From NCBI GenBank assembly GCA_903830945.1, contig CAIKVT010000023.1, forward strand, positions 1 through 64,000: a stretch of 64,000 nucleotides of DNA, in the 5' to 3' direction. Shown here piece by piece: positions 1 to 64,000 of the stretch (position 1 is its first letter; every line of letters starts with the position of its first letter). This DNA is from an uncultured Elusimicrobia bacterium (lineage in GTDB: Bacteria > Elusimicrobiota > Elusimicrobia > UBA1565 > UBA9628). The notes below the pieces were generated by a model. It worked only from the letters and a program-made list of their open reading frames with translations, was not told the origin of the DNA and did no database searches. The position numbers were made by a program, and so were the translations under genes.

Positions 1-123
1 CCTGCCCGAAGCATGCTTCTATGGTGGGTCAGACGGTAGGGTGGATAGCTCCGCGGCGAAAACTGGACACGATCACCGACGCGCGAAACTGTATATCAAC
101 GACCGGCGATTCTTGGACATTCT

Positions 124-852
124 TCAAACGGCGCTAACAGCGGTTCGGCTGCCCACAGCCGATGAGTCTAGAGCCCCAATGCGAAGCTTCACTTCAGCTG
201 CCAGATCCACCTTATAGTACACCTGATACGCGAGGATGCATCCGATCAAAAGTTCCCAAAAACGCGTGACTGGTGAATAAAAAAGTCCGGCAGCGTTTCC
301 CCTAATCCCACCGATATTCACTAAAAAAGAAATAACTGCAAGGAGGAGCATCATCGAGACCAGTTTCAGCTTGCGCCTGAATGCCAAAGACATCAATAAT
401 GGCCAGATGATATAGAACTGTTCCTCTATACCCAGCGACCAGAGATGCAACAGCGGCTTTCTGTCCGCGGCACTGTCAAAATAGCCGGATTCTCTCCAGA
501 ACAAAATATTCGATATAAATCCGGCACCACCGGCGATGTGTTTCCCCAGCTGTTTATACTCGTCAGTCAAGAGGACGAACCAGCCGAATGCCCAGCAAGC
601 GACCAAAACGACAGCAAGCGCTGGGAATATTCGCCTGATACGGCGTGAATAGAAACCAACCAAACTAAAGCTGCCCTTTTCCAGGTTGCCGATGATAATG
701 CCGGAAATAAGAAACCCGGAGATCACAAAGAAAACATCGACACCGATAAATCCGCCTGGAAACAAATCTGGAAAAACATGGAAACAAAGGACAGAAAGAA
801 TTGCAATGGCGCGAAGCCCGTCGATATCGCGTCTGTATCCTTTAAGATTCAT
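124..852 (-). CDS. Acyltransferase-3 family membrane protein, truncated
   Basis: The N-terminal part matches acyltransferase-3 (OatA/OafA-like) enzymes, which O-acylate surface polysaccharide from the membrane. Visible marks are RDIDGLRAIAI near residue 8, FIGVDVFFVISGFLI near residue 35, the RRIRRIFPAL segment, and HLWSLGIEEQFY near residue 137, plus about six hydrophobic segments. Homologues of this layout have at least 10 membrane helices and often 600 or more residues, while this ORF stops at 242. The last 20 or so residues (from LRIGALDSS) no longer resemble the family, and neither other minus-strand frame in 1-123 continues it. It is the last gene of the long minus-strand locus. I read it as a 3'-truncated, probably inactive gene; a rearrangement near 125-190 is likely. 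Confidence 0.7.
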   Translation of the reverse strand: MNLKGYRRDIDGLRAIAILSVLCFHVFPDLFPGGFIGVDVFFVISGFLISGIIIGNLEKGSFSLVGFYSRRIRRIFPALAVVLVACWAFGWFVLLTDEYKQLGKHIAGGAGFISNILFWRESGYFDSAADRKPLLHLWSLGIEEQFYIIWPLLMSLAFRRKLKLVSMMLLLAVISFLVNIGGIRGNAAGLFYSPVTRFWELLIGCILAYQVYYKVDLAAEVKLRIGALDSSAVGSRTAVSAV

Positions 853-899
853 CGATTAGAGTCATACCGCAGAACTCCAAAAGGAGATGCGGCATCCGA

Positions 900-2675
900 T
901 CATTTCAGAGAAAAAACCGTGTCCGTCCCAAAGACCTGATACGGCTTCGTCAACATGGGGTTGTTTGGAACTTTCCCAGTATTATACGTCCAGGACGAGG
1001 TCAGAGGTGGATAATATCTTTTGATAGGACCCGGTATCTGACCATCCACATACATCCTTTGATGTACAAGGACATAGCGGACCCCGGCGTCTTTCAGAAA
1101 TCGCACGGTCTCCGGCTTGGCCAGATCTTGGACTTGCTCAAAAAGCGCCCAGGCCTCATGATTCAACTGCGTCGCACCATTGACCATCCTCTTACCGTGG
1201 ACCCTTTGCCAGAATAGATACGTGTAGAAAGCGGCCTCATCAGCGGGCATCATAGGATATTCCGCTATGATGAAGTCGCCTTGCTGCTTAGCCAGCCACT
1301 GATAGACTGGCGGTGGATCGATCGCGATGGTATAATCGGGCGGGATGGTCCAATACTCAAACGTCAGCAACAAAAACAGCCCTAAGCACATTAGATAGAA
1401 CCGGCTCTTGCGTATCCGCTGGGAGGCGTGGTCCAAGACCACTGCGGCCGCACAAGCGACGAAAAAATCCACCCAGATGCCGAACCGGCAATAGGCACGA
1501 AACTTAGGTGCCAAGCTGAAAGCCAAATAGGTCAGAGTCGGCAGCTTGATCTTGCCGATGGGGATGTAGGGAGGGGCGGACATGACTCCCATCCAGAGTG
1601 CTCCGACGACGAAGAACCAGAATAAAGCCGCATGCTCCGGCCGCAATCGTTTCTTCCAGGCGGCATTCACGCCGGCCGCCAGCAAAGCAAGCGGAACGAA
1701 GCCAAGATAAAGCGTTTGTTCCCCCAGGTTACTCCCATGCAGATGCGCCCGGCTGAAGCGCTCGACGAATCTCCCAAGCACCGGATGGTCGATGGATGGG
1801 ATGAGATACTCCCACGGCCTGGCGGATAGAGTCACTGGCTCGACTAGCCGCCGAATGTAGCCGCCAGCCACCAACTCGCTTCTCTTCATGGTCAGCCTCA
1901 TGGAGAGCAGCGCGAGGAGTTCTTTATATTCAAAAACAAGGATGATGAGGCCGGCAAATGACATGCACCAAAAATAATTCCGCAAGAACGGGCAAGTCCC
2001 CGTATTCTTTGAACCGTAGTAATCCCAAACGACGAACAACGCGGCCATATAGACGGCAAAGTATCCCCAATAGAAAGAGGTCAGGGTCAGAAACGCGTAT
2101 GCCGTTCCAACCAAGAGCGCGGAGAGCCAGCTTCGTTGGATCCGATTATTGAACAGCGCCCACAGCAAGAGCGGAATAAAGGCGTTCAATGCGAAGCCAA
2201 GGTGCCCCCCAACCGCATGCATGACTACCGAGGGGCAGAAGCCAAAAACAAGACCGCCGAAGAAAGCTGGGACTTCCTGCTTTAGGACCGAACGAAGGAA
2301 CAAATACACAGCCAATGCCGTCAACGGAAATGATAAGAGGATGAACAGGTTATAGCCAGCGACCGCGCCGATCAACTTGGCCGGACAAATCACAAGGGCA
2401 TCCAGCACGGGCTGGCCGATATATTGCTGTCCAGCCGGTATTCCAAAGGGGGCCGCCATGAGACGAGTCGCGCCGGAGACCCAGAGTCCATTTATGGTGC
2501 TCCAAATGCCCCAGATATCACCATAAACATCCCCATAGCCTCTGAGTACGACAGAATTCAGATGACGACATAATGGCCAAGTCAACAAAACGCTCATCAG
2601 CGAATAAACGGTGAACCATACCATCGCCTTCGTCGTGGGCCGAACTAAACCCCTAATAGGTGCGCTCATAGGCAC
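900..2675 (-). CDS. Multi-pass membrane protein, GT-C-like
   Basis: A 591-residue protein with roughly ten hydrophobic helices in residues 15-440 and a soluble C-terminal tail of about 140 residues. The first helix is followed by a loop with GDVYGDIWGIW, an acidic motif in the place where GT-C glycosyltransferases carry catalytic Asp residues. The general plan (helices, acidic first loop, extracytoplasmic tail) is that of lipid-linked-sugar glycosyltransferases, but I cannot assign a named family with certainty. The start overlaps the 3' end of the upstream gene by 10 nt, so the two are probably translated together. Transfer of a sugar on the periplasmic side of the membrane is an inference from topology and neighbourhood. 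Confidence 0.6.
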   Translation of the reverse strand: MPMSAPIRGLVRPTTKAMVWFTVYSLMSVLLTWPLCRHLNSVVLRGYGDVYGDIWGIWSTINGLWVSGATRLMAAPFGIPAGQQYIGQPVLDALVICPAKLIGAVAGYNLFILLSFPLTALAVYLFLRSVLKQEVPAFFGGLVFGFCPSVVMHAVGGHLGFALNAFIPLLLWALFNNRIQRSWLSALLVGTAYAFLTLTSFYWGYFAVYMAALFVVWDYYGSKNTGTCPFLRNYFWCMSFAGLIILVFEYKELLALLSMRLTMKRSELVAGGYIRRLVEPVTLSARPWEYLIPSIDHPVLGRFVERFSRAHLHGSNLGEQTLYLGFVPLALLAAGVNAAWKKRLRPEHAALFWFFVVGALWMGVMSAPPYIPIGKIKLPTLTYLAFSLAPKFRAYCRFGIWVDFFVACAAAVVLDHASQRIRKSRFYLMCLGLFLLLTFEYWTIPPDYTIAIDPPPVYQWLAKQQGDFIIAEYPMMPADEAAFYTYLFWQRVHGKRMVNGATQLNHEAWALFEQVQDLAKPETVRFLKDAGVRYVLVHQRMYVDGQIPGPIKRYYPPLTSSWTYNTGKVPNNPMLTKPYQVFGTDTVFSLK

Positions 2676-5674
2676 TCAGAATCCTTATCCCTGTAAATTC
2701 CAATAGACTCTTTCACAATCCCAATGATAAGACAATAGTAGGCCACGTTAGCCGACTGTTCCGCAATGGACCGCATTCTGCACAACACCATCCCTGCAGT
2801 CACAATTAAAGCCAGGAGTGCGCAGGCAAGATACTGCTTCCCCGTCCCGTTAAAAATGTGCTCCGCAGCAGTCGGGGAAAATGCCTTCAGGGCTGGACCG
2901 AAGGCCTCCAGCGCATAGCGCAGGAGAAAGACCGCGGCAATCGCTCCGAAGGTGAAATAATGGTTTTGGCCTGAACTTGACTGATCCATTATCCCCACCC
3001 CATAAAACATCACGGTCACCACAAGCCAAAAAATGGTCCCTGCCGCCTTGAAGCGAACCGTCAAAGTCCTGAATATTCCCGAGTCCTCCACGTTGAACCG
3101 CGGTTTTGACAAAACCATACCACCCAATAAAAGCAGCGCCAATACCAAACAAAAATCTAACTTGCTTATTCGTGATGGAAGGGATGCCTCAGAAGGGATT
3201 TCCTGATTCTCGATGAGCGCCATGAGTTTTTTCGCGACACTTTGCGGTACTGATGGCCCCAGCTCGATGGCATTCGAATCCACTCTGAACCATGGGCTTT
3301 CGACCGGTTGAATCCTTGCGCTGGATGAGATCATCCTTAAGACTGGCTCAACTCCGGCCCCCAGCCACATCGGGCCCTTCAGTATTTCCCCCGCTTTTCC
3401 CCCGCTGGGCGCAAACCCGAGCGGTCGGCCGCCGGAGATAAACACCGGCCAGCTTGCCAGCTCTTGTGCCGGGGATCGCATGGCGATCCCCTCCAGAGCC
3501 GCTCGAAATTCAAAACTATTGTCTGCCGTAGTCGACGACACGCTGAGAGTGGCTTTCCAATCCGCTGATCTAAACTTTCCGTAGTCACTGTATCCGACAG
3601 AACCAGCTACAGGCAGGAAAATCTCACCGCTTGCCTGATTCAGACACACGTCCTTGCTTTCGATACATTTATCCCACTTTAGGGTCAGATTGAGCCAACA
3701 GGGATTTTCAACCGTCCGATGAGGAACATGGTAAGAGAATCGCAGGCCCCTGGCCCATTCCATGTGATTTGCCGAAAAAGTGGTCCATCTCAAGGTCCGC
3801 GCCCCCGACCCTTCATTACTCACAGAAGCCCCGCGCAGGACATCCCCGTCTTGATCTGCGGTGACGCCGAGCGGGGTCGAGAGGGCGGAGACAACAAGCT
3901 TCTCGGCCGTTCTTGTCGGCAACTTTTGAACAAAAGCCTTTTTCTGCGTAAGAAGCACCGGCCGAAAAAGCGCCGCCTCTTTCAATTTGATGCGGAAGGG
4001 CACGCTCACCAGGTTTATTCTAAAGCTCAATCTGGCGATCTTCCCTTTCCTCAATAATCGCTCCGGCATGTTTGGCTCGACCACCAGATGCATATCCGAG
4101 CCTTGTTCAAACCCGGCGGTCAGAACGACTTTCTGGAATTGCTCGGTTCCGCTGGAAACGTGCATAAAAAAAATGGAGTCCTTATCCACATCCGCCGAAA
4201 CAGGCCAACTTGCTTCCAACCATCTTCCAGAACCCTCCAAAACCAGGCCATCTCTACCAGAAGCCACCTTCGTAAAAGGCTTGTCGGAACGCAAAGCCCC
4301 TCCCCCTTCAATGGCCAAGCTATTGCGAGTGTCTTTGCGAGCCGGCAGAGGTAGACTCGATATTTCAAAAGGAAGATATGACGCGATTTCCGGCCATTCG
4401 ACCTGGTCTGCGGGATCTGGAGGATTTATGAATGGCCCGCCCCACCCGAGGATCATTTTTTCTCCTGCATGGAGGAAAATAGGCAGGTCCGCGTCATAGA
4501 TGCCCACCAGCCGAATCTTTTCTATCGTCACGGCGCACGGCTTGATGGGTTTCTTTGAGTAGATGATGAGCCGTCCGCCCTTGAAAAGCACGTCTCTATC
4601 CGGATTTGAGTTCAGATCGTGCAGGTCTATGATCATCCTTTTAACGGATGCAGTGACCGACTCCGTTCTTGAAGTGAGGGCCGTAGCGATATTTCTTTGA
4701 TCGCGTGATCTATCCGGAGCATCGTTCGAAGCAAAAAAAATGACTTTTTTTAGCGGGTGTCTCCGACCAGCATCAGCCGCATCGCCCTTTACGAAAGCGA
4801 TCACTTCCTGCAGATATGCCTTATCCCCCCTAGAGAAATACTCGCCTAGAATCTTCAATATGTCAACGTGCCATGATTGGTTCCCGTAAATATCGGGCCC
4901 TATCTCGGAACCTTTCTGCAGTTCGATCATTTTCCCAGGCCCATAATTGTCCCTTGTCCCTATCCGTAGATTTAGGGACTCCACAGGAAATTCGGATGTG
5001 AACATAATATCCATGGCTTCGATGCCGGCCAAATTCCGGTGCAGACGCCTTTGAATGACGGTAAAACCCTTCCATATCACATAGCGCCATTTCTCATCAG
5101 GCGGGCGTCTAAGCAGCCTTCCCAGGCCATATGCGTTGTTCTTCTTCACCCAGTCGGCTTCCCCCGCGTTGATCTCTTCGACTGCGTGAACAGCTTTTAG
5201 TGCGGCAGTAGCCGTTAGTTGGGATGTCTTGCCTTCGGCATGGTCTGTTGATTCGAGCGCGAGGTCGACGGAAAGCGCTCCAGGTTGGCCGGGGAGTATC
5301 TCTCGATAATCCACCCACAGCTCATTGTAATCCGCCAGAGCGATGCCGATGCCGGCAGACGGTGGGCTGAACGGCAAAATCAGGTTTTCCGCCTTTCTCC
5401 CCGGCGTCCATGTGAAGCTGTGTCCGATGCGATTCCAGCCACCGGGTTGAACGAGGGCGAGGTCCTGCTTCAATTCCAAAATACCATGCGCAGCAAGGCG
5501 CTTTTCCAGTTTAAGCCCGATCCTCGCTTTCAAAATGAAATCCTCGGACTCTGCGATGCGATGGGATCGGGCAAAATCCGCGCACTGCGGGCTGCTGGGT
5601 GAAAAAACCACGAGCACCCCCATTAAACCCACCGTCTTCGCTATGGCGTGTATGAGGTTCCGGTTTCTGGTCAT
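2666..5674 (-). CDS. Large exported membrane-anchored protein, unknown
   Basis: A 1002-residue protein that I do not recognise. It starts with a signal-peptide-like segment (charged MTRNRN, hydrophobic core about residues 12-26, then SSPQCADFA). Residues 35-840 look like a long, largely beta-type extracytoplasmic region with no catalytic motif that I can name. Residues about 850-990 contain four or five hydrophobic helices ending in a short hydrophilic tail. It overlaps the following GT-C-like gene by 10 nt and lies after the hddC-like gene with a spacer of about 108 nt. The location suggests a role in handling or assembling the glycan outside the inner membrane, but nothing in the sequence proves this. 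Confidence 0.65.
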   Translation of the reverse strand: MTRNRNLIHAIAKTVGLMGVLVVFSPSSPQCADFARSHRIAESEDFILKARIGLKLEKRLAAHGILELKQDLALVQPGGWNRIGHSFTWTPGRKAENLILPFSPPSAGIGIALADYNELWVDYREILPGQPGALSVDLALESTDHAEGKTSQLTATAALKAVHAVEEINAGEADWVKKNNAYGLGRLLRRPPDEKWRYVIWKGFTVIQRRLHRNLAGIEAMDIMFTSEFPVESLNLRIGTRDNYGPGKMIELQKGSEIGPDIYGNQSWHVDILKILGEYFSRGDKAYLQEVIAFVKGDAADAGRRHPLKKVIFFASNDAPDRSRDQRNIATALTSRTESVTASVKRMIIDLHDLNSNPDRDVLFKGGRLIIYSKKPIKPCAVTIEKIRLVGIYDADLPIFLHAGEKMILGWGGPFINPPDPADQVEWPEIASYLPFEISSLPLPARKDTRNSLAIEGGGALRSDKPFTKVASGRDGLVLEGSGRWLEASWPVSADVDKDSIFFMHVSSGTEQFQKVVLTAGFEQGSDMHLVVEPNMPERLLRKGKIARLSFRINLVSVPFRIKLKEAALFRPVLLTQKKAFVQKLPTRTAEKLVVSALSTPLGVTADQDGDVLRGASVSNEGSGARTLRWTTFSANHMEWARGLRFSYHVPHRTVENPCWLNLTLKWDKCIESKDVCLNQASGEIFLPVAGSVGYSDYGKFRSADWKATLSVSSTTADNSFEFRAALEGIAMRSPAQELASWPVFISGGRPLGFAPSGGKAGEILKGPMWLGAGVEPVLRMISSSARIQPVESPWFRVDSNAIELGPSVPQSVAKKLMALIENQEIPSEASLPSRISKLDFCLVLALLLLGGMVLSKPRFNVEDSGIFRTLTVRFKAAGTIFWLVVTVMFYGVGIMDQSSSGQNHYFTFGAIAAVFLLRYALEAFGPALKAFSPTAAEHIFNGTGKQYLACALLALIVTAGMVLCRMRSIAEQSANVAYYCLIIGIVKESIGIYRDKDSECL

Positions 5675-5782
5675 ATCAAGCTGGCAAATCGTTCCCCGTT
5701 CTTAATCTCCGGGGCGCCTCGCCACTGAATAAAAGACAAAAAAACAGCCCTGCAGTTCCTATTTTCGTCACTTGGAAAAGAC

Positions 5783-6493
5783 TCATACGCGGGCGCCGCC
5801 AAAGAACTCTCCTGCCAAGCGATACGATTCAGGAGTGCCGATGTCAATAAATTCCCCATGGCAGCAACAACCATAAAAGCCCTTCTTCACCAATCGCGGA
5901 AGGACTTCCCGCTCTAAAGAAATACTTCCCCCTTCCGGCATAGACGACAATGTTGCCCTTTCAAACAAATAGATGCCCGCATTGATCCACCCAAGACCAC
6001 GATTCGTACTTTTTTCTTCAAAGCTCAGGACTCGCCCATCCCCATCGATTCCCACGCTCCCATATCTGCCCACATCATCAACCTTCGCGAGCACGAAAGA
6101 TGCACCGAACCTTTTCTCAATATGCCAATCGATGAAAGACTTCAGATCGATATCACAGTACGAGTCGCCGTTCATGACCAGGATCGTCTCGGATCGGACC
6201 AAGGCAAGAGCATGACGAAGGGCACCGCCGGTCCCCAAAGGCTTCGATTCTTTAGAATAACGAACAACCATCCCCCGGTACGCATCACCGAAAGCCTGCA
6301 CGACCAGCTCCCCAAGGTGGCCGATGCACAAGACTACTTCCCGCATGCCCGCATCTACCTGCTGGTCAAGAAGATAAGAAAGAAAAGGCCTGCCATTGAC
6401 AAGCGCCAACACCTTGGGCCGATCCGCCAACGCTGGCCGCAATCGCGTCCCTAAGCCGCCGGCAAGGATAAGAGGAGTAAAAGGCCCCATCAT
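5783..6493 (-). CDS. hddC: Sugar-1-phosphate guanylyltransferase, HddC-like
   Basis: A nucleotidyltransferase of 236 residues. The N-terminus has the signature LILAGGLGTRLRP (residues 8-20) followed by DRPKVLALVNGRPFL, and MNGDSYCDIDL near residue 109 supplies the metal-binding Asp. Size and motifs fit D-glycero-alpha-D-manno-heptose-1-phosphate guanylyltransferase, which makes GDP-heptose from GTP and heptose-1-phosphate. Related short enzymes use mannose-1-phosphate or glucose-1-phosphate. The heptose assignment rests mostly on the HddA-like kinase at 7720-8709 in the same operon. The start overlaps the upstream methyltransferase stop by 4 nt; a second Met follows immediately. Transferase activity is fairly sure, the exact sugar less so. 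Confidence 0.75.
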   Translation of the reverse strand: MMGPFTPLILAGGLGTRLRPALADRPKVLALVNGRPFLSYLLDQQVDAGMREVVLCIGHLGELVVQAFGDAYRGMVVRYSKESKPLGTGGALRHALALVRSETILVMNGDSYCDIDLKSFIDWHIEKRFGASFVLAKVDDVGRYGSVGIDGDGRVLSFEEKSTNRGLGWINAGIYLFERATLSSMPEGGSISLEREVLPRLVKKGFYGCCCHGEFIDIGTPESYRLAGEFFGGARV

Positions 6494-7119
6494 CCCCCTG
6501 TCGTCATGACGGCCACGTTGTAAGCCAAGATTTGACGCGGGCAGAACATCTCCATGGCCTGCTCATAAGCCTTCCAAAACCTGAGAGCCCACGGATAAAG
6601 ATGCGCCTCGAAGTTCTTAAAAATCGCCTCAGGAAAGACTTCGCGGACCTTCCGCTCGAAATAACCCTGCCGCCAATGATCGTGCCCCAAGAACTTCACA
6701 ACATGAGGATAAAAGAGCGGATTATAGCGATTACCTTCGATGACGATAGCCGTCCCATTCCGCTTCAAAACCCGTTTCACTTCCCCTAAAGCTTTCCTGT
6801 GCTTCTTAGGATTCTGGCCTACCTCATCCACATGATGCAGAACGTCATGCATGAAGACATAATCGAATTCGGCGTTCTGAAAAGGAAGCTCAAGGATCGA
6901 GCCCAGCTGAAACTTCAGGCCCGGGGCTCTTGTCGCATTCGCGTACATGTCGACCCCATAAGTCTCCAAGTCGAACTCCTTGATGAATATCTCGGCGTCC
7001 GTGCAATCCCCGCAGCCGACGTCCAAAATATTTCGGCCCGACACGAACGGGAAGGCCAGCTTAGTAAAGATGTCGCTCTTGTACTGCCCGTACTTCAAAA
7101 GCTGAGGCATGGCTGTCAT
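6490..7119 (-). CDS. SAM-dependent class I methyltransferase
   Basis: A 209-residue protein with the Rossmann motif I ILDVGCGDC (about residues 31-39), an acidic residue after the second strand (YGVDMY), and FDYVFMHDVLHHVDE, typical of Methyltransf_11/25 proteins. It would use S-adenosylmethionine to methylate a small substrate. In this operon a sugar hydroxyl or amino group is the likely target, for example an O-methyl heptose, but the acceptor cannot be read from the sequence. It overlaps hddC by 4 nt and follows the acyltransferase gene after about 27 nt. Confidence 0.75.
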   Translation of the reverse strand: MTAMPQLLKYGQYKSDIFTKLAFPFVSGRNILDVGCGDCTDAEIFIKEFDLETYGVDMYANATRAPGLKFQLGSILELPFQNAEFDYVFMHDVLHHVDEVGQNPKKHRKALGEVKRVLKRNGTAIVIEGNRYNPLFYPHVVKFLGHDHWRQGYFERKVREVFPEAIFKNFEAHLYPWALRFWKAYEQAMEMFCPRQILAYNVAVMTTGG

Positions 7120-7146
7120 GCCGGAACGGGCGCCTGCCTTGGGCAG

Positions 7147-7692
7147 CTAAGACGCTGTAGACCACGGGCCATGAAGGGGCCTTTCGATATGTTTGATGAC
7201 CCTGGCGGGATTTCCACCCGCCAGGGAGTTGGGAGGGATGTCTTTTACGACTACGCTCCCCGCGGCGATGATCGAATTATCTCCGATCGTGACCCCTCCG
7301 TTGATGACGCAGCGGGAAGTGATATAGACATTCTTGCCGATCACGACGGGCTTTGCCACGACTTTGTTGAAATTATTATAAATGTCATGACCTGCCGTGA
7401 TTATAATATTGTTCCATCCGAATGCAGTATTCTCTCCGATATAGACCGGGGCATAATCCAAAATGAACGTATCAGTGAACCCCACATTTTTTGCATAAAT
7501 GTTCCCATAATAGAACATGAAGCCTGGCACAAAATCGATCGCGGAACAGTGCGGCAAACATTTCTTCACGTAATTTTTAAAAAACGGCACAAAAAGAGGT
7601 GCTTTTAAAAACAATAACGCCATTAGGAATTTATTCTTTGGAGGAATCCCATCCTCAAATACGATTTCTTGTCGGCTTATCGGGGTTTCCAT
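7147..7692 (-). CDS. Left-handed beta-helix (hexapeptide) acyltransferase
   Basis: A 181-residue protein. The second half has hexapeptide-repeat character ([43 protein letters not shown]) and ends with [14 protein letters not shown], the usual end of maltose/galactoside O-acetyltransferase relatives. A His in TAGHDIY is in the right place to be the catalytic base. Such enzymes form trimers and transfer acetyl from acetyl-CoA to sugar hydroxyl or amino groups. The first 60 residues are hydrophobic and unlike standard Maa proteins, perhaps giving membrane association. It lies between the heptose kinase and methyltransferase genes, so a nucleotide sugar or glycan acceptor is likely. Confidence 0.75.
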
Positions 7693-7719
7693 AGAATCAA
7701 CATCAATCCTGGATAGCTT

Positions 7720-8709
7720 TCAATAGGGCGTATAGTGTATGACATGAGACCCGATATTCTCGAATTGAAAGGGAACCATAATGAGTTTCCTCAAGACTTC
7801 CTTGACCCGGGCCTGCCGTTCTGGAGGGACAAATAAGATCATAAAGCCCCCCGCCCCTGCCCCGCAGATCTTCCCTCCAAGTGCGCCAGCACCTTGGGCG
7901 GCCTCATAGATCTCATCGATCTGACTGTTCGAAACCAGGCTCCCCAGGCTTTTTTTCAAAACCCAACTCTCATTCAAAAGCTTTCCGAAGTCATCCAATG
8001 AATCGATGCGTCCGCCCAGTATCTCGATGGCGGCGGATACCATCTCTTTCATTGCCGCAAGTTCCTTAAGGTTCTCCGGGATCCTCTTGACCTGCTCCGC
8101 GGCTATCTCAGAAGCATACCGAGAGAACCCAGTGAAATAGAACAAAAAGTGACTCTGGAAATAGTCCATCTTTTCCTGACCGATAGTCACCGGCTGAACG
8201 AATATCTCCTTTTGGCCGCTGAAATCTATCTTATTGAATCCGCCGAAGGCAACAGCAATCTGATCCTGGCATCCGACATTCTCACCGATCAGATCCTGCT
8301 CGACGTGGATCGCATCGAACGCCAGTTTCCGTTTTGTCTGCATCTGGCCTTTCAATGAATAAAGCGCGTTCAAAAGGCCGACGGTGAAGGCGGAACTGGA
8401 GCCGACTCCAGACATGGCCGGCAGGTCGCTGGTGTGTATCACTTCCAAACCCTGCTCTATCCCCATGAACTTCAGGCATTCACGCGCGGAAGGATGAACG
8501 ATCTCCGCGACGGTCTTCGTCAGCTCCTTCTTCGAATAACGGACGACAAATTTATGCTCGAAGAACGGCGGGAGATAGCGACAGGTGATATAGCAATATC
8601 GGTTGATCGAAGCGTTAAGGCAGCACCCGCCGTGCTTCTGATAATAGCCGGGGTAGTCCGTGCCGCCCCCGAAGAAAGATATCCGAAAAGGCGTCCGCGT
8701 GATGATCAT
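7720..8709 (-). CDS. hddA: GHMP kinase, HddA-like heptose-7-phosphate kinase
   Basis: A GHMP-superfamily sugar kinase of 329 residues. It opens with TRTPFRISFFGGGTDYPGYY (residues 4-23), the start typical of HddA and related L-fucose kinase-like proteins. The ATP loop is PAMSGVGSSSAF (97-108), and motif 3 is CGAGAGGFMI near residue 283. HddA phosphorylates D-glycero-D-manno-heptose-7-phosphate at C1 on the route to GDP-heptose. The HddC-like gene is three genes downstream. The isomerase GmhA and phosphatase GmhB of this route are not in the window and must lie elsewhere if the assignment is right. Kinase family is certain; the heptose substrate is probable. Confidence 0.8.
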   Translation of the reverse strand: MIITRTPFRISFFGGGTDYPGYYQKHGGCCLNASINRYCYITCRYLPPFFEHKFVVRYSKKELTKTVAEIVHPSARECLKFMGIEQGLEVIHTSDLPAMSGVGSSSAFTVGLLNALYSLKGQMQTKRKLAFDAIHVEQDLIGENVGCQDQIAVAFGGFNKIDFSGQKEIFVQPVTIGQEKMDYFQSHFLFYFTGFSRYASEIAAEQVKRIPENLKELAAMKEMVSAAIEILGGRIDSLDDFGKLLNESWVLKKSLGSLVSNSQIDEIYEAAQGAGALGGKICGAGAGGFMILFVPPERQARVKEVLRKLIMVPFQFENIGSHVIHYTPY

Positions 8710-8712
8710 ATC

Positions 8713-9681
8713 CTAGACTTGCGCGCGTCGATTGGCTTTGTACCACTCGATTGTCCTGCGCGCTCCCTCGCGGATATCCGTCGCCGCCTTGAACCCGAGC
8801 AATCTCTCCGCTTTGGCCGTATCTATAAGCCTCTTGGGAATCATAGAGGGCTTCTTTGCATCGAACCTAACCACAGGGTCCTTCCAACCCTCAAGCTCAA
8901 AAAGGATCTTCAGGATATCTTTAATGCTGTGCCCTATCCCTAGACCTATATTGACAGGGTCATACGTGTCCATTTTTTCCGCCGCCAAGATGAGCGCCTC
9001 AATAAAATCGTCGATATAGATCAGATCCCGGATATCATCGCCAGTCCCCCAGACCTCTATCGGAGAATGCCTTTCTACCACTTTCCGAATCGTCGCCGCC
9101 ATCACGTGTGATGTGGCGAAATCAAAATCATCATACGGCCCGTAGATATTCGAGGGCCGGACGACCACGGTCGCCATCTTGACCTTCAATTTTTCAGAAT
9201 AAAGACGACACAGGGTCTCGGTGTAGCGTTTCATCCAACCGGCCCCAAAATAGACATCATGCGGATCGCCAGCGAACATCTCCTCCTCCGCGACTGGCCT
9301 GTCGCCGGTAGGAGGATAGGCGGCATTACTGCTGATCCAGATGAATTTTTTCACCTTCGCATCGTAGGCGGCTTCCAGCATCTGGGAGTTCATCACGACA
9401 TTAGGCGTCACATGCACTAAAGGAGTCGATGCGATCACCGCCGCGCCCGAGGTGCTGGCCGCGCACATGAAAACATAGTCCATGCCAGCCACCACGCGCC
9501 GGCAGTCGTCCATCATCCGCAGGTCACACTTCACATACTCGATCCTGGCGTCATTGAGGACCGGAGGCTTTTTGTGGAAGGTCGCCCGGACTCTGACTCC
9601 CAAGGACAACAGCTTGGCGATCGAGTTGACCCCGACGAAGCCACTGCCACCCGTAACCAGGACGTTCTTCCCTTGGAACAT
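8713..9681 (-). CDS. NAD-dependent SDR (GDP-fucose synthase-like), altered active site
   Basis: An extended SDR of 322 residues with the NAD loop VTGGSGFVG (about 9-17), SSN at 118-120, and RPSNIYGPYDDFD in the second half. It resembles GDP-fucose synthase/WcaG-type epimerase-reductases. The usual YxxxK active site is not intact: in YFGAGWMKRY (144-153) Lys151 is present but the Tyr position is Ala147. Tyr144 is the nearest tyrosine. It starts 4 nt after the RmlC-like gene ends and is 3 nt from hddA, so it belongs to the GDP-sugar block. A role in oxidation, reduction or epimerisation of a GDP-heptose intermediate is likely. It is paralogous to the protein at 13260-14204. Confidence 0.8.
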   Translation of the reverse strand: MFQGKNVLVTGGSGFVGVNSIAKLLSLGVRVRATFHKKPPVLNDARIEYVKCDLRMMDDCRRVVAGMDYVFMCAASTSGAAVIASTPLVHVTPNVVMNSQMLEAAYDAKVKKFIWISSNAAYPPTGDRPVAEEEMFAGDPHDVYFGAGWMKRYTETLCRLYSEKLKVKMATVVVRPSNIYGPYDDFDFATSHVMAATIRKVVERHSPIEVWGTGDDIRDLIYIDDFIEALILAAEKMDTYDPVNIGLGIGHSIKDILKILFELEGWKDPVVRFDAKKPSMIPKRLIDTAKAERLLGFKAATDIREGARRTIEWYKANRRAQV

Positions 9682-9685
9682 GAAT

Positions 9686-10189
9686 CTATGCGCCGTCCCG
9701 CTTCGACAGGATGGGGTTCTTTATCAGCCAAGCGATATTCATCTGCGGATCATTCCATAATATCGTGAACTGGCCCGCCCGGTCATAAGATGTGGTCTGC
9801 TTATAATGGAAAATCGCGCGATCAGAAAGGACCAGATGCCCATTACCGAATTTCGGCGGGATCAGGACCTGCTTCCTGTTCTGTTCCGATAGGATGAAGG
9901 AGTCCCATCCCCGATATTGAGAAGATGCGCTGTCCCAATTCACCACCACCAACTGGAATTCTCCGGCGAGGCAGGAGATCAATTTGTATGTCTGAGAGTC
10001 GCCATGGATGCCCCGCAGGACATCTTTCTTTGAGACCGAGATATCATCCTGGATGAAATCGGCCTTCACCCCCGCTTCCTTATAGAGCTTCTCATTGTAA
10101 AGCTCGACGTAAGTGCCCCTATGGTCCTCAAAGATCGTCGGCGGCATTATCAGCAAAACCCCATCCAATTTCGTCTTCTCAACTTGCAT
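9686..10189 (-). CDS. RmlC-like cupin 3,5-epimerase family protein
   Basis: A cupin of 167 residues related to dTDP-4-dehydrorhamnose 3,5-epimerase. Visible marks are FEDHRGTYVELYN near the N-terminus, DVLRGIHGD with the catalytic-type His, and IPPKFGNGHLVLSD. The start chosen is the ATG at 10189 because CAGGAG stands 5-6 nt before it; a Met five codons upstream lacks such a site. Rhamnose genes (rmlA, rmlB, rmlD) are absent, so dTDP-rhamnose synthesis is unlikely. In Campylobacter-type GDP-heptose modification, RmlC-like proteins epimerise C3 and/or C5 of a 4-keto GDP-heptose. That is the best fit with HddA and HddC next door. Confidence 0.8.
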   Translation of the reverse strand: MQVEKTKLDGVLLIMPPTIFEDHRGTYVELYNEKLYKEAGVKADFIQDDISVSKKDVLRGIHGDSQTYKLISCLAGEFQLVVVNWDSASSQYRGWDSFILSEQNRKQVLIPPKFGNGHLVLSDRAIFHYKQTTSYDRAGQFTILWNDPQMNIAWLIKNPILSKRDGA

Positions 10190-10267
10190 ATTTTCTCCTG
10201 GCAATAGTCCTTCTTGAGGTATAAAATAAAATCCAGAATGCCGGATAACGTATTTTAGCCTATTCGG

Positions 10268-11233
10268 CTAACCTTTGACGAAAAATTCGACTGACTTGTA
10301 TTTCTGGAAAAGGAGCGCGATATCCTCCTCAGCCAAGCCGCAGTATCCGCCGGCAACCACGTTCTCCTCCACATGAGCGGCCGTCAACATTCCTGGGATC
10401 GCAGCGGAGACCCCCGGGAAGGATAGGCAAAAGCGCAGTGCGAACTGCGCAGGCGTATCTTCCGGATAGCGCGCCATGATCACTGCGAAAAAATCCTCAG
10501 CCTGGTTCCATCTCCGGATTTGCTCGGCTGACCAGGAACGGCGCTGATCGAATTCACCGAACGACTTCGTTCCGGTGTAGCGTCCCGTCAGGAAACCTGC
10601 CACCAGGGGAGAGCGCACGATGACGCCGACATTCTTCTCGGCGCACAGTTTAAAAAGCCCTTGCTCCACGGCGCGCTGATCTGTCAAGTTGAAATTCACC
10701 TGCACGCAGCCGACAGGAAAGTGGCCGACCACGGCCAGCCCGTCCTCCGGGGATCTCAATGAAACACCGAAGGCGCGGATCTTCCCCTGCGCCAGAAGCT
10801 CCTCCATGACGCCCAGCGGACTATCCCGCCCATCCAGTGTCTCAAGAGAAGGATTATGGAGCTGATAAAGATCGATATAATCGCTGCGCAGCCGCCGCAG
10901 GCTTGCCGTCAGCGTTTCCAGAATATGTTTCCTGGAAAAATCATACCCCCGCCCGCCCTCGATGAGCCCGACCTTGGTGGCGATGACGACCCGTTCGCGA
11001 CGCGGAGCCAGGACCCGCCCCAAGAGTTCCTCACTATGGCCATAACCATAGAGGTCCGCCGTATCGAAGAAATTGACCCCAAGTTCCAACGCTCGCTCCA
11101 AGGCCTGGATCGAATCCTCGTCCCGCGTTGGGCCATAGGCCACAGCGCCGCCCGCGTTGCCTCCGATGCCCCAACAGCCGTACCCGACCGCGGAGACCTT
11201 GATGCCGGTCGCGCCCAAAGACCGATAATTCAT
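10268..11233 (-). CDS. Aldo/keto reductase
   Basis: A 321-residue aldo/keto reductase with the full catalytic tetrad visible: Asp57 and Tyr62 in FFDTADLYGYG, Lys87 in VIATKVG, and His126 in LYQLHNP. It would reduce a carbonyl with NADPH. The start overlaps the preceding radical SAM gene stop by 4 nt. Within a sugar locus the substrate may be a keto sugar or an aldehyde, but the family is broad and the sequence does not tell which. Confidence 0.85.
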   Translation of the reverse strand: MNYRSLGATGIKVSAVGYGCWGIGGNAGGAVAYGPTRDEDSIQALERALELGVNFFDTADLYGYGHSEELLGRVLAPRRERVVIATKVGLIEGGRGYDFSRKHILETLTASLRRLRSDYIDLYQLHNPSLETLDGRDSPLGVMEELLAQGKIRAFGVSLRSPEDGLAVVGHFPVGCVQVNFNLTDQRAVEQGLFKLCAEKNVGVIVRSPLVAGFLTGRYTGTKSFGEFDQRRSWSAEQIRRWNQAEDFFAVIMARYPEDTPAQFALRFCLSFPGVSAAIPGMLTAAHVEENVVAGGYCGLAEEDIALLFQKYKSVEFFVKG

Positions 11234-13242
11234 GGACGGGCGTCCTCAAGGACTGGCTCAACGGCATGGAGATAGTCCCCCCGCTTGTTCCCGTACCAGA
11301 CCACCTCCCGGCACCACTGCTCCCACGGCATCTCCCACCGTCCGGACCTGATGATGTCGTACCGGCAGGGTCCCTCGCGCAGAACGGCCTTCTCCCCCAG
11401 CAAGGCCCGTCGATAGACTTCGAAGACATTGCTCCCCAAGGTGATCCGCGACGGGGCGCCGGGAGTCGGGAGCTTCAGAATGGCGCAGTTAAGAGCGATG
11501 GCGTCATCGATGAAGCCCAGACCACCCTTTGCGCCGGCCCGTTGGGCCAGGCCGCGCAGCAAGAGGCGGGCCTCCGCATAGAATTCCGGAAGGCGCCCCT
11601 TGACGCACAGTTCGATGAAGTTGTACTCATCGTCAGGCCACCAGATATCGAGCCATTCGCGGCAGTGGTGGTACTCCGGGCCGCCTTGCTGAATCTCCCG
11701 GGCCCTCCTTGTGAAAAAGTCGACGATCCCCCTCACGATCGGAGCCTGACCGGGATCCACGCCCATGAAGGCCTCGATGCACTCTCGATAATTCAGCCCG
11801 AACACCTCGCGCAAGACCACGAAGGGGATAGGCAGAAGCTTGTCGAAATGCAGCAGGGCCGTCATCCAGGAGAACACGCGGGTCTTTACCCATGCCTCGC
11901 GCGGCATGGTCTTGGTGGCAATGACCAGACGCTGCGTCTCCGGCTCGACGCCGTCGAGTTCGTGCACCAGGCCATGGATGTTAACCGCCACGGACTCCAC
12001 GGTCTCCAGGCCGTACTTCTCACGGTAAGCGGACTGCCCCATCTCCGCATTGTCTAGGATCGAAAGGTTGATGAACTGGATGCGGTTGTGCTGGCCGTTG
12101 GCGATGATGCTGGAAACCCCGTCGGCGAAGCTCTCGTACGTCTCTTCCGGCAGCCCCAGGATCAGGTCCGTGAAAGTCTGGACGCCCTCCCGCCGGAACC
12201 GGAGCTGGAGTTCCTCAAAGCTGCGCATCGAGACATTGTTGCGGTGGATGGCCTCCAGAGTCGGCGGATGCACCGATTGCAGCGCAAGCAGCACCCCCTT
12301 GCTCAGGCCATGCTCGTTGAGCAGGCGGCTGATGCGATAGACTCGTTCCGGGGCGCTCTTACTGCTCTGGATCGAGAAAGCTCGCGGATAGCCGTGCCTC
12401 TGGCGCATCTCCACGACCCGCTCCGCGATCGTCAGGTCGCGCGGGAACATACCAAAATTGCTGTCGCAGCAGAAGATGAACTCGACGCGATGCAGCGCGA
12501 ACCATTCCAGCTCCGCCGCCAACCGGGGATCGTCGAAATGATAGACCCGGTTCATCTCCGCCGCGCCCCATTCGCAGAAAGCGCAGCGGTACGGGCAGCC
12601 GCGATTGGTCTCCCACAATCCCAGCCATTGGTGCCCCGGATAGGCGGTGATGAGGCGGTCGAATGTGCCCGCGAGATACGGCGAGGGAATGCCCTCCAGC
12701 GAGGCGACCCGGCCGACGCGGCGGTGGTGCTGGAAGCCGCCGTCGACAGCCAGATGACTGACGGCTTGCAGCCCAGACCAGTCCCGCGAGGGATAGCGCT
12801 CCAGTATCTCCAGGAACGTTTCCTCCCCCTCCCCGTGACAGACTATATCCACATAAGGATGCGCCCGCAGGAAGTCCTCCGGATTTCCGGGGACTTGAGG
12901 CCCCCCCACGACGACCAGCATGCCGGGCTTGCGCTTCTTAAGGCGCCGGGCGAGCTCCAGCGAATAGCGTGCATTCCACACATATAGACTGAAAGCCGCC
13001 ACATCGACATCGCCCAGGCGGTCCTCGAGCTCCCGCAGAGGCTCCCTGCGGAACACGGGCATCAGGAACTCATACCGGGCCGGGCGGCTGGCGCGGGCCT
13101 GGACATAGGCCTGCAAGAGCCCCACGGACAACGGGAAATAATCCTGCCCGGAAAAGCTGTTGTTGATCTGGACCAATCCGATGCGAACCCGCTCGGGGCT
13201 CACTGGACTTGCTCCGGCCGGCTCCGGCGACGTCTCAGCCAT
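11230..13242 (-). CDS. B12-binding radical SAM protein
   Basis: With the start at 13242 the protein has 670 residues; AAGAGG lies 6 nt before this ATG, whereas a Met 13 codons upstream would overlap the previous gene. Residues about 20-145 form a cobalamin-binding-like Rossmann domain (VVVGGPQVPG). The [4Fe-4S] cluster motif is NRGCPYRCAFCEWG, Cys216/Cys220/Cys223. LILGLPEETYESF is typical of the radical SAM barrel. A further domain of some 200 residues has no assignment. Class members methylate unreactive carbons or rearrange substrates using SAM and sometimes cobalamin. Lying between the SDR and AKR genes, it may modify the nucleotide sugar, but a lipid or other substrate is equally possible. 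Confidence 0.8.
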   Translation of the reverse strand: MAETSPEPAGASPVSPERVRIGLVQINNSFSGQDYFPLSVGLLQAYVQARASRPARYEFLMPVFRREPLRELEDRLGDVDVAAFSLYVWNARYSLELARRLKKRKPGMLVVVGGPQVPGNPEDFLRAHPYVDIVCHGEGEETFLEILERYPSRDWSGLQAVSHLAVDGGFQHHRRVGRVASLEGIPSPYLAGTFDRLITAYPGHQWLGLWETNRGCPYRCAFCEWGAAEMNRVYHFDDPRLAAELEWFALHRVEFIFCCDSNFGMFPRDLTIAERVVEMRQRHGYPRAFSIQSSKSAPERVYRISRLLNEHGLSKGVLLALQSVHPPTLEAIHRNNVSMRSFEELQLRFRREGVQTFTDLILGLPEETYESFADGVSSIIANGQHNRIQFINLSILDNAEMGQSAYREKYGLETVESVAVNIHGLVHELDGVEPETQRLVIATKTMPREAWVKTRVFSWMTALLHFDKLLPIPFVVLREVFGLNYRECIEAFMGVDPGQAPIVRGIVDFFTRRAREIQQGGPEYHHCREWLDIWWPDDEYNFIELCVKGRLPEFYAEARLLLRGLAQRAGAKGGLGFIDDAIALNCAILKLPTPGAPSRITLGSNVFEVYRRALLGEKAVLREGPCRYDIIRSGRWEMPWEQWCREVVWYGNKRGDYLHAVEPVLEDARP

Positions 13243-13259
13243 GCGCCGCCTCTTTCCGA

Positions 13260-14204
13260 TCACTTTGCATTCTTGCACCATGCCACCGTCTTTTCAATAC
13301 CGCTCCTAAAAGGAGTCCTTTTCTTATCACCAAACAATCGCTGGTATCGCGCATTATCAACGACCCGATATGGTATTGCAGAAGGCTTCTTTGGGTCGAA
13401 ACAGACCTGGGCCTCATGGCCGCAGACCTCCAAGATGATCCGGGCCGCTTCCGCTATCGTCATCGGCTCGCCGCCGCAAATATTCACCGGCAGACCATGC
13501 AGGTCCACCTCTCCTTTGAGTATGGAGACTATATCGCCGACAAGGTCATCGACAAAAATAAAATCCCTCACCACATCAGGTGACCCCCACACTTCAAAAG
13601 GATTCTCCTTATTCAAGGCCCGCCTGATGAGAGACGGGACCACGTGCGCTCTTTCCTCATCGAACCTATCGAAAGGGCCATAGATATTCGCAGGTCGCAG
13701 GATGACGACTTTCATGCCGCAGGTCGTGGAGTATAGCGCCGCGAGCTGCTCCAGATAACGGTATGTCCAGCCCACCCCAAAATACCCGGGATAAGGGGGT
13801 TGGTTCAGATCCAGATCATCTTCTTTAATAGGGAAATCTGCCGGCTGATACACGGTCGAGCTGCTCAGCATGACGACTGTCCTGACTTTATTGCGAGCGC
13901 AAGCCTCCAATAAGCCGGCCAAGATCTGAAGGTTGGGCAGTATGGAGGCGGTAGGCATCTCCCGATTTTTCTTCGCGCCATGGGAGATGGCCGCGCATAG
14001 CACGACGGCCTGTTTGCCTTCGGTCACTGCTAAGCAGTTGGAAAAATCACAGAAGTCACACACCACGGATGAATCATGACCGAGTGCCGGACTGCCCGCA
14101 TGCCTTGTCGAAACAAAGGGCATCCCGGCTTCGGCAAGCCGGTTCTCCAGGTTGCGGCCGACCAACCCGGCGCCGCCGGCGACTAGGATGACTCCCTCTT
14201 TCAA
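13260..14204 (-). CDS. NAD-dependent SDR, paralogue with lost Tyr and Lys
   Basis: An extended SDR of 314 residues with NAD loop AGGAGLVG (9-16), SSS at 114-116 and RPANIYGPFDRFD. It aligns along its length with the protein at 8713-9681, sharing the block YFGxGWxxRYxExLxxLYS. In this copy YFGVGWTYRY (141-150) has Val144 where the catalytic Tyr should be and Tyr148 where the Lys should be, so neither active-site residue is in place. It abuts the E1 beta gene (stop at 14205, start at 14204). It may use another acid/base residue, or serve as a partner of its paralogue. Confidence 0.78.
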   Translation of the reverse strand: MKEGVILVAGGAGLVGRNLENRLAEAGMPFVSTRHAGSPALGHDSSVVCDFCDFSNCLAVTEGKQAVVLCAAISHGAKKNREMPTASILPNLQILAGLLEACARNKVRTVVMLSSSTVYQPADFPIKEDDLDLNQPPYPGYFGVGWTYRYLEQLAALYSTTCGMKVVILRPANIYGPFDRFDEERAHVVPSLIRRALNKENPFEVWGSPDVVRDFIFVDDLVGDIVSILKGEVDLHGLPVNICGGEPMTIAEAARIILEVCGHEAQVCFDPKKPSAIPYRVVDNARYQRLFGDKKRTPFRSGIEKTVAWCKNAK

Positions 14205-15248
14205 TTAAAAGGGCCCCTTGAACTTCTTCTCATATGAATAGAATTCCTCATGCGTCAGATCGATCTTGGAAAGCCCGAGTTTCTGTTCAACGGCGCGGAT
14301 GATATTGATAGCGGATGGATAATACTCGATCTCCAAAGGCCGGGAGCACGGGCAATGGGCGTCAGCGAAACCAATTCGGGTTATGGAAGATTTCAAGCTT
14401 CCCATGCATTTCTCATAGACCCGTGTGGCAACTTCCGCGCCGAACCCGCAGTGGACCCAGTCGTAGTCCGCCACGATCAGATGCCCAGTTTTCCTGACGG
14501 ACTCCACCACGGCCGTGTCGTCAAACGGCGAAATAGCGCGCGCGTCGATCACCTCCAGCTTGATGCCGTTCTTGGCGAGGACCTCCGCGGCCTGCAACGC
14601 CTCGACATTCATCCACGAGACCGCCAGGACCGTGACGTCGGATCCCGAACGGATGAGCCTGGACCCCTCGAGAGAATCGGGATTTGACTCTTCCGAGACC
14701 TCCCCGACCACATCATACAGCCAGCGGTGTTCGATAAAGATGACGGGGTTGTCATCCCGGATCGCCGCGATCAGCATGCCTTTAGCGTCGGCCGGCCGGG
14801 AGGGCATGACCACCTTCAATCCCGGGACATGAGCGAACCAGGAATGGAGGGTTTTGCTATGCTGCCAGGATTGGCCCCAGCCACGACCAATCACGGCGCG
14901 AATGACCATCGGCACCTTCATCCGGCCGCCTGAACCATAGCGGAAACTGGCGATCATATTCGTCAGCTCGTTCATGGCCAAGATCATGAAATCAACCCGC
15001 ATATGAACATGGATCGGCCGCAATCCGTTCAAGGCCGCCCCAAGCCCGAAGCCGGTCATGGCGCATTCGGAAAGAGGCGTACTGAAGCAGCGCTCCGCAC
15101 CGAACTCTTCCAGCAGGCCATTGCCACTGCCGAAAATCCGCTTATGATCCGCGACGTCGATTCCATACAGGAACACGTTCGGATCGCGCCTCATTTCCAC
15201 GGCCATTGCCTCATTGAGCGCTTCGCGATAAGTGATCATCCTTTTCAT
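14205..15248 (-). CDS. ThDP-dependent dehydrogenase E1 beta-like subunit
   Basis: A 347-residue protein related to the beta subunit of pyruvate/2-oxoacid dehydrogenase E1 (transketolase pyrimidine domain followed by the transketolase C-terminal domain). Marks are MITYREALNEAM at the start, a long glycine-rich pyrimidine domain, then SDVTVLAVSWMNVEALQAAE and GHLIVADYDWVHCGFGAEV in the C-terminal domain. ATG 15248 overlaps the stop of the E1 alpha gene by 4 nt with GAGG upstream, the usual tight coupling of alpha and beta. No E2 (lipoyl acyltransferase) or E3 gene is nearby. In a sugar locus the pair may move a two-carbon unit to a keto sugar, as proposed for AviB1/AviB2 of avilamycin synthesis. 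Confidence 0.82.
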   Translation of the reverse strand: MKRMITYREALNEAMAVEMRRDPNVFLYGIDVADHKRIFGSGNGLLEEFGAERCFSTPLSECAMTGFGLGAALNGLRPIHVHMRVDFMILAMNELTNMIASFRYGSGGRMKVPMVIRAVIGRGWGQSWQHSKTLHSWFAHVPGLKVVMPSRPADAKGMLIAAIRDDNPVIFIEHRWLYDVVGEVSEESNPDSLEGSRLIRSGSDVTVLAVSWMNVEALQAAEVLAKNGIKLEVIDARAISPFDDTAVVESVRKTGHLIVADYDWVHCGFGAEVATRVYEKCMGSLKSSITRIGFADAHCPCSRPLEIEYYPSAINIIRAVEQKLGLSKIDLTHEEFYSYEKKFKGPF

Positions 15249-16198
15249 ATACACACATCCTCGAAGGCCGTATGCGCGTCAGGAAAAGCCGCGTTTTTTG
15301 CTCGCATCCGGCTGGATTCGATCTGCTCGTCGATTCCCTTTTCCAAAACTGAAATCCGGTCCTCGCCCATCGTTCTCAGGACTTTTTCCCGTTGCAGTCG
15401 AACGGGGTCCACCTTCAGCCATTGCTCAAATTCATCCTTTGAGCGATAACCGGCCTTGAAATCCTCCCCGATGCCGACATGCTCAAGGTACCGATAGTAT
15501 TTTAAATAGAGGAACGCAGGCCGCTCATTGTCCCGGATGAGCTTTATGGCATCCTTGGTAAGCTTGCAGATCTGCTCTGCGTCTGAAGAATCGCTCTGCA
15601 AGACATTGCAATTGAATTTACGCGCGATGTCGGCGATGGAGTCATATCCATGTCGGGCATGCGTCGGGCTGTGCACGGCGAACCCGTTATCCTCGCAGAT
15701 GAACAGGATCGGAAGCTTCTGAAGGCAGGCGAAATTCAAGCTCTCCCAGAAGACCCCCTCGTCGATGGCCCCGTCGCCGAAGAAGACCGCGGTCATCCTG
15801 CCATTCTTGAAGCGCTTATTTGAAAAAGCGAACCCCAGCGCGACAGGGATGCTGCTGCCGACTATGGCCGAAGTGCAGACCAGCCCGGCCTCCGGCGCCA
15901 CAAGGTGCATGGATCCGGCTTTCCCCTTGGAAGTCCCGGAGGCTTTGCCGTACATTTCAGCGAAGAACCGATCGGTCTCCTGCGTTTTGGCGACATATAT
16001 GCCATGGCTTCTATAGCTGCCGAGGATCTGATCTTCCGGCTTTAGCGCATGGCAAACGCCGGCGGCGATGGCCTCTTCCCCCATGGACATATGCATGGGC
16101 GTCTTCATCTCGTCCTCGCCATAATGAGCCTGGATGGACTTCTCGGCGCTTCGGATCATGTACATGGTCCTGTAAAGGGCGATGCCAGATTCGTTCAT
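15245..16198 (-). CDS. ThDP-dependent dehydrogenase E1 alpha-like subunit
   Basis: A 317-residue E1 alpha homologue. The ThDP-magnesium motif is GDGAIDEG (141-148) and ends with EDNGFAV (169-175), about 28 residues apart as expected. SYRSHGIYVAK and GKAGSMHLV are typical E1 alpha blocks. It lies directly before the beta gene (4-nt overlap) and 13 nt after the GDP-sugar dehydratase gene. The heterotetramer would decarboxylate a 2-oxoacid such as pyruvate. With no E2 or E3 gene in the window, transfer of the C2 unit to a sugar or a free aldehyde product is more likely than acyl-CoA formation. Confidence 0.82.
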   Translation of the reverse strand: MNESGIALYRTMYMIRSAEKSIQAHYGEDEMKTPMHMSMGEEAIAAGVCHALKPEDQILGSYRSHGIYVAKTQETDRFFAEMYGKASGTSKGKAGSMHLVAPEAGLVCTSAIVGSSIPVALGFAFSNKRFKNGRMTAVFFGDGAIDEGVFWESLNFACLQKLPILFICEDNGFAVHSPTHARHGYDSIADIARKFNCNVLQSDSSDAEQICKLTKDAIKLIRDNERPAFLYLKYYRYLEHVGIGEDFKAGYRSKDEFEQWLKVDPVRLQREKVLRTMGEDRISVLEKGIDEQIESSRMRAKNAAFPDAHTAFEDVCI

Positions 16199-16211
16199 GT
16201 GCCTCCTTACG

Positions 16212-17228
16212 TTATCGTGTCAAAAAATTGCTTCCGGCAGCCACCCTGGCTCGCCAATACTCCAGAAGATCCGACATCGTCTTCTCAAAAGATATCTGCG
16301 GCTGCCATCCGGTGTGTTTCTTGAATTTTCTCGTATCCGGGACTTGCAGATCGGCATCAATGGGCCGAAGCCGGGCCGCTTCCGTCTCGACTTGGATATC
16401 CTTCCGGGTAGAGATGGAAAGTAGATGCTCGAGCATCTTGCCGACGGTGCATGAGAATGAACCGCCAATATTATAAGCCTCTCCGGGCACAGGATTTATC
16501 GTCACCAGCATATAATAGGCCCGCACCGCATCGCGCACATCGGCCCAGGTCCGCATGGAGTTGAGATTACCTGTTTTGACCACCGGCGCGATGAGCCCCT
16601 TCTCGATCATGGCGATCTGCTTGGCGAAGGTCGACTCTGCGAAAACATCACCGCGCCGGGGGCCCGTATGCGTGAACATCCTCGTCACGACGACTTTCTG
16701 CCCGTACGCCTCCGCATGGAACTTGCCCAGAAGATCCGTGCCGACTTTCGAGATCGCATAAGGGGATGCTGGGTGAAATGAGCAATCCTCGCCGATCGGC
16801 AGTTTTTCCTTGGGCACCCTGCCGAACACCTCCGAAGACGAGCAGACGTGGATCACCGGGTCGCTCCCCTTGGATTTCCGCAAGGCCTCGAGTAGGCGCG
16901 CCGTCCCCTGGATGTTGGTATCAAGCGTCTGCAGTGGGGAGCTGAAGCTTGTCAATGGATAACTTTGCGCTGCCAAGTGAAAAACGTAATCAGGCCGGCT
17001 CTCCTCGATGACATTCTGCAGGGAGATGTAGTCGCAAAGGTCGCCATACAGGAAAGACACCCGGTCCTTTTTGTTTGCGCGCGGCAAAAGATGGTCCACG
17101 TTGCCAAGAGGGCTGCGCCATCGGCACATCCCGCAAATATCCCAATCGGTGTTCTCCAACAAAAAATCGGCAAGATGCGAACCAACCATGCCGGAAATCC
17201 CGGTGATAAGCGCTCTCTTTCTTGTCAT
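16212..17228 (-). CDS. GDP-sugar 4,6-dehydratase-like SDR (Gmd/DmhA type)
   Basis: A 338-residue extended SDR. It has ITGISGMVGSHLADFLL (NAD loop 10-16), SSSEVFG (131-137, with the Ser-Glu pair used by 4,6-dehydratases), Tyr157/Lys161 in PYAISK, and FTHTGPRRG. This is the pattern of GDP-mannose 4,6-dehydratase and its GDP-heptose-specific relative DmhA, which form a 4-keto-6-deoxy GDP-sugar. With HddA and HddC in the same operon, GDP-manno-heptose is an attractive substrate; GDP-mannose cannot be excluded. One nucleotide separates it from the upstream FkbM gene. In contrast to the two paralogous SDRs, its active site is complete. Confidence 0.82.
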   Translation of the reverse strand: MTRKRALITGISGMVGSHLADFLLENTDWDICGMCRWRSPLGNVDHLLPRANKKDRVSFLYGDLCDYISLQNVIEESRPDYVFHLAAQSYPLTSFSSPLQTLDTNIQGTARLLEALRKSKGSDPVIHVCSSSEVFGRVPKEKLPIGEDCSFHPASPYAISKVGTDLLGKFHAEAYGQKVVVTRMFTHTGPRRGDVFAESTFAKQIAMIEKGLIAPVVKTGNLNSMRTWADVRDAVRAYYMLVTINPVPGEAYNIGGSFSCTVGKMLEHLLSISTRKDIQVETEAARLRPIDADLQVPDTRKFKKHTGWQPQISFEKTMSDLLEYWRARVAAGSNFLTR

Positions 17229-17229
17229 T

Positions 17230-18024
17230 TCAGTGCCTCGCCGCCTCGCGCGGGATACAACCGATGTTCACGACTCTTGATTTTCTAAAATCCGGATCGC
17301 ACTGCGGCTTGTAATCCGCATAGGCCTCCAGCGCATCGGCTCCGTCTTCGATGCGTATTAGATGGTATGCCGGGCTTAACAGCGCAAAAATATCCTTCAC
17401 GTTCTTTGTCTCCCACAACTGTTCGATGAATTCAAAAACCAGGCAAGGACAATGGCTCCGGATGGTCTCTACGGCTCCCTTGAAAACATTCAATTCATGT
17501 CCCTCGACGTCGACCTTGATCAAGGCGGGCTTCAAGTTGTGTGAGCGGCAATACGAATCGAGAGTAACGCATTTCACCGTTATTTTCTCCAATTCTCCAT
17601 CTCTATCCAGCACGTCATAGAACTCCAGGGAACTCGTCGGTCCGGCTCCCCGTGTATGCCTGTAGAATTCCTTATCCTCGCTGGTGTCGGAGACGGCAAG
17701 ATTCTCAATGACGGCATTCGAGCTCTTCAGATTGCTCCTGAGCTGCGCCGCGATAACCGGATTTGGCTCGAAGGAGTAGACGATCCCGTGCTTCCCGACA
17801 GCTTTCACCATCGAATAAGTATAAGTGCCGCGGTTTGCGCCGACATCCACCACGCAGTCGCCTTTTTTTATATGTTTGACCGCGAACGAGACCACGACAT
17901 CCTGCGCCAGCCCCTTCAACCCGCAATCCACAAGGAGCTTATAGATCTTGAAGTGCAGGCTTGGATGGATTTTATAGGGCAGGCCACTGAGGGATCCGAG
18001 GATCGATGTCCGCAGAGAGTTCAT
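17230..18024 (-). CDS. FkbM family methyltransferase
   Basis: A 264-residue protein with CVVDVGANRGTYTYSMVKA (motif I, near residue 56), YSFEPNP, IKVDVEGHELNVFKGA and CPCLVFEF, all standard for FkbM-type methyltransferases. These enzymes O-methylate sugars or other hydroxyl groups in secondary metabolite and polysaccharide loci. It precedes the GDP-sugar dehydratase gene with one base between them. The likely target is a sugar hydroxyl of the surface glycan. Confidence 0.85.
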   Translation of the reverse strand: MNSLRTSILGSLSGLPYKIHPSLHFKIYKLLVDCGLKGLAQDVVVSFAVKHIKKGDCVVDVGANRGTYTYSMVKAVGKHGIVYSFEPNPVIAAQLRSNLKSSNAVIENLAVSDTSEDKEFYRHTRGAGPTSSLEFYDVLDRDGELEKITVKCVTLDSYCRSHNLKPALIKVDVEGHELNVFKGAVETIRSHCPCLVFEFIEQLWETKNVKDIFALLSPAYHLIRIEDGADALEAYADYKPQCDPDFRKSRVVNIGCIPREAARH

Positions 18025-18079
18025 GTTTTTCGCCCCGCATTCAACAGCTAGCTACAGAATACCTTATGCTGCATCTCGC

Positions 18080-19303
18080 TCAAAGCAGCTGCCGCTTTTG
18101 TAAGTCATCGAACGAATCGTCAAGGGTATTATGCTCCTTGTAGAATGCGCCGAGCCCTTCCGATACCTGCGCGCACTTCGCATATAAGGAGTCGTCGCTA
18201 AACAGCCGGCAGATGGCCGCAGCCACTGCCTTGGCCTCATCGTCAGCGACTATGCCTGCGCCATGCTTTTTGATCGTTTCCGCGGTAAAGGCATTGGGCG
18301 TTGATACGACAGGCAAGCCAAAATGAAAATATCGCCGGATCTTTTCCGGATCTCCGTACGTAGCCGATGCCGGTGAATCGCAAGACCATATCGCAACGCC
18401 GATCCAGGAACATTTTACCAGATCGTTCAACTCCGCTTCCTTTAGAAAACCTGTGAATACAACATTTTCTGATATTTTAAGCTTTTGCATCAACGGGAGG
18501 ATTTGGGGCTTTTCGCGGTCCGCATGCCCTGTTATATATAGAGTTGTGTCGGGATATTTTCCCGCCACCACAGACAAGGCCTCAAGCATGATCTGCAAGC
18601 CTTGATGGCCTGCCCGGGTCGCGTACACGATCCTGTTTTTCTTTCGCTCGACCAAAGGCACAGGGGCGCCCGGGAAAAATGGGAGTCCGCCATGAATTAT
18701 ATGATGGGGGGCGAGCCTACGCGCATCCAAGCCCCTCTCGAGTCTTGACTCATGGATGTTTGGGTTCATCATCCAAATATAATCACCATGACAGGCGGCA
18801 ATCTCATCCAACTTAAGGAAGATTGAGTTCTTGAACCACGTATAACGATGTGGGTGGTAATCATTCGAGAAATAGAGGAGCGTGTGCAGGCGTCCAAGCA
18901 TCCTCAGCAGGATCGCGCTCAACGCATTTATGCTTTCCACGCCAATAAAAAGATCAAGCTTCCCCGGCACGACGAAAAGGATGAAATAGATATTTGAGAT
19001 GAAATCGCGGACCTTAAGCCTGACCACCGTCTGGTTCGATGTCACCTTTTGAGGATCCACCCAATAAAACATGCGCAAGAATTTCGGCATTCTTTTTATC
19101 CAAACGACTTTTCCACCCTTATAATAGGTCAGGACCGGCGTCAGTTCCGCTTCGCCCGACATGGGCTGACTAATCATATAAACGTCGCTGAACTTTCGGC
19201 AAAGATACCCCGTAATATTCTCTATTGGCCCAAAAAGCGCGTAGGTTTCATCATTGACCGTATTGATGTATGTGCTAAGCAGAACACTCTTATTGCTCGG
19301 CAT
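18080..19303 (-). CDS. Glycosyltransferase, GT-B fold (group 1 type)
   Basis: The start at 19303 gives 407 residues and leaves one base after the preceding gene's stop; an in-frame Met 30 codons upstream would overlap that gene by 89 nt and adds low-complexity residues. The C-terminal half shows the GT-B donor-binding domain: IVYATRAGHQGLQIMLEAL, TTLYITGHAD, VVFTGFLKEAELNDLV, and a late region with GDPEKIRRYFHFGLPVVST. The N-terminal acceptor half is weakly conserved. A retaining glycosyltransferase acting at the cytoplasmic face of the membrane is likely. Sugar and acceptor are unknown. Confidence 0.75.
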   Translation of the reverse strand: MPSNKSVLLSTYINTVNDETYALFGPIENITGYLCRKFSDVYMISQPMSGEAELTPVLTYYKGGKVVWIKRMPKFLRMFYWVDPQKVTSNQTVVRLKVRDFISNIYFILFVVPGKLDLFIGVESINALSAILLRMLGRLHTLLYFSNDYHPHRYTWFKNSIFLKLDEIAACHGDYIWMMNPNIHESRLERGLDARRLAPHHIIHGGLPFFPGAPVPLVERKKNRIVYATRAGHQGLQIMLEALSVVAGKYPDTTLYITGHADREKPQILPLMQKLKISENVVFTGFLKEAELNDLVKCSWIGVAIWSCDSPASATYGDPEKIRRYFHFGLPVVSTPNAFTAETIKKHGAGIVADDEAKAVAAAICRLFSDDSLYAKCAQVSEGLGAFYKEHNTLDDSFDDLQKRQLL

Positions 19304-19304
19304 A

Positions 19305-21902
19305 TCAGTTTGGGCTGCCAGCGGCGCTCCTAAAAAAGAACGAGGCACCAAGTAAGGCGACGACAAAGACGGCGAAGAGGATAACATAGGCACGGCTCAT
19401 GTTCAACAACTTCTGCGGCCAGAATTCGATGATAACCTCAAGGTCAGATGACCCGTCCGGGTTCATCTTGAACGCGCCCGCATAATGAGTCCTCAGATAT
19501 TCAATGTCCATCAACCAATAGTTCGCATATCCATTTACGATCTGATGGAATTTTTCATCGACCGGCATTAGGTGCCAAGTGTCATAAAGATATCCGTCAG
19601 GGAGATTGTCATTCTGGATGGTCCCACGGATGTTTTTTGAGACAAAATCAGCATGATATTCTTCTTGGTACTCTTCAGCAGCCGATGAGGAAACCCAGGA
19701 AAATAACCGCCGCCTCTTAAGGCACCCATCGCCAAGCCCTGAAACCCAGCCTTTATCAAGGTATGTTTTAAGCTCGGCTGCGGATGCCTGACGATCCTCA
19801 TTATGTTCAAAGATTTTATAGTTTTCGAGAGATGGGGCATGGGCTTCAATATAGCGTGTCGGATAGATCTTCCAATAGGAATAAAAGGCCTCTGAAAAAA
19901 CAAACGGAAACGACCCGGTGATGCCATGAAACCTAACTCTGTATTTTGCAGCATCTATCTTTTTGTACTCGATAACGACCCTGCCATGATCGGATCTCAT
20001 GCCCAGTGGCAATCTGCCGGCAGCCCCAAGAATGGCCAGCTTCCCCTGCTCGAACGCACTGTTCAGAATAGACGGAATGGCCTCAGGATGCTCAAGAATG
20101 TAAAGCCTTTCCGGAATGTAAAAATGAGGGAGGACATATTTATCATCAACCTCGAAAAAATCAAAAAAGGGATTAGAATCCAGCAGTTTAATAATTCCTT
20201 TTTTCTTGTAATAGGCTATCTTGGGGGCAGCTTTCAAAACGAACTGCTCGGCCACGTCTTTATGAAAGACCCAATACTTCACATCCAACATCCCGGAGAG
20301 CGGTATCAGCCAAAGGGATTCATTCTTCTTCTGCTCATTCCAGTGTTCCCCGTAATTCCAGCCAAAGAAGGAGCTCGGTTCATTCATTTGGACAACAGGG
20401 TGGTTGAAGTATTGAACAAGCGGGTTCGATCCGCAATTTTTCCATTTCTCAGATATGATCCAGCCCTTCAGATCAGGATTCCCAAGTGACCAAGGCAGGC
20501 TCAATATCTTGACGTCGCTTTTGATTCGGCTGATTACACTGATAGCATCAAAGTATCCCTGCGGAATCTTGACCAGCGCAGCGTAACGGCTTGTCTTATA
20601 ATCTTTCCCCGGCTCTACGGCATAATGATTTCTATATAGATTACCGACAATGAATGGAGAGATGCAGAGGAATGTGGCAATCAATAGAGCCCGCGGGATG
20701 ATTTTGCTCTTTGCGCCCACGCTATAAAGACAAGAAAACATAAGCAGAAAGAAGGGGAGAAAAATCAATATTTTATCGAAACTTCGCAAGGAGCATAGGA
20801 TGATATTGCTGGCGAACAATGCATGAACGGGGGTTTCCCACGGCAACCCCCTGCCCTTATTAAGGAAAAAAAATACGAGTAATATCACAAGCCCATATAT
20901 GGCGAGCGTTTTTTTATGCATGTTCTTCCGAAGGAACATACACCCAGCGAAGAACAATGAAAATAAAAATAAAAATGGGAGCATAAACACGAGCAGGCTG
21001 AATCCGCTGACATTCACGAGGCCGAAGAGTCCTGTCCGGAATGTAAGGACATCGAGTATCGTCAAAGACTGTGAATACATCCACTCCAGATTATTCACCC
21101 GATATCTCCCCGCCTGTACAGCAGCCTTGTATCCAAGCAACAACGCCGGCCAGACAGAAAAGCACATCGCGAAACTGCTGACGAACATGAAATAAAAAAG
21201 AGCGAGCTTGCCAACGAGAATAGTCAAACGATATTCCCAATGGAAGAGGTAGACAAACGAAATGTAGGCAAACGTCAACAGAAAGTACGCGATAAAAAAA
21301 GGCGGGCCTGCCCAACAGGCGGTACTTGCCAGCATGGCGACAGCGCACCAAAGCAAACTCCGATGAAGAATATGCGATTCCACAAAGTACGCATGCGCCG
21401 TTGCAAATAGGACTGGCGCGAAAATGTACGGCAAAAAGAACTCAGACGGCATGGCAAAACGTATCGCCGTATATGAATTGACCGCGTAAAGCAAGGAAAA
21501 GCAAAGCATCGTGTCTTTGTTTTCTTTTGAATCAATGCCATGAAGCATGGTGGCGATATAAAACGAACAGAAACTGCCAAACAAAAAAATAAACGAGTGG
21601 GCCGCAGACATAAAGTGCTGTCCGATAAGATTCTGGATAGAGCCGAGGATCACATAATACAGAGGCACATATAAAAAATTTAGCCCTCCCTCGCCATAAT
21701 CCACGTAAGCATCAGTGAACCATTTCAATTTGCCTTTAAAATTGACGAGCTGGACGAAATCGCTATAGGCAAAAATATAGCCTCTCGGGAAGGTGTTTAT
21801 CCACGAAATAAACAAAATTGCTAGAAAAACAATAAGGAAAGGCACTGCCGTGCTTTTCCGCAACGAATCAAATGCTCGAGAAACGCGGCCCATGTAATTC
21901 AT
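19305..21902 (-). CDS. Very large membrane protein, GT-C/YfhO-like
   Basis: An 865-residue protein with 11-13 hydrophobic helices in residues 18-430, a long soluble region (about 440-830), and a final helix near 840-858. The first loop holds FAYSDFVQLVNF with an Asp in the place of a GT-C catalytic residue. The layout resembles large lipid-linked-sugar transferases such as arabinofuranosyltransferase-like and YfhO-like proteins. The gene is much richer in A/T than its neighbours (many AAA, ATA and TTT codons), a sign of separate origin. It overlaps the upstream radical SAM gene by 4 nt. Periplasmic transfer of a sugar or other group is inferred, not shown. Confidence 0.6.
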   Translation of the reverse strand: MNYMGRVSRAFDSLRKSTAVPFLIVFLAILFISWINTFPRGYIFAYSDFVQLVNFKGKLKWFTDAYVDYGEGGLNFLYVPLYYVILGSIQNLIGQHFMSAAHSFIFLFGSFCSFYIATMLHGIDSKENKDTMLCFSLLYAVNSYTAIRFAMPSEFFLPYIFAPVLFATAHAYFVESHILHRSLLWCAVAMLASTACWAGPPFFIAYFLLTFAYISFVYLFHWEYRLTILVGKLALFYFMFVSSFAMCFSVWPALLLGYKAAVQAGRYRVNNLEWMYSQSLTILDVLTFRTGLFGLVNVSGFSLLVFMLPFLFLFSLFFAGCMFLRKNMHKKTLAIYGLVILLVFFFLNKGRGLPWETPVHALFASNIILCSLRSFDKILIFLPFFLLMFSCLYSVGAKSKIIPRALLIATFLCISPFIVGNLYRNHYAVEPGKDYKTSRYAALVKIPQGYFDAISVISRIKSDVKILSLPWSLGNPDLKGWIISEKWKNCGSNPLVQYFNHPVVQMNEPSSFFGWNYGEHWNEQKKNESLWLIPLSGMLDVKYWVFHKDVAEQFVLKAAPKIAYYKKKGIIKLLDSNPFFDFFEVDDKYVLPHFYIPERLYILEHPEAIPSILNSAFEQGKLAILGAAGRLPLGMRSDHGRVVIEYKKIDAAKYRVRFHGITGSFPFVFSEAFYSYWKIYPTRYIEAHAPSLENYKIFEHNEDRQASAAELKTYLDKGWVSGLGDGCLKRRRLFSWVSSSAAEEYQEEYHADFVSKNIRGTIQNDNLPDGYLYDTWHLMPVDEKFHQIVNGYANYWLMDIEYLRTHYAGAFKMNPDGSSDLEVIIEFWPQKLLNMSRAYVILFAVFVVALLGASFFFRSAAGSPN

Positions 21903-23329
21903 GATTCAAACCATTTTTGCTTCCTATCGAACCATCGCATGATGGATGGATGATGAAGGATCGCGATGATTTGGCTGAGCTTAAGGTTCATCAGCAGGTC
22001 GAGCAATATCCTGGGCCTAAGGTAGAAACTGCGTATGAACTTCTTCTGGAGCGCGACGATCTCCTCCAAAGACATTTCCTGGAAGGGTGGGACATATTCC
22101 GAAGCCTGGAACTTGAACACATTCTCAGCGTAACGCTGAGGAGAATTTTCTTCAAAAATAGCAGAAAAGTCCTCGCTGCCGGGATATGGGATATAGTTGC
22201 TTACCTGGATGCGATCGAAAGGCACGGTCAGGGCAAAGTCGATGGAATCCTTGACCTGATCGCGATGCTCCCCGCGGAGACCACATATGAAAAATCCGCT
22301 GACCTTGATCCTGTATCTATGGAAAAGCTCGACGACGCCCTTTACGATATCGAGGTTGAGCTTTTTCTTGATCGTCCGCATGATCTCAGCGTTGCCGGTT
22401 TCCACTCCCAAACCCACATAATACCCACCGGACCGCGCCATCTTTTCCACCAGCGGTGCGCTCAAACGATCGATGCGGATCCCGTTCGGGGCTCTCCAAT
22501 GGATGTTCGCTTTTTCCGCTATCAAGAGGTCGAAGATCTGCTCAGCACGGCTAAGATTCATCGTCAGGTTGTCATCGCTGATGAAGATCTCATCGACGCC
22601 GTATTCTTTTTTCAGGTACAGGATCTCGTCGACGATATTGCGGGGGTCACGATACCTCATCATGCGCTTGTTGGTCAACCCGGAGGAGCAGAAGGTGCAA
22701 AGATATGGACATCCTCGGCTGGTCAATATAGGAGCCGGTCTTTTCCCGCGCAGAGGCATCGTAGCCCCTTCCATGAGTGCGAAATACTTCTGCGGCTGCA
22801 GGATTCCCCAATCAGGCATGGGGATATCGTTCGCGTCTGGCAAAAATCCGAACTTCTCATCAGCATGCCGCCACTGTCCCTTGTTCTTGAAGAAGAATCC
22901 CGGAACCTTTGCGGGATCATTGATTTTTCCTTCCAGGAACTCCAGCATCTTTACAATAGCAATCTCGCCCTCTCCAAGGATCCCACAATCGGCGCCGACA
23001 AAATCCATCGCATGTTCTTTCAGCGCCGTGATATGCGGCCCGCCAACGACGACGACACAGTTCTTGAAGCGTTCTTTGACAAGGCCGGTAAAATCCTTCA
23101 CCCATTTGTGCGAGCCCGTGTAGACTTGGATACCGATCACATCGGCTCCGCCGTCGGCGATCACTCTTTCAAGGGCCTGAGCGGGCTTAAGGAGTTCCAA
23201 GGACCCATCGATCAGGGAGACATCTCTATAGGCGTTGCGCTTCAATGCGCTCGCAAGATAGCCCAAAGATAACGGCGGCGTCACCTGAAATCTTGAACCG
23301 AATGTCGGACGGACCAAACTAATTCTCAT
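21899..23329 (-). CDS. B12-binding radical SAM protein
   Basis: A 476-residue protein with an N-terminal cobalamin-binding domain (residues 1-135; IGIQVYTGSHKW, VVVVGGPHITALKEH, GILGEGE) and a radical SAM domain whose cluster ligands are Cys207/Cys211/Cys214 in SRGCPYLCTFCSSG. DEIFISDDNLTMN and GLGVETGNAEIMRTI are typical of this group, which includes BchE and methyltransferase enzymes. The start is tight against the end of the glycosyltransferase at 23375. It may act on the lipid carrier or a glycan precursor. The reaction cannot be read from the sequence. Confidence 0.85.
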   Translation of the reverse strand: MRISLVRPTFGSRFQVTPPLSLGYLASALKRNAYRDVSLIDGSLELLKPAQALERVIADGGADVIGIQVYTGSHKWVKDFTGLVKERFKNCVVVVGGPHITALKEHAMDFVGADCGILGEGEIAIVKMLEFLEGKINDPAKVPGFFFKNKGQWRHADEKFGFLPDANDIPMPDWGILQPQKYFALMEGATMPLRGKRPAPILTSRGCPYLCTFCSSGLTNKRMMRYRDPRNIVDEILYLKKEYGVDEIFISDDNLTMNLSRAEQIFDLLIAEKANIHWRAPNGIRIDRLSAPLVEKMARSGGYYVGLGVETGNAEIMRTIKKKLNLDIVKGVVELFHRYRIKVSGFFICGLRGEHRDQVKDSIDFALTVPFDRIQVSNYIPYPGSEDFSAIFEENSPQRYAENVFKFQASEYVPPFQEMSLEEIVALQKKFIRSFYLRPRILLDLLMNLKLSQIIAILHHPSIMRWFDRKQKWFES

Positions 23330-23374
23330 ATTGCTCGCTTGTCAGCCCCTGACCATTCTCGCCAATGGGGCACC

Positions 23375-24532
23375 CTATAGACATGCGATCCTCTTCCCAA
23401 AAATAAGGTTCCAATCATATTGCCGCGCGTAATCGATCGCGTTTGCACGCAACTGTTCCGTATCCCCCCTCACCATGAACTCTATCACCGCGCAAGCGAT
23501 ACTACCCGGCTCGTTCTGCACGATCCGGCCGCATCCGGCCTTCTCGATCTCTCGCGCCCTGGGAGGGACATCCGTCGTCAACACGAAAAGGCCGCTCGCC
23601 AGATAGTATTTCAGCTTCCCCGGATCGGTAAAATGAGTAAACGACAGGCCCCCTAAATCATCATGTTTTTCGTACATGGAGATCGCCACACCGCTTTTGC
23701 TCAGCATCTCCTCTATGGCGGAATGATCCTCGACGTAACCAGTAAACTCAAGATGATCCTCCACACGCAACCTCGCCGCTTGTTCTTTCAAAACATCGAC
23801 ATAATCGCCGCCGCCGATGATCAAGAATTTAAACTTGGGTATCTTTGAAATGATCTCCGACATCGCGGCGATCACATTCTGTATCCCCTGCTTCTTGATG
23901 ACGTGCCCCATGTAGACGAGGGTGTCTCTTTCGACCTGAGAAAAATCTTTTCTCTTGATCCTATCGAACCAGACGCCAATGGGCACCTCGATCTGGACCC
24001 CTCCGCTAAAGCCAAAATAGTCCTTCCTGGCGGTCCGCATCACGTCTGACAAATTCCATGTCTCATCGCAATGCCGGACACAGAATTGGTCGATTTTATG
24101 ATAAATGAAATTCAGCAAAGGATTGCCGAAGCGGCGCGGATTATAGTCAATGACATAATAGATGGTCTTCTTCGTCACGCCCAACAACTTAAGAATGATG
24201 CCACTCAATGCGTTGAGGTTATTGCATCCGATGTACACATCACATCTGCGCCCGAAGCGAAGTGTCCATTTTATATTCAGGAACAGCGCCCTAAAGTAGG
24301 AACAAAGCTCGGGCAATCTACTGATGGCAGCATGCTTTTCTTCGGTCTTACTGCCGGCTTGGTACAGTTCATAGCCAGATCCCTTCAATCGCTCGTCATA
24401 AAACAATGGATGTCCAATGAAAAGCAATCTCCCGACCTGTCTGCCCATCAAATAATCCCGAAGGTCCTGGGCAGGCCCAGTCGCATATACATGAGTCGCA
24501 ATGATAATTTCTTTTTGCGCTAATCCGGCCAT
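23375..24532 (-). CDS. Glycosyltransferase family 4-like
   Basis: With the start at 24532 the protein has 385 residues and begins one base after the stop of the preceding acyltransferase; the ORF itself reaches 11 codons further. GT-B marks are FSQVERDTLVYMGHVIKKQGIQNVIAAMSE region, FLIIGGGDYVDVLKEQ, HLEFTGYVEDH and GKLKYYLASGLFVLTTD. The N-terminal domain has DVYIGCNNLNALSGIILKLLG. It should transfer a hexose or similar sugar to a lipid-linked acceptor. It shares its general pattern, including NALSAIL/NALSGIIL, with the protein at 18080-19303, so the two may be distant paralogues. Confidence 0.8.
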   Translation of the reverse strand: MAGLAQKEIIIATHVYATGPAQDLRDYLMGRQVGRLLFIGHPLFYDERLKGSGYELYQAGSKTEEKHAAISRLPELCSYFRALFLNIKWTLRFGRRCDVYIGCNNLNALSGIILKLLGVTKKTIYYVIDYNPRRFGNPLLNFIYHKIDQFCVRHCDETWNLSDVMRTARKDYFGFSGGVQIEVPIGVWFDRIKRKDFSQVERDTLVYMGHVIKKQGIQNVIAAMSEIISKIPKFKFLIIGGGDYVDVLKEQAARLRVEDHLEFTGYVEDHSAIEEMLSKSGVAISMYEKHDDLGGLSFTHFTDPGKLKYYLASGLFVLTTDVPPRAREIEKAGCGRIVQNEPGSIACAVIEFMVRGDTEQLRANAIDYARQYDWNLIFGKRIACL

Positions 24533-24533
24533 A

Positions 24534-25076
24534 TCACAGATAGTCCTCGCTGCGAAATACTTCACTCTTAAGTTCTTCCATTTTTTCTTCAGGGAATCTG
24601 TAACGAATGACCTTGGTCGGCACCCCGCCCACTATCGCGAACGCTGGGACGTCCCTTGTGACAACCGAATTCGCGCCGATTATCGCCCCTCTTCCAACCG
24701 TCACATTCGGCAAAATGACGACATTTGACCCGAGCCACACGTCATCTTCAATCTTCACCGGTTCAGGGACAGCATCCTGGAACATCATTGGCTGAGCATG
24801 GTCGGCGAAGCAATGGTTCGCCGTTATAATATTGCAATTAGGACCGATCATGACAAAATTGCCAATTTTCAAGGAGCCCATCCCGGAAATAGTCGTATGA
24901 TGATTAATGCAAACATGATCGCCGATCTCTATGCCAGAAGGCGAAGAGATCATGCAAGAATGCATAATAAACACCCGTTTCCCCATTTTTTTCAAAAATA
25001 GCTTCCAAAAGCGGGCTCTCACCCGCGCGGACAAAAAGATACTCTTGTTATAGCACGCCTGCAAAAGTGAAATCAT
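24534..25076 (-). CDS. Hexapeptide-repeat O-acetyltransferase (WbbJ-like)
   Basis: A 180-residue protein made mostly of hexapeptide repeats: [24 protein letters not shown] region, [11 protein letters not shown] with the likely catalytic His, [38 protein letters not shown], and [15 protein letters not shown] at the end. This is the standard WbbJ/Maa acetyltransferase fold. It would acetylate a sugar of the glycan using acetyl-CoA. The N-terminus (about 30 residues) is basic and hydrophobic. Confidence 0.82.
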
Positions 25077-25125
25077 ATTTTTAAAGCAGCCATCTCAGTT
25101 TATTTTTCCTGCGGCCCTACTCATA

Positions 25126-26058
25126 TCAAACTTCCGCTGCGTCTTTTTTGAACAGATAAACAAGCCCGACCAGGAATCTAAGCGTGTACATCCCTGCCGA
25201 TAAAGCAGGATTCCCGAGCAATCTTTTCCACTTCCCATTCTCCAGGAAGACCCCAAAATATCGATATCCGAACCCCAACTGCTTTCGGATATCCGCGTCA
25301 TCGCAACCCCATTTCCTGGCATAAGCAGCCAGCCAATTCGCATAGTAATTCTTTTTTCTCAAATACTCGACGAAACGGAAATCCGCCTCATTGTGAAAAA
25401 TAGCCGCCCGGCACCCATCCGGATCGCCCCCGCGTTCCCGGATAAAAGCCGCCAATTCCCAGGGATGCCCAGGATCCCCCCGCCGCTGCCCGTCCAATAG
25501 CGCAATGCTGCCGACCTGCTTGATCTTCTTGTCCAAATCCCAATCCTCGACACCGGTGAGGCTCTCATCAAAACCGGCTATCCTCAAAAAAACATCTCGA
25601 CGACAGAACCGGACCCCGTCAATGACTGTCCCATCATAGCAACTACGCTCAAATCTCCTCACGCGGCTCCAAAAATTAGTCCCCAAGACGATCTCCGGGA
25701 TATGAAGCGCCACCGCATCCTGTCGGTTCAGGCGTTCGACACAGTCCCCAATTAGATCCGGAGCCAGAATCATGTCGGCATCAATGAACATCAAATAATC
25801 GCCCTTCGCCACCTGCATCATGCCGAAATTGCGCTGAGCCGAACGCTCCGGCCCCTTGTCAAAAACCTTGTCCGTGAAACTTCGAGCGATATCTTGTGTC
25901 CGGTCTACGGAATGATTATCGACGACGATCGTCTCGATATTCCCGTAGGACTGCGCCTTGATGCTCTTAAGGCACGTACCGATGTTCGCCTCCTCGTTCT
26001 TGGTGGTGATCGTTATCGAAACCAGAGGAAAATTCATATGGAACGCTTTTTCAACCAT
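25126..26058 (-). CDS. Glycosyltransferase family 2
   Basis: A 310-residue GT-A enzyme: VSITITTKNEEANIGTCLKSIKAQSY, ETIVVDNHSVDRT, then GDYLMFIDADMIL with the metal-binding DxD. The ATG at 26058 has GAGGAG about 11 nt before it; a second Met seven codons later is possible. The C-terminal 40 residues include a short hydrophobic segment that may bind the membrane. It should use an NDP-sugar to extend the lipid-linked glycan. Confidence 0.85.
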   Translation of the reverse strand: MVEKAFHMNFPLVSITITTKNEEANIGTCLKSIKAQSYGNIETIVVDNHSVDRTQDIARSFTDKVFDKGPERSAQRNFGMMQVAKGDYLMFIDADMILAPDLIGDCVERLNRQDAVALHIPEIVLGTNFWSRVRRFERSCYDGTVIDGVRFCRRDVFLRIAGFDESLTGVEDWDLDKKIKQVGSIALLDGQRRGDPGHPWELAAFIRERGGDPDGCRAAIFHNEADFRFVEYLRKKNYYANWLAAYARKWGCDDADIRKQLGFGYRYFGVFLENGKWKRLLGNPALSAGMYTLRFLVGLVYLFKKDAAEV

Positions 26059-26073
26059 GTTCAGAAGGTCTCC

Positions 26074-27237
26074 TCATGGCGTTTGTGCGCCTTGTTGAAG
26101 GACCTCCGCGATGGTCGAAGTCTGGAGGAAATCCTCGGCGTTCTCCCGCGAGATGACGCGCAGGGGGCATGTGATGCCCGAGGCTTGAAGGGCCTGCATC
26201 GTCGGCTTCCTCTTCATCCTGCCGCTCTTAACCTCGAAAGCCGCGATCGGCTCATTGTCCCGGACCAGGATGAAGTCGATCTCGGAAGGTTCTTCGCGCC
26301 AGAATTGCAGCTGATACTCCTTCTGCCCGAATAGGACATTGAGCAGATGGGACCCGACCAGATTCTCAAAAACGAACCCTTGTTCGTCGCCGTGCTTAAC
26401 GGCCGCAGCCACGAGGCCTGGGTTGGCTATGATCCACTTGGGTATGGTGCGCTTCGTGCGGTGCGGACGCCGCGAAAACTTGCCGAGGGGGACCAGGAGA
26501 AAGGCGGCGGCGAGCAGCTCGCCATAGTGGACAAGCGTCGCGGAATTTCCCTTGCCCTGCAAGTGCCCTAGGATCTTCTCATAGCTGATGATCTGGGCGG
26601 GCAGGCGTGACACGTACCAGAACAGCTGGCGCAGCAGCGCCGGCTTGTCCACGGAATGCAGCGCCAGAACGTCGCGGCCAAGGGTCGGCTCGAGGATGCT
26701 GTCGCGCAGGTAGGCCTCGAGCCGCTCGTGGTCGCCGCGCAGATCATAGCACTTGGGATATCCGCCGATGTCTGCGTACTCGGCGAGCGTCGCGCCGAAA
26801 CACTTGTGGCACTCGCCATAGGTCCAGTGTGGGAAGTAACTCACCTCGAAGCGGCCCGTAAGACTTTCCGCAAGGCCCTTTTCGATGAGGAGCGCGGAAC
26901 TGCCGAGGAGGCATACGCGCAGGGCGGTGCCATTCCGATGATCCTCATCCCAGAGCTGTTTGACCGCCTCGGACCAGCGCGGGATCTTCTGCACTTCATC
27001 CAGGATCAAAGTGCGCTGCGGCGACGGCAAAAGCCGCGCTCGGTTCCAATGCTCGGTGATGAAAGAGGCCGTTGGAGGGGTCGGCATATCGGCGTCCGCA
27101 TAGATCGCATCCTGAGGGCTCATCAGAGAAAGGGCCGTCGTCGTCTTTCCGACTTGACGAGGGCCGGTAAAAATCTGGATCAGACCTTTTGGATCATCCC
27201 ACCTATTTTTGATATTTTTTGGAATTACTCTTTCCAT
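26074..27237 (-). CDS. AAA ATPase with DUF4143-type C-terminal domain
   Basis: A 387-residue protein with Walker A GPRQVGKTT (25-33), Walker B TLILDEVQKI near residue 78 and a C-terminal domain resembling DUF4143/PD-(D/E)XK-like regions (EIDFILVRDNEPIAAFEVKSGR, with E, D and ExK residues that could form a nuclease site). These ATPases are widespread, usually solitary, and of unclear function; some are suspected toxin or mobile-element related proteins. It has nothing to do with sugar synthesis. An AT-rich leader and a hairpin precede it, so it looks like a separate transcription unit inserted in the locus. Confidence 0.85.
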   Translation of the reverse strand: MERVIPKNIKNRWDDPKGLIQIFTGPRQVGKTTTALSLMSPQDAIYADADMPTPPTASFITEHWNRARLLPSPQRTLILDEVQKIPRWSEAVKQLWDEDHRNGTALRVCLLGSSALLIEKGLAESLTGRFEVSYFPHWTYGECHKCFGATLAEYADIGGYPKCYDLRGDHERLEAYLRDSILEPTLGRDVLALHSVDKPALLRQLFWYVSRLPAQIISYEKILGHLQGKGNSATLVHYGELLAAAFLLVPLGKFSRRPHRTKRTIPKWIIANPGLVAAAVKHGDEQGFVFENLVGSHLLNVLFGQKEYQLQFWREEPSEIDFILVRDNEPIAAFEVKSGRMKRKPTMQALQASGITCPLRVISRENAEDFLQTSTIAEVLQQGAQTP

Positions 27238-27243
27238 AAAATA

Positions 27244-27272
27244 CTTATATAATAATTATAAATTATAAACAA
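27244..27272 (-). promoter_or_regulatory. AT-rich promoter of the ATPase gene
   Basis: Read on the minus strand, TTGTTT (27272-27267) and TATAAG (27249-27244) are separated by 17 nt, and the ATG of the ATPase gene is 6 nt further on. The surrounding 40 nt is almost only A and T. The geometry would give a leaderless or very short-leader transcript. No Shine-Dalgarno sequence is seen. This is a pattern-based call only. Confidence 0.4.
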
Positions 27273-27276
27273 TGAT

Positions 27277-27302
27277 ATTATCCGAGCAATAGCTCGGATA
27301 AT
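27277..27302 (-). terminator. Perfect inverted repeat after glycosyltransferase gene
   Basis: Two 11-nt arms, ATTATCCGAGC and its exact complement, enclose a 4-nt loop. The hairpin begins 2 nt after the stop codon of the glycosyltransferase at 27304-28281 and is followed on the minus strand by an AT-rich tract. It fits an intrinsic terminator, though the tract is mixed A/T rather than a pure U run. It would separate the ATPase gene from upstream transcription, and may reduce read-through into the downstream sugar genes. Confidence 0.5.
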
Positions 27303-27303
27303 C

Positions 27304-28281
27304 CTATCTCAAAGTGCTCCGCAGCGCCCGCGTCGACAACCCCTGTAAAAATCGCGCCCCATACACCAGATGCGTACAGAACGCGTACCAAAGGCTGCAG
27401 CAGGAGACGGCCAAGGTCTCGTATCTCAGGAAATCAGCCAAGATCTTCAACAACGCCAACCCGTAGGCCAGCCAGCCGGCCGCGATGAACATCCGAATCT
27501 CCCGCGGCATACATCTGGCAAACATACTCAACAACACGAACAGGACAAACGCCGCCGGCACGAAATAGGCCGGCCGCCGCGAAGTCTCCGGATGCGCTTT
27601 CACGAAGAATCCGCGGTGCAGGCCATAGCCCCCCACCTGCTTGAGGTGCTTCAGCCAGCCCGACCGCCGATGATGCCAGACCATAAGTTCCGGGACATAG
27701 AGGATCTTCTTGCCGACCTTCTTGACGAGGTCCAGGCAGAGTTTCGTATCCTCTCCAGGCCAATAGGAAGAATCAAATCCACCGATCGACAGGAAATCAT
27801 CCTTGCGCACCATGAGATTCACTGAAGGCCAATCGTCCACCTCTCGCGCGTGCCCAAGCGGCACGTATCGCTCCGGCGCCCCGCAGCAAAGCTTGCTCAA
27901 GAACACCGTGCCGGAAACGCGCTGCCAGAAACCGTCCTGCGGCGAAGTGACCGCGGGGCCGCCAAGGGCGACCACGCCGGAATCTTCAAAGTAGGGCACC
28001 GCGACGTCAAGCAAGTCCGCACGAGGATAGGAGTCATCATCCAGGAAGACCAGGATGTTGCCGCGCGCGCTTTGGGCCGCCAGGTCGCGCTTGACCCCCG
28101 GCCCCACGCGGCATGAGGCCATCAGGCGGATGCGATCATCATGCCACTCGCTGGGCGCCTCCGCGTTCGGGACGATGATCAGTTCCCAATCAGGGTTGCG
28201 CAGGCCAAGGATGTACGGCACCGTCTCGCGCACGTAAGCGTTGATCTCCTTGACCGGGATTATGATGCTGAATCTGATCAT
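27304..28281 (-). CDS. Glycosyltransferase family 2 with C-terminal membrane helices
   Basis: A 325-residue protein: FSIIIPVKEINAYVRETVPYI, NPDWELIIVPN, and ILVFLDDDSYPR carrying the DxD-type metal site, followed by IGGFDSSYWPGEDTKLCLDLVKK, typical of GT2 enzymes. Residues about 230-300 form two or three hydrophobic helices, so it is probably bound to the inner membrane. It overlaps the upstream radical SAM gene by one base. Donor and acceptor are unknown. Confidence 0.83.
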   Translation of the reverse strand: MIRFSIIIPVKEINAYVRETVPYILGLRNPDWELIIVPNAEAPSEWHDDRIRLMASCRVGPGVKRDLAAQSARGNILVFLDDDSYPRADLLDVAVPYFEDSGVVALGGPAVTSPQDGFWQRVSGTVFLSKLCCGAPERYVPLGHAREVDDWPSVNLMVRKDDFLSIGGFDSSYWPGEDTKLCLDLVKKVGKKILYVPELMVWHHRRSGWLKHLKQVGGYGLHRGFFVKAHPETSRRPAYFVPAAFVLFVLLSMFARCMPREIRMFIAAGWLAYGLALLKILADFLRYETLAVSCCSLWYAFCTHLVYGARFLQGLSTRALRSTLR

Positions 28282-29765
28282 CAGACTGGCTTGCGGAAGT
28301 CGGTAAGGTGGCCCAGAAGCTTCTTGCCCGCGCGGGTGAAGAACCTCAGGTCATCAAGTCCCCTGATGGACAATATCTTCCTGATGATATAGGCAGGAGA
28401 AGCGAAGGACGTATAAAGCATGCGCGTCAGCTCTTTGATATCCGCGTCGGAAACCGGCGCCGCCATGACGGCTTGGCGCATGTCGAAGCTATCCCAATCC
28501 TCGGTGAGAAGCCAACCGTTCTTCTTGCATTCATCAAACAGCGGAGTCCCCGGATAGGGGATGACGATGGTAGCCTGCAAAGTGTCGACCCACCCGTTGC
28601 GGAACAGCTCCTTGGCGAAAGCCACGGTGCGCAAAGCGTCTTCCTTGGATTCCCAAGGATAGCCCATCATGACCGTGATATGCGGCGAAAGCCCGGCAGT
28701 TTTGGCGGACTTGACGCCCTGCGCGATGGCCTCGACCTTAATGTTCTTATCCAACCTGTCAAGGGTCGCCTGGTTGGCGGATTCCAAACCGAACAAAACG
28801 AACCTAAAACCCGCCTGCGCCATCATCCGATAGTCCGCTTCGCCCAACGTCCCAAAACGCATGTTGCAATCGACTTTTATCTTCTTATGGTAGCCTCGCT
28901 CGATCATCCCCGCGCAGAATTCCTTGAGCCATGCGCCGACAGGGAAAGAGCCGCTGTCATCCATGATCTCCCGCACATGGTACTGCTCGATAAGGCGGCC
29001 GATCTCGTCGAGCATCTTACGCGGAGATTGGGCCCGGTACTTACTTCCCGGATACAAGGTCGTCCAGGAACAGAATGAACACTTGCCCCACCAGCAGTCT
29101 CGGGCCGCCATGGTGTAAGTGCCCGGCAGATGCTTGAAATTGCCGTTCTTCTCGCTGTAAAGCCTCCAGCGGGTAAGGTCGCGGTCGATGACAGGCAACG
29201 CCTCCAAATCGTGCTCCAATAGGCAGACTCCGGTACTCTTCGCCATCCCGCCCTCTCTATACCACATGCCGAGAGGCAGCCCGGATAGGACGCCCAAACT
29301 GCCGGCTGAGCGCAGGCAGCGACAAAGATCGCGCAGCAGGAAATCATAGTCCCCGCCGGTGAGGACGAAATCCACCGGGCAAGAAGACATGGATTCTTCC
29401 GGCCGGGCCGTGACATGGTCACCCATGAATACGACGATGGGCGTCCAGCCTTCGAGCTGTAGGCCTTTGAGCTCTTTGACGATCTCCCAATGGAGCTTGA
29501 CCACCGGGGTCTTTGTCTCCATAGCTATGACATCCGGCTTCTCCACTTTTATCCGCTCCAGCCACTTTTCATAAGAAAGGCTTTCCGCGATGCCGTCATC
29601 CCAAAGCACGGCAAAACCGTCCTCTTTGAGAAGTGTCGCGGCATAAGCCGGAACCATCGGATAGATGAAGGTAGGGTCGCTGAACCACTGAAACTGGCGA
29701 TTCTGCCCCAAAAGAGGGGTGCCTTTCGTAGAGCTGAGCGGCGGATAGGATATCGAGACCTTCAT
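28281..29765 (-). CDS. B12-binding radical SAM protein with CX4CX2C motif
   Basis: A 494-residue protein with an N-terminal B12-binding-like domain (residues 1-150) and a radical SAM domain. The three cluster cysteines are Cys224, Cys229 and Cys232 in ARDCWWGKCSFCSW. The spacing is CX4CX2C, one residue longer than the usual CX3CX2C; similar tryptophan-containing motifs occur in some B12-radical SAM subfamilies. FVLFGLESANQATLDRL and ITVMMGYPWESKEDA are typical of the barrel. It ends one base into the next gene, so it belongs to the glycan operon. The substrate is unknown. Confidence 0.82.
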   Translation of the reverse strand: MKVSISYPPLSSTKGTPLLGQNRQFQWFSDPTFIYPMVPAYAATLLKEDGFAVLWDDGIAESLSYEKWLERIKVEKPDVIAMETKTPVVKLHWEIVKELKGLQLEGWTPIVVFMGDHVTARPEESMSSCPVDFVLTGGDYDFLLRDLCRCLRSAGSLGVLSGLPLGMWYREGGMAKSTGVCLLEHDLEALPVIDRDLTRWRLYSEKNGNFKHLPGTYTMAARDCWWGKCSFCSWTTLYPGSKYRAQSPRKMLDEIGRLIEQYHVREIMDDSGSFPVGAWLKEFCAGMIERGYHKKIKVDCNMRFGTLGEADYRMMAQAGFRFVLFGLESANQATLDRLDKNIKVEAIAQGVKSAKTAGLSPHITVMMGYPWESKEDALRTVAFAKELFRNGWVDTLQATIVIPYPGTPLFDECKKNGWLLTEDWDSFDMRQAVMAAPVSDADIKELTRMLYTSFASPAYIIRKILSIRGLDDLRFFTRAGKKLLGHLTDFRKPV

Positions 29766-29775
29766 GACTTGAGCC

Positions 29776-31050
29776 TCAGCAACGCGCTTCCTGCGACGCG
29801 GAGACTGCCACGCTATTTCTGCCCAAAAGTCCGAGCATGACCATGGACAGGCCCAGGCTCATCAGGATGAACACTACTTCCAGGAGGGAATCATGAAAAC
29901 GATAGATGAGGAGTATCTCCAGGAATGCGCCCAGGATCATCACATAGGAGAAGAATCTTTCGCCCTTGGCGATGGAATAATTCATCAGGACCAACAAAAG
30001 CCCCATGGGCAGCATGGCGAGTCCAAAATACTTGAGCACAGGCGCGGCTTCCAGGTAGCGGGCGTTGAAAAGAACCTGGATGATCCATCTGGGAAACAGG
30101 AAGAACAACGCGGCGCCGAAACCGGATAAAGCGGCCGTGGCCGCCAGCGCCTTGGCCAGCAAGTGCCGGCTGTCCAGATTCAGGGCGTGGTGCTCGCTGA
30201 CCATGGGGAACAAGGCCTGCACGAATACTCCAGGAATATACATGACGCTGCGGCCCAGGATGGCGGCCGCGGCGTACATCCCGGCATCTTGGGCTGGGAA
30301 GAACCGGGCCACAAGGATCATGTCGGTCTGCGTGATCACCGTGAAGGCGAGATTGGCCAAAAATACAGGCAACATGTGAGCAAGTGATAGCTGATGGACA
30401 GTGTCAGCGCCCGGCTGTCCACGCAGCAGATGCCTTCTTATCGAGAAGTAGGCCAACAGCCATGATGCGATACTCGCGAGTATCAGTCCCAGCAACACCC
30501 CATTGACACCCAATCCGGCCAGTACCAGGATGACGCAGAGCATGAACTTCACCGGCCCGCCAAGCCCCGACACGATCCCCATCCACTTATAGTCCTGCAG
30601 GCCCTGCAATAGCGCGGTATTGATCGGCACGGCAAGCGCCGTATAAGTGCAGAGGCCAAGCAGGATGATCGGCATGAGGGTCGGCGAATGAAGATAGTCC
30701 GCCACATGACGGGCTCCCAACATGAATACGATCAGGCCAAGAAGACCTCCGAAAAGGATTCGTTGATGCGCCAGCCTGAAAAGGCCGCGGATTCCGGTGA
30801 AGTCCTTTTTGGCCGCATATGCCGCCGTCTTCCTCGCGACGACCATCAACAAAGTGGAAATCGGCACGCTCAAAACGACGAAAATAGCCATCAACGAGTT
30901 CAAAAAACCGTATTCCTTGGCGGAGAGCAGCCTTCCCATGACCACCTGGAATCCGTAACTGAACAGGTTGCTGACCAGGAAGGCCACGAACAACCCGCTA
31001 CTCGCCTTGAACAGACTGTCCGACAGGAAAGAGCGGAGACGGGCTCTCAT
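29776..31050 (-). CDS. Wzx-like polysaccharide flippase (MATE/MVF type)
   Basis: The ATG at 31050 overlaps the stop of the GtrB-like gene by 4 nt (ATGA) and gives a 424-residue protein. The longer in-frame ORF up to 31413 is antisense-like sequence inside the upstream gene and is not used. About 12-14 hydrophobic helices are visible, opening with ASSGLFVAFLVSNLFSYGFQVVMGRLLSAKEYG, the standard start of polysaccharide_synt/Wzx proteins. It would move a lipid-linked oligosaccharide across the inner membrane. A second flippase-like protein lies at 32006-33508. Confidence 0.82.
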   Translation of the reverse strand: MRARLRSFLSDSLFKASSGLFVAFLVSNLFSYGFQVVMGRLLSAKEYGFLNSLMAIFVVLSVPISTLLMVVARKTAAYAAKKDFTGIRGLFRLAHQRILFGGLLGLIVFMLGARHVADYLHSPTLMPIILLGLCTYTALAVPINTALLQGLQDYKWMGIVSGLGGPVKFMLCVILVLAGLGVNGVLLGLILASIASWLLAYFSIRRHLLRGQPGADTVHQLSLAHMLPVFLANLAFTVITQTDMILVARFFPAQDAGMYAAAAILGRSVMYIPGVFVQALFPMVSEHHALNLDSRHLLAKALAATAALSGFGAALFFLFPRWIIQVLFNARYLEAAPVLKYFGLAMLPMGLLLVLMNYSIAKGERFFSYVMILGAFLEILLIYRFHDSLLEVVFILMSLGLSMVMLGLLGRNSVAVSASQEARC

Positions 31051-32006
31051 TTGCGTCTGTCGAGGTCCGAGGCTTTGAAGTTGAATCTCTCTCTGACGAT
31101 ATAAAGGGGCCGATTGACGACCTCGGTATGGATAGTACCGATATACAGAGCGACCAACCCGATAGCCATCAGCACGATGCCGATGAGCAGCGTATTGATC
31201 ACAACAACGATGGCCAACGGAGTAAAAAGACTCGGATTGGAGATGAGCCTTGCGAACAGCATCCTTGACAACAACAAACCGCTGGCAACCGTAATGAAAG
31301 CGCCCAGGTATCCCGTCATCCGCAACGGGAATAAAGAAAACGACGTGAGGCTGCTGATGGCCAGGTGGACCAGTTGCACATAATTGAAGGAAGTCTTGCC
31401 GGCCTGGCGACAATCCGCTCGAAAACTCACATAGACTTTTTCAAATCCCATCCAGTCGATGACGCCGCGGAACAAACGTTCCCTTTCCGTGACCTGGCGA
31501 AAGACATCGACGACCTTCTTGTCGTAGAGACGATAATCCGTGGTCTGAGAAAGCATGTCCAATCCGGACATCCACGACATGAGCCAATAATAGAAATACG
31601 AACCCAACCGCCGGAGAATGGGCTGCTTGGCGACGCTGACGCGGATGGTGGCCACGATCTCAGCCCCTTGGCGCCAAGCCTCGACCAGCTCGGGGATCAA
31701 CTCGGGCGGATGCTGGAGGTCCGCGTCCATGCAGATGACGGCATCGGCATCACGGACCGCGTGCACGCCCGCGCTGAGCGCGATCTCCTTGCCGAAATTC
31801 CTGGAAAAATCGATGACTTTAACCCGCGGATCCTTTGCCGCCAGTTGCTTCAACGTCTCCAGGGAATCGTCGGGACTGCCGTCGTTGACGAAAATGTAGT
31901 CCCATTGGATGGCGGGGAGACCCGAGATCACCTTCTCAATCCGCTGATACAAGAACGGGAGGCTCTTGGCCTCGCAATAGACCGGAATGACGATCGTGAT
32001 TCGCAT
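31047..32006 (-). CDS. GtrB-like polyprenyl-phosphate glycosyltransferase
   Basis: A 319-residue GT2 protein: ITIVIPVYCEAKSLPFLYQRI, DYIFVNDGSPDDSLETL, VICMDADLQHPPELIPEL with the DxD site, and SFRADCRQAGKTSFNYVQLVHLAI before two C-terminal membrane helices (about 230-290). This is the pattern of bactoprenol glucosyltransferase GtrB and ArnC-like enzymes, which make undecaprenyl-phosphate-sugar as a donor for periplasmic GT-C transferases. The GT-C-like proteins at 19305-21902 and 900-2675 may be the users. It sits between two flippase genes. Confidence 0.85.
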   Translation of the reverse strand: MRITIVIPVYCEAKSLPFLYQRIEKVISGLPAIQWDYIFVNDGSPDDSLETLKQLAAKDPRVKVIDFSRNFGKEIALSAGVHAVRDADAVICMDADLQHPPELIPELVEAWRQGAEIVATIRVSVAKQPILRRLGSYFYYWLMSWMSGLDMLSQTTDYRLYDKKVVDVFRQVTERERLFRGVIDWMGFEKVYVSFRADCRQAGKTSFNYVQLVHLAISSLTSFSLFPLRMTGYLGAFITVASGLLLSRMLFARLISNPSLFTPLAIVVVINTLLIGIVLMAIGLVALYIGTIHTEVVNRPLYIVRERFNFKASDLDRRK

Positions 32007-33508
32007 CAGGTCCAGCTCCTAAGCAGTCTATTGCAAACGGCCTTATCCTCGGTCGTCGCCATCGGGATCAGGAACCAAAGCGCATAGAATAGCCCCCAAC
32101 CCGCCAGCCCTGCCGCCGCCAAAGACGGCCAGCCATGCACCCAGCGCGCCATCGCGGACAAGGCGGAGAACTGCGCCAGCGCCAATAGCCCCAGCTGCCC
32201 GAATAACTTGCCCTGGCCCCCGAACCATCCCATCCCAAAAGAATTCTCCAAAGAACCCATGAAGACGGCGGATTGAGCCATGCTGAGCACCGCGGCCAAG
32301 GCTGCTCCGATCATCCTCAGTCTGGGAATCAAGACCAGGCACAAGGCCACGTTCAACAAGGTCCCGATCGCCGCATAGATCGCGCTGACGCGGAAATTCC
32401 CCTTGCCATTGTAGATATAAGCAGGGACTACGGAAAGCGCTGACAAGAAATAGGCCGCCAGCAGCAGCTGCATGGGACCCGCGGACTGCTCCGCGAATCC
32501 CGGGAGCCACAGGCGCAGCAGTACCGGAGCCAGAATGACAGCCGGCGCCAAGATAGGCGTCAGCGTCAGCAAAGTGAGACGGCTGGCCCGCAGATAGAGC
32601 TCTTTCAACGCGTCGGTCGCCGCGGCCGCGCTCAGGCTGACGGCGCGCGGGAAAACGAATGACGACATGGCGGCCGCCAACACCAACAATTTACTGGCCA
32701 TGCCGACGGCCACTGAGTAGTAAGCAACCGCCGCCGGACCTAAAAAATAGGCGATCAAAAACTTGTCAACATGATAAATGCAAGAAGCGCTTAACTGCCC
32801 GATAAAAGCGTAGGCACTAGATCCGATCAGCCCCCCAATCTCGTGGAAGCGCCCGACAGGCAGCCACAACAGCGCGGGAAGCAGACGGGTGTTCCAAACC
32901 ACATAGACTGTCAACACTAGGAGTTCCAGACTCACAACCCAAAGGAATATGCCGGAAAGTCCGGAACCAAAACAGGCTAAAGTCACCGTGCCAAGCCATA
33001 AGACCACCTTGCCAAGGACTTGGATCATGGCAATCTGCGGAAATTGCTCCACGGCGCGGGGTAGGATCGAGACCGAGGCGGTTAGGATGGACAGGATCAA
33101 GGCGACGGCGGCAAGATGGACTAAGAACAGGGCTTTGCCGTACTCGATCGCCTGAAGCATGCCAAGAAGATAGACCAATCGCGGCGCGGCCAGCCACAGG
33201 GCCGCAGCCAGACAAATCCCCAGCAGCGCGAAAAGCGTGATCAGTTCGCGATGCAGCCGCACCGCCTTTGGCACATCCCCGGCCTCGATCGCTCGGCCCA
33301 TACCCAGAACACCACCGGCCCCCAGCCCAAAATCGATATTCCCCAGGAACGCCGGTATGGCGAGAAACAGCACCAATAGGCCATATTGAGCGTCTCCCAG
33401 GATCCGCACCAAAATGGGCGTGACGACCAAGTAGATTAGGGAGGGAGCAACCAAGCCGAAAATACTAAAAACGCCGCTTTTAAGGCCTGAGGGACGATTG
33501 AATTTCAC
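32006..33508 (-). CDS. Polysaccharide flippase-like membrane protein
   Basis: A 500-residue protein with about 12-14 hydrophobic helices, opening with IFGLVAPSLIYLVVTPILVRILGDAQYGLLVLFLAIPAFLG, a standard pattern of lipopolysaccharide flippases of the MVF/MATE-like superfamily. The start is GTG (33508) without a clear Shine-Dalgarno sequence. It is the first gene of the minus-strand locus and overlaps the GtrB-like gene by one base. It is not closely similar to the second flippase at 29776-31050, so the locus may export two different lipid-linked units. Confidence 0.82.
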   Translation of the reverse strand: MKFNRPSGLKSGVFSIFGLVAPSLIYLVVTPILVRILGDAQYGLLVLFLAIPAFLGNIDFGLGAGGVLGMGRAIEAGDVPKAVRLHRELITLFALLGICLAAALWLAAPRLVYLLGMLQAIEYGKALFLVHLAAVALILSILTASVSILPRAVEQFPQIAMIQVLGKVVLWLGTVTLACFGSGLSGIFLWVVSLELLVLTVYVVWNTRLLPALLWLPVGRFHEIGGLIGSSAYAFIGQLSASCIYHVDKFLIAYFLGPAAVAYYSVAVGMASKLLVLAAAMSSFVFPRAVSLSAAAATDALKELYLRASRLTLLTLTPILAPAVILAPVLLRLWLPGFAEQSAGPMQLLLAAYFLSALSVVPAYIYNGKGNFRVSAIYAAIGTLLNVALCLVLIPRLRMIGAALAAVLSMAQSAVFMGSLENSFGMGWFGGQGKLFGQLGLLALAQFSALSAMARWVHGWPSLAAAGLAGWGLFYALWFLIPMATTEDKAVCNRLLRSWT

Positions 33509-33641
33509 CTGTTATTCGCGCTTCAAGAATTGCACTCGTTAAACTTAGAAGATTGTACCATAATAGCGATAAAGCCTTTTTAAGATACGGTGAAATCGCC
33601 AGAAAAGACCTCATATCCACAGCGCCGAACCTATCAAGGTC
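33509..33641 (-). promoter_or_regulatory. Upstream region of the glycan operon
   Basis: The bases before the first gene of the minus-strand locus are AT-rich and contain, on the minus strand, a TACAAT -10-like box (33557-33552) 44 nt before the start codon. No good -35 box is seen at 16-18 nt. As no other gap in the locus is as long, this is the likely main promoter region, but the exact site is not resolved. Confidence 0.3.
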
Positions 33642-33756
33642 ATGCTCCCCTTACCTCACATTATGCGGCGAAGCAAGCAGGCGGCATCAAGCGAATGGTC
33701 GCTGATATGCGCGACGCACAACCTGCCCAAGCTCAGGCGCAGCGGGAAAGCGAAGT
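33642..33756 (+). pseudogene. Transposase C-terminal remnant (IS1182-like)
   Basis: A plus-strand frame reads SSEWSLICATHNLPKLRRSGK. This matches the ending of IS1182-type transposases, where a segment like GEWxLICxxHNLLKL follows the DDE domain. Only this tail is present, and no DDE domain, ends or target duplication are visible. It lies at the junction between the minus-strand glycan locus and the plus-strand fusion gene. The call rests on one short motif. Confidence 0.45.
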
Positions 33757-33874
33757 TTAGACGAATTGGGATGCGGATACGACCAGAAATCGGATTTTAC
33801 CCCGGCCTATGCGTAAGGCAGAACCTCGAGATGGATGCCATCAAAGTCTTCCTCCAGTTCGTCATCCCACGCTA

Positions 33875-34179
33875 TCACGACCCCGCATGAAAGACCCAGG
33901 GCACGAAGGCTTCCGTCAGCCCCTCGAATTCACATTTTCTGACCGCGACGCCGCTCAGGTCAAGACATACCTGCAAGGCCTCCAGCGCGCCGCCATCTTT
34001 AACCCGAATAAAATCGCATTCACTCCGATTTTTATAGAAATAAATATTTGCACTATAGAATGAAACTGCATGAATACGGCGTTTTTAAGAAATTTCCCCA
34101 GATCCTCGCCTATGTTGAAAGATACAGCGCTGGCGAAGCCATTGTCAACGACATAAACTTTCTTTTCCGCGGTTTCCCA
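33875..34179 (-). pseudogene. Remnant of a DUF4143-type ATPase
   Basis: On the minus strand, one frame from 34179 reads EKKVYVVDNGFASAVSF then NIGEDLGKFLKNAVFMQF. A frame change near 34030-34050 leads into FYKNRSECDFIRVKDGG and LEALQVCLDLSGVAVRK, ending at a TGA at 33875-33877. This order (VYxxDNGF, GKxLxNxVF, ECDFxxK, LIQVCxDL) is that of the DUF4143 half of bacterial AAA ATPases. The N-terminal ATPase half is gone and a stop precedes the remnant at 34180. It is of a different subtype from the intact ATPase at 26074-27237. Confidence 0.65.
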
Positions 34180-34305
34180 TTATATAAGTGACGCGCTGTA
34201 TTTGCGCAAAGAGAAGAATAAGCATATTGATTTCAATTCTTCCAATAATTCGTAAAAGAGAACAAAACAAGGTCCAGCTCACATGTATTACAGGAGGCCC
34301 ACACC

Positions 34306-34446
34306 ATGAAAGAGGTCGCCACGACAAGACCTCCCGTCGAGACTTTGAAAATCGCCGCCGTCTCACTGTGCTCGCAAGAAAAACTTGATAAACTCTATTG
34401 GCATCAGATGAGAAATCCCCTCCGTGCCGATCGCCCCAGCTCATGA
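34306..34446 (+). CDS. Small ORF coupled to the fusion gene
   Basis: A 46-residue ORF with a strong ribosome-binding site (CAGGAGG, 8 nt before ATG 34306). Its stop overlaps the ATG of the giant glycosyltransferase fusion by 4 nt (ATGA at 34443-34446). The peptide starts MKEVATTRPPVETLK and has no recognisable domain. It may be a real small protein, a leader whose translation opens the start of the next gene, or the relic of a lost gene. The coupling is seen directly; the role is inference. Confidence 0.45.
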   Translation: MKEVATTRPPVETLKIAAVSLCSQEKLDKLYWHQMRNPLRADRPSS

Positions 34447-37400
34447 AGATCGCCTTCGTCTGTGACTGGCTCACCGGAATGCGCGGCGGGGAGAAGGTTC
34501 TGGAAGCCGCTTGCGAGATCTTCCCCCAGGCGGAGATCTACACGCTGCTTTGCAGGCCGGAAAAGCTCTCAGATTTCCTGAACTCCAAGATCATCCACAC
34601 CTCCTGGCTCGACAAGATGCCGGGGGCGAAGATCCACTATCGCTACCTCCTGCCCCTGATGCCCTGGGCCATCCAGAGCTTCGATCTGGGCGACTACGAC
34701 GTGGTGATCTCGTTCAGCCACTGCGTGGCCAAGGGCGTACGCTTGACGCAACGGCCCGGCCGCCGGCCGCCTCTGCACATCTGCTTCTGCCACACTCCCA
34801 TGCGCTACATCTACGGGCAGTTCAACGCCTATTTCGCAGACGGCACCCGCCAGTGGATGAAGCTCGGCGCCGACTGGATTCGGCCTTTCCTAATACGCTG
34901 GGACCAGAAGACCAGTCGCAGCGTGGACTCGTTCGTGGCCAACAGCGAGAACGTGCGCCGGCGCATCGCCCAGGCCTATGGCCGGGACGCGGCCGTGATC
35001 TACCCAGCCGTGGACACGAATTTTTTTCACTTACCCTCCGCCAGCGACAAGCGGCCAGACGCGCAGCCGTACTATTTGATGGCCGGTGCCTTGGTCCCCT
35101 ACAAGCGGATAGATCTCGCCATCGAGGCTTGCCGGCTTCTGGGCGCGCGGCTGAAGGTCGTGGGCTTAGGCACCGAAGAGCCGCGGCTCAAACGCCTCGC
35201 CGAAGGCGCCACGGTGGAGCTCCTGGGCTGGCAGAGCGACGAGGCTTTGCGCGCGCTTTACCAACATTGCGAGGCGCTCCTTTTTCCGGTAGACGAGGAT
35301 TTCGGCATCGCCCCGGTGGAGGCCATGGCCTGCGGCAAGCCGGTAATCGCCTATCGAAAAGGCGGCGCTCTGGAAACGGTCCACGCAGGCGAAACCGGCC
35401 TGTTCTTCGATGCGCAGACCCCTCAATCCCTGGCTGACGCCATGACCAAGGCTCGGCAGATGCGTTTTAATCCCACCGCGATCCGCGCCCATGCCCTGAA
35501 GTTCGACAGGAAGAATTTCATAAGCCGATTCGGGCAGTTCGTACAGGACGCCTATCGCACGCGCGCGGCCCCCACAGAAACACGGTCTACCGTGCGAGCT
35601 CAGTTCGAAGCATTCAACTACGCCGCATTATGCGTCGTCCTGACCGCGCTGGCGCTGCTCCTTCCGATCTCAATCGCCAGCATCAACGTCACGCTGGGCC
35701 TGATGACGGCGACGCTCGTGTTCCTCACCACCTCCGGGCGCTCCTTGGACTGGAGCCGGGTCCGTGGGCCCACGGCTGGTTGCCTAGGCCTCTACTGCGC
35801 GGTCTCGATCCTGACTTCATTGACGGGAGTCGCGCCGGCGCATAGCCTGCACAATTTCCACAAAGATTTTCATAAGCTCTGGGCCTTCATCATCCTCGTC
35901 CTGGCCTGGCGCACCGCGCCCAAGCGCTTCCCGATGATCGCCTTGGCCCTGGGCTTCGTCTTCATCGCCGCCTGGGGCCTGGCTCAGTCCGGCCTGAGTT
36001 GCTACCAAGTCTTCATCGTTCATGGCCTCACCCAGGACTGGCTCCGGGCCCACGCCTTCGTGCATCCCGTGACGTACGGCGAGATGCTGGCCATGGGCTT
36101 TCTAGGGGGCCTCGCCTGGCTCGGCTCGCGAGCGTCCCGCCAATCAACGCAGCCCTGGGTCGTAGGCTCTCTGGCCCTGCTGGGCGCAGCACTCATCCTC
36201 AACCAGACCCGCGGCGCCTTTCTGGGCATCCTGGTGGGTCTAGCGACCCTCTGCGTTGCCGAGCCGGCTTTTCGACGCTGGCTCAAATGGGGGCTGCCGG
36301 CGGCGGCCTTGGGCACGGCGGCTTTCGCGCTTCTCCTACCTTCGCATCGCTCCCCAATCGCCGCGTTGTGGCATCCCGGGACCGCTGGAGATGCTCGCCA
36401 AGGGCTCGATCGCCTCGTCCTCTGGGACGTGGCTTGGCGCATCTTCAAGGACCACCCGTGGCTGGGAGTCGGTCCCGCCAACTATGCCACAGTCTTCACT
36501 CGGTACTTCCAAGGAATACTCGACAAGACTCGCGTCTGGAGTTCCGCCCACAACATTATCCTGCAGCAGCTGGCGGAGCGCGGCCTCGTCGGCTTGACAG
36601 CTCTTCTAGCGTTGGGCTGGGCTCTTCTGACGCGGGCCTGGCAACGCGTCCGCCAGGCCCCGAACGCCAGGACTCTGTGGGCTCTAGCGGCCACGACCGC
36701 CTTTTTCGTCATGAACCTCACGGAGAGCGCTTTCCAGAACGAACAGATCACCACGCTCTTCCTGTTCATCTGGACGCTGGGAGAAGCCGGACCGACGCAG
36801 GCCGAGACGGAAAGAATTGACGAGGATTTAAAAAGGACCAAAGTCTTCGAAGTCCTGGAATGCGGCTCGCCGTATGGAGTCGGCCAGCAAATCGCGGCCT
36901 TAGCCCGGTTCATCGCTCATGACCGGTTCGAGCCCTGGGTCGTGTACTCGGTCAGGCCGGGATTTAAGTCCGGGGAGTTCGAACGGATGACGGGCTCAGC
37001 CGACAGACATGTCCATATCCCGGACATGGTCCGCGAGATCAGCCCCGGCAAGGACCTCGTCGCGTTCTGGAAGCTCTACCGGCTCATGCGCCGCGAGAAG
37101 CCGGGCGTCGTCCACGCGGCGTCCTCAAAAGCCGGCGTGCTCGCCCGCGCGGCCGCCTGGCTGGCCGGCGTGCCTCGCATCTATTATTCCCCACACGGCT
37201 ACAGCTTCCTGCAGACCGACGTGGGTCCGCTGTGCCGGAGGTTCTACTGGTGCATCGAAAAGTCCGTCTCCTGGATCGGCAACGTCATCGCCTGCTCAGA
37301 CAGCGAGAGGGCCGCGGCGCGCCGGCTTTCCTGGGGCCAAGAGGTCTTCCAGGTGCGCAACCTCATCGTCATGGGACCACCCCCTCCCCGCAGCCGCGCC

Positions 37401-37937
37401 CGGGACGGACTGGTCTTAGTCGGGGCCGTAGGCCGGCTGTCATCAGCCCGCAACCCGGAGGCATTCATCCGCATGGCAGAGCGCCTCGTCCAGGAGCATC
37501 CGGAAGCGCGCTTCGTCTGGATCGGCGGCGGAGAGCTCGAAAGCGAGATTCGGCGCGAGGTGGACAGGCGCGGGCTCCAGAAAAATCTCGAGATCACGGG
37601 CTACATCCCGCGGGAGCGCCTATTCGACAGGTTCGTGAACCTGGATATCTTCGTCCACTATTCCCGTTGGGAAGGTTCGCCCACCGCAATCTACGAAGCG
37701 ATGGCCCTGGGACTGCCGGTCGTGGCTTCAGACATCACGGGCAATGCCGAGCTTGTGGCGCCCGGGACCACGGGGTTCCTAGCCGCAAGCGAGGACGACC
37801 TCCTGCGGCATATCATAACCCTCGTCAAATCCGCGAACCTACGCACAGAACTAGGCCGAAACGCCCAGGCCCGGGTCAAACAGGCGGCATCTCTCGAGGA
37901 GTCGGTGCGGGCCTTCGAACGCCTCTACACCTCGTAA
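34443..37937 (+). CDS. Glycosyltransferase / O-antigen ligase / glycosyltransferase fusion
   Basis: The ATG at 34443 (MKIAFVCDWLTGMRGGEKVLE) gives 1164 residues in one unbroken frame; an upstream Met at 34398 adds 15 unrelated residues. Residues 1-387 form a GT4 domain (PYKRIDLAIEACRLL, VELLGWQSDEALRALY, FGIAPVEAMACGKPVIAY). Residues 388-795 are an O-antigen ligase/Wzy-type membrane domain with about ten helices, ILNQTRGAFLGI, DHPWLGVGPANY and SSAHNIILQQLAERGLVG. Residues 799-1164 are a second GT4 domain (VGAVGRLSSARNPEAFIRMAE, FVWIGGGELESEIRR, SRWEGSPTAIYEAMALGLPVVAS). Both transferase domains should lie in the cytoplasm, flanking a membrane core that acts on undecaprenyl-linked glycan at the periplasmic side. 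The parts are normally separate proteins. Confidence 0.88.
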   Translation: MKIAFVCDWLTGMRGGEKVLEAACEIFPQAEIYTLLCRPEKLSDFLNSKIIHTSWLDKMPGAKIHYRYLLPLMPWAIQSFDLGDYDVVISFSHCVAKGVRLTQRPGRRPPLHICFCHTPMRYIYGQFNAYFADGTRQWMKLGADWIRPFLIRWDQKTSRSVDSFVANSENVRRRIAQAYGRDAAVIYPAVDTNFFHLPSASDKRPDAQPYYLMAGALVPYKRIDLAIEACRLLGARLKVVGLGTEEPRLKRLAEGATVELLGWQSDEALRALYQHCEALLFPVDEDFGIAPVEAMACGKPVIAYRKGGALETVHAGETGLFFDAQTPQSLADAMTKARQMRFNPTAIRAHALKFDRKNFISRFGQFVQDAYRTRAAPTETRSTVRAQFEAFNYAALCVVLTALALLLPISIASINVTLGLMTATLVFLTTSGRSLDWSRVRGPTAGCLGLYCAVSILTSLTGVAPAHSLHNFHKDFHKLWAFIILVLAWRTAPKRFPMIALALGFVFIAAWGLAQSGLSCYQVFIVHGLTQDWLRAHAFVHPVTYGEMLAMGFLGGLAWLGSRASRQSTQPWVVGSLALLGAALILNQTRGAFLGILVGLATLCVAEPAFRRWLKWGLPAAALGTAAFALLLPSHRSPIAALWHPGTAGDARQGLDRLVLWDVAWRIFKDHPWLGVGPANYATVFTRYFQGILDKTRVWSSAHNIILQQLAERGLVGLTALLALGWALLTRAWQRVRQAPNARTLWALAATTAFFVMNLTESAFQNEQITTLFLFIWTLGEAGPTQAETERIDEDLKRTKVFEVLECGSPYGVGQQIAALARFIAHDRFEPWVVYSVRPGFKSGEFERMTGSADRHVHIPDMVREISPGKDLVAFWKLYRLMRREKPGVVHAASSKAGVLARAAAWLAGVPRIYYSPHGYSFLQTDVGPLCRRFYWCIEKSVSWIGNVIACSDSERAAARRLSWGQEVFQVRNLIVMGPPPPRSRARDGLVLVGAVGRLSSARNPEAFIRMAERLVQEHPEARFVWIGGGELESEIRREVDRRGLQKNLEITGYIPRERLFDRFVNLDIFVHYSRWEGSPTAIYEAMALGLPVVASDITGNAELVAPGTTGFLAASEDDLLRHIITLVKSANLRTELGRNAQARVKQAASLEESVRAFERLYTS

Positions 37938-37963
37938 GCCGTCGCGGTCAACAATCTCGATAA

Positions 37964-38020
37964 TTTTCTCGCGACATCTCGCGAAAATGTCTTGACACTG
38001 TAATACGTCACAGTTATACT
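37964..38020 (+). promoter_or_regulatory. Near-consensus promoter with palindromic operator-like sites
   Basis: TTGACA (37992-37997) and TATACT (38015-38020) are separated by exactly 17 nt, close to an ideal sigma-70 promoter for the SprA-like gene, whose TTG start is at 38089. An inverted repeat ACTGT-(8 nt)-ACAGT fills the spacer (37997-38014). Just upstream, 37964-37987 holds two TCGCGA boxes within a larger symmetric element. A repressor or activator could bind either site. The regulator is not identifiable. Confidence 0.6.
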
Positions 38021-38088
38021 CAGGACGCTCGCGCGCCACGCGCTGGCGTCCAGCGCTTGCCGAGGCGCGGGACTGAGACGACATCTTA

Positions 38089-41000
38089 TTGCGACTGCAA
38101 CGCCTGAGCTCCCTGGTATTCTGCGCATTATTATTAGCATTCGCGCCTGCGCGCGATGCGGCGTACGCTCAATTCTCCACTCCCTGGGACCCGGATTTCT
38201 CCCGGCAGCCGACGGGCCAGGGCTCGCCGTCACTGGAAACGCAGGACGCGACGACCGCCGTCCCCTCGCCAGAGATAGCCGCCCCCGCTCTTGAGGCCGA
38301 ACCAGCCCCGACGATCGTCGTCATCCCCGGATCCGGTCCCTTCCTGCTCATGGACCGACCGGATCCCAAACACATCCTCGAACCCTTGACGCCGACGGCG
38401 GGCCAGGGCCCGCCGTTTTTAGAGAGCACCGTTACTCCTCCCCTGCAGGGGACGGCCCATGACTTCCTCGACTTCATAGAGGGCCTCAAGCCCTTTAGCT
38501 ACAGCCAGGAACGCCTCGCCCGGACGCGCACCCACATAGAACGGGGCCTGGCTCCGAGAGAACCTTCACCGTTCTTGGGCTCGGAAGCCGAGGAACTCGC
38601 GATTTCCACGTCCGCGTCCCTTCTGCCGCCCCCGCCGGAACTGGAGCTGCCGGCCCAGCAAATGAGCCTCTCTATCACCGGTCGAAAGATCATCGGGTTC
38701 AGCTTCTCCGAGATGCGCTACCTGCATGACCAAAGTTTGACAGGCCGACCCATAACCACCGGATTGTGGACCATCCAGCAGCAGATGCAGCTGCGCATGC
38801 AGGGCAAGGTAGGGCCCAAGATCACGGTGAACGTGGACTACGATGACACCCAAGTCAACCACCAGGACATCTCCATCGTCTATCAGGGCGACCCCAACGA
38901 GGTGGTCCAAAACGTCTCCTTCGGCGACATCGACCTCTCCTTGCCCCCCACGGAATTCGTCTCTTACAATAAACAGCTCTTCGGAATCCGGGCGGATATC
39001 AAGTTCAAAGGCTTCAAATCCTCCTTCATCGCCAGCCGAACCAAGGGCACCAGCAAATTCAGGGAGTTCATCGGCAACACCCAGTTCGTGGCCACCGACC
39101 TGCTCGACACCTCCTACGCCCGGCGCCAGTATTACGACCTCACTTTCGCCACCCTCCTCTCGACGGCGGCGTCCCAGATCGGCCTGCCTATCCGAACCGG
39201 CTCGGAGCTGGTCTGGGTCAGCCAGATGAACGCCGGAACGCCCAACGTCAACCAATCGACTTTCACGGCCTTCGACTTCGGCGTGGGGACCGCGGCCGTA
39301 TCCTCGAACATGTGGATCCGGCTCTCCCCGGGCACCGACTACACCATGGATTACATCAACGGCATCATCACCTTCCGCAACGCCCTGCAGGCCCAATACG
39401 CCGCGGCCGTGGATTTCCTGGACAGCAGCGGAACATATCTCTCAAAAAAATTCGCGCTAAATCCCGCGAACTCGGGGGTCGTCCTCGCCAACCCGAACGC
39501 AGGCCTGACCCTGACTCCTTCTGGAGCGCAGTTCCCCATCCTCATCAAGGTCCCCTCGGACGTCCCCCTCGAGGTCATCTCTTGCGCGACCTGCACCCGG
39601 GAACTCGGCTACAACCGGGAACTCAAGACCGTCTACAACCTCGGCCAGACCCAGATCGTAGCGGACAACGGCCAGGGCAACTTCATCCTCAAGGTCCTCA
39701 ACCAGCAGCGCGTAGAAGTGGGCTCTTCTCTCAACCCGATCGAGAAATACCCCGACACCATGAGGGTGGATTTCGCCAACGGCATCTTCCGCCTCATCGA
39801 ACCTTTCGCGGTCTTGGGCGACTCGACTACGCCGGACCCGAACATCTACTCCCCGACCCCCATCTCTCAGCGCATCATCCACGTGGAGTACTCCTACCGC
39901 CTCAAGACCTTCCTCCTGGAACCATCGATCGTATCGCAAAGCGAGAGCGTCGTGCTCGACGGCGTCAAACTCAACCGCAACGTTGACTACTTCATCGACT
40001 ATGACTCGGGCTTCATCACCTTCTTCAATCCGGACCGCATCGGGCCCAACTCCCGAGTGGACCTCAGCTATGAAGTCTCCCCCCTGGGAGGGATCTCGAA
40101 CACCTCGCTCTTGGGCGGGAGGGTCTCCTATGACTTCACCAAGAACATCTCCCTGGGCTCGACCTTACTCTATCAGGCAGCGGCCAAGGCCCAAACCGTG
40201 CCCAACGTCACCGAACTGGCCAGCAGCCTGCTGGTCTACGACTTCGACCTCAAGCTCAAGGACATCCACCTGCTGCCCAAGCTGAAGGCCAGCTTCTCCG
40301 GCGAATACGCGCAAAGCCGCCAGAACCCCAACCTCAACGGCAACGCCCTCATCGACAACATGGAGGGCATCAAACAGGAAGCTACCGCCCCAACCACCTG
40401 GCAGTCCTGGCAGATCGCCTCCAACCCGATCTATCCTGGCTCGGTGCCGGCCGATCCCGGAGGCAACGGCTGGGCCCCCGGCACCTTCAACTGGAACTGG
40501 ACCAGCGAGGCCGAAAAGGTCCTATCCATCAACCCGCACGCCCAAGCCGGAGCCAACGACACCCAGCAGGTCTTGGACATCAATTACAACTTCGGCGCCA
40601 CGACCTCCACCCAGGAGATATCGATCGTCTACCCATTCTCGATCTCAGGCTCGGACTTCTCGCAGAGCACCATCCTGGAAGTAGTCATGATGGGAGATAA
40701 CTCCAAAAACCTCATCGACTTCCGCCTGGGCGGCGTAGCCGAGGACGCGGACGGTTCCGGCAAGCTGCGGACCGAGGACACCAGCGGCAATAACGTCCTC
40801 GACGTGGGCGAGGATATAGGGTGGTGCTACCAACGGAACCCCGCCATTAACACATGCGAGGCGCGCTACGGCGCCAATAACGGTTTGATCGACACGGACG
40901 ACCTCAACAGGAGCGGCCACCTCGACCCTGACGACGGCAATGGCGGCGACTATGGCTACATGTGTGCAGTCGGCGTGCCCGGCGGCGTGGGCTGCGCGCA

Positions 41001-43887
41001 ATCCGGCAATAATGGCGTGCTCTTCAGCCTCGACTCAGGCTCGCACACGGCCATCGACTTCGGCTCCGGCTCCCCGACTGCTCCAGGCTGGCAGACCTTC
41101 CAGATCCCGCTCAACATATCCTCCGCGAACCTGACCTCCTGGCAGGCCATCAAGGACATCCGCATCTCCGTGCGCCGGGGCGCCGGCGGCAACGCGATCG
41201 GCGCACTGAAATTCGCCCACATCGGCGTCCTGGGAACCACCTGGCAGAAAGGCCAGGCCGGAGACCTGGCCACAGGCCAGAGCAATATCCGAGCCGAGAG
41301 CCTGGTGGCCGTGCCGGTCAACTCCGTTGACAACACAAACTATGCCCCCATCTATAACGCGGGCGGCGACGCCTCCTCGGTCTACAATGATCTCTACGGC
41401 AGCGTCGCCAACCAGAAAACCCAGCAGGGAACCAGCAATCTGTCGGAGCAATCCCTCCAATTGGACTTCTCGAGCATGACCGTGAGCACCGTGGTGGGCT
41501 CGACGACAACGGTATTCACCAAACGCACCTTCACGCGCGCCATAGACATCAGCCAGCACAAACAGTTCGCCTTCTTGCTCTACGGCAACGTCGGCTGCGA
41601 CGCTGACACCTCATTTTGCGACCACGGGCTCAACACACAAAACCCGGACCATCAGTTCTTCCTGCGCGTCGGCAACGACACGAACTTCTGGGAAGCTCGG
41701 GTGCCGCTCAATTACAAGGGCTGGAAGAAAATCACGATCAACCAGACCAGCTCCGCCAATAACGGGGTGGAGGACACTTGGGCCCCGGAGACCGCAGGCG
41801 TCACGGTGGTGAGCTCCGGCACTCCCAGCCTCCAGCAGGTAGCCGAACTCGTTGCCGGAATTTATAAGATCGGCGACATAGCCGGGAGCGGCCTCCCCAC
41901 CAAAGGGCGCGTCTGGCTGGACGAAATCTATCTAAACAAAGCGGTCGTCCGCGTAGGCGACGCTCATTCCATAGCCGCGGACTTCGACTGGACCAACTGG
42001 GCCACTTTCGGCTTCAAGGACCGCTCCGTGGACCGCAACTTCCAGACCCCGACCTCGGTGGTCTCCAACCAAGACAACCGCCTAGACTCCGCCTACCTCA
42101 ACTTCAAGCGCATCTCCTTCTTCCCCATGAGCTTCAACCTCACCCGCACCATCACGAACACCCCCAACACGGCCCTGACCGGGACCCTCTCCAACCTGGT
42201 CAACAACCTCCAGACCGGCATGGTCACCAACTGGAACGGCACGGCGCAAGGCAACTTCACCCGTGGATCCTGGCCGCGCTTGAGCCTCTCCTACAAGCGC
42301 AACCGAACGGAGTATGAGTCCCTGACCCGGGTCGACGACAGCATCGACTACTCCGGGGCGCTGCAATACGGCGTGCCTCTCAAGACCCGCTTCGCGCCCA
42401 AGACCGTGGATCTTAATTATGACAACAACACCACTCTGACCGATTACTCCTCACTGGCAATCCGCCAGATCGTCGGCAACGCCAACACCAAAGACCTCAG
42501 CCAGACCTACGGAGCTCGACTGACATTCATCCCCTGGACGGGCTCCTCCCTCAATCCGACCTACACGCTCACCAAAGTCACGGAACGCCGCTCCGACCTC
42601 AATAGCGATGGCGTCACCGAGATCAACCGCCGTTACCTAAAATCCATGAACCAGAGCGCAGGTGTCGCCTCTAATTTCAAGTTCCTCTCATGGATCAACC
42701 CCCAGGTCAACTACCAGGCCGACATCATCGAAAACTCCATCCTAAACGTCTCGACTGTCATCACCAACACGACCTACTTCTTCGATATCGGAGACATCAA
42801 GACCATCAATCGCTCCGCCAACGGCTCGGTGAACCTGCCCCTCAACGTCGCTGATATCATCCCGAAGTCCCGACTCCTGCGCTCCGTCAACATCGTCAAC
42901 GGCTACCAGATCCAAGACGGCGACGTCTGGAACAACGTGGAAAGCGGCTACCAATCCAATCTCAACCTCTGGGTACGCTCCCCACTGAGGCCGAAAAATC
43001 CGGCGGCCCAACTCGCCAATCGGACCCTGCGCGACACCTTCAACTCGACGCAACGCTGGTCGCCGTTCTCCGCCTACGACCTAAAGGGCCGCTGGGCGCC
43101 GCTAAAGACCCTGTCGATATCCGACAACTACGTGCGCAGCATCCAACGCTCGGAGGTGACGGGGACGCTCTCCAAGACCCTCTCCACGACGTTTCCCGAC
43201 CTCGTCGCCAGCATCAGCCAAATTGAGCTGCTGCTGCGCAGCGAGCGCTGGATGAACAACACTCAGATGAACTTCCGCTACTCCGCTCACAGGACCGAGA
43301 ACGTGGGCGCATCCATCGCCACGGACCAATCCTTCAGCACGGATATGCGCTCGGTCATACGCAAGCGCTTCGACGCGCTGATCAGCTACAACAGACGCGA
43401 CTCTAAGACCCTCGACCTACTCGTGGATGCCAACACGCAGAAGACCGAGCATCAGGACGCCACGACCCAAGTCAACTTCAACATTCGCAAGGTCTATTTG
43501 ACCCCGAAGGTGGACTACTCCTTCGACCAGACCACTCTAGGCACCGGGATCAAGACCCAGGACGTCACAGTCATCACGCCGAGCCTTCTGACGCGCATGG
43601 ATGTAGCCCTACCCCGAGGCCTGCTGCTGCCCGGAGCCAAGAAAGCTATCCTATTCTCCAACCGCGTCATCTGGACCACGACGTTCTCGCTGGCGCACCG
43701 CCGTTCGCCGGTGACGCAGGCCGACAATTCGGACCTCGCCAGCCTCAACACCAGTGGGGACTACGAGATCGCCAAGAACCTGCGTCTGACCATGAATGGC
43801 TCCCTCTCCCGCCTCTGGCACGTCTATCTCCCTCAAGAGGACTACATTTCCTACACGATGGGCACGACCCTGACCTTCCAATTCTGA
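38089..43887 (+). CDS. sprA: SprA/Sov-like giant outer-membrane protein
   Basis: A 1932-residue protein with a signal peptide (cleavage near residue 27, AYAQ). The start is TTG. The sequence follows the SprA pattern: GKVGPKITVNVDYDDTQ, YQGDPNEVVQNVSFGDIDLSLP, LFGIRADIKFKG near residues 240-320; DYFIDYDSGFITFFNP near 640; LLGGRVSYDFTKNISLGSTL; and NALIDNMEGIKQEA near 760. The last 600 residues are rich in alternating aromatic and polar residues, as in a very large beta barrel, ending in TTLTFQF. SprA/Sov is the outer-membrane translocon of the type IX secretion system in Bacteroidota (usual length about 2400). Other T9SS parts are not in the window. The sequence between residues 25 and 190 is Pro-rich. 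Confidence 0.85.
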   Translation: MRLQRLSSLVFCALLLAFAPARDAAYAQFSTPWDPDFSRQPTGQGSPSLETQDATTAVPSPEIAAPALEAEPAPTIVVIPGSGPFLLMDRPDPKHILEPLTPTAGQGPPFLESTVTPPLQGTAHDFLDFIEGLKPFSYSQERLARTRTHIERGLAPREPSPFLGSEAEELAISTSASLLPPPPELELPAQQMSLSITGRKIIGFSFSEMRYLHDQSLTGRPITTGLWTIQQQMQLRMQGKVGPKITVNVDYDDTQVNHQDISIVYQGDPNEVVQNVSFGDIDLSLPPTEFVSYNKQLFGIRADIKFKGFKSSFIASRTKGTSKFREFIGNTQFVATDLLDTSYARRQYYDLTFATLLSTAASQIGLPIRTGSELVWVSQMNAGTPNVNQSTFTAFDFGVGTAAVSSNMWIRLSPGTDYTMDYINGIITFRNALQAQYAAAVDFLDSSGTYLSKKFALNPANSGVVLANPNAGLTLTPSGAQFPILIKVPSDVPLEVISCATCTRELGYNRELKTVYNLGQTQIVADNGQGNFILKVLNQQRVEVGSSLNPIEKYPDTMRVDFANGIFRLIEPFAVLGDSTTPDPNIYSPTPISQRIIHVEYSYRLKTFLLEPSIVSQSESVVLDGVKLNRNVDYFIDYDSGFITFFNPDRIGPNSRVDLSYEVSPLGGISNTSLLGGRVSYDFTKNISLGSTLLYQAAAKAQTVPNVTELASSLLVYDFDLKLKDIHLLPKLKASFSGEYAQSRQNPNLNGNALIDNMEGIKQEATAPTTWQSWQIASNPIYPGSVPADPGGNGWAPGTFNWNWTSEAEKVLSINPHAQAGANDTQQVLDINYNFGATTSTQEISIVYPFSISGSDFSQSTILEVVMMGDNSKNLIDFRLGGVAEDADGSGKLRTEDTSGNNVLDVGEDIGWCYQRNPAINTCEARYGANNGLIDTDDLNRSGHLDPDDGNGGDYGYMCAVGVPGGVGCAQSGNNGVLFSLDSGSHTAIDFGSGSPTAPGWQTFQIPLNISSANLTSWQAIKDIRISVRRGAGGNAIGALKFAHIGVLGTTWQKGQAGDLATGQSNIRAESLVAVPVNSVDNTNYAPIYNAGGDASSVYNDLYGSVANQKTQQGTSNLSEQSLQLDFSSMTVSTVVGSTTTVFTKRTFTRAIDISQHKQFAFLLYGNVGCDADTSFCDHGLNTQNPDHQFFLRVGNDTNFWEARVPLNYKGWKKITINQTSSANNGVEDTWAPETAGVTVVSSGTPSLQQVAELVAGIYKIGDIAGSGLPTKGRVWLDEIYLNKAVVRVGDAHSIAADFDWTNWATFGFKDRSVDRNFQTPTSVVSNQDNRLDSAYLNFKRISFFPMSFNLTRTITNTPNTALTGTLSNLVNNLQTGMVTNWNGTAQGNFTRGSWPRLSLSYKRNRTEYESLTRVDDSIDYSGALQYGVPLKTRFAPKTVDLNYDNNTTLTDYSSLAIRQIVGNANTKDLSQTYGARLTFIPWTGSSLNPTYTLTKVTERRSDLNSDGVTEINRRYLKSMNQSAGVASNFKFLSWINPQVNYQADIIENSILNVSTVITNTTYFFDIGDIKTINRSANGSVNLPLNVADIIPKSRLLRSVNIVNGYQIQDGDVWNNVESGYQSNLNLWVRSPLRPKNPAAQLANRTLRDTFNSTQRWSPFSAYDLKGRWAPLKTLSISDNYVRSIQRSEVTGTLSKTLSTTFPDLVASISQIELLLRSERWMNNTQMNFRYSAHRTENVGASIATDQSFSTDMRSVIRKRFDALISYNRRDSKTLDLLVDANTQKTEHQDATTQVNFNIRKVYLTPKVDYSFDQTTLGTGIKTQDVTVITPSLLTRMDVALPRGLLLPGAKKAILFSNRVIWTTTFSLAHRRSPVTQADNSDLASLNTSGDYEIAKNLRLTMNGSLSRLWHVYLPQEDYISYTMGTTLTFQF

Positions 43888-43923
43888 CCCCCATACGGAA
43901 CTTTCCGCCGCCGACCTCGTATA

Positions 43924-44646
43924 ATGAGTATGGAGAGCCTGCGGCGGTTCAGCGCGCTAGCCTGGCATTGGATTTTGCCCCAGACCTGCGCGCACTGCCG
44001 GGAAGACCTCCCGTCCGATGGAAAAGCACCTCTTTGCGATCGCTGCCAAAAGAGCCTATGCCTCTCCGAACCACCTTTCTGCCTGCGCTGCGCCGAACCG
44101 ATCGCCGGCGGCAAGGCCCTCTGCCGCTCCTGCTCGGGCCGGCCCTTCGCCTGCCGATTGGTGCGCGCCGCCTTCCTCTACCGCGGTCCGGTCCCGGGCC
44201 TGGTGCACGCCTTCAAGTACCGCGGCCGACGCGCGGCGGCCCGCGCCGCGGGCCGTTGGATGTCCTGTCTGCTGCCCAGATTCCCCGAACTCTCCGGCCA
44301 TGACACCTTGGTCCCCGTGCCGCTCCATCCGCGGCGCCTGAGGGAGCGCGGCTACAATCAGGCAGGCCTGCTGGCGGAAGAACTCGCGCGCATAGCGGGG
44401 CGGCCAATGCTGGATCTCCTCCAACGCACCAAACCCACACGGCCCCAATGGGACCTGGACCGACAATTCCGTGCCAAGAACCTCGCCGGAGCCTTCCTGG
44501 CCGCCCCCCAAACGCGAGGAAAATCCGTGCTGCTCATCGATGACGTCTGCACCTCCGGAGCATCCCTTGAGGAATGCGGCCGGGCCCTGCACCAGGCTGG
44601 AGCGTCACGGGTCGCGGCCTATGTGTTCGCGCGCCAGACCTTATGA
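43924..44646 (+). CDS. comF: ComF family phosphoribosyltransferase-like protein
   Basis: A 240-residue ComF homologue. The N-terminal zinc-ribbon has four Cys pairs (Cys22/25, 38/41, 53/56 and 67/70). The C-terminal phosphoribosyltransferase fold has VPLHPRRLRERGYNQAGLLAEELA and the PRPP loop VLLIDDVCTSGAS near residue 205. ComF proteins act in DNA uptake or recombination after transformation. A second Met two codons on is a possible alternative start. It follows the SprA-like gene by 36 nt on the same strand. Confidence 0.9.
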   Translation: MSMESLRRFSALAWHWILPQTCAHCREDLPSDGKAPLCDRCQKSLCLSEPPFCLRCAEPIAGGKALCRSCSGRPFACRLVRAAFLYRGPVPGLVHAFKYRGRRAAARAAGRWMSCLLPRFPELSGHDTLVPVPLHPRRLRERGYNQAGLLAEELARIAGRPMLDLLQRTKPTRPQWDLDRQFRAKNLAGAFLAAPQTRGKSVLLIDDVCTSGASLEECGRALHQAGASRVAAYVFARQTL

Positions 44647-44710
44647 CGGGGCTTACGATTCACGGATTCGCGGATACCACTATCCACGCCACAGTCCCAA
44701 AATTCGTAAA

Positions 44711-45391
44711 ATGCGTAAAGGCCTGACCCCACCCATGATATTGCCTTGGACCGTATCACTCGCGGCTATCATCTTCGGAATAGGCAGACTGGCCTGGGCC
44801 CTGCGCCCTGGACATAGGCGGCAGCTGGCCTTGGCTGCGACCGCCCGAAGGCTGGGTCTTCAATTCGCAGAAGGCGCGCCAGGATTGCCTGCGGCAGAGT
44901 ACCGCAACCTGCATATCTTCACCCAGGGCCGCGAGCGGACCTACCGCAACATCCTCACCGGCAAGCCCGACGGAACCTCCAGAGCAATCATCAGCGACTA
45001 CCTGTACACGACCGGCGACGGCCGCAGTGCCCAGACCTGCCGCCAGACCGTCGCCCTGCTGACCTTTCCAAAAGGAGATCTTCCCCGCTTCGAGCTTCGC
45101 CCTGTGACCACCGTCGACAGGATCGACGCGGTCTTCGGCTACCAAGACATTGACTTCGAGGAAAGCCCGTTATTCTCCAGGCGTTACCTGCTGCGCGGGC
45201 CAGACGAAGCCGCCATCCGCGCCCTCTTCGACCTGAACCTACGCCAATATTTCAAGAGCCATCCGGACTGGTGCGTGGACGGCCGCGGGCCTTGGTTGGC
45301 CGCTTACCGCCATGGCCGATTGATACAACCCAAAGCGCTTCCCGCATTCCTAGACGAGGTGACGTTCCTGCTGAAGGCGTTCTCGAAGTAG
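44711..45391 (+). CDS. Membrane-anchored protein of unknown function
   Basis: A 226-residue protein (218 if it starts at ATG 44735) that I do not recognise. It has one hydrophobic segment near the N-terminus (ILPWTVSLAAIIFGIGRLAWAL) followed by a soluble domain of about 190 residues with DGRSAQTCRQTVALLTF and RRYLLRGPDEAAIRALF. The domain resembles uncharacterised single-pass membrane proteins. No good Shine-Dalgarno sequence precedes either start. The next gene converges 4 nt away. Confidence 0.6.
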   Translation: MRKGLTPPMILPWTVSLAAIIFGIGRLAWALRPGHRRQLALAATARRLGLQFAEGAPGLPAAEYRNLHIFTQGRERTYRNILTGKPDGTSRAIISDYLYTTGDGRSAQTCRQTVALLTFPKGDLPRFELRPVTTVDRIDAVFGYQDIDFEESPLFSRRYLLRGPDEAAIRALFDLNLRQYFKSHPDWCVDGRGPWLAAYRHGRLIQPKALPAFLDEVTFLLKAFSK

Positions 45392-45395
45392 CAGG

Positions 45396-47243
45396 CTACT
45401 GAAGGCCCAAGAACTTCTTCCACCAAGGCCGTGAATGCTTAAGGGCGGGATCCCCGGAGTCCATCTCCTCATGAGGTAAGACGTGGATGGGAAGCGTGAA
45501 GGTGAAGGTCGCGCCTCGCCCCACGTCGCTGTCCACCCACAGCTGGCCGCCCTGCAGATGCACCAGGGCCTTGGCGATGGACAAGCCCAGGCCGGTACCG
45601 GCTGCCGCCATCTCGCCCAAGGCGATCTGCACGAACTTCTCGAAAATCTTCTTCTGGTCCGCCTTGGCGATACCGCAGCCGGTGTCGGCCACCGAGAACT
45701 CCAAGAATTTATCACGATTCTCCCGAGACAGGGCCAGGGCCACCGTGACGCATCCTCCCGTCGGGGTGAACTTGATGGCATTGGAGAGCAGATTGATGAG
45801 CACCTGGAGAGTTCGCTTCTCGTCAGCATAGACCAGGGGCAGGCCCGGCGCGACCGAAAGCGCGAGCCCGAGATGCTTCTGGGAGGCCCAGGGCGTGACG
45901 CTCTCCACCGCCTCGCGCACGATCTTTTCAGGATTGGTCTGGCGTGGAGCCACGGTCATCTGCCCCGACTCGATCTTGGAGAAGTCCAGGATGCTGTTGA
46001 TCATTTCGGCTAGACGGTCTGAATTGCGCAAAGCCGTCGACATCATCTTCTCCTCATCTGCCTTGAGCTTGCCCTTGAACTCCTCCTCCAGGATCTCCAA
46101 GGCCGCGTGGATGGAGGCGAGCGGCGCGCGCAGCTCGTGCGTGATGTGGGCCACGAAATCGCGCTGCATCCTCTGCAGCTCCTTATGCTTGGCCACGTCG
46201 GGCAAGCTCGACACCATGCCCACGACCTTGCCAGCCTCGTTCTGGACCACGGCGCCAGCGGCACGCAACGTGCGCCGGATATCGTCGGCCGCCTGGACCC
46301 GGACGCCCGTCTTGATCTCGCGGTCGCCGGAAGTGGTCAGCTCCGCGGCCAAAGTGATCATATGGTCCTCTCCCCCCTTCTCAACGAGGGATTTACCAGC
46401 GGCTTGGGCCAGGGTCATGCCGTAGATCTGCTCGGCCGCCGGATTCATCATCAGGATCTTGCCCTGGTCGTCTACGACCACCACGCCTTCGACCATAGTT
46501 CCGATGACCGTCTGGGTCCGGACCTGCTCGTTGTGCAGGATGTTCTTCTCCTGTCTGATGGTCATGGTGACTTCCTGCACCCGGAGCTGGATGTCAGCCT
46601 GCACCAACCGCATCACCTGTTCGATGACCTTGATCCGTAACGCCGGATCCGGCACCGCCTGGCGCACCAGCGACTGGATGGCGCTGTCCAAAGTCGCTCC
46701 TTCGGAAGTCAAGCCGGAAATTCCTGCCAGCGCTCCATCTGATCCGCCAACGCCAGGCCCGCCTGACCCAGTCTCGGCGCCCGATCGCAACGCGCTCTTG
46801 CCCATCTTGGCGTATATCGCCTCGTTGACGGCAATATGAGCGACCCCGCGGCTCTCCAGATAGGTCTTGGGGTCGATGGCCTGGGCCGGATCCGGACGCA
46901 GCGCGGCCAGCTCACAGAACGCCACGAGCTCCGCGTTGGTCACGCCAGCCTTGAACGTGATGCTGCTGAGCTTGAATCGACCGAAAAACGCCGGCCAACT
47001 CTGGGGCGCCTGGTCGGTGAAGGCGATGATACGGCCGTTGGCCAGCCACTTGCCTTGGTCCATGGAGAAGGTGAGTTCCCCTCCGGATCGCTCCAGCGCC
47101 TTGGCCAGGTGCTGCTCGGCCAATTGCAGAGTGGCGGCCATGGCCGGGTGGCCGACCTTGTAAAGGCTCATCTGCCCTAAAGTCTTGGCCAGCCACATGA
47201 GCACGTCCAGAGCCAAACGGTCGAGCGAGGTCGGATCAGCCAT
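45396..47243 (-). CDS. Soluble PAS-domain sensor histidine kinase
   Basis: A 615-residue histidine kinase without membrane helices. Residues 1-150 are an uncharacterised helical domain (with KVGHPAMAATLQLAEQHL), 150-185 a Gly/Ala/Ser-rich linker, 200-240 a coiled-coil-like segment, and 245-355 a PAS domain (EGVVVVDDQGKILMMNPAAEQIYG). The phosphoacceptor is His369 in AHITHELRAPLA. The ATPase domain has NLLSNAIKFTPTGG, DTGCGIAKAD and GTGLGLSIAKALV. No response regulator gene is adjacent, so it is an orphan kinase. It converges on the gene at 44711-45391 and lies 20 nt downstream of the nucleotide-sugar dehydrogenase gene. Confidence 0.88.
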   Translation of the reverse strand: MADPTSLDRLALDVLMWLAKTLGQMSLYKVGHPAMAATLQLAEQHLAKALERSGGELTFSMDQGKWLANGRIIAFTDQAPQSWPAFFGRFKLSSITFKAGVTNAELVAFCELAALRPDPAQAIDPKTYLESRGVAHIAVNEAIYAKMGKSALRSGAETGSGGPGVGGSDGALAGISGLTSEGATLDSAIQSLVRQAVPDPALRIKVIEQVMRLVQADIQLRVQEVTMTIRQEKNILHNEQVRTQTVIGTMVEGVVVVDDQGKILMMNPAAEQIYGMTLAQAAGKSLVEKGGEDHMITLAAELTTSGDREIKTGVRVQAADDIRRTLRAAGAVVQNEAGKVVGMVSSLPDVAKHKELQRMQRDFVAHITHELRAPLASIHAALEILEEEFKGKLKADEEKMMSTALRNSDRLAEMINSILDFSKIESGQMTVAPRQTNPEKIVREAVESVTPWASQKHLGLALSVAPGLPLVYADEKRTLQVLINLLSNAIKFTPTGGCVTVALALSRENRDKFLEFSVADTGCGIAKADQKKIFEKFVQIALGEMAAAGTGLGLSIAKALVHLQGGQLWVDSDVGRGATFTFTLPIHVLPHEEMDSGDPALKHSRPWWKKFLGLQ

Positions 47244-47263
47244 ATCGGGACGATCTCATCGCG

Positions 47264-48559
47264 TTAGAGCCGAATCACCTTGGGCGAGCGGATGCCCTTT
47301 GCTGCGTTACGGGCGTCGAATACCAAGCGAGAGAGGCGCACGACCCGCCGATAGTCGACCCGTGGGTGGGCCGTAAGGATGGCCGCGCAGTCCGCGGCCT
47401 TGAGTGCCCGGTCGGTGAGAGGGACGCAGAGCAAGCGCCGGCCGCGCACCTCCAGGCTCCGCACAAAGGGATCGTGATAACTGACTTTGGCCCCGGAGCG
47501 CAGAAGCAGGGACATGACGTCAAGAGCCGGAGATTCCCGGTAGTCCTCCAGTCCTGGCTTGTAGGCCGCGCCCAGGATCAGAATGCGGCTGCCCCGTAGC
47601 GGCTTGCGCGCGCGGTTAAGGGCCTCGGCGATGCGTTCCACCGCGTACTCGGGCATGCCCTCGTTGATAGTGGAGGCCAGCTGGATGAAGCGCGGATCGA
47701 AATTGAGGGTCTTGAGCTTCCAGCTCAACAGCCGCGGGTCCTTGGGAATGCAATGCCCCCCGATGCCCGGCCCCGGATAGAACGGCATGAACCCGAAGGG
47801 CTTGCTGGCCGCGGCATCGATGATCTCCCAGACATCGAGACCCATATGATGGCAGACCTGCGCCATCTCGTTGACCAAGGCGATATTCACAGCCCGGAAG
47901 GTGTTCTCCAGGAGCTTGACGGTCTCGGCCGCGCGCGTGCTCGAGACCGGCACCACGCGATCTACGACCTGGGAATAAAGCTCGACGGCGCAAGCCGTCG
48001 AGACCGGGTCCGCGCCGCCTACGACCTTGGGCGTATTGGCGATGCCCCAGGTCGGGTTGCCGGGATCCACCCGCTCCGGAGAGAAAGCCAAGAAGAAATC
48101 TTTTCCCATCCGAAGACCCGCCTGACGCAGCACCGGCAGGAGCAACTCCTCGGTGGCGCCGGGATAAGTTGTGCTCTCAATAACGATAAGCTGCCCCCGG
48201 CGCAATCGGCGGGCCACCTCGCCCACGGCGGCAAGTATATTGGAAACGTCCGGCTCCTTGGTCTTGCGCAAGGGGGTCTGCACGCAGACAAGCACGGCAT
48301 CCTGCTGGGACAGGGCGGCAAAACGGCCGGTGGCGAGAAAACGGCCGGCCGATTGCCACTTGCGCAACTCCTCAGAACTCACGTCGCGGATATAAGACTT
48401 TCCCCGGCCCAGATCGGCCAAACGGCGCCGGTCCACCTCAAAACCGGTAACCCGAAAACCTTTCCGACAGAAATCCATGGCCAAGGGCATCCCCACATAG
48501 CCCAGGCCGAGCACGCCGACGCGCGCCGACCGGTTTCGGATCTTGTCACTCAATTCCAT
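47264..48559 (-). CDS. UDP-HexNAc/UDP-sugar 6-dehydrogenase (WecC/WbpA type)
   Basis: A 431-residue nucleotide-sugar dehydrogenase. The NAD domain begins with VGVLGLGYVGMPLAMDFCRKG, followed by VFVCVQTPLRK-like and VIESTTYPGATEELLLPVL. The active-site Cys is in GPGIGGHCIPKDPRLLSWKL, and ILGAAYKPGLEDYRESPALDVM marks the C-terminal domain. Such enzymes oxidise C6 of UDP-GlcNAc or UDP-GalNAc (or related UDP-sugars) to a uronic acid with two NAD+. It is divergent from ugd at 48628, with a 68-nt gap between them. Confidence 0.85.
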   Translation of the reverse strand: MELSDKIRNRSARVGVLGLGYVGMPLAMDFCRKGFRVTGFEVDRRRLADLGRGKSYIRDVSSEELRKWQSAGRFLATGRFAALSQQDAVLVCVQTPLRKTKEPDVSNILAAVGEVARRLRRGQLIVIESTTYPGATEELLLPVLRQAGLRMGKDFFLAFSPERVDPGNPTWGIANTPKVVGGADPVSTACAVELYSQVVDRVVPVSSTRAAETVKLLENTFRAVNIALVNEMAQVCHHMGLDVWEIIDAAASKPFGFMPFYPGPGIGGHCIPKDPRLLSWKLKTLNFDPRFIQLASTINEGMPEYAVERIAEALNRARKPLRGSRILILGAAYKPGLEDYRESPALDVMSLLLRSGAKVSYHDPFVRSLEVRGRRLLCVPLTDRALKAADCAAILTAHPRVDYRRVVRLSRLVFDARNAAKGIRSPKVIRL

Positions 48560-48573
48560 AAGAATCCGATTCT

Positions 48574-48602
48574 ACTATAAATAACTTGCTCCGCTAGGCC
48601 AA
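48574..48602 (-). promoter_or_regulatory. Possible promoter of the UDP-sugar dehydrogenase gene
   Basis: On the minus strand, TTGGCC (48602-48597) and TATAGT (48579-48574) are 17 nt apart and lie just before the ATG at 48559. On the plus strand a TACAAT box (48616-48621) lies 6 nt before the ugd start. No Shine-Dalgarno sequence precedes ugd, so its mRNA may be leaderless. These are weak pattern matches. Confidence 0.3.
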
Positions 48603-48627
48603 TTTTGCAAAAATCTACAATCTACCT

Positions 48628-49947
48628 ATGGAAAAATTTAATATTTGCGTCGTTGGCGCCGGCTATGTCGGACTGGTGACTGGGACCTGTTTGGCGGAAC
48701 TGGGTCATCATGTCGTGTGCGTGGACTCCGACCCCAAGAAACTCAAGGTCCTGCGAGCCAAAAAAATCCCCATCTACGAGCCTGGCCTGGACAAACTCTT
48801 CCAGCGCAACATTCAGTCTGGCCACCTGCGCTTCTCCGGCTCGATCGAAGAGGGCATGGGGAAGCCGGGGCGCCGAGCCCAGGTCGTGTTCATCGCGGTG
48901 GGCACGCCGCCCCGATCCGACGGATCGGCGGACCTCTCCGCGGTAGAAGCCGTAGCGGAGGCCGTGGCCAAAAGCATGCGCGCCTACACGGTGCTGGTAG
49001 ACAAATCCACCGTGCCCGTGGAGACGGGAGAATGGGTTTCCAAGACCGTAGCCCGCTTCAACAGGAAGGGGGTCCCCTACGACGTAGTCTCCAACCCGGA
49101 GTTCCTGGCCGAAGGCACGGCGGTCGAAGATTTCCTCAAGCCTGACCGCGTGGTCTTCGGCGTGACCTCACCGCGAGCCGAGGCCGTGATGCGCAAGGTC
49201 TACGCCGGGATCAAAGCCCCCATCCTTGTCACCGACGTAAAGTCCGCCGAACTCATCAAGCACGCCTCCAACTCATTCTTGGCCACCAAGATATCCTATG
49301 CTAACGCGGTGGCCGCGGTCTGCGAGAAGGTCGGCGCGGACGTAGCCATGGTAGCCAAAGGCATGGGCCTAGACCGCCGCATCGGCAACCAGTTCCTGCG
49401 GCCTGGCCTGGGCTTCGGAGGCTTCTGCTTCCCCAAAGACCTGGAGGCCTTCTACTGGCTCAGCCGTCAGAAGGGCTACGACTTCCAGTTGCTCAAGGCC
49501 GTCAAGGATATCAACGAGTTCGCCAAGACCTGGGTGCTGCGCAAGGTCGAGGAGAACCTCTGGAACCTGGAGGGCAAGACCGTGGCCCTGCTGGGCCTAG
49601 CGTTCAAACCAAACACGGACGACATGCGCTTCGCGCCTTCCGTGGACATCGCGCGCATGCTCAAGGACCGCCAGGTGCACCTGCGCGTCTACGACCCGGT
49701 GGCCATGAGCAACGCCCGGGCCCTGCCCGCCTTGAAGGGCGCGCGCTTCTGCCGCGACGCTTACGATTGTGTCAAGGGCGCCGACGCTGCGGCCCTGGTG
49801 ACGGAATGGCCGGAGTTCCGGGACCTGGACTTGACCCGCGTTCACAGGCTCATGCGCATCCCGCTCATACTCGACGGCCGCAATTTCTACGACCCGGCTA
49901 CCGCCCGAGCGGCGGGCTTTACCTACTGCAGCGTAGGCCGGCCCTGA
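48628..49947 (+). CDS. ugd: UDP-glucose 6-dehydrogenase
   Basis: A 439-residue enzyme: [28 protein letters not shown] at the N-terminus, [35 protein letters not shown], and the catalytic Cys in [36 protein letters not shown]-type text follows. It converts UDP-glucose to UDP-glucuronate with two NAD+. The stop overlaps the ATG of the UDP-xylose synthase gene, so its product is probably channelled to that enzyme. Confidence 0.95.
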
Positions 49948-50885
49948 TGCGCCTGCTCATAACGGGCGGGGCGGGGTTCCTGGGCAGCCACCTGGCCGAC
50001 CACTTCCTGGCGCAGGGCCACAAAGTCATCGTCATCGACAATCTGCTCACGGGCAGCCTGGACAACATCTCCCACCTCTTCAAAAATCCGGCCTTCTCAT
50101 TCATCAAGGCCGACGTGACCAACTACATCCATGTCCCGGGCAAGCTCGACGCGGTCCTGCATTTCGCCAGCCCCGCCAGTCCCATCGACTACGCGCATTT
50201 CCCCATCCCGACTCTCAAGGTGGGAGCCCTGGGCACGCACAAGGCCCTGGGCTTAGCCAAAGACAAGGGCGCGGTCTTCATGCTTGCCTCCACCTCCGAA
50301 GTCTACGGCGACCCCTTGATCAACCCCCAGCCCGAGAGCTACTGGGGCAACGTCAATCCCATCGGCCCGCGCGGCGTCTACGACGAAGCCAAGCGCTTCG
50401 CCGAGGCCATGACCATGGCCTACCACCGCTTCCACCGCATGCAGGTGCGCATCATCCGCATCTTCAACACCTACGGTCCGCGCATGCGCCGCAACGACGG
50501 CCGAGCCGTGCCCAATTTCATCACCCAAGCTCTCAAAGGCCGGCCGCTGACTGTCTACGGCAAAGGCTCCCAGACCCGCAGTCTCTGCTACGTCTCGGAC
50601 CTGGTGCGGGGCATCTCCCTGCTGCTCGAATCGGATATCAACGCCCCGGTCAACATCGGAAATCCCCACGAGCTCACGGTCGGACAGCTCGCCCGCACCA
50701 TCATCAGGCTCACGGACTCCAAGTCCCACATCGCGCACAAGCCCCTGCCCGCCGACGACCCGCAGGTACGCCGTCCGGACATCCGTCAAGCCCGCGCCAA
50801 GCTCAGATGGAAGCCCGAAGTCCCGCTGGAAGACGGTCTGCTTCGGACCATAAACTACTTCAAGGGCACGACGCGCGCAGCCTAG
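49947..50885 (+). CDS. uxs: UDP-glucuronate decarboxylase (UDP-xylose synthase)
   Basis: The ATG at 49947 ([21 protein letters not shown]) gives 312 residues and overlaps the ugd stop by one base. NAD loop [33 protein letters not shown], and Tyr145/Lys149 in GVYDEAKR are typical of UXS, as is IFNTYGPRM followed by [16 protein letters not shown]. It decarboxylates UDP-glucuronate to UDP-xylose. With ugd it makes a complete route from UDP-glucose to UDP-xylose for a surface glycan. Confidence 0.92.
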
Positions 50886-50891
50886 GCCGCC

Positions 50892-51602
50892 GTGCTGCTC
50901 TCCGTCATCCTGCCCTGCCATAACGAGGAGTCCGCCGCCGCCCGCTTCGTTGATGAGCTCTTCCCGGCGCTCGACGCGCTGGGGATCCCCTACGAAGTCA
51001 TCGTGGTCGACGACGGCTCCTGCGACGACACGAGCGGGGTGCTGCGCAATCTGGCTAAAGAGAGGCGCGACTTCAAGGCCGTGGCCAACGAATATCACCT
51101 CGGCCTGGGAGCGGCCCTGCGCACGGGTTTTGCCGCAGCCGCCGGGGATTGGATCGCGACGCTGGACGCGGATCTGACCTTCCACCCCTCCCAGTTGCGA
51201 GCCCTGCTGGACTGCCAGAAGGAGACCGGGGCGGATATGGTCTGCGGGTCACCCTTCCTATCGGATGAAGGAGCGGCACAGGTCGGCTGGTGGCGCAGGT
51301 GGCCCAGCCTCGCGGTCAACGGTCTCTATCGCCACATCTGCGGATCAAAGCTCACGGCCTACACGCCAATCTTCAGGCTCTATCGGACCGAAGTCCTGCG
51401 CTCCCTGCGTTTGGAAAGCGCGGGCTTTGAGATCAACGCGGAGATCGCAGCGCGCTTCCTCGCGGCCGACCGCCCCGTGACCGAGGTCCCGGCCGTGCTG
51501 ACCGCGCGCCGGCAGGGGGCATCCAAACTCTCCCCCTTCCGGGAGCTTTGGCGCTACGGTCGTCTAGCGCTGCGCCTGCGCCGCGAGGCTAGGCGCGGAT
51601 GA
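50892..51602 (+). CDS. Glycosyltransferase family 2 (DPM-like)
   Basis: A 236-residue GT2 protein starting with GTG (50892), 6 nt after uxs ends. LSVILPCHNEESAAARFVDEL, EVIVVDDGSCDDT, and WIATLDADLTFHPSQL with the DxD site are present, and RQGASKLSPFRELWRYGRLALRLR at the end matches DPM1-like enzymes that link a sugar to polyprenyl phosphate. It has no C-terminal membrane helices. It may use UDP-xylose or another sugar made by the two upstream genes. Confidence 0.85.
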   Translation: MLLSVILPCHNEESAAARFVDELFPALDALGIPYEVIVVDDGSCDDTSGVLRNLAKERRDFKAVANEYHLGLGAALRTGFAAAAGDWIATLDADLTFHPSQLRALLDCQKETGADMVCGSPFLSDEGAAQVGWWRRWPSLAVNGLYRHICGSKLTAYTPIFRLYRTEVLRSLRLESAGFEINAEIAARFLAADRPVTEVPAVLTARRQGASKLSPFRELWRYGRLALRLRREARRG

Positions 51603-51973
51603 AGGTCTCACGCGGACGCTTCGAACGCTTGGCCGAAGCGGCCCTAGCTGATATCCCAAGGCAGTTCCGCGACCTCATCGTGGACCTGGAGATATCGGTC
51701 AAGGCCGTGCCCGGTCCCGAAGCCGGTCGCTGGCGCGGATCGAAGAACCTGCTGGGACTCTACCAGGGACTGCAGCGAGCAGACATGCTGAGTCCCTACT
51801 CCGGCTCGCATGAGCCTGCTCGCATCACCCTCTATCAAAGGAACATCGAATCTCTCTGCCGCGACGAGGATGAGCTATCCCGGCAGATCCACATCACCTT
51901 ACGCCACGAACTGGCGCACCACTTCGGTTTCTCGGACCGGGACTTGCGGAAGAAATGGCCGGACGGCGCCTGA
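51599..51973 (+). CDS. Small zincin-type metallopeptidase
   Basis: A 124-residue protein with HELAHHFGFSDRDL near the C-terminus, the HExxH zinc site typical of short Zincin_1 (PF06262-like) proteins. RITLYQRNIESLC is another family mark. Substrates of this family are unknown. It overlaps the glycosyltransferase stop by 4 nt and converges on the lipoprotein gene at 51977-52402. Confidence 0.8.
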   Translation: MKVSRGRFERLAEAALADIPRQFRDLIVDLEISVKAVPGPEAGRWRGSKNLLGLYQGLQRADMLSPYSGSHEPARITLYQRNIESLCRDEDELSRQIHITLRHELAHHFGFSDRDLRKKWPDGA

Positions 51974-51976
51974 ACC

Positions 51977-52402
51977 CTATTTCGGCTCGCGAGTGACGTA
52001 GAGGAGCGACTGCCGGCCCGCGTCCGTGAACTTAAGGGTCACGCGAGTCTTCTGGCCGGGCTCGATGCGGAAGAAGCGCTCACCCGGCTGCAGTTCGTCC
52101 GGACGCCGCGCACCCGAGACCCCGTCGCTGGAGTCCCAAACCTCGAAGCGCATCGGATGGTTCCCCTCCGCGATCTGACCAAGCCAGAGCTTGGTCCGAG
52201 ATTTAGCCGCCGTCTCGGTGCGACCCTGCGGTTGGCCGTCCACGAAGACCTGCACATACTCCAGGGTATCCTCTTCGGGCGTGCCCACCACCTCATAGGA
52301 GTTAAATTCAAAATTCGAGGCTGCAACGGCGGCAGGCTTAGGCTTCGGCGCAGCACAGCCTGCCCACAGTGCGGCCAGGACCAGAGGGATCAGCCTCTTC
52401 AT
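51977..52402 (-). CDS. Small lipoprotein of unknown function
   Basis: A 141-residue protein with a lipoprotein signal (MKRLIPLVLAALWAGC, lipobox Cys16), then a short Lys/Pro/Ala linker and a beta-rich domain (EYVQVFVDGQPQGRTE, KTRVTLKFTDAGRQSLLYVTR) like PEGA or carbohydrate-binding-like modules. It overlaps the upstream PPC-repeat lipoprotein by 4 nt, so the two are coexpressed. Function is not known; an envelope role is likely. Confidence 0.7.
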   Translation of the reverse strand: MKRLIPLVLAALWAGCAAPKPKPAAVAASNFEFNSYEVVGTPEEDTLEYVQVFVDGQPQGRTETAAKSRTKLWLGQIAEGNHPMRFEVWDSSDGVSGARRPDELQPGERFFRIEPGQKTRVTLKFTDAGRQSLLYVTREPK

Positions 52403-53955
52403 CGGACCTTGAGCCGCAGCGTGTACTTATCACGGACGTTGTTCAAGTTGGGATCCGTGCCCTGAAGCTTGAGCCAATAAGTACCGGGTTCCAGCTCGCG
52501 GTCGAAAGAGAGCGGCTCTCCCACCTTGGCGGCGCTCTGGGCGAGGAGTTGCTTATTGTCCTGGTCGTAGAGTTCCGCGCGCCAGCGCACGTTGATGACT
52601 CCGGTCAAGTCGAAGACGATGTCCCCCTTCTGATACACGTTGAACATATAGAAGTCCACGTCGCCCTTGGGCGCGAGGTAACCGTCCACCGACTCGCCAA
52701 CCTTGAAAGCCTGCGCGGTGGCCGTGCTATCGTTAGGCTCCCACTCCAACCCGGGCTGCCAGGGTGCCAAGGTCTTAGTCAAAGTGTAAGCGTTACGCGG
52801 GTCCGCCGCCTTGCCGCTCTTCTCCGTGACGACCAGATAACAAGTGGCGTTGCTCAGACCGAGGCCAGTGAGCACTTCCGGGGTCTCCTTGATGCCGTTG
52901 TCGATGACCTGGAGCGGCTGGCCGATGTCGTCGGTCACAGTAAGGATAAGGTCCAGACCTGGAACGGCGGAGAGGTCCGCGCGCAGGATGGTCCTGGCGC
53001 TGGTAGCCGCGTTGACCCGGTACCAGTCCGCGTCTCCGGCCGGAGCAATGTGCCCGGTAATAGCCTCCTTGTCGAAGGGAGTCGCGTCGCCGCGCTGGTC
53101 GTTAGGCTCGAGCTCGGTGCGGCCTTCATAGGGACGCAGCTCGCTCAACAACTCAAAGAACACATCCGGGTTGCCCATGCGCGGGCCGCGCCGCCGCAGG
53201 CGCAGGAAATACTGCGCCGGGCCCCGGATGCCGAAATCCTTGAAGCTCAAGCCCTGTCCCGCGCCCTCGCCCGAGATCTCCTTGAGCTTATAGCCGTTGA
53301 CGTCATAGAACTCAAGCACCGGATCGACGGTGGGCACGCCGCTGAGGTCCAGGTCGAGTGTGAACGCCCCCGCCCGCTCCACTTTGACCGCAAACCAATC
53401 CTCCTCGGCCTGGTCCGCCGTCTCGAAGCGCAGGTTGCTGATCGGGTAGTAATGCCCGCGGGTGACGCCGTTGAGCTCGAGCGGGCTGGCCATCAGTTGG
53501 GTTTCGTTGGGCTTGAGCTCCCGGCCGGCGGCGGATTCCAGCTTGGCGCTCAGGACATATTTCTGCGTCGGATTATCGGCCTTGGGATTTTTATTTGAGA
53601 GGACCACATAATAGTCGCCCCGGATGACGCCCAGGTCCGTCGCGACCTCATCGCCACCCACGCCGGTCTCATCGACGCGCATGAGCTCGCGGCCGTCATG
53701 ATCCCGGAAGCTCAGGACGAAATCAATATCGCGGATGCCGCCGACATGCAGGCTCAGCACCCCGCTGTCGCGCGCGATGGCGACCTTGTACCAATCCACG
53801 TCGTCCGGACGCGAGAGCGTGCCCTGCGCGCGGCCGTTGGCGGGCAGTCGGCTGGCATGGGCCATATCCTCATTGGGCTCGGTCTCCTGGACGACCGGGC
53901 TGCAGGCCGCGAGAACGGCCGCAGATAAGGCGATGGGCAGGAAGCGCCGGATCAT
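52399..53955 (-). CDS. Lipoprotein with four PPC-like repeats
   Basis: A 518-residue lipoprotein (signal MIRRFLPIALSAAVLAAC, Cys18). It is built from four repeats that each start with an ExEPNxxxxxA-type motif and an aromatic DWY/DWF signature: ETEPNEDMAHASRL with DDVDWYKV, LKPNETQLMASPL with EEDWFAV, LEPNDQRGDATPF with GDADWYRV, and WEPNDSTATAQAF with GDVDFYMF. These are bacterial pre-peptidase C-terminal (PPC) domains, usually found as appendages of secreted proteases; here they are the whole protein. It may bind protein or polysaccharide at the cell surface. It is coexpressed with the small lipoprotein downstream. Confidence 0.82.
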   Translation of the reverse strand: MIRRFLPIALSAAVLAACSPVVQETEPNEDMAHASRLPANGRAQGTLSRPDDVDWYKVAIARDSGVLSLHVGGIRDIDFVLSFRDHDGRELMRVDETGVGGDEVATDLGVIRGDYYVVLSNKNPKADNPTQKYVLSAKLESAAGRELKPNETQLMASPLELNGVTRGHYYPISNLRFETADQAEEDWFAVKVERAGAFTLDLDLSGVPTVDPVLEFYDVNGYKLKEISGEGAGQGLSFKDFGIRGPAQYFLRLRRRGPRMGNPDVFFELLSELRPYEGRTELEPNDQRGDATPFDKEAITGHIAPAGDADWYRVNAATSARTILRADLSAVPGLDLILTVTDDIGQPLQVIDNGIKETPEVLTGLGLSNATCYLVVTEKSGKAADPRNAYTLTKTLAPWQPGLEWEPNDSTATAQAFKVGESVDGYLAPKGDVDFYMFNVYQKGDIVFDLTGVINVRWRAELYDQDNKQLLAQSAAKVGEPLSFDRELEPGTYWLKLQGTDPNLNNVRDKYTLRLKVR

Positions 53956-53973
53956 GGATGGATGCCTCAGATT

Positions 53974-55953
53974 CTAATTAAACGATTTTGTGGGGCGATT
54001 GCGATAGACGGCCTTGACGAAATTCATCCAGATCGGGGCGGCGAACTTGCCCCCGGTCTCGCCGTGGCCCAGAGGAATGCGCATGTCGTCGTGACCGACC
54101 CAGACCGCGGCGGCGAGGTCCGGGGTGACGCCCGCGAACCACGCGTCGCGGTACTCGTTGGTCGTGCCGGTCTTTCCCGCGGCAGGCAGGTTGAAGCCCG
54201 TCTGCCGGGCCGCGCCGCGTGCCGTGCCCTCCGGGCCGAAGACTCCCTGCATGATCGAGACCATGATCGCGCAGGTCGCGGAACTCAACACGACCTGGGA
54301 CTGCGCCCCCTGCATTCCTCCGGCCTTGACCACGACGCCGTCGCGATCCTCTATGGAGACGATGTAATAAGGCCGCACGGTCTTGGCTCCGTTGACGAAC
54401 AGTGAGTAGGCGCCGGCGAGCTGCAAGGGCGAGAGGTCCGCCGTGCCCAAGGCCAAGGTAAGGTTGCGGGGCCAGTCCTGGCACGGGATGCCCGTGGCGT
54501 CCGAGAGGAGCTTGATGACCGCGTCGATGTCGCTGGATTCGAGGAGCTTGATGGCGACTGAATTGAGAGAACGACGCAAGGCTTCGGCCAGGGTGACCTC
54601 GCCGAAGTATTTCCGATCGTAGTTCTGGGGCGCCCAGACGCGGCCGCCCCAGCGGTACTTGACCGGGGCGTCGAGCATACGGTCCTCGGGCTTGAACCGG
54701 CCCGACTCGAAAGCCGTGGCGTAGACGAAGGGCTTGATCGCGGAACCCACGGGCCGGGCGATATCCATAGCCCGGTTAAGCTGGTCCGAGAAGTTGAAGC
54801 CCGAACCACCGACCAAGGCCAGGATGGCGCCATCCGTTGGACGCACCGCGGCCAGGCCGCCCACCACCTTGGCCGTCCCTGTGGAAAGCTCGCGGTTGAC
54901 CGCGGCCAAGCCGTCGCGGACCGCCGACTGCGCCGCTTTCTGGACTTCGAGGTCGAAGGTGGTGCGCACGCGCAGGCCGCCCTTCAAGATGCGCTCCTTG
55001 TCGAAGTCCTTCTCCAGGGCCCGGCGCACGGTCTCCACGAGATAGGGAGCCTCGTTGACATTCATGCGCCAAAAGGAGGTTTCAGGAGCCTTGAGCCGAG
55101 CATCCATGGTCGCCCAGAAATCGTTCCAGTAGCGCTCCACGGCCGAGGCCGGAATGTAATGGAGTTTGGCCATGCGCACGAGCACGATGTGCTGCCGGGC
55201 CTTGGCCAGGTCGGGATGCTCATAAGGCGAGAAGCGGATGGGGCTGTTGACGATGCCGGCCAGCAGGGCGCATTCGCCGAGCTCGAGGTCCCGGGCGGAC
55301 TTGCCGAAGTAGAAACGGGCCGCGGACTCGACGCCGAAACAACCGTGGCCGAAGTAGGCGAAGTCGAGATACATCAGCAGGATCTGGTCCTTGGTGAACT
55401 TCTCCTCGAACTTACGGGCGCAGAAGGCCTCGAAGATCTTGCGGCCGAGGGTCTTCTTGCGGGTGGTGAACATGAGCTTGGCCAGCTGCTGGGTGATGGT
55501 GCTGCCGCCCTGGGCCAGGCGCATATGGCGCAGGTTGGCGAGCATGGCCCGGGTCGTGGCGCGGTAGTTGATTCCGTGGTGCTGGTAGAAGGTGCCGTCC
55601 TCGGTGGCGACTAAGGCTTTCTTGAGGAAGGCGGGGATGTCGTCGGGGCTGCGCACGGAGAGGGCTTTCTCGCTGGAGAACTCGCCGATGAGGCGGCCGG
55701 AGGAGTCGTAGATGCGGGTGGGGACGGCTTCGACGCTGAGCTTGGAGGCCATATAGGGGACTTCGAAAACCTCGTCGCCGGAAAGGAGATACTGCTCGCG
55801 GTTGGGAGTGGTGATGTTGAGGTAGTATTGGTCCATCTTCTCGACGATAGATCGCTCGAGGTGGTGGTAAGTCCACCAGCCGTAAAGGAACATGCCCGCG
55901 GCCACGAGGGGGCCGAACAGGAGAGCGGCCAGGAGCGCGAGGATTGCGCGCAT
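53974..55953 (-). CDS. mrcA: Penicillin-binding protein 1A (glycosyltransferase/transpeptidase)
   Basis: A 659-residue bifunctional peptidoglycan synthase. One N-terminal helix (residues 4-28) anchors it. The GT51 domain has ATEDGTFYQHHGIN (116-129) and QGGSTITQQLAK (148-159). The transpeptidase domain has the nucleophile motif Ser404-Ala-Ile-Lys407, SxN at Ser462-Asn464, and KTG at 594-596. The lack of an extra domain between the two catalytic halves makes it shorter than enterobacterial PBP1A (about 850 residues). It polymerises and cross-links peptidoglycan in the periplasm. Confidence 0.93.
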   Translation of the reverse strand: MRAILALLAALLFGPLVAAGMFLYGWWTYHHLERSIVEKMDQYYLNITTPNREQYLLSGDEVFEVPYMASKLSVEAVPTRIYDSSGRLIGEFSSEKALSVRSPDDIPAFLKKALVATEDGTFYQHHGINYRATTRAMLANLRHMRLAQGGSTITQQLAKLMFTTRKKTLGRKIFEAFCARKFEEKFTKDQILLMYLDFAYFGHGCFGVESAARFYFGKSARDLELGECALLAGIVNSPIRFSPYEHPDLAKARQHIVLVRMAKLHYIPASAVERYWNDFWATMDARLKAPETSFWRMNVNEAPYLVETVRRALEKDFDKERILKGGLRVRTTFDLEVQKAAQSAVRDGLAAVNRELSTGTAKVVGGLAAVRPTDGAILALVGGSGFNFSDQLNRAMDIARPVGSAIKPFVYATAFESGRFKPEDRMLDAPVKYRWGGRVWAPQNYDRKYFGEVTLAEALRRSLNSVAIKLLESSDIDAVIKLLSDATGIPCQDWPRNLTLALGTADLSPLQLAGAYSLFVNGAKTVRPYYIVSIEDRDGVVVKAGGMQGAQSQVVLSSATCAIMVSIMQGVFGPEGTARGAARQTGFNLPAAGKTGTTNEYRDAWFAGVTPDLAAAVWVGHDDMRIPLGHGETGGKFAAPIWMNFVKAVYRNRPTKSFN

Positions 55954-56007
55954 GATGCGACTACCTGATCGCAGGAAGCATAACGTCGGCTGCCTAAGCG
56001 CCTCCGG

Positions 56008-56895
56008 TCACTGCGGCAGGGCCCAGTCGGCCGTGGCCACGCCCATCAGCGTCTTGCCGTCGGCCGCGTAGACCAAGAGCGAGTGAGTCACCATAAAGAT
56101 CTCCGCGCCCTCCGCGTCGAAATAGGGCTGCGTCCAGGCTCCGCCTGCGGCCGCCTGGGCGTACCAATCCGCCGCGGTATAATCAGCCGACGACAGATCC
56201 TTCTGCCGAAGGTCATCGCCGGAGCGGAAGACGTAAGGCGCGGCTTTGACGCCCCCGACCGGAGCGAAAGCAAAGGCGCTGCCCGCGATCTTCGGGTTCT
56301 TCTTCAGGAAATCCTTGAGCTTGCCGAAAGCCTGCCCCTTGCTCAACGGCCGCCCCTTGAGCTGGGCGGCGAAACGGCCCAGAGCGGCCTCGACCTGCTT
56401 CTTCTCTTGGGGCGAGGGCAGCGTGGCGGCCGACTCATGCGAATGAATGACCTTCCACTGGCCGTCAACCCTCTGCCACAGCCAGGTCTCGGCCAGTGCC
56501 TGCTCCGTGACCCGACCATCCTTCCAGTCTATCCTGCCCGTGCCCCAGCCCAGCCACAAGGCGGCGTCCGGGCCCAAGACCTTGACGTCGGTGTGCGTCA
56601 AACGGATGGATTGGGATTTGGCTTGGCCGTAGGCCTGGCGAAAGAAAGGAATGAGCGCGTCCCGAGTGAAGGGCTGAAAGCCGAAGAAGAACACGGCCTT
56701 CTGGTCATGGCTCAGCGGCGCGAAGATCTGCTCCACATCCATTTTCTCCGCGCTGCGCATCACCGCGTCCATCATACCGCTGACCGCGGATCTGACCGCG
56801 GCCTCATCCTGTGCCGCCGCGGATTGAACTACGCCCTGGGCGCATAGCGGGCATGCCGCCATGACGGCCAACCCTAAAATAATTATATTTTTCAT
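56008..56895 (-). CDS. Exported protein with NTF2-like and Cache-like halves
   Basis: A 295-residue protein with a signal peptide (MKNIIILGLAVMAACPLCAQG). Residues about 30-155 look like a SnoaL/DUF4440 NTF2-like domain (AVRSAVSGMMDAV, QALAETWLWQRVDGQWKVIHSHES). Residues about 195-295 look like part of a Cache-type ligand-binding domain (NPKIAGSAFAFAP, DWYAQAAAGGAWTQPYFD, FMVTHSLLVYAADGKTLMGVATADWAL). A Cache module without a transmembrane helix or signalling domain is unusual. It may bind a small molecule in the periplasm. Domain calls are from pattern only. Confidence 0.6.
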   Translation of the reverse strand: MKNIIILGLAVMAACPLCAQGVVQSAAAQDEAAVRSAVSGMMDAVMRSAEKMDVEQIFAPLSHDQKAVFFFGFQPFTRDALIPFFRQAYGQAKSQSIRLTHTDVKVLGPDAALWLGWGTGRIDWKDGRVTEQALAETWLWQRVDGQWKVIHSHESAATLPSPQEKKQVEAALGRFAAQLKGRPLSKGQAFGKLKDFLKKNPKIAGSAFAFAPVGGVKAAPYVFRSGDDLRQKDLSSADYTAADWYAQAAAGGAWTQPYFDAEGAEIFMVTHSLLVYAADGKTLMGVATADWALPQ

Positions 56896-56931
56896 ATCGT
56901 CTCTCCTCGCTCCAATAAGATCACGCGCCTA

Positions 56932-59094
56932 TCAGATCCCCACCTGCGCGGTCGTCCGGGCGCTCGCCGCCTGCGGCGCGGCCTCCGGCCCGTAGAACAT
57001 CTTCACGTAGTCCTTGACCATCCGGTTGCCGCAGAAGCGCGGCGCCACGGTCTTGATGGACTCCTTCATCACCTTGATCCAGCCGTGCGGTATCCCGTCC
57101 GGCCCGCGCTCGTAGAAGAGCGGCACGATCTTCTTCTCCAGAGTCTGGTAGATGTCCTCCGCGTCCGCGGCATCCGCCGCATCGCCCGAGCCCCGGCCGC
57201 CGGAAGCGCCGATGGCCCAGCCGTTGACTCCGTTGTAGCCTTCCTCCCACCAGCCGTCTAGAACAGAGAGGCTCGGCACGCCGTTGACCGCGGCCTTGAT
57301 GCCGCTGGTGCCGCAGGCCTCCAGAGGCGCCAGGGGATTGTTGAGCCAAAGGTCGCATCCCTGCACGAAGTAGCGGGCCACGTGCATGTCATAGTCTTCC
57401 ACGAACACGATGCGGCCGCCGAAGGATGGGTCCTTGGCCAGATGATAGATCTGCTGAATAAGGGCCTTGCCCGAGTCGTCTGCCGGATGGGACTTGCCCG
57501 CGAAAACCAGCTGGATCGGCCGCCAATGGTCCAAGAGCAAACCTTTCAAGCGCGCCAGGTCGCGCAGGATCAAAGTCGCTCGCTTGTAACCCGCGAAGCG
57601 TCGGGCGAACCCGATGGTCAACGCCTGCGGGTCCAAGAGCGCCCCCTGGGTCAGCAGCTGGGACGCCTCGGCGTTCCGCGAGATCCAGCGGTCCCTAGCC
57701 CGATCGCGCAGGAGCTTGAAAAGCTCTTCCTTGTTGCGCATGTGCGCCCGCCAAATCTCCTCGTCCGGGATGCCCGCGACCTGGGCCCAGACCGCGACGT
57801 CGTCCTGTTTCTCCGGCCAATCGCGGCCTAGATACTTAAAAAAAGTCCAGCCCAGGTCCTGCTGCAACCAAGTGGAGAGGTGGACGCCGTTGGTGACGTG
57901 TCCGATCGGCACATCATCTTCTTTCTTCTCCGGCCAGAGCTTGGTCCACATATGGCGCGAAACGATGCCATGGCGCTTGCTTACGCCGTTGCGCTGGCCC
58001 GACATCTTGAGCGCCAGGGAGGTCATGTTCCAGCCCGCTTGGCCCGGGACCCGCCCCAACTCCAAGAACTGCTCCTGGCCCAGACCGAGCTCGCTCCAGT
58101 ACCTATTGAAGTACTCGGTGACCAGACCTTCGGAGAACACGTCGTGTCCGGCTTCGACCGGGGTATGCGTGGTGAAGACCGAACGGCCAGCCACGTCGCG
58201 GGCCGCGTCCTCGAAAGACTTGCCCGCCGCCACAGCTTCACGAACCAACTCCAGGAACATGAAGGCGGAGTGCCCCTCGTTGACATGATAATGCTCGGCG
58301 GGAATGTTCAGAGCGCGCAAGAGGCGCACCCCGCCGATACCCAGGAGTATCTCCTGCCGCAGGCGCATGGTGCGGTCGCCGCCGTAGAGCCGGCCGGAGA
58401 TCTCCCGGTCCTGGGCGGAATTGCCTTCCACGTGCGTGTCCATGAGGAACAACCGCACGCGGCCCACCACGATCTCCCAGACCGCCACCTGGAGGTTGAG
58501 CGGCCCCAGGTTGAAGTTCATGAGGAAATTGTCTCCGCTGGGCGTCATGACCGGACGAATGGGCGAGACGCTCCAGTCGATCTGCTCGTAGACGTTCTGC
58601 TGCCAGCCGTCCACGCTGATGCGTTGCTGCACATAGCCCTGCGGATACATGAAGCCCAGCCCGACCAAGGGCACGCCCAGGTCCGACGCTGTCTTACAGT
58701 GGTCCCCGGCCAGGATGCCCAAGCCGCCGGAGTAGATGCGCAGGGAGTTGTGCACCCCGAACTCGGCCGAGAAATAGGCGACGCGCTTTCCCTTGGCCTG
58801 CGGGTACTTGCGGGCGAACCACGTGTACTGGTCTTCCAGGTACTCATCGAAGATCCGGATGACCGAATCGTAGCGGGACAGGAAGCCCTCGTCCGCGGCG
58901 AGCTGATGCAAGCGGGGCAGGCTGCTCTGCAGAAGGAGCACCGGATTATGGTAGGTGGTACGCCAAAGGTTACGGTCGATCTCCTTAAACAAGGCCCGAG
59001 CCTCCGGATGCCAGCTCCACCAGAGATTATAAACGAGGTCCTTCAAACGGGCCACGCGTTCCGGCACCTGCCACTGCTTATAGGGATCGTTCAT
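56932..59094 (-). CDS. glgP: Alpha-glucan (glycogen) phosphorylase
   Basis: A 720-residue phosphorylase of the shorter alpha-glucan type (with an N-terminal DUF3417-like region, RLKDLVYNLWWSWHPEARALF). Marks are VAYFSAEFGVHNSLRIYSGGLGILAGDHCK, YHVNEGHSAFM, and the pyridoxal-phosphate site EACGTSGIKAAVNGVPSLSVLDGWW (Lys near residue 600). It releases glucose-1-phosphate from storage glucan. The ATG at 59094 follows a spacer of some 127 nt shared with the divergent gene at 59222. Confidence 0.93.
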   Translation of the reverse strand: MNDPYKQWQVPERVARLKDLVYNLWWSWHPEARALFKEIDRNLWRTTYHNPVLLLQSSLPRLHQLAADEGFLSRYDSVIRIFDEYLEDQYTWFARKYPQAKGKRVAYFSAEFGVHNSLRIYSGGLGILAGDHCKTASDLGVPLVGLGFMYPQGYVQQRISVDGWQQNVYEQIDWSVSPIRPVMTPSGDNFLMNFNLGPLNLQVAVWEIVVGRVRLFLMDTHVEGNSAQDREISGRLYGGDRTMRLRQEILLGIGGVRLLRALNIPAEHYHVNEGHSAFMFLELVREAVAAGKSFEDAARDVAGRSVFTTHTPVEAGHDVFSEGLVTEYFNRYWSELGLGQEQFLELGRVPGQAGWNMTSLALKMSGQRNGVSKRHGIVSRHMWTKLWPEKKEDDVPIGHVTNGVHLSTWLQQDLGWTFFKYLGRDWPEKQDDVAVWAQVAGIPDEEIWRAHMRNKEELFKLLRDRARDRWISRNAEASQLLTQGALLDPQALTIGFARRFAGYKRATLILRDLARLKGLLLDHWRPIQLVFAGKSHPADDSGKALIQQIYHLAKDPSFGGRIVFVEDYDMHVARYFVQGCDLWLNNPLAPLEACGTSGIKAAVNGVPSLSVLDGWWEEGYNGVNGWAIGASGGRGSGDAADAADAEDIYQTLEKKIVPLFYERGPDGIPHGWIKVMKESIKTVAPRFCGNRMVKDYVKMFYGPEAAPQAASARTTAQVGI

Positions 59095-59221
59095 TTAGAT
59101 CCGCCTCATGGTCGGACAAGGATTCTACCAAAATTCATCCTGCCATGATGGTGCGGCGCAAACATTGAGCCCACGACGGAAAATTGGTACCATCCGTCAC
59201 GGATTAGACCCCTCCCTAGCG

Positions 59222-60055
59222 ATGATAAAGAAAATTTTGCGGGAGACCGGGCCGGTCGTAAGAGTGGCGCTGCGCGCGTCATGGATAGCTCTGATGGTTT
59301 TCCTGACGTCTCCCGGCCGCGCCGAGAAGCCCGGGCTATCGGGGCTCCTCCGAGAGCCGCCCGCGGTCGCAGCCCAAGCCGCGGTAAGAACCCTGCCGGC
59401 CGAGGCCCAGGTCGAGCTCTTCACCCTCTACGCACGCTACAACGACGTGGTGTCCAAGCGCCGGGATGAGGGGTGGCGGGCCGGGCTGCTCAGCGACGAA
59501 GGCACCAAGACTTCTCAGTACGACTCGCTCCCGGCACGGCAACTTGAGGAAGCCATCCGTAACCGCGAAATCGAGATCAAGACGCTGACCAAGCGACTGA
59601 AGCCGCCGGGCCCCGAGATTGAAACGCGCCTAAGCCGGAAGCTCGAGTCCGCACAGCTCCGCCTCACCGCCCTGCGCGACGCACTGGCTCGCTCGGAAGG
59701 CACCTGCCAGGACTGGTCGGATCTCGTGTGGGCCGAACTGGGACGCCTGAAACCCGAGCATTGGTCGGTCCGCGACCAACAACGCACGGCGCGCCCCTTC
59801 CACACCGGCGCCATGCTCTGCTCCCCGCCAGCCTCGGAGCAGGAAAACGCCTGCTCGGACTCGACGCCCGGCCGTTGCCTCGATGCGGGACGCCGGGTCT
59901 GCCTTGTCTTCGACCCCTGGCAACGGGGCCAAGCGGACGTCTACGACTTTGGAGCCTGGGACCAGGACCTCTTCGCCAGCCGCGTGCCCGCGGACTTTTT
60001 CCTGCACGAACTCCCGGAACAGAAGCCGGTGCGCCCCCCCCAGGCCAAGAGATGA
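59222..60055 (+). CDS. Exported coiled-coil-like protein, unknown
   Basis: A 277-residue protein of no recognised family, starting at ATG 59222. It has a likely signal peptide (MIKKILRETG, then VVRVALRASWIALMVFLTSPGRA). A charged helical segment (RQLEEAIRNREIEIKTLTKRL through LESAQLRLTALRDALA) suggests a coiled coil near residues 100-155. The C-terminal half has four Cys residues (GTCQDW, GAMLCS, ENACSD, GRCLDAGRRVCLVFDPW) and may be disulfide-bonded. It overlaps the next gene by 4 nt. Confidence 0.6.
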   Translation: MIKKILRETGPVVRVALRASWIALMVFLTSPGRAEKPGLSGLLREPPAVAAQAAVRTLPAEAQVELFTLYARYNDVVSKRRDEGWRAGLLSDEGTKTSQYDSLPARQLEEAIRNREIEIKTLTKRLKPPGPEIETRLSRKLESAQLRLTALRDALARSEGTCQDWSDLVWAELGRLKPEHWSVRDQQRTARPFHTGAMLCSPPASEQENACSDSTPGRCLDAGRRVCLVFDPWQRGQADVYDFGAWDQDLFASRVPADFFLHELPEQKPVRPPQAKR

Positions 60056-60717
60056 CCGGCTCCCCCGAATCCGATTCCACGCCGCAGCTGATCATCGTCG
60101 CCAGGCTCGCGGAATACTGCCAGTTCCGCACCATCCAAAAATATGAGGCCGATCCCTGGGAGTTCATGCTGCGCAAGCTCCAGGAGACCGAAGAGCCGCT
60201 GACCGCGTTTAAGAGCGATCTCTTCAGAACGACCCGAGAGCGCCTATTGACCGAACTCGAAACCGGCGGCCTGAGCGCGGAGCGCTGTTCCGACTACCGG
60301 CTGCTTTTTGAGTGCCTGCTCTGCGCCGGGGATTTCGCGGACGCGGCCATCCACCTATCCCCCAGCGCGCCCAACCAAGCCGAGTCCCTCCGCCAGGTCC
60401 TGGCGCAGATCCAACCCGCCTCCCTCTTCGTCGAGGAACGCAAGCCCGCGGAGCAGAGGAGCCCATCCTGGGACAAGCTCGTGAGCGGACTCTCCCACCG
60501 CCTCGAACTCGACCACCTGGGCACGGTCATGGTGCGCAAGCCTCCGACGGCGCAGCGCAAGGCCATGGTCTTGCGCCGGGTGCGGCGCAATGTCGCCGAA
60601 TACTGCTGCGTGGTGCGCATCCCCACCAAAACCCAAGACACCTTCACGTCCTTCATGCTGCCGCGCATAGAGGCGCTCATCGCGGCCAATCTGCGCTTCC
60701 TGCTAAAATTCCGCTGA
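60052..60717 (+). CDS. Hypothetical protein, unknown
   Basis: The ATG at 60052 (ATGA overlap with the upstream stop) gives 221 residues; a longer in-frame ORF from 59728 only adds sequence inside the upstream gene. No signal peptide or membrane helix is seen. Visible features are an N-terminal LAEYCQFRTIQKYEADPWEF and a C-terminal basic region (RKAMVLRRVRRNVAEYCCVVRI) ending in ANLRFLLKFR. It is probably cotranscribed with the exported protein upstream. Function unknown. Confidence 0.6.
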   Translation: MTGSPESDSTPQLIIVARLAEYCQFRTIQKYEADPWEFMLRKLQETEEPLTAFKSDLFRTTRERLLTELETGGLSAERCSDYRLLFECLLCAGDFADAAIHLSPSAPNQAESLRQVLAQIQPASLFVEERKPAEQRSPSWDKLVSGLSHRLELDHLGTVMVRKPPTAQRKAMVLRRVRRNVAEYCCVVRIPTKTQDTFTSFMLPRIEALIAANLRFLLKFR

Positions 60718-60761
60718 CCGCGCGCCTAAGGAACGCCGTCGCGCGACTCCAGCCCTATGCC

Positions 60762-61736
60762 TTAAGAGCAGGAGAAGAAATCTTCAATCATCCGACGAAT
60801 GAGCCCGACGTCCATCGTGGCATAGACCCCGGTGCGGAAGGTCTTGGCGCCGGGCAACCCCGCCGTGTACCAGGCTCCGATGCGCCGGAAGTTCAGAGCG
60901 GCCTGGCGCTCACCCCGATGCTCCACCTCCAAGTCAAAATGTTCCAGAAGCGCGATACGGCGAGATTGAAGGTCAGGGGCCTGCAGCCCGCCCTCCTCGC
61001 CCTCCCAGGCCTGGTGCACCTGCCGGTATAACCAAGGATTGCCGAGGCCGCCCCTCCCCACCATGACTCCAGCGCAGGAACTCTCTTCCCGCAGGCGCAA
61101 AGCATCCGCCGGGGCACGCACGTCCCCATTGCCGATGACCGGGATGGAGACGGCCTTGCAGACCATGCCAACCGCCCGATTGTCAGAGGTCCCGCCATAA
61201 CCCTGCTTCTGCGTGCGCCCGTGCACGGTGATCGCGTCCAAACCCTGGGCCTGCGCCCGCCGCGCCAATTCCACGGCCTCAAGGCCGCTCTCATCAGCGA
61301 AACCCTTGCGCGTCTTGACCGTCAGCGGCAGCGCGACCGCCCGGCGCACCGCGACGAAAATGCGCTCCGCCAGGTCCGGGTCCTTCAGGAGCGCCGCGCC
61401 TTCACCATTGGAAACCACCTTCTTGACGGGGCAACCGAAATTGAGATCGATAAGGTCGAAGCCCATCTCCGCGAGCATGGCCGCGGCCTCGGCCAGCCGG
61501 GCCGGGTCCTTACCTAGGAGCTGCGCTCCCAGAGGCCGATCCTCGGGCACGGTCTTGAGTACATCCAAAGTCTTGCGGTTGTGGCGCAGCAAGGACGGCG
61601 CAGAGATCATCTCCGTGAAAGCGAAGGCCAGCCCCCTCCGGCGGGAGACCAGGCGCAATGGCAGATCCGAACAGTCCGCCATGGGCGACTGCAGCACAGC
61701 CGAGGTCAGGCTCAGGGCACCTAGCCGCAGACTCAT
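60762..61736 (-). CDS. dusB: tRNA-dihydrouridine synthase (DusB-like)
   Basis: A 324-residue FMN-dependent enzyme: LQSPMADCSDLPLR near residue 16, LGAQLLGKDP, DLIDLNFGCPVKKVVSNGEGAALLKDP with the catalytic Cys102, ITVHGRTQKQGYGG, and VIGNGDVRAPADAL. It reduces uridine to dihydrouridine in tRNA with NADPH. The start abuts the stop of the glycosyltransferase at 61737, so the two genes are probably cotranscribed. Confidence 0.92.
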   Translation of the reverse strand: MSLRLGALSLTSAVLQSPMADCSDLPLRLVSRRRGLAFAFTEMISAPSLLRHNRKTLDVLKTVPEDRPLGAQLLGKDPARLAEAAAMLAEMGFDLIDLNFGCPVKKVVSNGEGAALLKDPDLAERIFVAVRRAVALPLTVKTRKGFADESGLEAVELARRAQAQGLDAITVHGRTQKQGYGGTSDNRAVGMVCKAVSIPVIGNGDVRAPADALRLREESSCAGVMVGRGGLGNPWLYRQVHQAWEGEEGGLQAPDLQSRRIALLEHFDLEVEHRGERQAALNFRRIGAWYTAGLPGAKTFRTGVYATMDVGLIRRMIEDFFSCS

Positions 61737-62429
61737 TTAAAAGGCGCCGCCATCCTGCCAGAGCCGTTCGGGCGAGGCTCCCAGCAACAAGCGCAGCTCC
61801 AGCCCCAGCCGCCGCCGAACGCAGCCTAAAAGCCCAAAACGATGCAGCCGGCTGGCCGAGGGCCAAACCCGCTGCGACAGAACCACGATGCGGCCGAAAG
61901 GCCGCAAACGCTCACAAAAGGCTCGTCCCTCCAGGCACGGCACCGGTGGAAAGCCTCCGCTATAACGGTAAATGTCTGCCGTGGTGCACAGGCCATGACG
62001 CAGGTCCACCTGGCCGCGCCAGCGCGCCTCCGCGTTGACCAGCCAAGAAGCGAACCGGAAAGCGCGGCTCGTGCCGAACTGCACGGTAAAGACCGTGGCA
62101 GCCACCTTTCCCAGTTCCGGGGAGAGCCAGAAATGCTCGAGCGCCTGCTGCCAGTTCCCCGGAAGCTGGGCGTTCCCGCTCAAAAAGAGCAGCATGCTGC
62201 CTGTAGCCTTCTGGGCGCCTAGGTGGAGCTGCTCTCCGCGGTTGGAGCGCACATGCATTAGGACTTGATCGGCCCAGGGCTTGGCCTGGGCGACGGTATC
62301 ATCCTCAGAGCCGCCATCCACCACGATGATTTCGAGCGGATTCTGATGGGAGATATGCCGCAGACGCTTGAGGGAAGATCCGATATGGAAGGACTCGTTG
62401 CACGTCGCGATGATGATGGAAAATTTCAT
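61737..62429 (-). CDS. Glycosyltransferase family 2 (TIGR04283-like)
   Basis: A 230-residue GT2 protein: FSIIIATCNESFHIGSSLKRL, EIIVVDGGSEDDTVAQAKPWA, and NRGEQLHLGAQKATGSMLLFLSGNAQLP; the last segment replaces the usual DxD by SGN. CLEGRAFCERLRPFGRIVVLSQRV matches the small TIGR04283-like subfamily. Loss of DxD is shared by some members of this subfamily or may affect metal binding here; I cannot decide. Its sugar donor and acceptor are unknown. Confidence 0.8.
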   Translation of the reverse strand: MKFSIIIATCNESFHIGSSLKRLRHISHQNPLEIIVVDGGSEDDTVAQAKPWADQVLMHVRSNRGEQLHLGAQKATGSMLLFLSGNAQLPGNWQQALEHFWLSPELGKVAATVFTVQFGTSRAFRFASWLVNAEARWRGQVDLRHGLCTTADIYRYSGGFPPVPCLEGRAFCERLRPFGRIVVLSQRVWPSASRLHRFGLLGCVRRRLGLELRLLLGASPERLWQDGGAF

Positions 62430-62625
62430 CTGAGATCGTAAGCGTGATCAGCGGAATTCCAGCAAGCATGTTGGAGAATTATCGTAAACCTCCATCCAGC
62501 CAAGACCCCCATTGGGGCCAGCGCAAAAGGCTATGATAGCAAAACGCCGTCGGGGTGAACTCCCGGATCAGGATGCCCGAGAACGGGCTGGGACAGCCCT
62601 CGACCAGATTAAGTACAATCATCGC

Positions 62626-63768
62626 GTGAAGGTCCTTATTTTCGGCGGGAGCTTCGACCCGCCGCATATCGGCCATGCCACCCTCCTCAAGGCCGCCGCA
62701 GACCTCATCAAGCCGGACCGCATCCTCGTCATCCCGGCCTTCCGAGCCCCTCTCAAAAATCCGCAAACCGTGCCGGCCGCGGACCGGCTGCGCCTGCTCA
62801 AGTTGGGATTGCCGCCCATGCTTCCCCCCCGCTGGCGCCGCATCGTCCATATCGACACGCGGGAATTGCTCAGCCGACGCCGCGTCTACACTGTGGAGAC
62901 TTTAACTCGGCTCAAAGCCGAACACTCGGACTGGGAACTCAATTTCGTGATCGGTTCGGACTGGGCCACGGCCTGGTCCAAGTGGCGCGCCCGGAAGCAG
63001 TTGACCCGACTCTGCCGCTGGTGGACAGCGCTGCGTCCGGGCACGCCCAGAAGACGCATCCCCGAACATTTCACCCTCATCCGCCGGCCCATGCCGGATG
63101 TCTCATCTACGGATCTAAGAGCGAACCTGGCCGCGGGCCTGGACTGCTCCCGCTGGCTGCATCCCCGCGTGGCGATCCTCATAGCCCGCCGCGGCCTCTA
63201 TGGGACCGGCTTGAGCGCGGCCCTAAAATCAGATCTGGACCCCGAGCGGTTCGTCCATACCTTAGCCGTACGGCGTCTGGCCGAAGCGCTGGCCCGCCGC
63301 TGGAACGAGGACCCCCGCCGCGCGTCCCTCGCCGCGCTCCTGCACGACTGCGGCCGGATGATCAACAAAAAACGCTTAACCCGTTACGCCCTTGACCACG
63401 GGCTGCAAGTGCCCCTGCTGAGGACCGTCGCCCGCCGACAGCCAGGACTCCTGCACGCCTACGTGGGTGAGGACTTGGCCAGACGGCGCTTCGGGTGCCG
63501 GGACCATGCGGTCCTACGCGCCGTGCGCAACCACACCCTCGGCTCGCCGTCCATGTCGCGCTTGGACCGCATCCTCTACGTGGCGGATTCGGTCTCCGAG
63601 GACCGGCGCCATCCACAAGCCGCGCCTCTGCGTCGCCTCGCGTTCCAAGACCTGGAGGCCGCCTTCACGGCCAGCCTCGCCGCCAAACTGAGCCACGCCG
63701 TGGGGCAAGGCGCTTGGGTGCATCCTCTTTCCATCTCCCTATGGAACCGCCTATGCGCAAAACCATGA
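62626..63768 (+). CDS. nadD: NadD-YqeK fusion: NaMN adenylyltransferase plus HD phosphohydrolase
   Basis: The GTG at 62626 (VKVLIFGGSFDPPHIGHATLL) gives 380 residues; a longer in-frame extension from 62512 has no family match. Residues 1-195 form nicotinate-nucleotide adenylyltransferase, with nucleotidyl-transfer motif PPHIGH (residues 12-17) and SSTDLRA near 165. Residues about 205-380 form a YqeK-type HD domain (HTLAVRRLAEALARRW, ALLHDCGRMI with the HD pair, RNHTLGSPSMSRLDRILYVADSVSEDRR). The first makes NaAD for NAD synthesis. YqeK relatives hydrolyse diadenosine tetraphosphate. In many genomes the two are neighbouring genes. Confidence 0.9.
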   Translation: MKVLIFGGSFDPPHIGHATLLKAAADLIKPDRILVIPAFRAPLKNPQTVPAADRLRLLKLGLPPMLPPRWRRIVHIDTRELLSRRRVYTVETLTRLKAEHSDWELNFVIGSDWATAWSKWRARKQLTRLCRWWTALRPGTPRRRIPEHFTLIRRPMPDVSSTDLRANLAAGLDCSRWLHPRVAILIARRGLYGTGLSAALKSDLDPERFVHTLAVRRLAEALARRWNEDPRRASLAALLHDCGRMINKKRLTRYALDHGLQVPLLRTVARRQPGLLHAYVGEDLARRRFGCRDHAVLRAVRNHTLGSPSMSRLDRILYVADSVSEDRRHPQAAPLRRLAFQDLEAAFTASLAAKLSHAVGQGAWVHPLSISLWNRLCAKP

Positions 63769-64000
63769 TAGGCCGGGCTCTAGCGGCCGCGCTTCTAGCC
63801 GGTGTGCTCGCCTTAGCCTGGCTACAGAGCCGCTCTCCCTTAGCCCAGGCCTTATCCCAGGGCAGGCCGATCCTGGGCTGGCTCAGACTCGACGGCCAGA
63901 CCCCGGCGTTGTTCCTGACCGTCTACCAGCCCGTCCGACGCACCCTGGACCTCATCTACCTGCCAGGAGGACCGCGCGCCAAGGGCCCCCCCTCCGTGGA
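63753..64000 (+). CDS. LCP-family-like envelope protein, 5' part
   Basis: An open frame runs off the window end. It begins with a signal-anchor helix (IGRALAAALLAGVLALAWL) and continues with PILGWLRLDGQTPALFLTVYQPVRRTLDLIYLPG, similar in rhythm to LytR-CpsA-Psr proteins (LLLGxDxxTDTIMLxxxDP...LSIPRD). LCP proteins attach glycans to peptidoglycan or other envelope polymers. The start may be ATG 63753 or ATG 63765, the latter overlapping the upstream stop as ATGA. The call needs the missing 3' part. Confidence 0.4.
   Translation, partial: MRKTMIGRALAAALLAGVLALAWLQSRSPLAQALSQGRPILGWLRLDGQTPALFLTVYQPVRRTLDLIYLPGGPRAKGPPSV

Follow-up and report, generated by a model that had tools for sequence, protein, structure and literature searches.

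Glycan assembly by Wzx/Wzy-type pathways usually distributes the cytoplasmic sugar transfers, the flipping step and the periplasmic polymerization or ligation over individual proteins. The window analyzed here, i.e., the whole stretch of 64,000 nucleotides from contig CAIKVT010000023.1 of an uncultured Elusimicrobia bacterium (phylum Elusimicrobiota; GenBank assembly accession number GCA_903830945.1), contains an open frame in which two GT4 glycosyltransferase domains, GT4A and GT4B, flank a WaaL/Wzy-type membrane domain. The locus raises the question of whether such a protein is real, how it arose and what it might do. Our preferred reading, to which we assign a probability of roughly 60%, is that of a genuine trifunctional glycan-assembly enzyme, which originated when a Wzy/WaaL gene from within the genus was placed in frame in the linker of a preexisting GT4A-GT4B fusion.

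Three enzyme modules in one reading frame

The frame encodes 1164 residues without an internal stop, and the longest open stretch in the remaining frames of the same DNA is 323 codons. Pfam matches above the curated cutoffs were obtained for Glycos_transf_1 (twice; 3.3e-64, 216 bits), Glyco_transf_4 (twice; 1.1e-23, 84.5 bits) and Wzy_C (PF04932; residues 576 to 721; 1.8e-20, 73.7 bits versus a cutoff of 31.7). The initial annotation of GT4, ligase-type domain and GT4 in one uninterrupted frame is hence borne out by translation and Pfam, and its domain limits (387/388 and 795/799) lie close to the boundaries of about 381/388 and 790/797 that were obtained from the alignment with relatives (Table 1).

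Table 1. Coordinates of the fusion gene, its modules and neighboring features in the window
Feature	Coordinates	Strand	Basis or remarks
46-codon leader ORF	34306..34446	+	AGGAGG ribosome site; stop overlaps fusion start
Three-domain fusion gene	34443..37937	+	Open frame, Pfam; 1164 aa plus stop
GT4A, WbaZ-like GT4 glycosyltransferase, residues 1 to about 381	34443..35585	+	Pfam; identity to relatives; PDB 2f9f
EX7E signature of GT4A, residues 285 to 293	35295..35321	+	Motif present
WaaL/Wzy-type membrane domain, residues about 388 to 790	35604..36812	+	PF04932; 51/51 conserved positions; WaaL 7tpg fold
Conserved Arg590 (TRG) of the WaaL/Wzy domain	36210..36212	+	Conservation among relatives
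Conserved His703 (SAHN), presumed equivalent of the O-antigen ligase catalytic His	36549..36551	+	Conservation; PMC9938171
GT4B, second GT4 glycosyltransferase, residues 797 to 1164	36831..37934	+	Pfam; identity to G001
EX7E signature of GT4B, residues 1077 to 1085	37671..37697	+	Motif present
Divergent glycan cluster, ~33 kb, no Wzy_C gene	124..33508	-	GTs, epimerases, acyl-/methyltransferases, HddA/HddC-like, radical SAM, two flippases
Wzx-type flippase (Polysacc_synt_3) of the cluster	29776..31413	-	Overlaps the next gene; true start possibly internal
Second Wzx/MatE-type flippase, first gene of the cluster	32006..33508	-	Domain match

GT4A shows 67 to 70% identity to the corresponding domain of GT4A-GT4B fusions from five genomes, stand-alone relatives with 44 to 53% identity occur in many phyla, and 103 of 106 family-conserved positions are kept (conservation defined on 14 relatives). 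Its best match among solved structures is PDB 2f9f "wbaZ-1" (1.3e-16), which represents the WbaZ-type GT4 mannosyltransferases; GT4A differs from these enzymes in being fused.

Origin of the three-part form

Six family genomes encode GT4A and GT4B joined directly through a short linker; three belong to the genus of the window genome (G001, G002 and G005) and three to a sister genus (G020, G057 and G060). The encoded proteins match the window protein in their two GT4 domains and the order of these but have no membrane domain in between, whereas the window protein lacks the direct join typical of its relatives. If residues 385 to 790 are omitted, it aligns end to end with all six (that of G001 being cut by a contig end), and the Wzy module of about 400 residues occupies exactly the GT4A-GT4B linker of the relatives. 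Given this exact position, the module most likely entered the linker of a two-GT4 fusion that already existed. In the relatives with the two-part fusion, Wzy homologues are separate genes, and that of G001 is the nearest relative of the Wzy module (64 to 65% identity; support, 100/98). In the tree, both sit inside a clade of six sequences (99/98) from genus g1 and G044. The separate Wzy gene of G001 is located on a different contig from the G001 fusion, and this contig ends inside the Wzy N terminus.

Conservation of the full fusion in a clade, which had been proposed as a check, was not borne out. No second three-part frame was found by whole-protein searches of 44 family and 235 class genomes, by a Wzy-domain search of 341 phylum genomes, in which the frames with weaker matches were inspected in part, or among the frames of the loci examined, including 80 named GT4A loci. 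A Wzy homologue at 1e-25 was present in 78 of the 341 phylum genomes. The three-part form appears to be of recent origin.

An older three-part form would mean that the common ancestor of the window genome and G001 had GT4A-Wzy-GT4B, and that G001 lost the middle. The GT4B sequences of the two indeed form a distinctive clade with a long stem, and their Wzy sequences are sisters. However, the two-part fusion also occurs in the other five carriers, so that a two-part ancestor is simpler, and in G001 the closest Wzy is still encoded separately, on another contig. We regard an older three-part form as fairly unlikely and prefer the insertion into a two-part fusion.

The neighbors of the two-part fusions, e.g., a WbaP-type starter enzyme downstream in G001 and a WecA-type enzyme together with a Wzy_C gene upstream in G002, fit an addition of sugars by GT4A and GT4B to a lipid-linked starter. 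The gene order of the window was not recovered around the two-part fusions of relatives, and essentially none of the window neighbors adjoins them. The Wzy_C gene of G002 (L030:5615-6934) belongs to another subfamily and lies directly upstream, touching the frame of the two-part fusion. Several other large frames were rejected as further fusions. In the 1335-codon Wzy frame of G062, G+C-rich sequence ahead of an ordinary Wzy start is simply read through, and the large open frames of G017 and G044 are separate frames when read from stop to stop.

Divergence of GT4B

GT4B is 71 to 72% identical to that of G001 and 44 to 50% identical to that of the other two-part fusions. It keeps 93 of 119 family-conserved positions (conservation defined on 31 relatives), and the 26 departures, which exceed the family norm, include His893 as well as Gly809 and Gly811 in the glycine-rich loop at the N terminus of the domain. 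With the other alignment rows as the reference, 30 departures were counted, of which 20 are also departures in G001, 12 of them with the same letter. This pattern suggests an altered specificity or a weakened activity of GT4B in the lineage of the window and G001. Moreover, GT4B of G002 falls outside the group of the other fused GT4B sequences in the tree, and this domain may therefore have been exchanged in the course of evolution too.

The departures, and their partial sharing with G001, also agree with a real fusion in which one module, most likely GT4B, has become noncatalytic and acts as a scaffold or membrane tether. Yet GT4B retains EX7E, SPHGYSFL and the GRL...R motif, and conserved positions are almost completely kept in GT4A and completely in the Wzy module; such a loss of function is accordingly unlikely, and three active modules remain the favored reading. 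In the GT4B of G001 (L028:1664-3205), the EX7E region has one extra residue (EGGAPIALHE), and its activity is thus uncertain.

The WaaL/Wzy-type membrane domain

The membrane domain keeps every one of the 51 positions conserved in its family (conservation defined on 27 relatives), Arg590 and His703 among them; the catalytic role of the His has been described for O-antigen ligases (PMC9938171). In a profile search of solved structures, WaaL (PDB 7tpg) was the sole significant match (1.7e-17). An AlphaFold2 model of residues 385 to 790, based on seven sequences and of modest confidence (pLDDT, 64; pTM, 0.65), had WaaL as its clear best fold match (Foldseek, 3.3e-06). Residues 5 to 402 of the model align with residues 5 to 407 of the 7tpg chain (Z score, 19.9; 343 residues; root mean square deviation, 5.1), while the next matches, with Z scores of 13 to 15, have the related FtsW/RodA fold. 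The end-to-end alignment of the model implies that the predicted domain has the full set of helices, with both of its ends, and hence the two GT4 domains, on one side of the membrane. This side would be the cytoplasm, because GT4 enzymes use nucleotide sugars; the N and C termini of WaaL-type ligases are both cytoplasmic. These ligases, exemplified by WadA and WaaL of Escherichia coli, have 12 membrane helices and periplasmic loops (PMC9938171). The window domain has the complete fold, the conserved Arg and His and the Pfam match in common with WaaL and the Wzy_C family, whose members normally stand alone, whereas the window domain is flanked by a GT4 domain at each end. The assignment of the membrane part as a complete WaaL-type module with signature residues is thereby supported, and two cytoplasmic active sites and one periplasmic active site are the natural reading of the model.

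O-linked protein oligosaccharyltransferases have the Wzy_C domain in common with ligases and polymerases, and sequence alone cannot separate these functions. Nevertheless, the profile match and the fold both single out WaaL, and a membrane domain that glycosylates proteins instead of acting as a ligase or polymerase is highly unlikely.

Integrity of the two joins

The G+C content at third codon positions is even across GT4A, Wzy and GT4B (0.81, 0.79 and 0.80), with no break at either join. Near the first join, the single in-frame ATG, GTG or TTG is a GTG at residue 384, which is not preceded by a sequence resembling a ribosome site, and none of these codons occurs in frame between residues 770 and 829 around the second join. 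Since the downstream modules have no plausible start or ribosome site of their own, the Wzy and GT4B modules are probably made only within the fusion polypeptide. The longest sequence shared by the two join regions, a possible trace of the arrival of the insert, is 7 bases only, and no Rfam match was obtained around the fusion gene.

An assembly join and separate genes in relatives had been named as grounds for abandoning the fusion. The in-frame joins speak against the former, and the latter applies in part, the GT4 domains of the relatives being fused and their Wzy genes separate. A chimera in which assembly or binning misjoined a separate Wzy gene between the GT4 halves would be compatible with the single assembly of 84 contigs and the restriction of the three-part form to this one genome, but we consider it very improbable, given that both joins lie on the same strand, in frame and exactly within the short linker without stops, that the join regions share so little sequence, and that the downstream modules lack the start codons that separate genes would keep. 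As far as sequence can show, the fusion is real and intact.

Proposed function and the divergent glycan cluster

According to the favored reading of a trifunctional enzyme, an undecaprenyl-diphosphate-linked glycan would be started by another enzyme and extended in the cytoplasm by GT4A and GT4B, each adding sugar in turn. Turning the product over would fall to a flippase supplied in trans, probably either of those encoded in the divergent cluster, and the WaaL-fold domain, accessible from the periplasmic side, would then transfer the glycan to lipid A-core as a ligase or to a growing chain as a polymerase. We infer the membrane sides, the substrates, the order of the steps, the ligase or polymerase role and any benefit of tethering, and lean slightly toward a ligase. 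The initial annotation spoke of a single machine; three enzyme modules are indeed combined in one polypeptide, but the need for a flippase in trans makes this an overstatement. It is a tentative idea, and one that we doubt, that the tethered sites on both membrane faces couple two cytoplasmic sugar additions to periplasmic ligation or polymerization. A single chain would then determine both how the glycan ends and whether the ligase or polymerase accepts it, while the flippase would be recruited in trans. Seven Wzy_C matches were detected in the genome, of which that of the fusion is the only one on this contig; with six further genes, the Wzy domain of the fusion is dispensable in principle.

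The glycan cluster starts 934 bp from the fusion gene on the opposite strand and contains GT2 and GT4 enzymes, epimerases, one methyltransferase and acyl- and acetyltransferases, together with HddA- and HddC-like enzymes that score below the NCBIfam cutoffs. We infer that the fusion serves this cluster. The initial remark that the strand of the fusion is otherwise devoid of glycan genes holds for what was checked, yet it misleads in view of the diverging cluster. Nor is the fusion a self-contained unit, since the starter enzyme and the flippase must come from other proteins and both candidate flippases lie in the adjoining cluster. The presence of LpxC and a Kdo-transferase domain indicates that the host probably makes LPS; the genome furthermore has four WecA-type matches and a weak Wzz match.

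The cluster contains further genes of note. Three encode B12-binding radical SAM enzymes (11230-13281, 21899-23329 and 28281-29765), and a thiamine enzyme pair resembling PDH-E1 alpha and beta (14205-16198), located beside epimerases, might make a branched sugar. An AAA_14/DUF4143 ATPase (26074-27237) lies among the glycan genes. The 865-aa protein encoded at 19305-21902, which is apparently membrane bound, and the product of 900-2675 have no Pfam or NCBIfam match.

Precedent and significance

Brucella WadA is a bifunctional core glucosyltransferase and O-antigen ligase, and it was introduced in 2023 as the first membrane-spanning enzyme with two activities of this sort (PMC9938171). By the published description, the WadA chain comprises a glycosyltransferase in the cytoplasm and an O-antigen ligase of 12 helices, and the two catalytic sites lie on different sides of the inner membrane. 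The frame and Pfam matches place the window protein in the same class of glycosyltransferase plus ligase in one chain (PMC9938171). WadA, however, comes from a different phylum and has two domains with nothing after the ligase, whereas the window protein continues with a further GT4 domain. Literature searches for published glycosyltransferase-ligase fusions returned WadA only. The window fusion adds a third catalytic domain to the WadA-type design and apparently had an independent origin. A physical complex of Wzx/Wzy-pathway enzymes is hard to demonstrate, and the natural joining of two transferases to a ligase or polymerase represents genetic evidence for their ability to work side by side. 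Related proteins that differ in whether this linker carries the membrane module could serve as matched controls.

Leader ORF and downstream gene

The fusion gene is preceded by a small ORF, which the initial annotation had described as coupled. Its ATG follows an AGGAGG (34292-34297) at a distance of 8 nt, its stop overlaps the ATG of the fusion (ATGA), and the fusion start itself has no clear ribosome site. The ORF with its ribosome site and overlap is therefore present as described, and this arrangement makes translational coupling plausible. No homologue of the leader ORF was found in 43 other family genomes, and it has no Pfam match. Downstream of the fusion, a gene at 38089-43887 encodes a 1932-aa protein resembling the SprA/Sov outer-membrane translocon (TIGR04189; its 154 bits stay under the cutoff of 200). 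It is preceded by a promoter-like sequence, TTGACA-17-TATACT, at 37992-38020.
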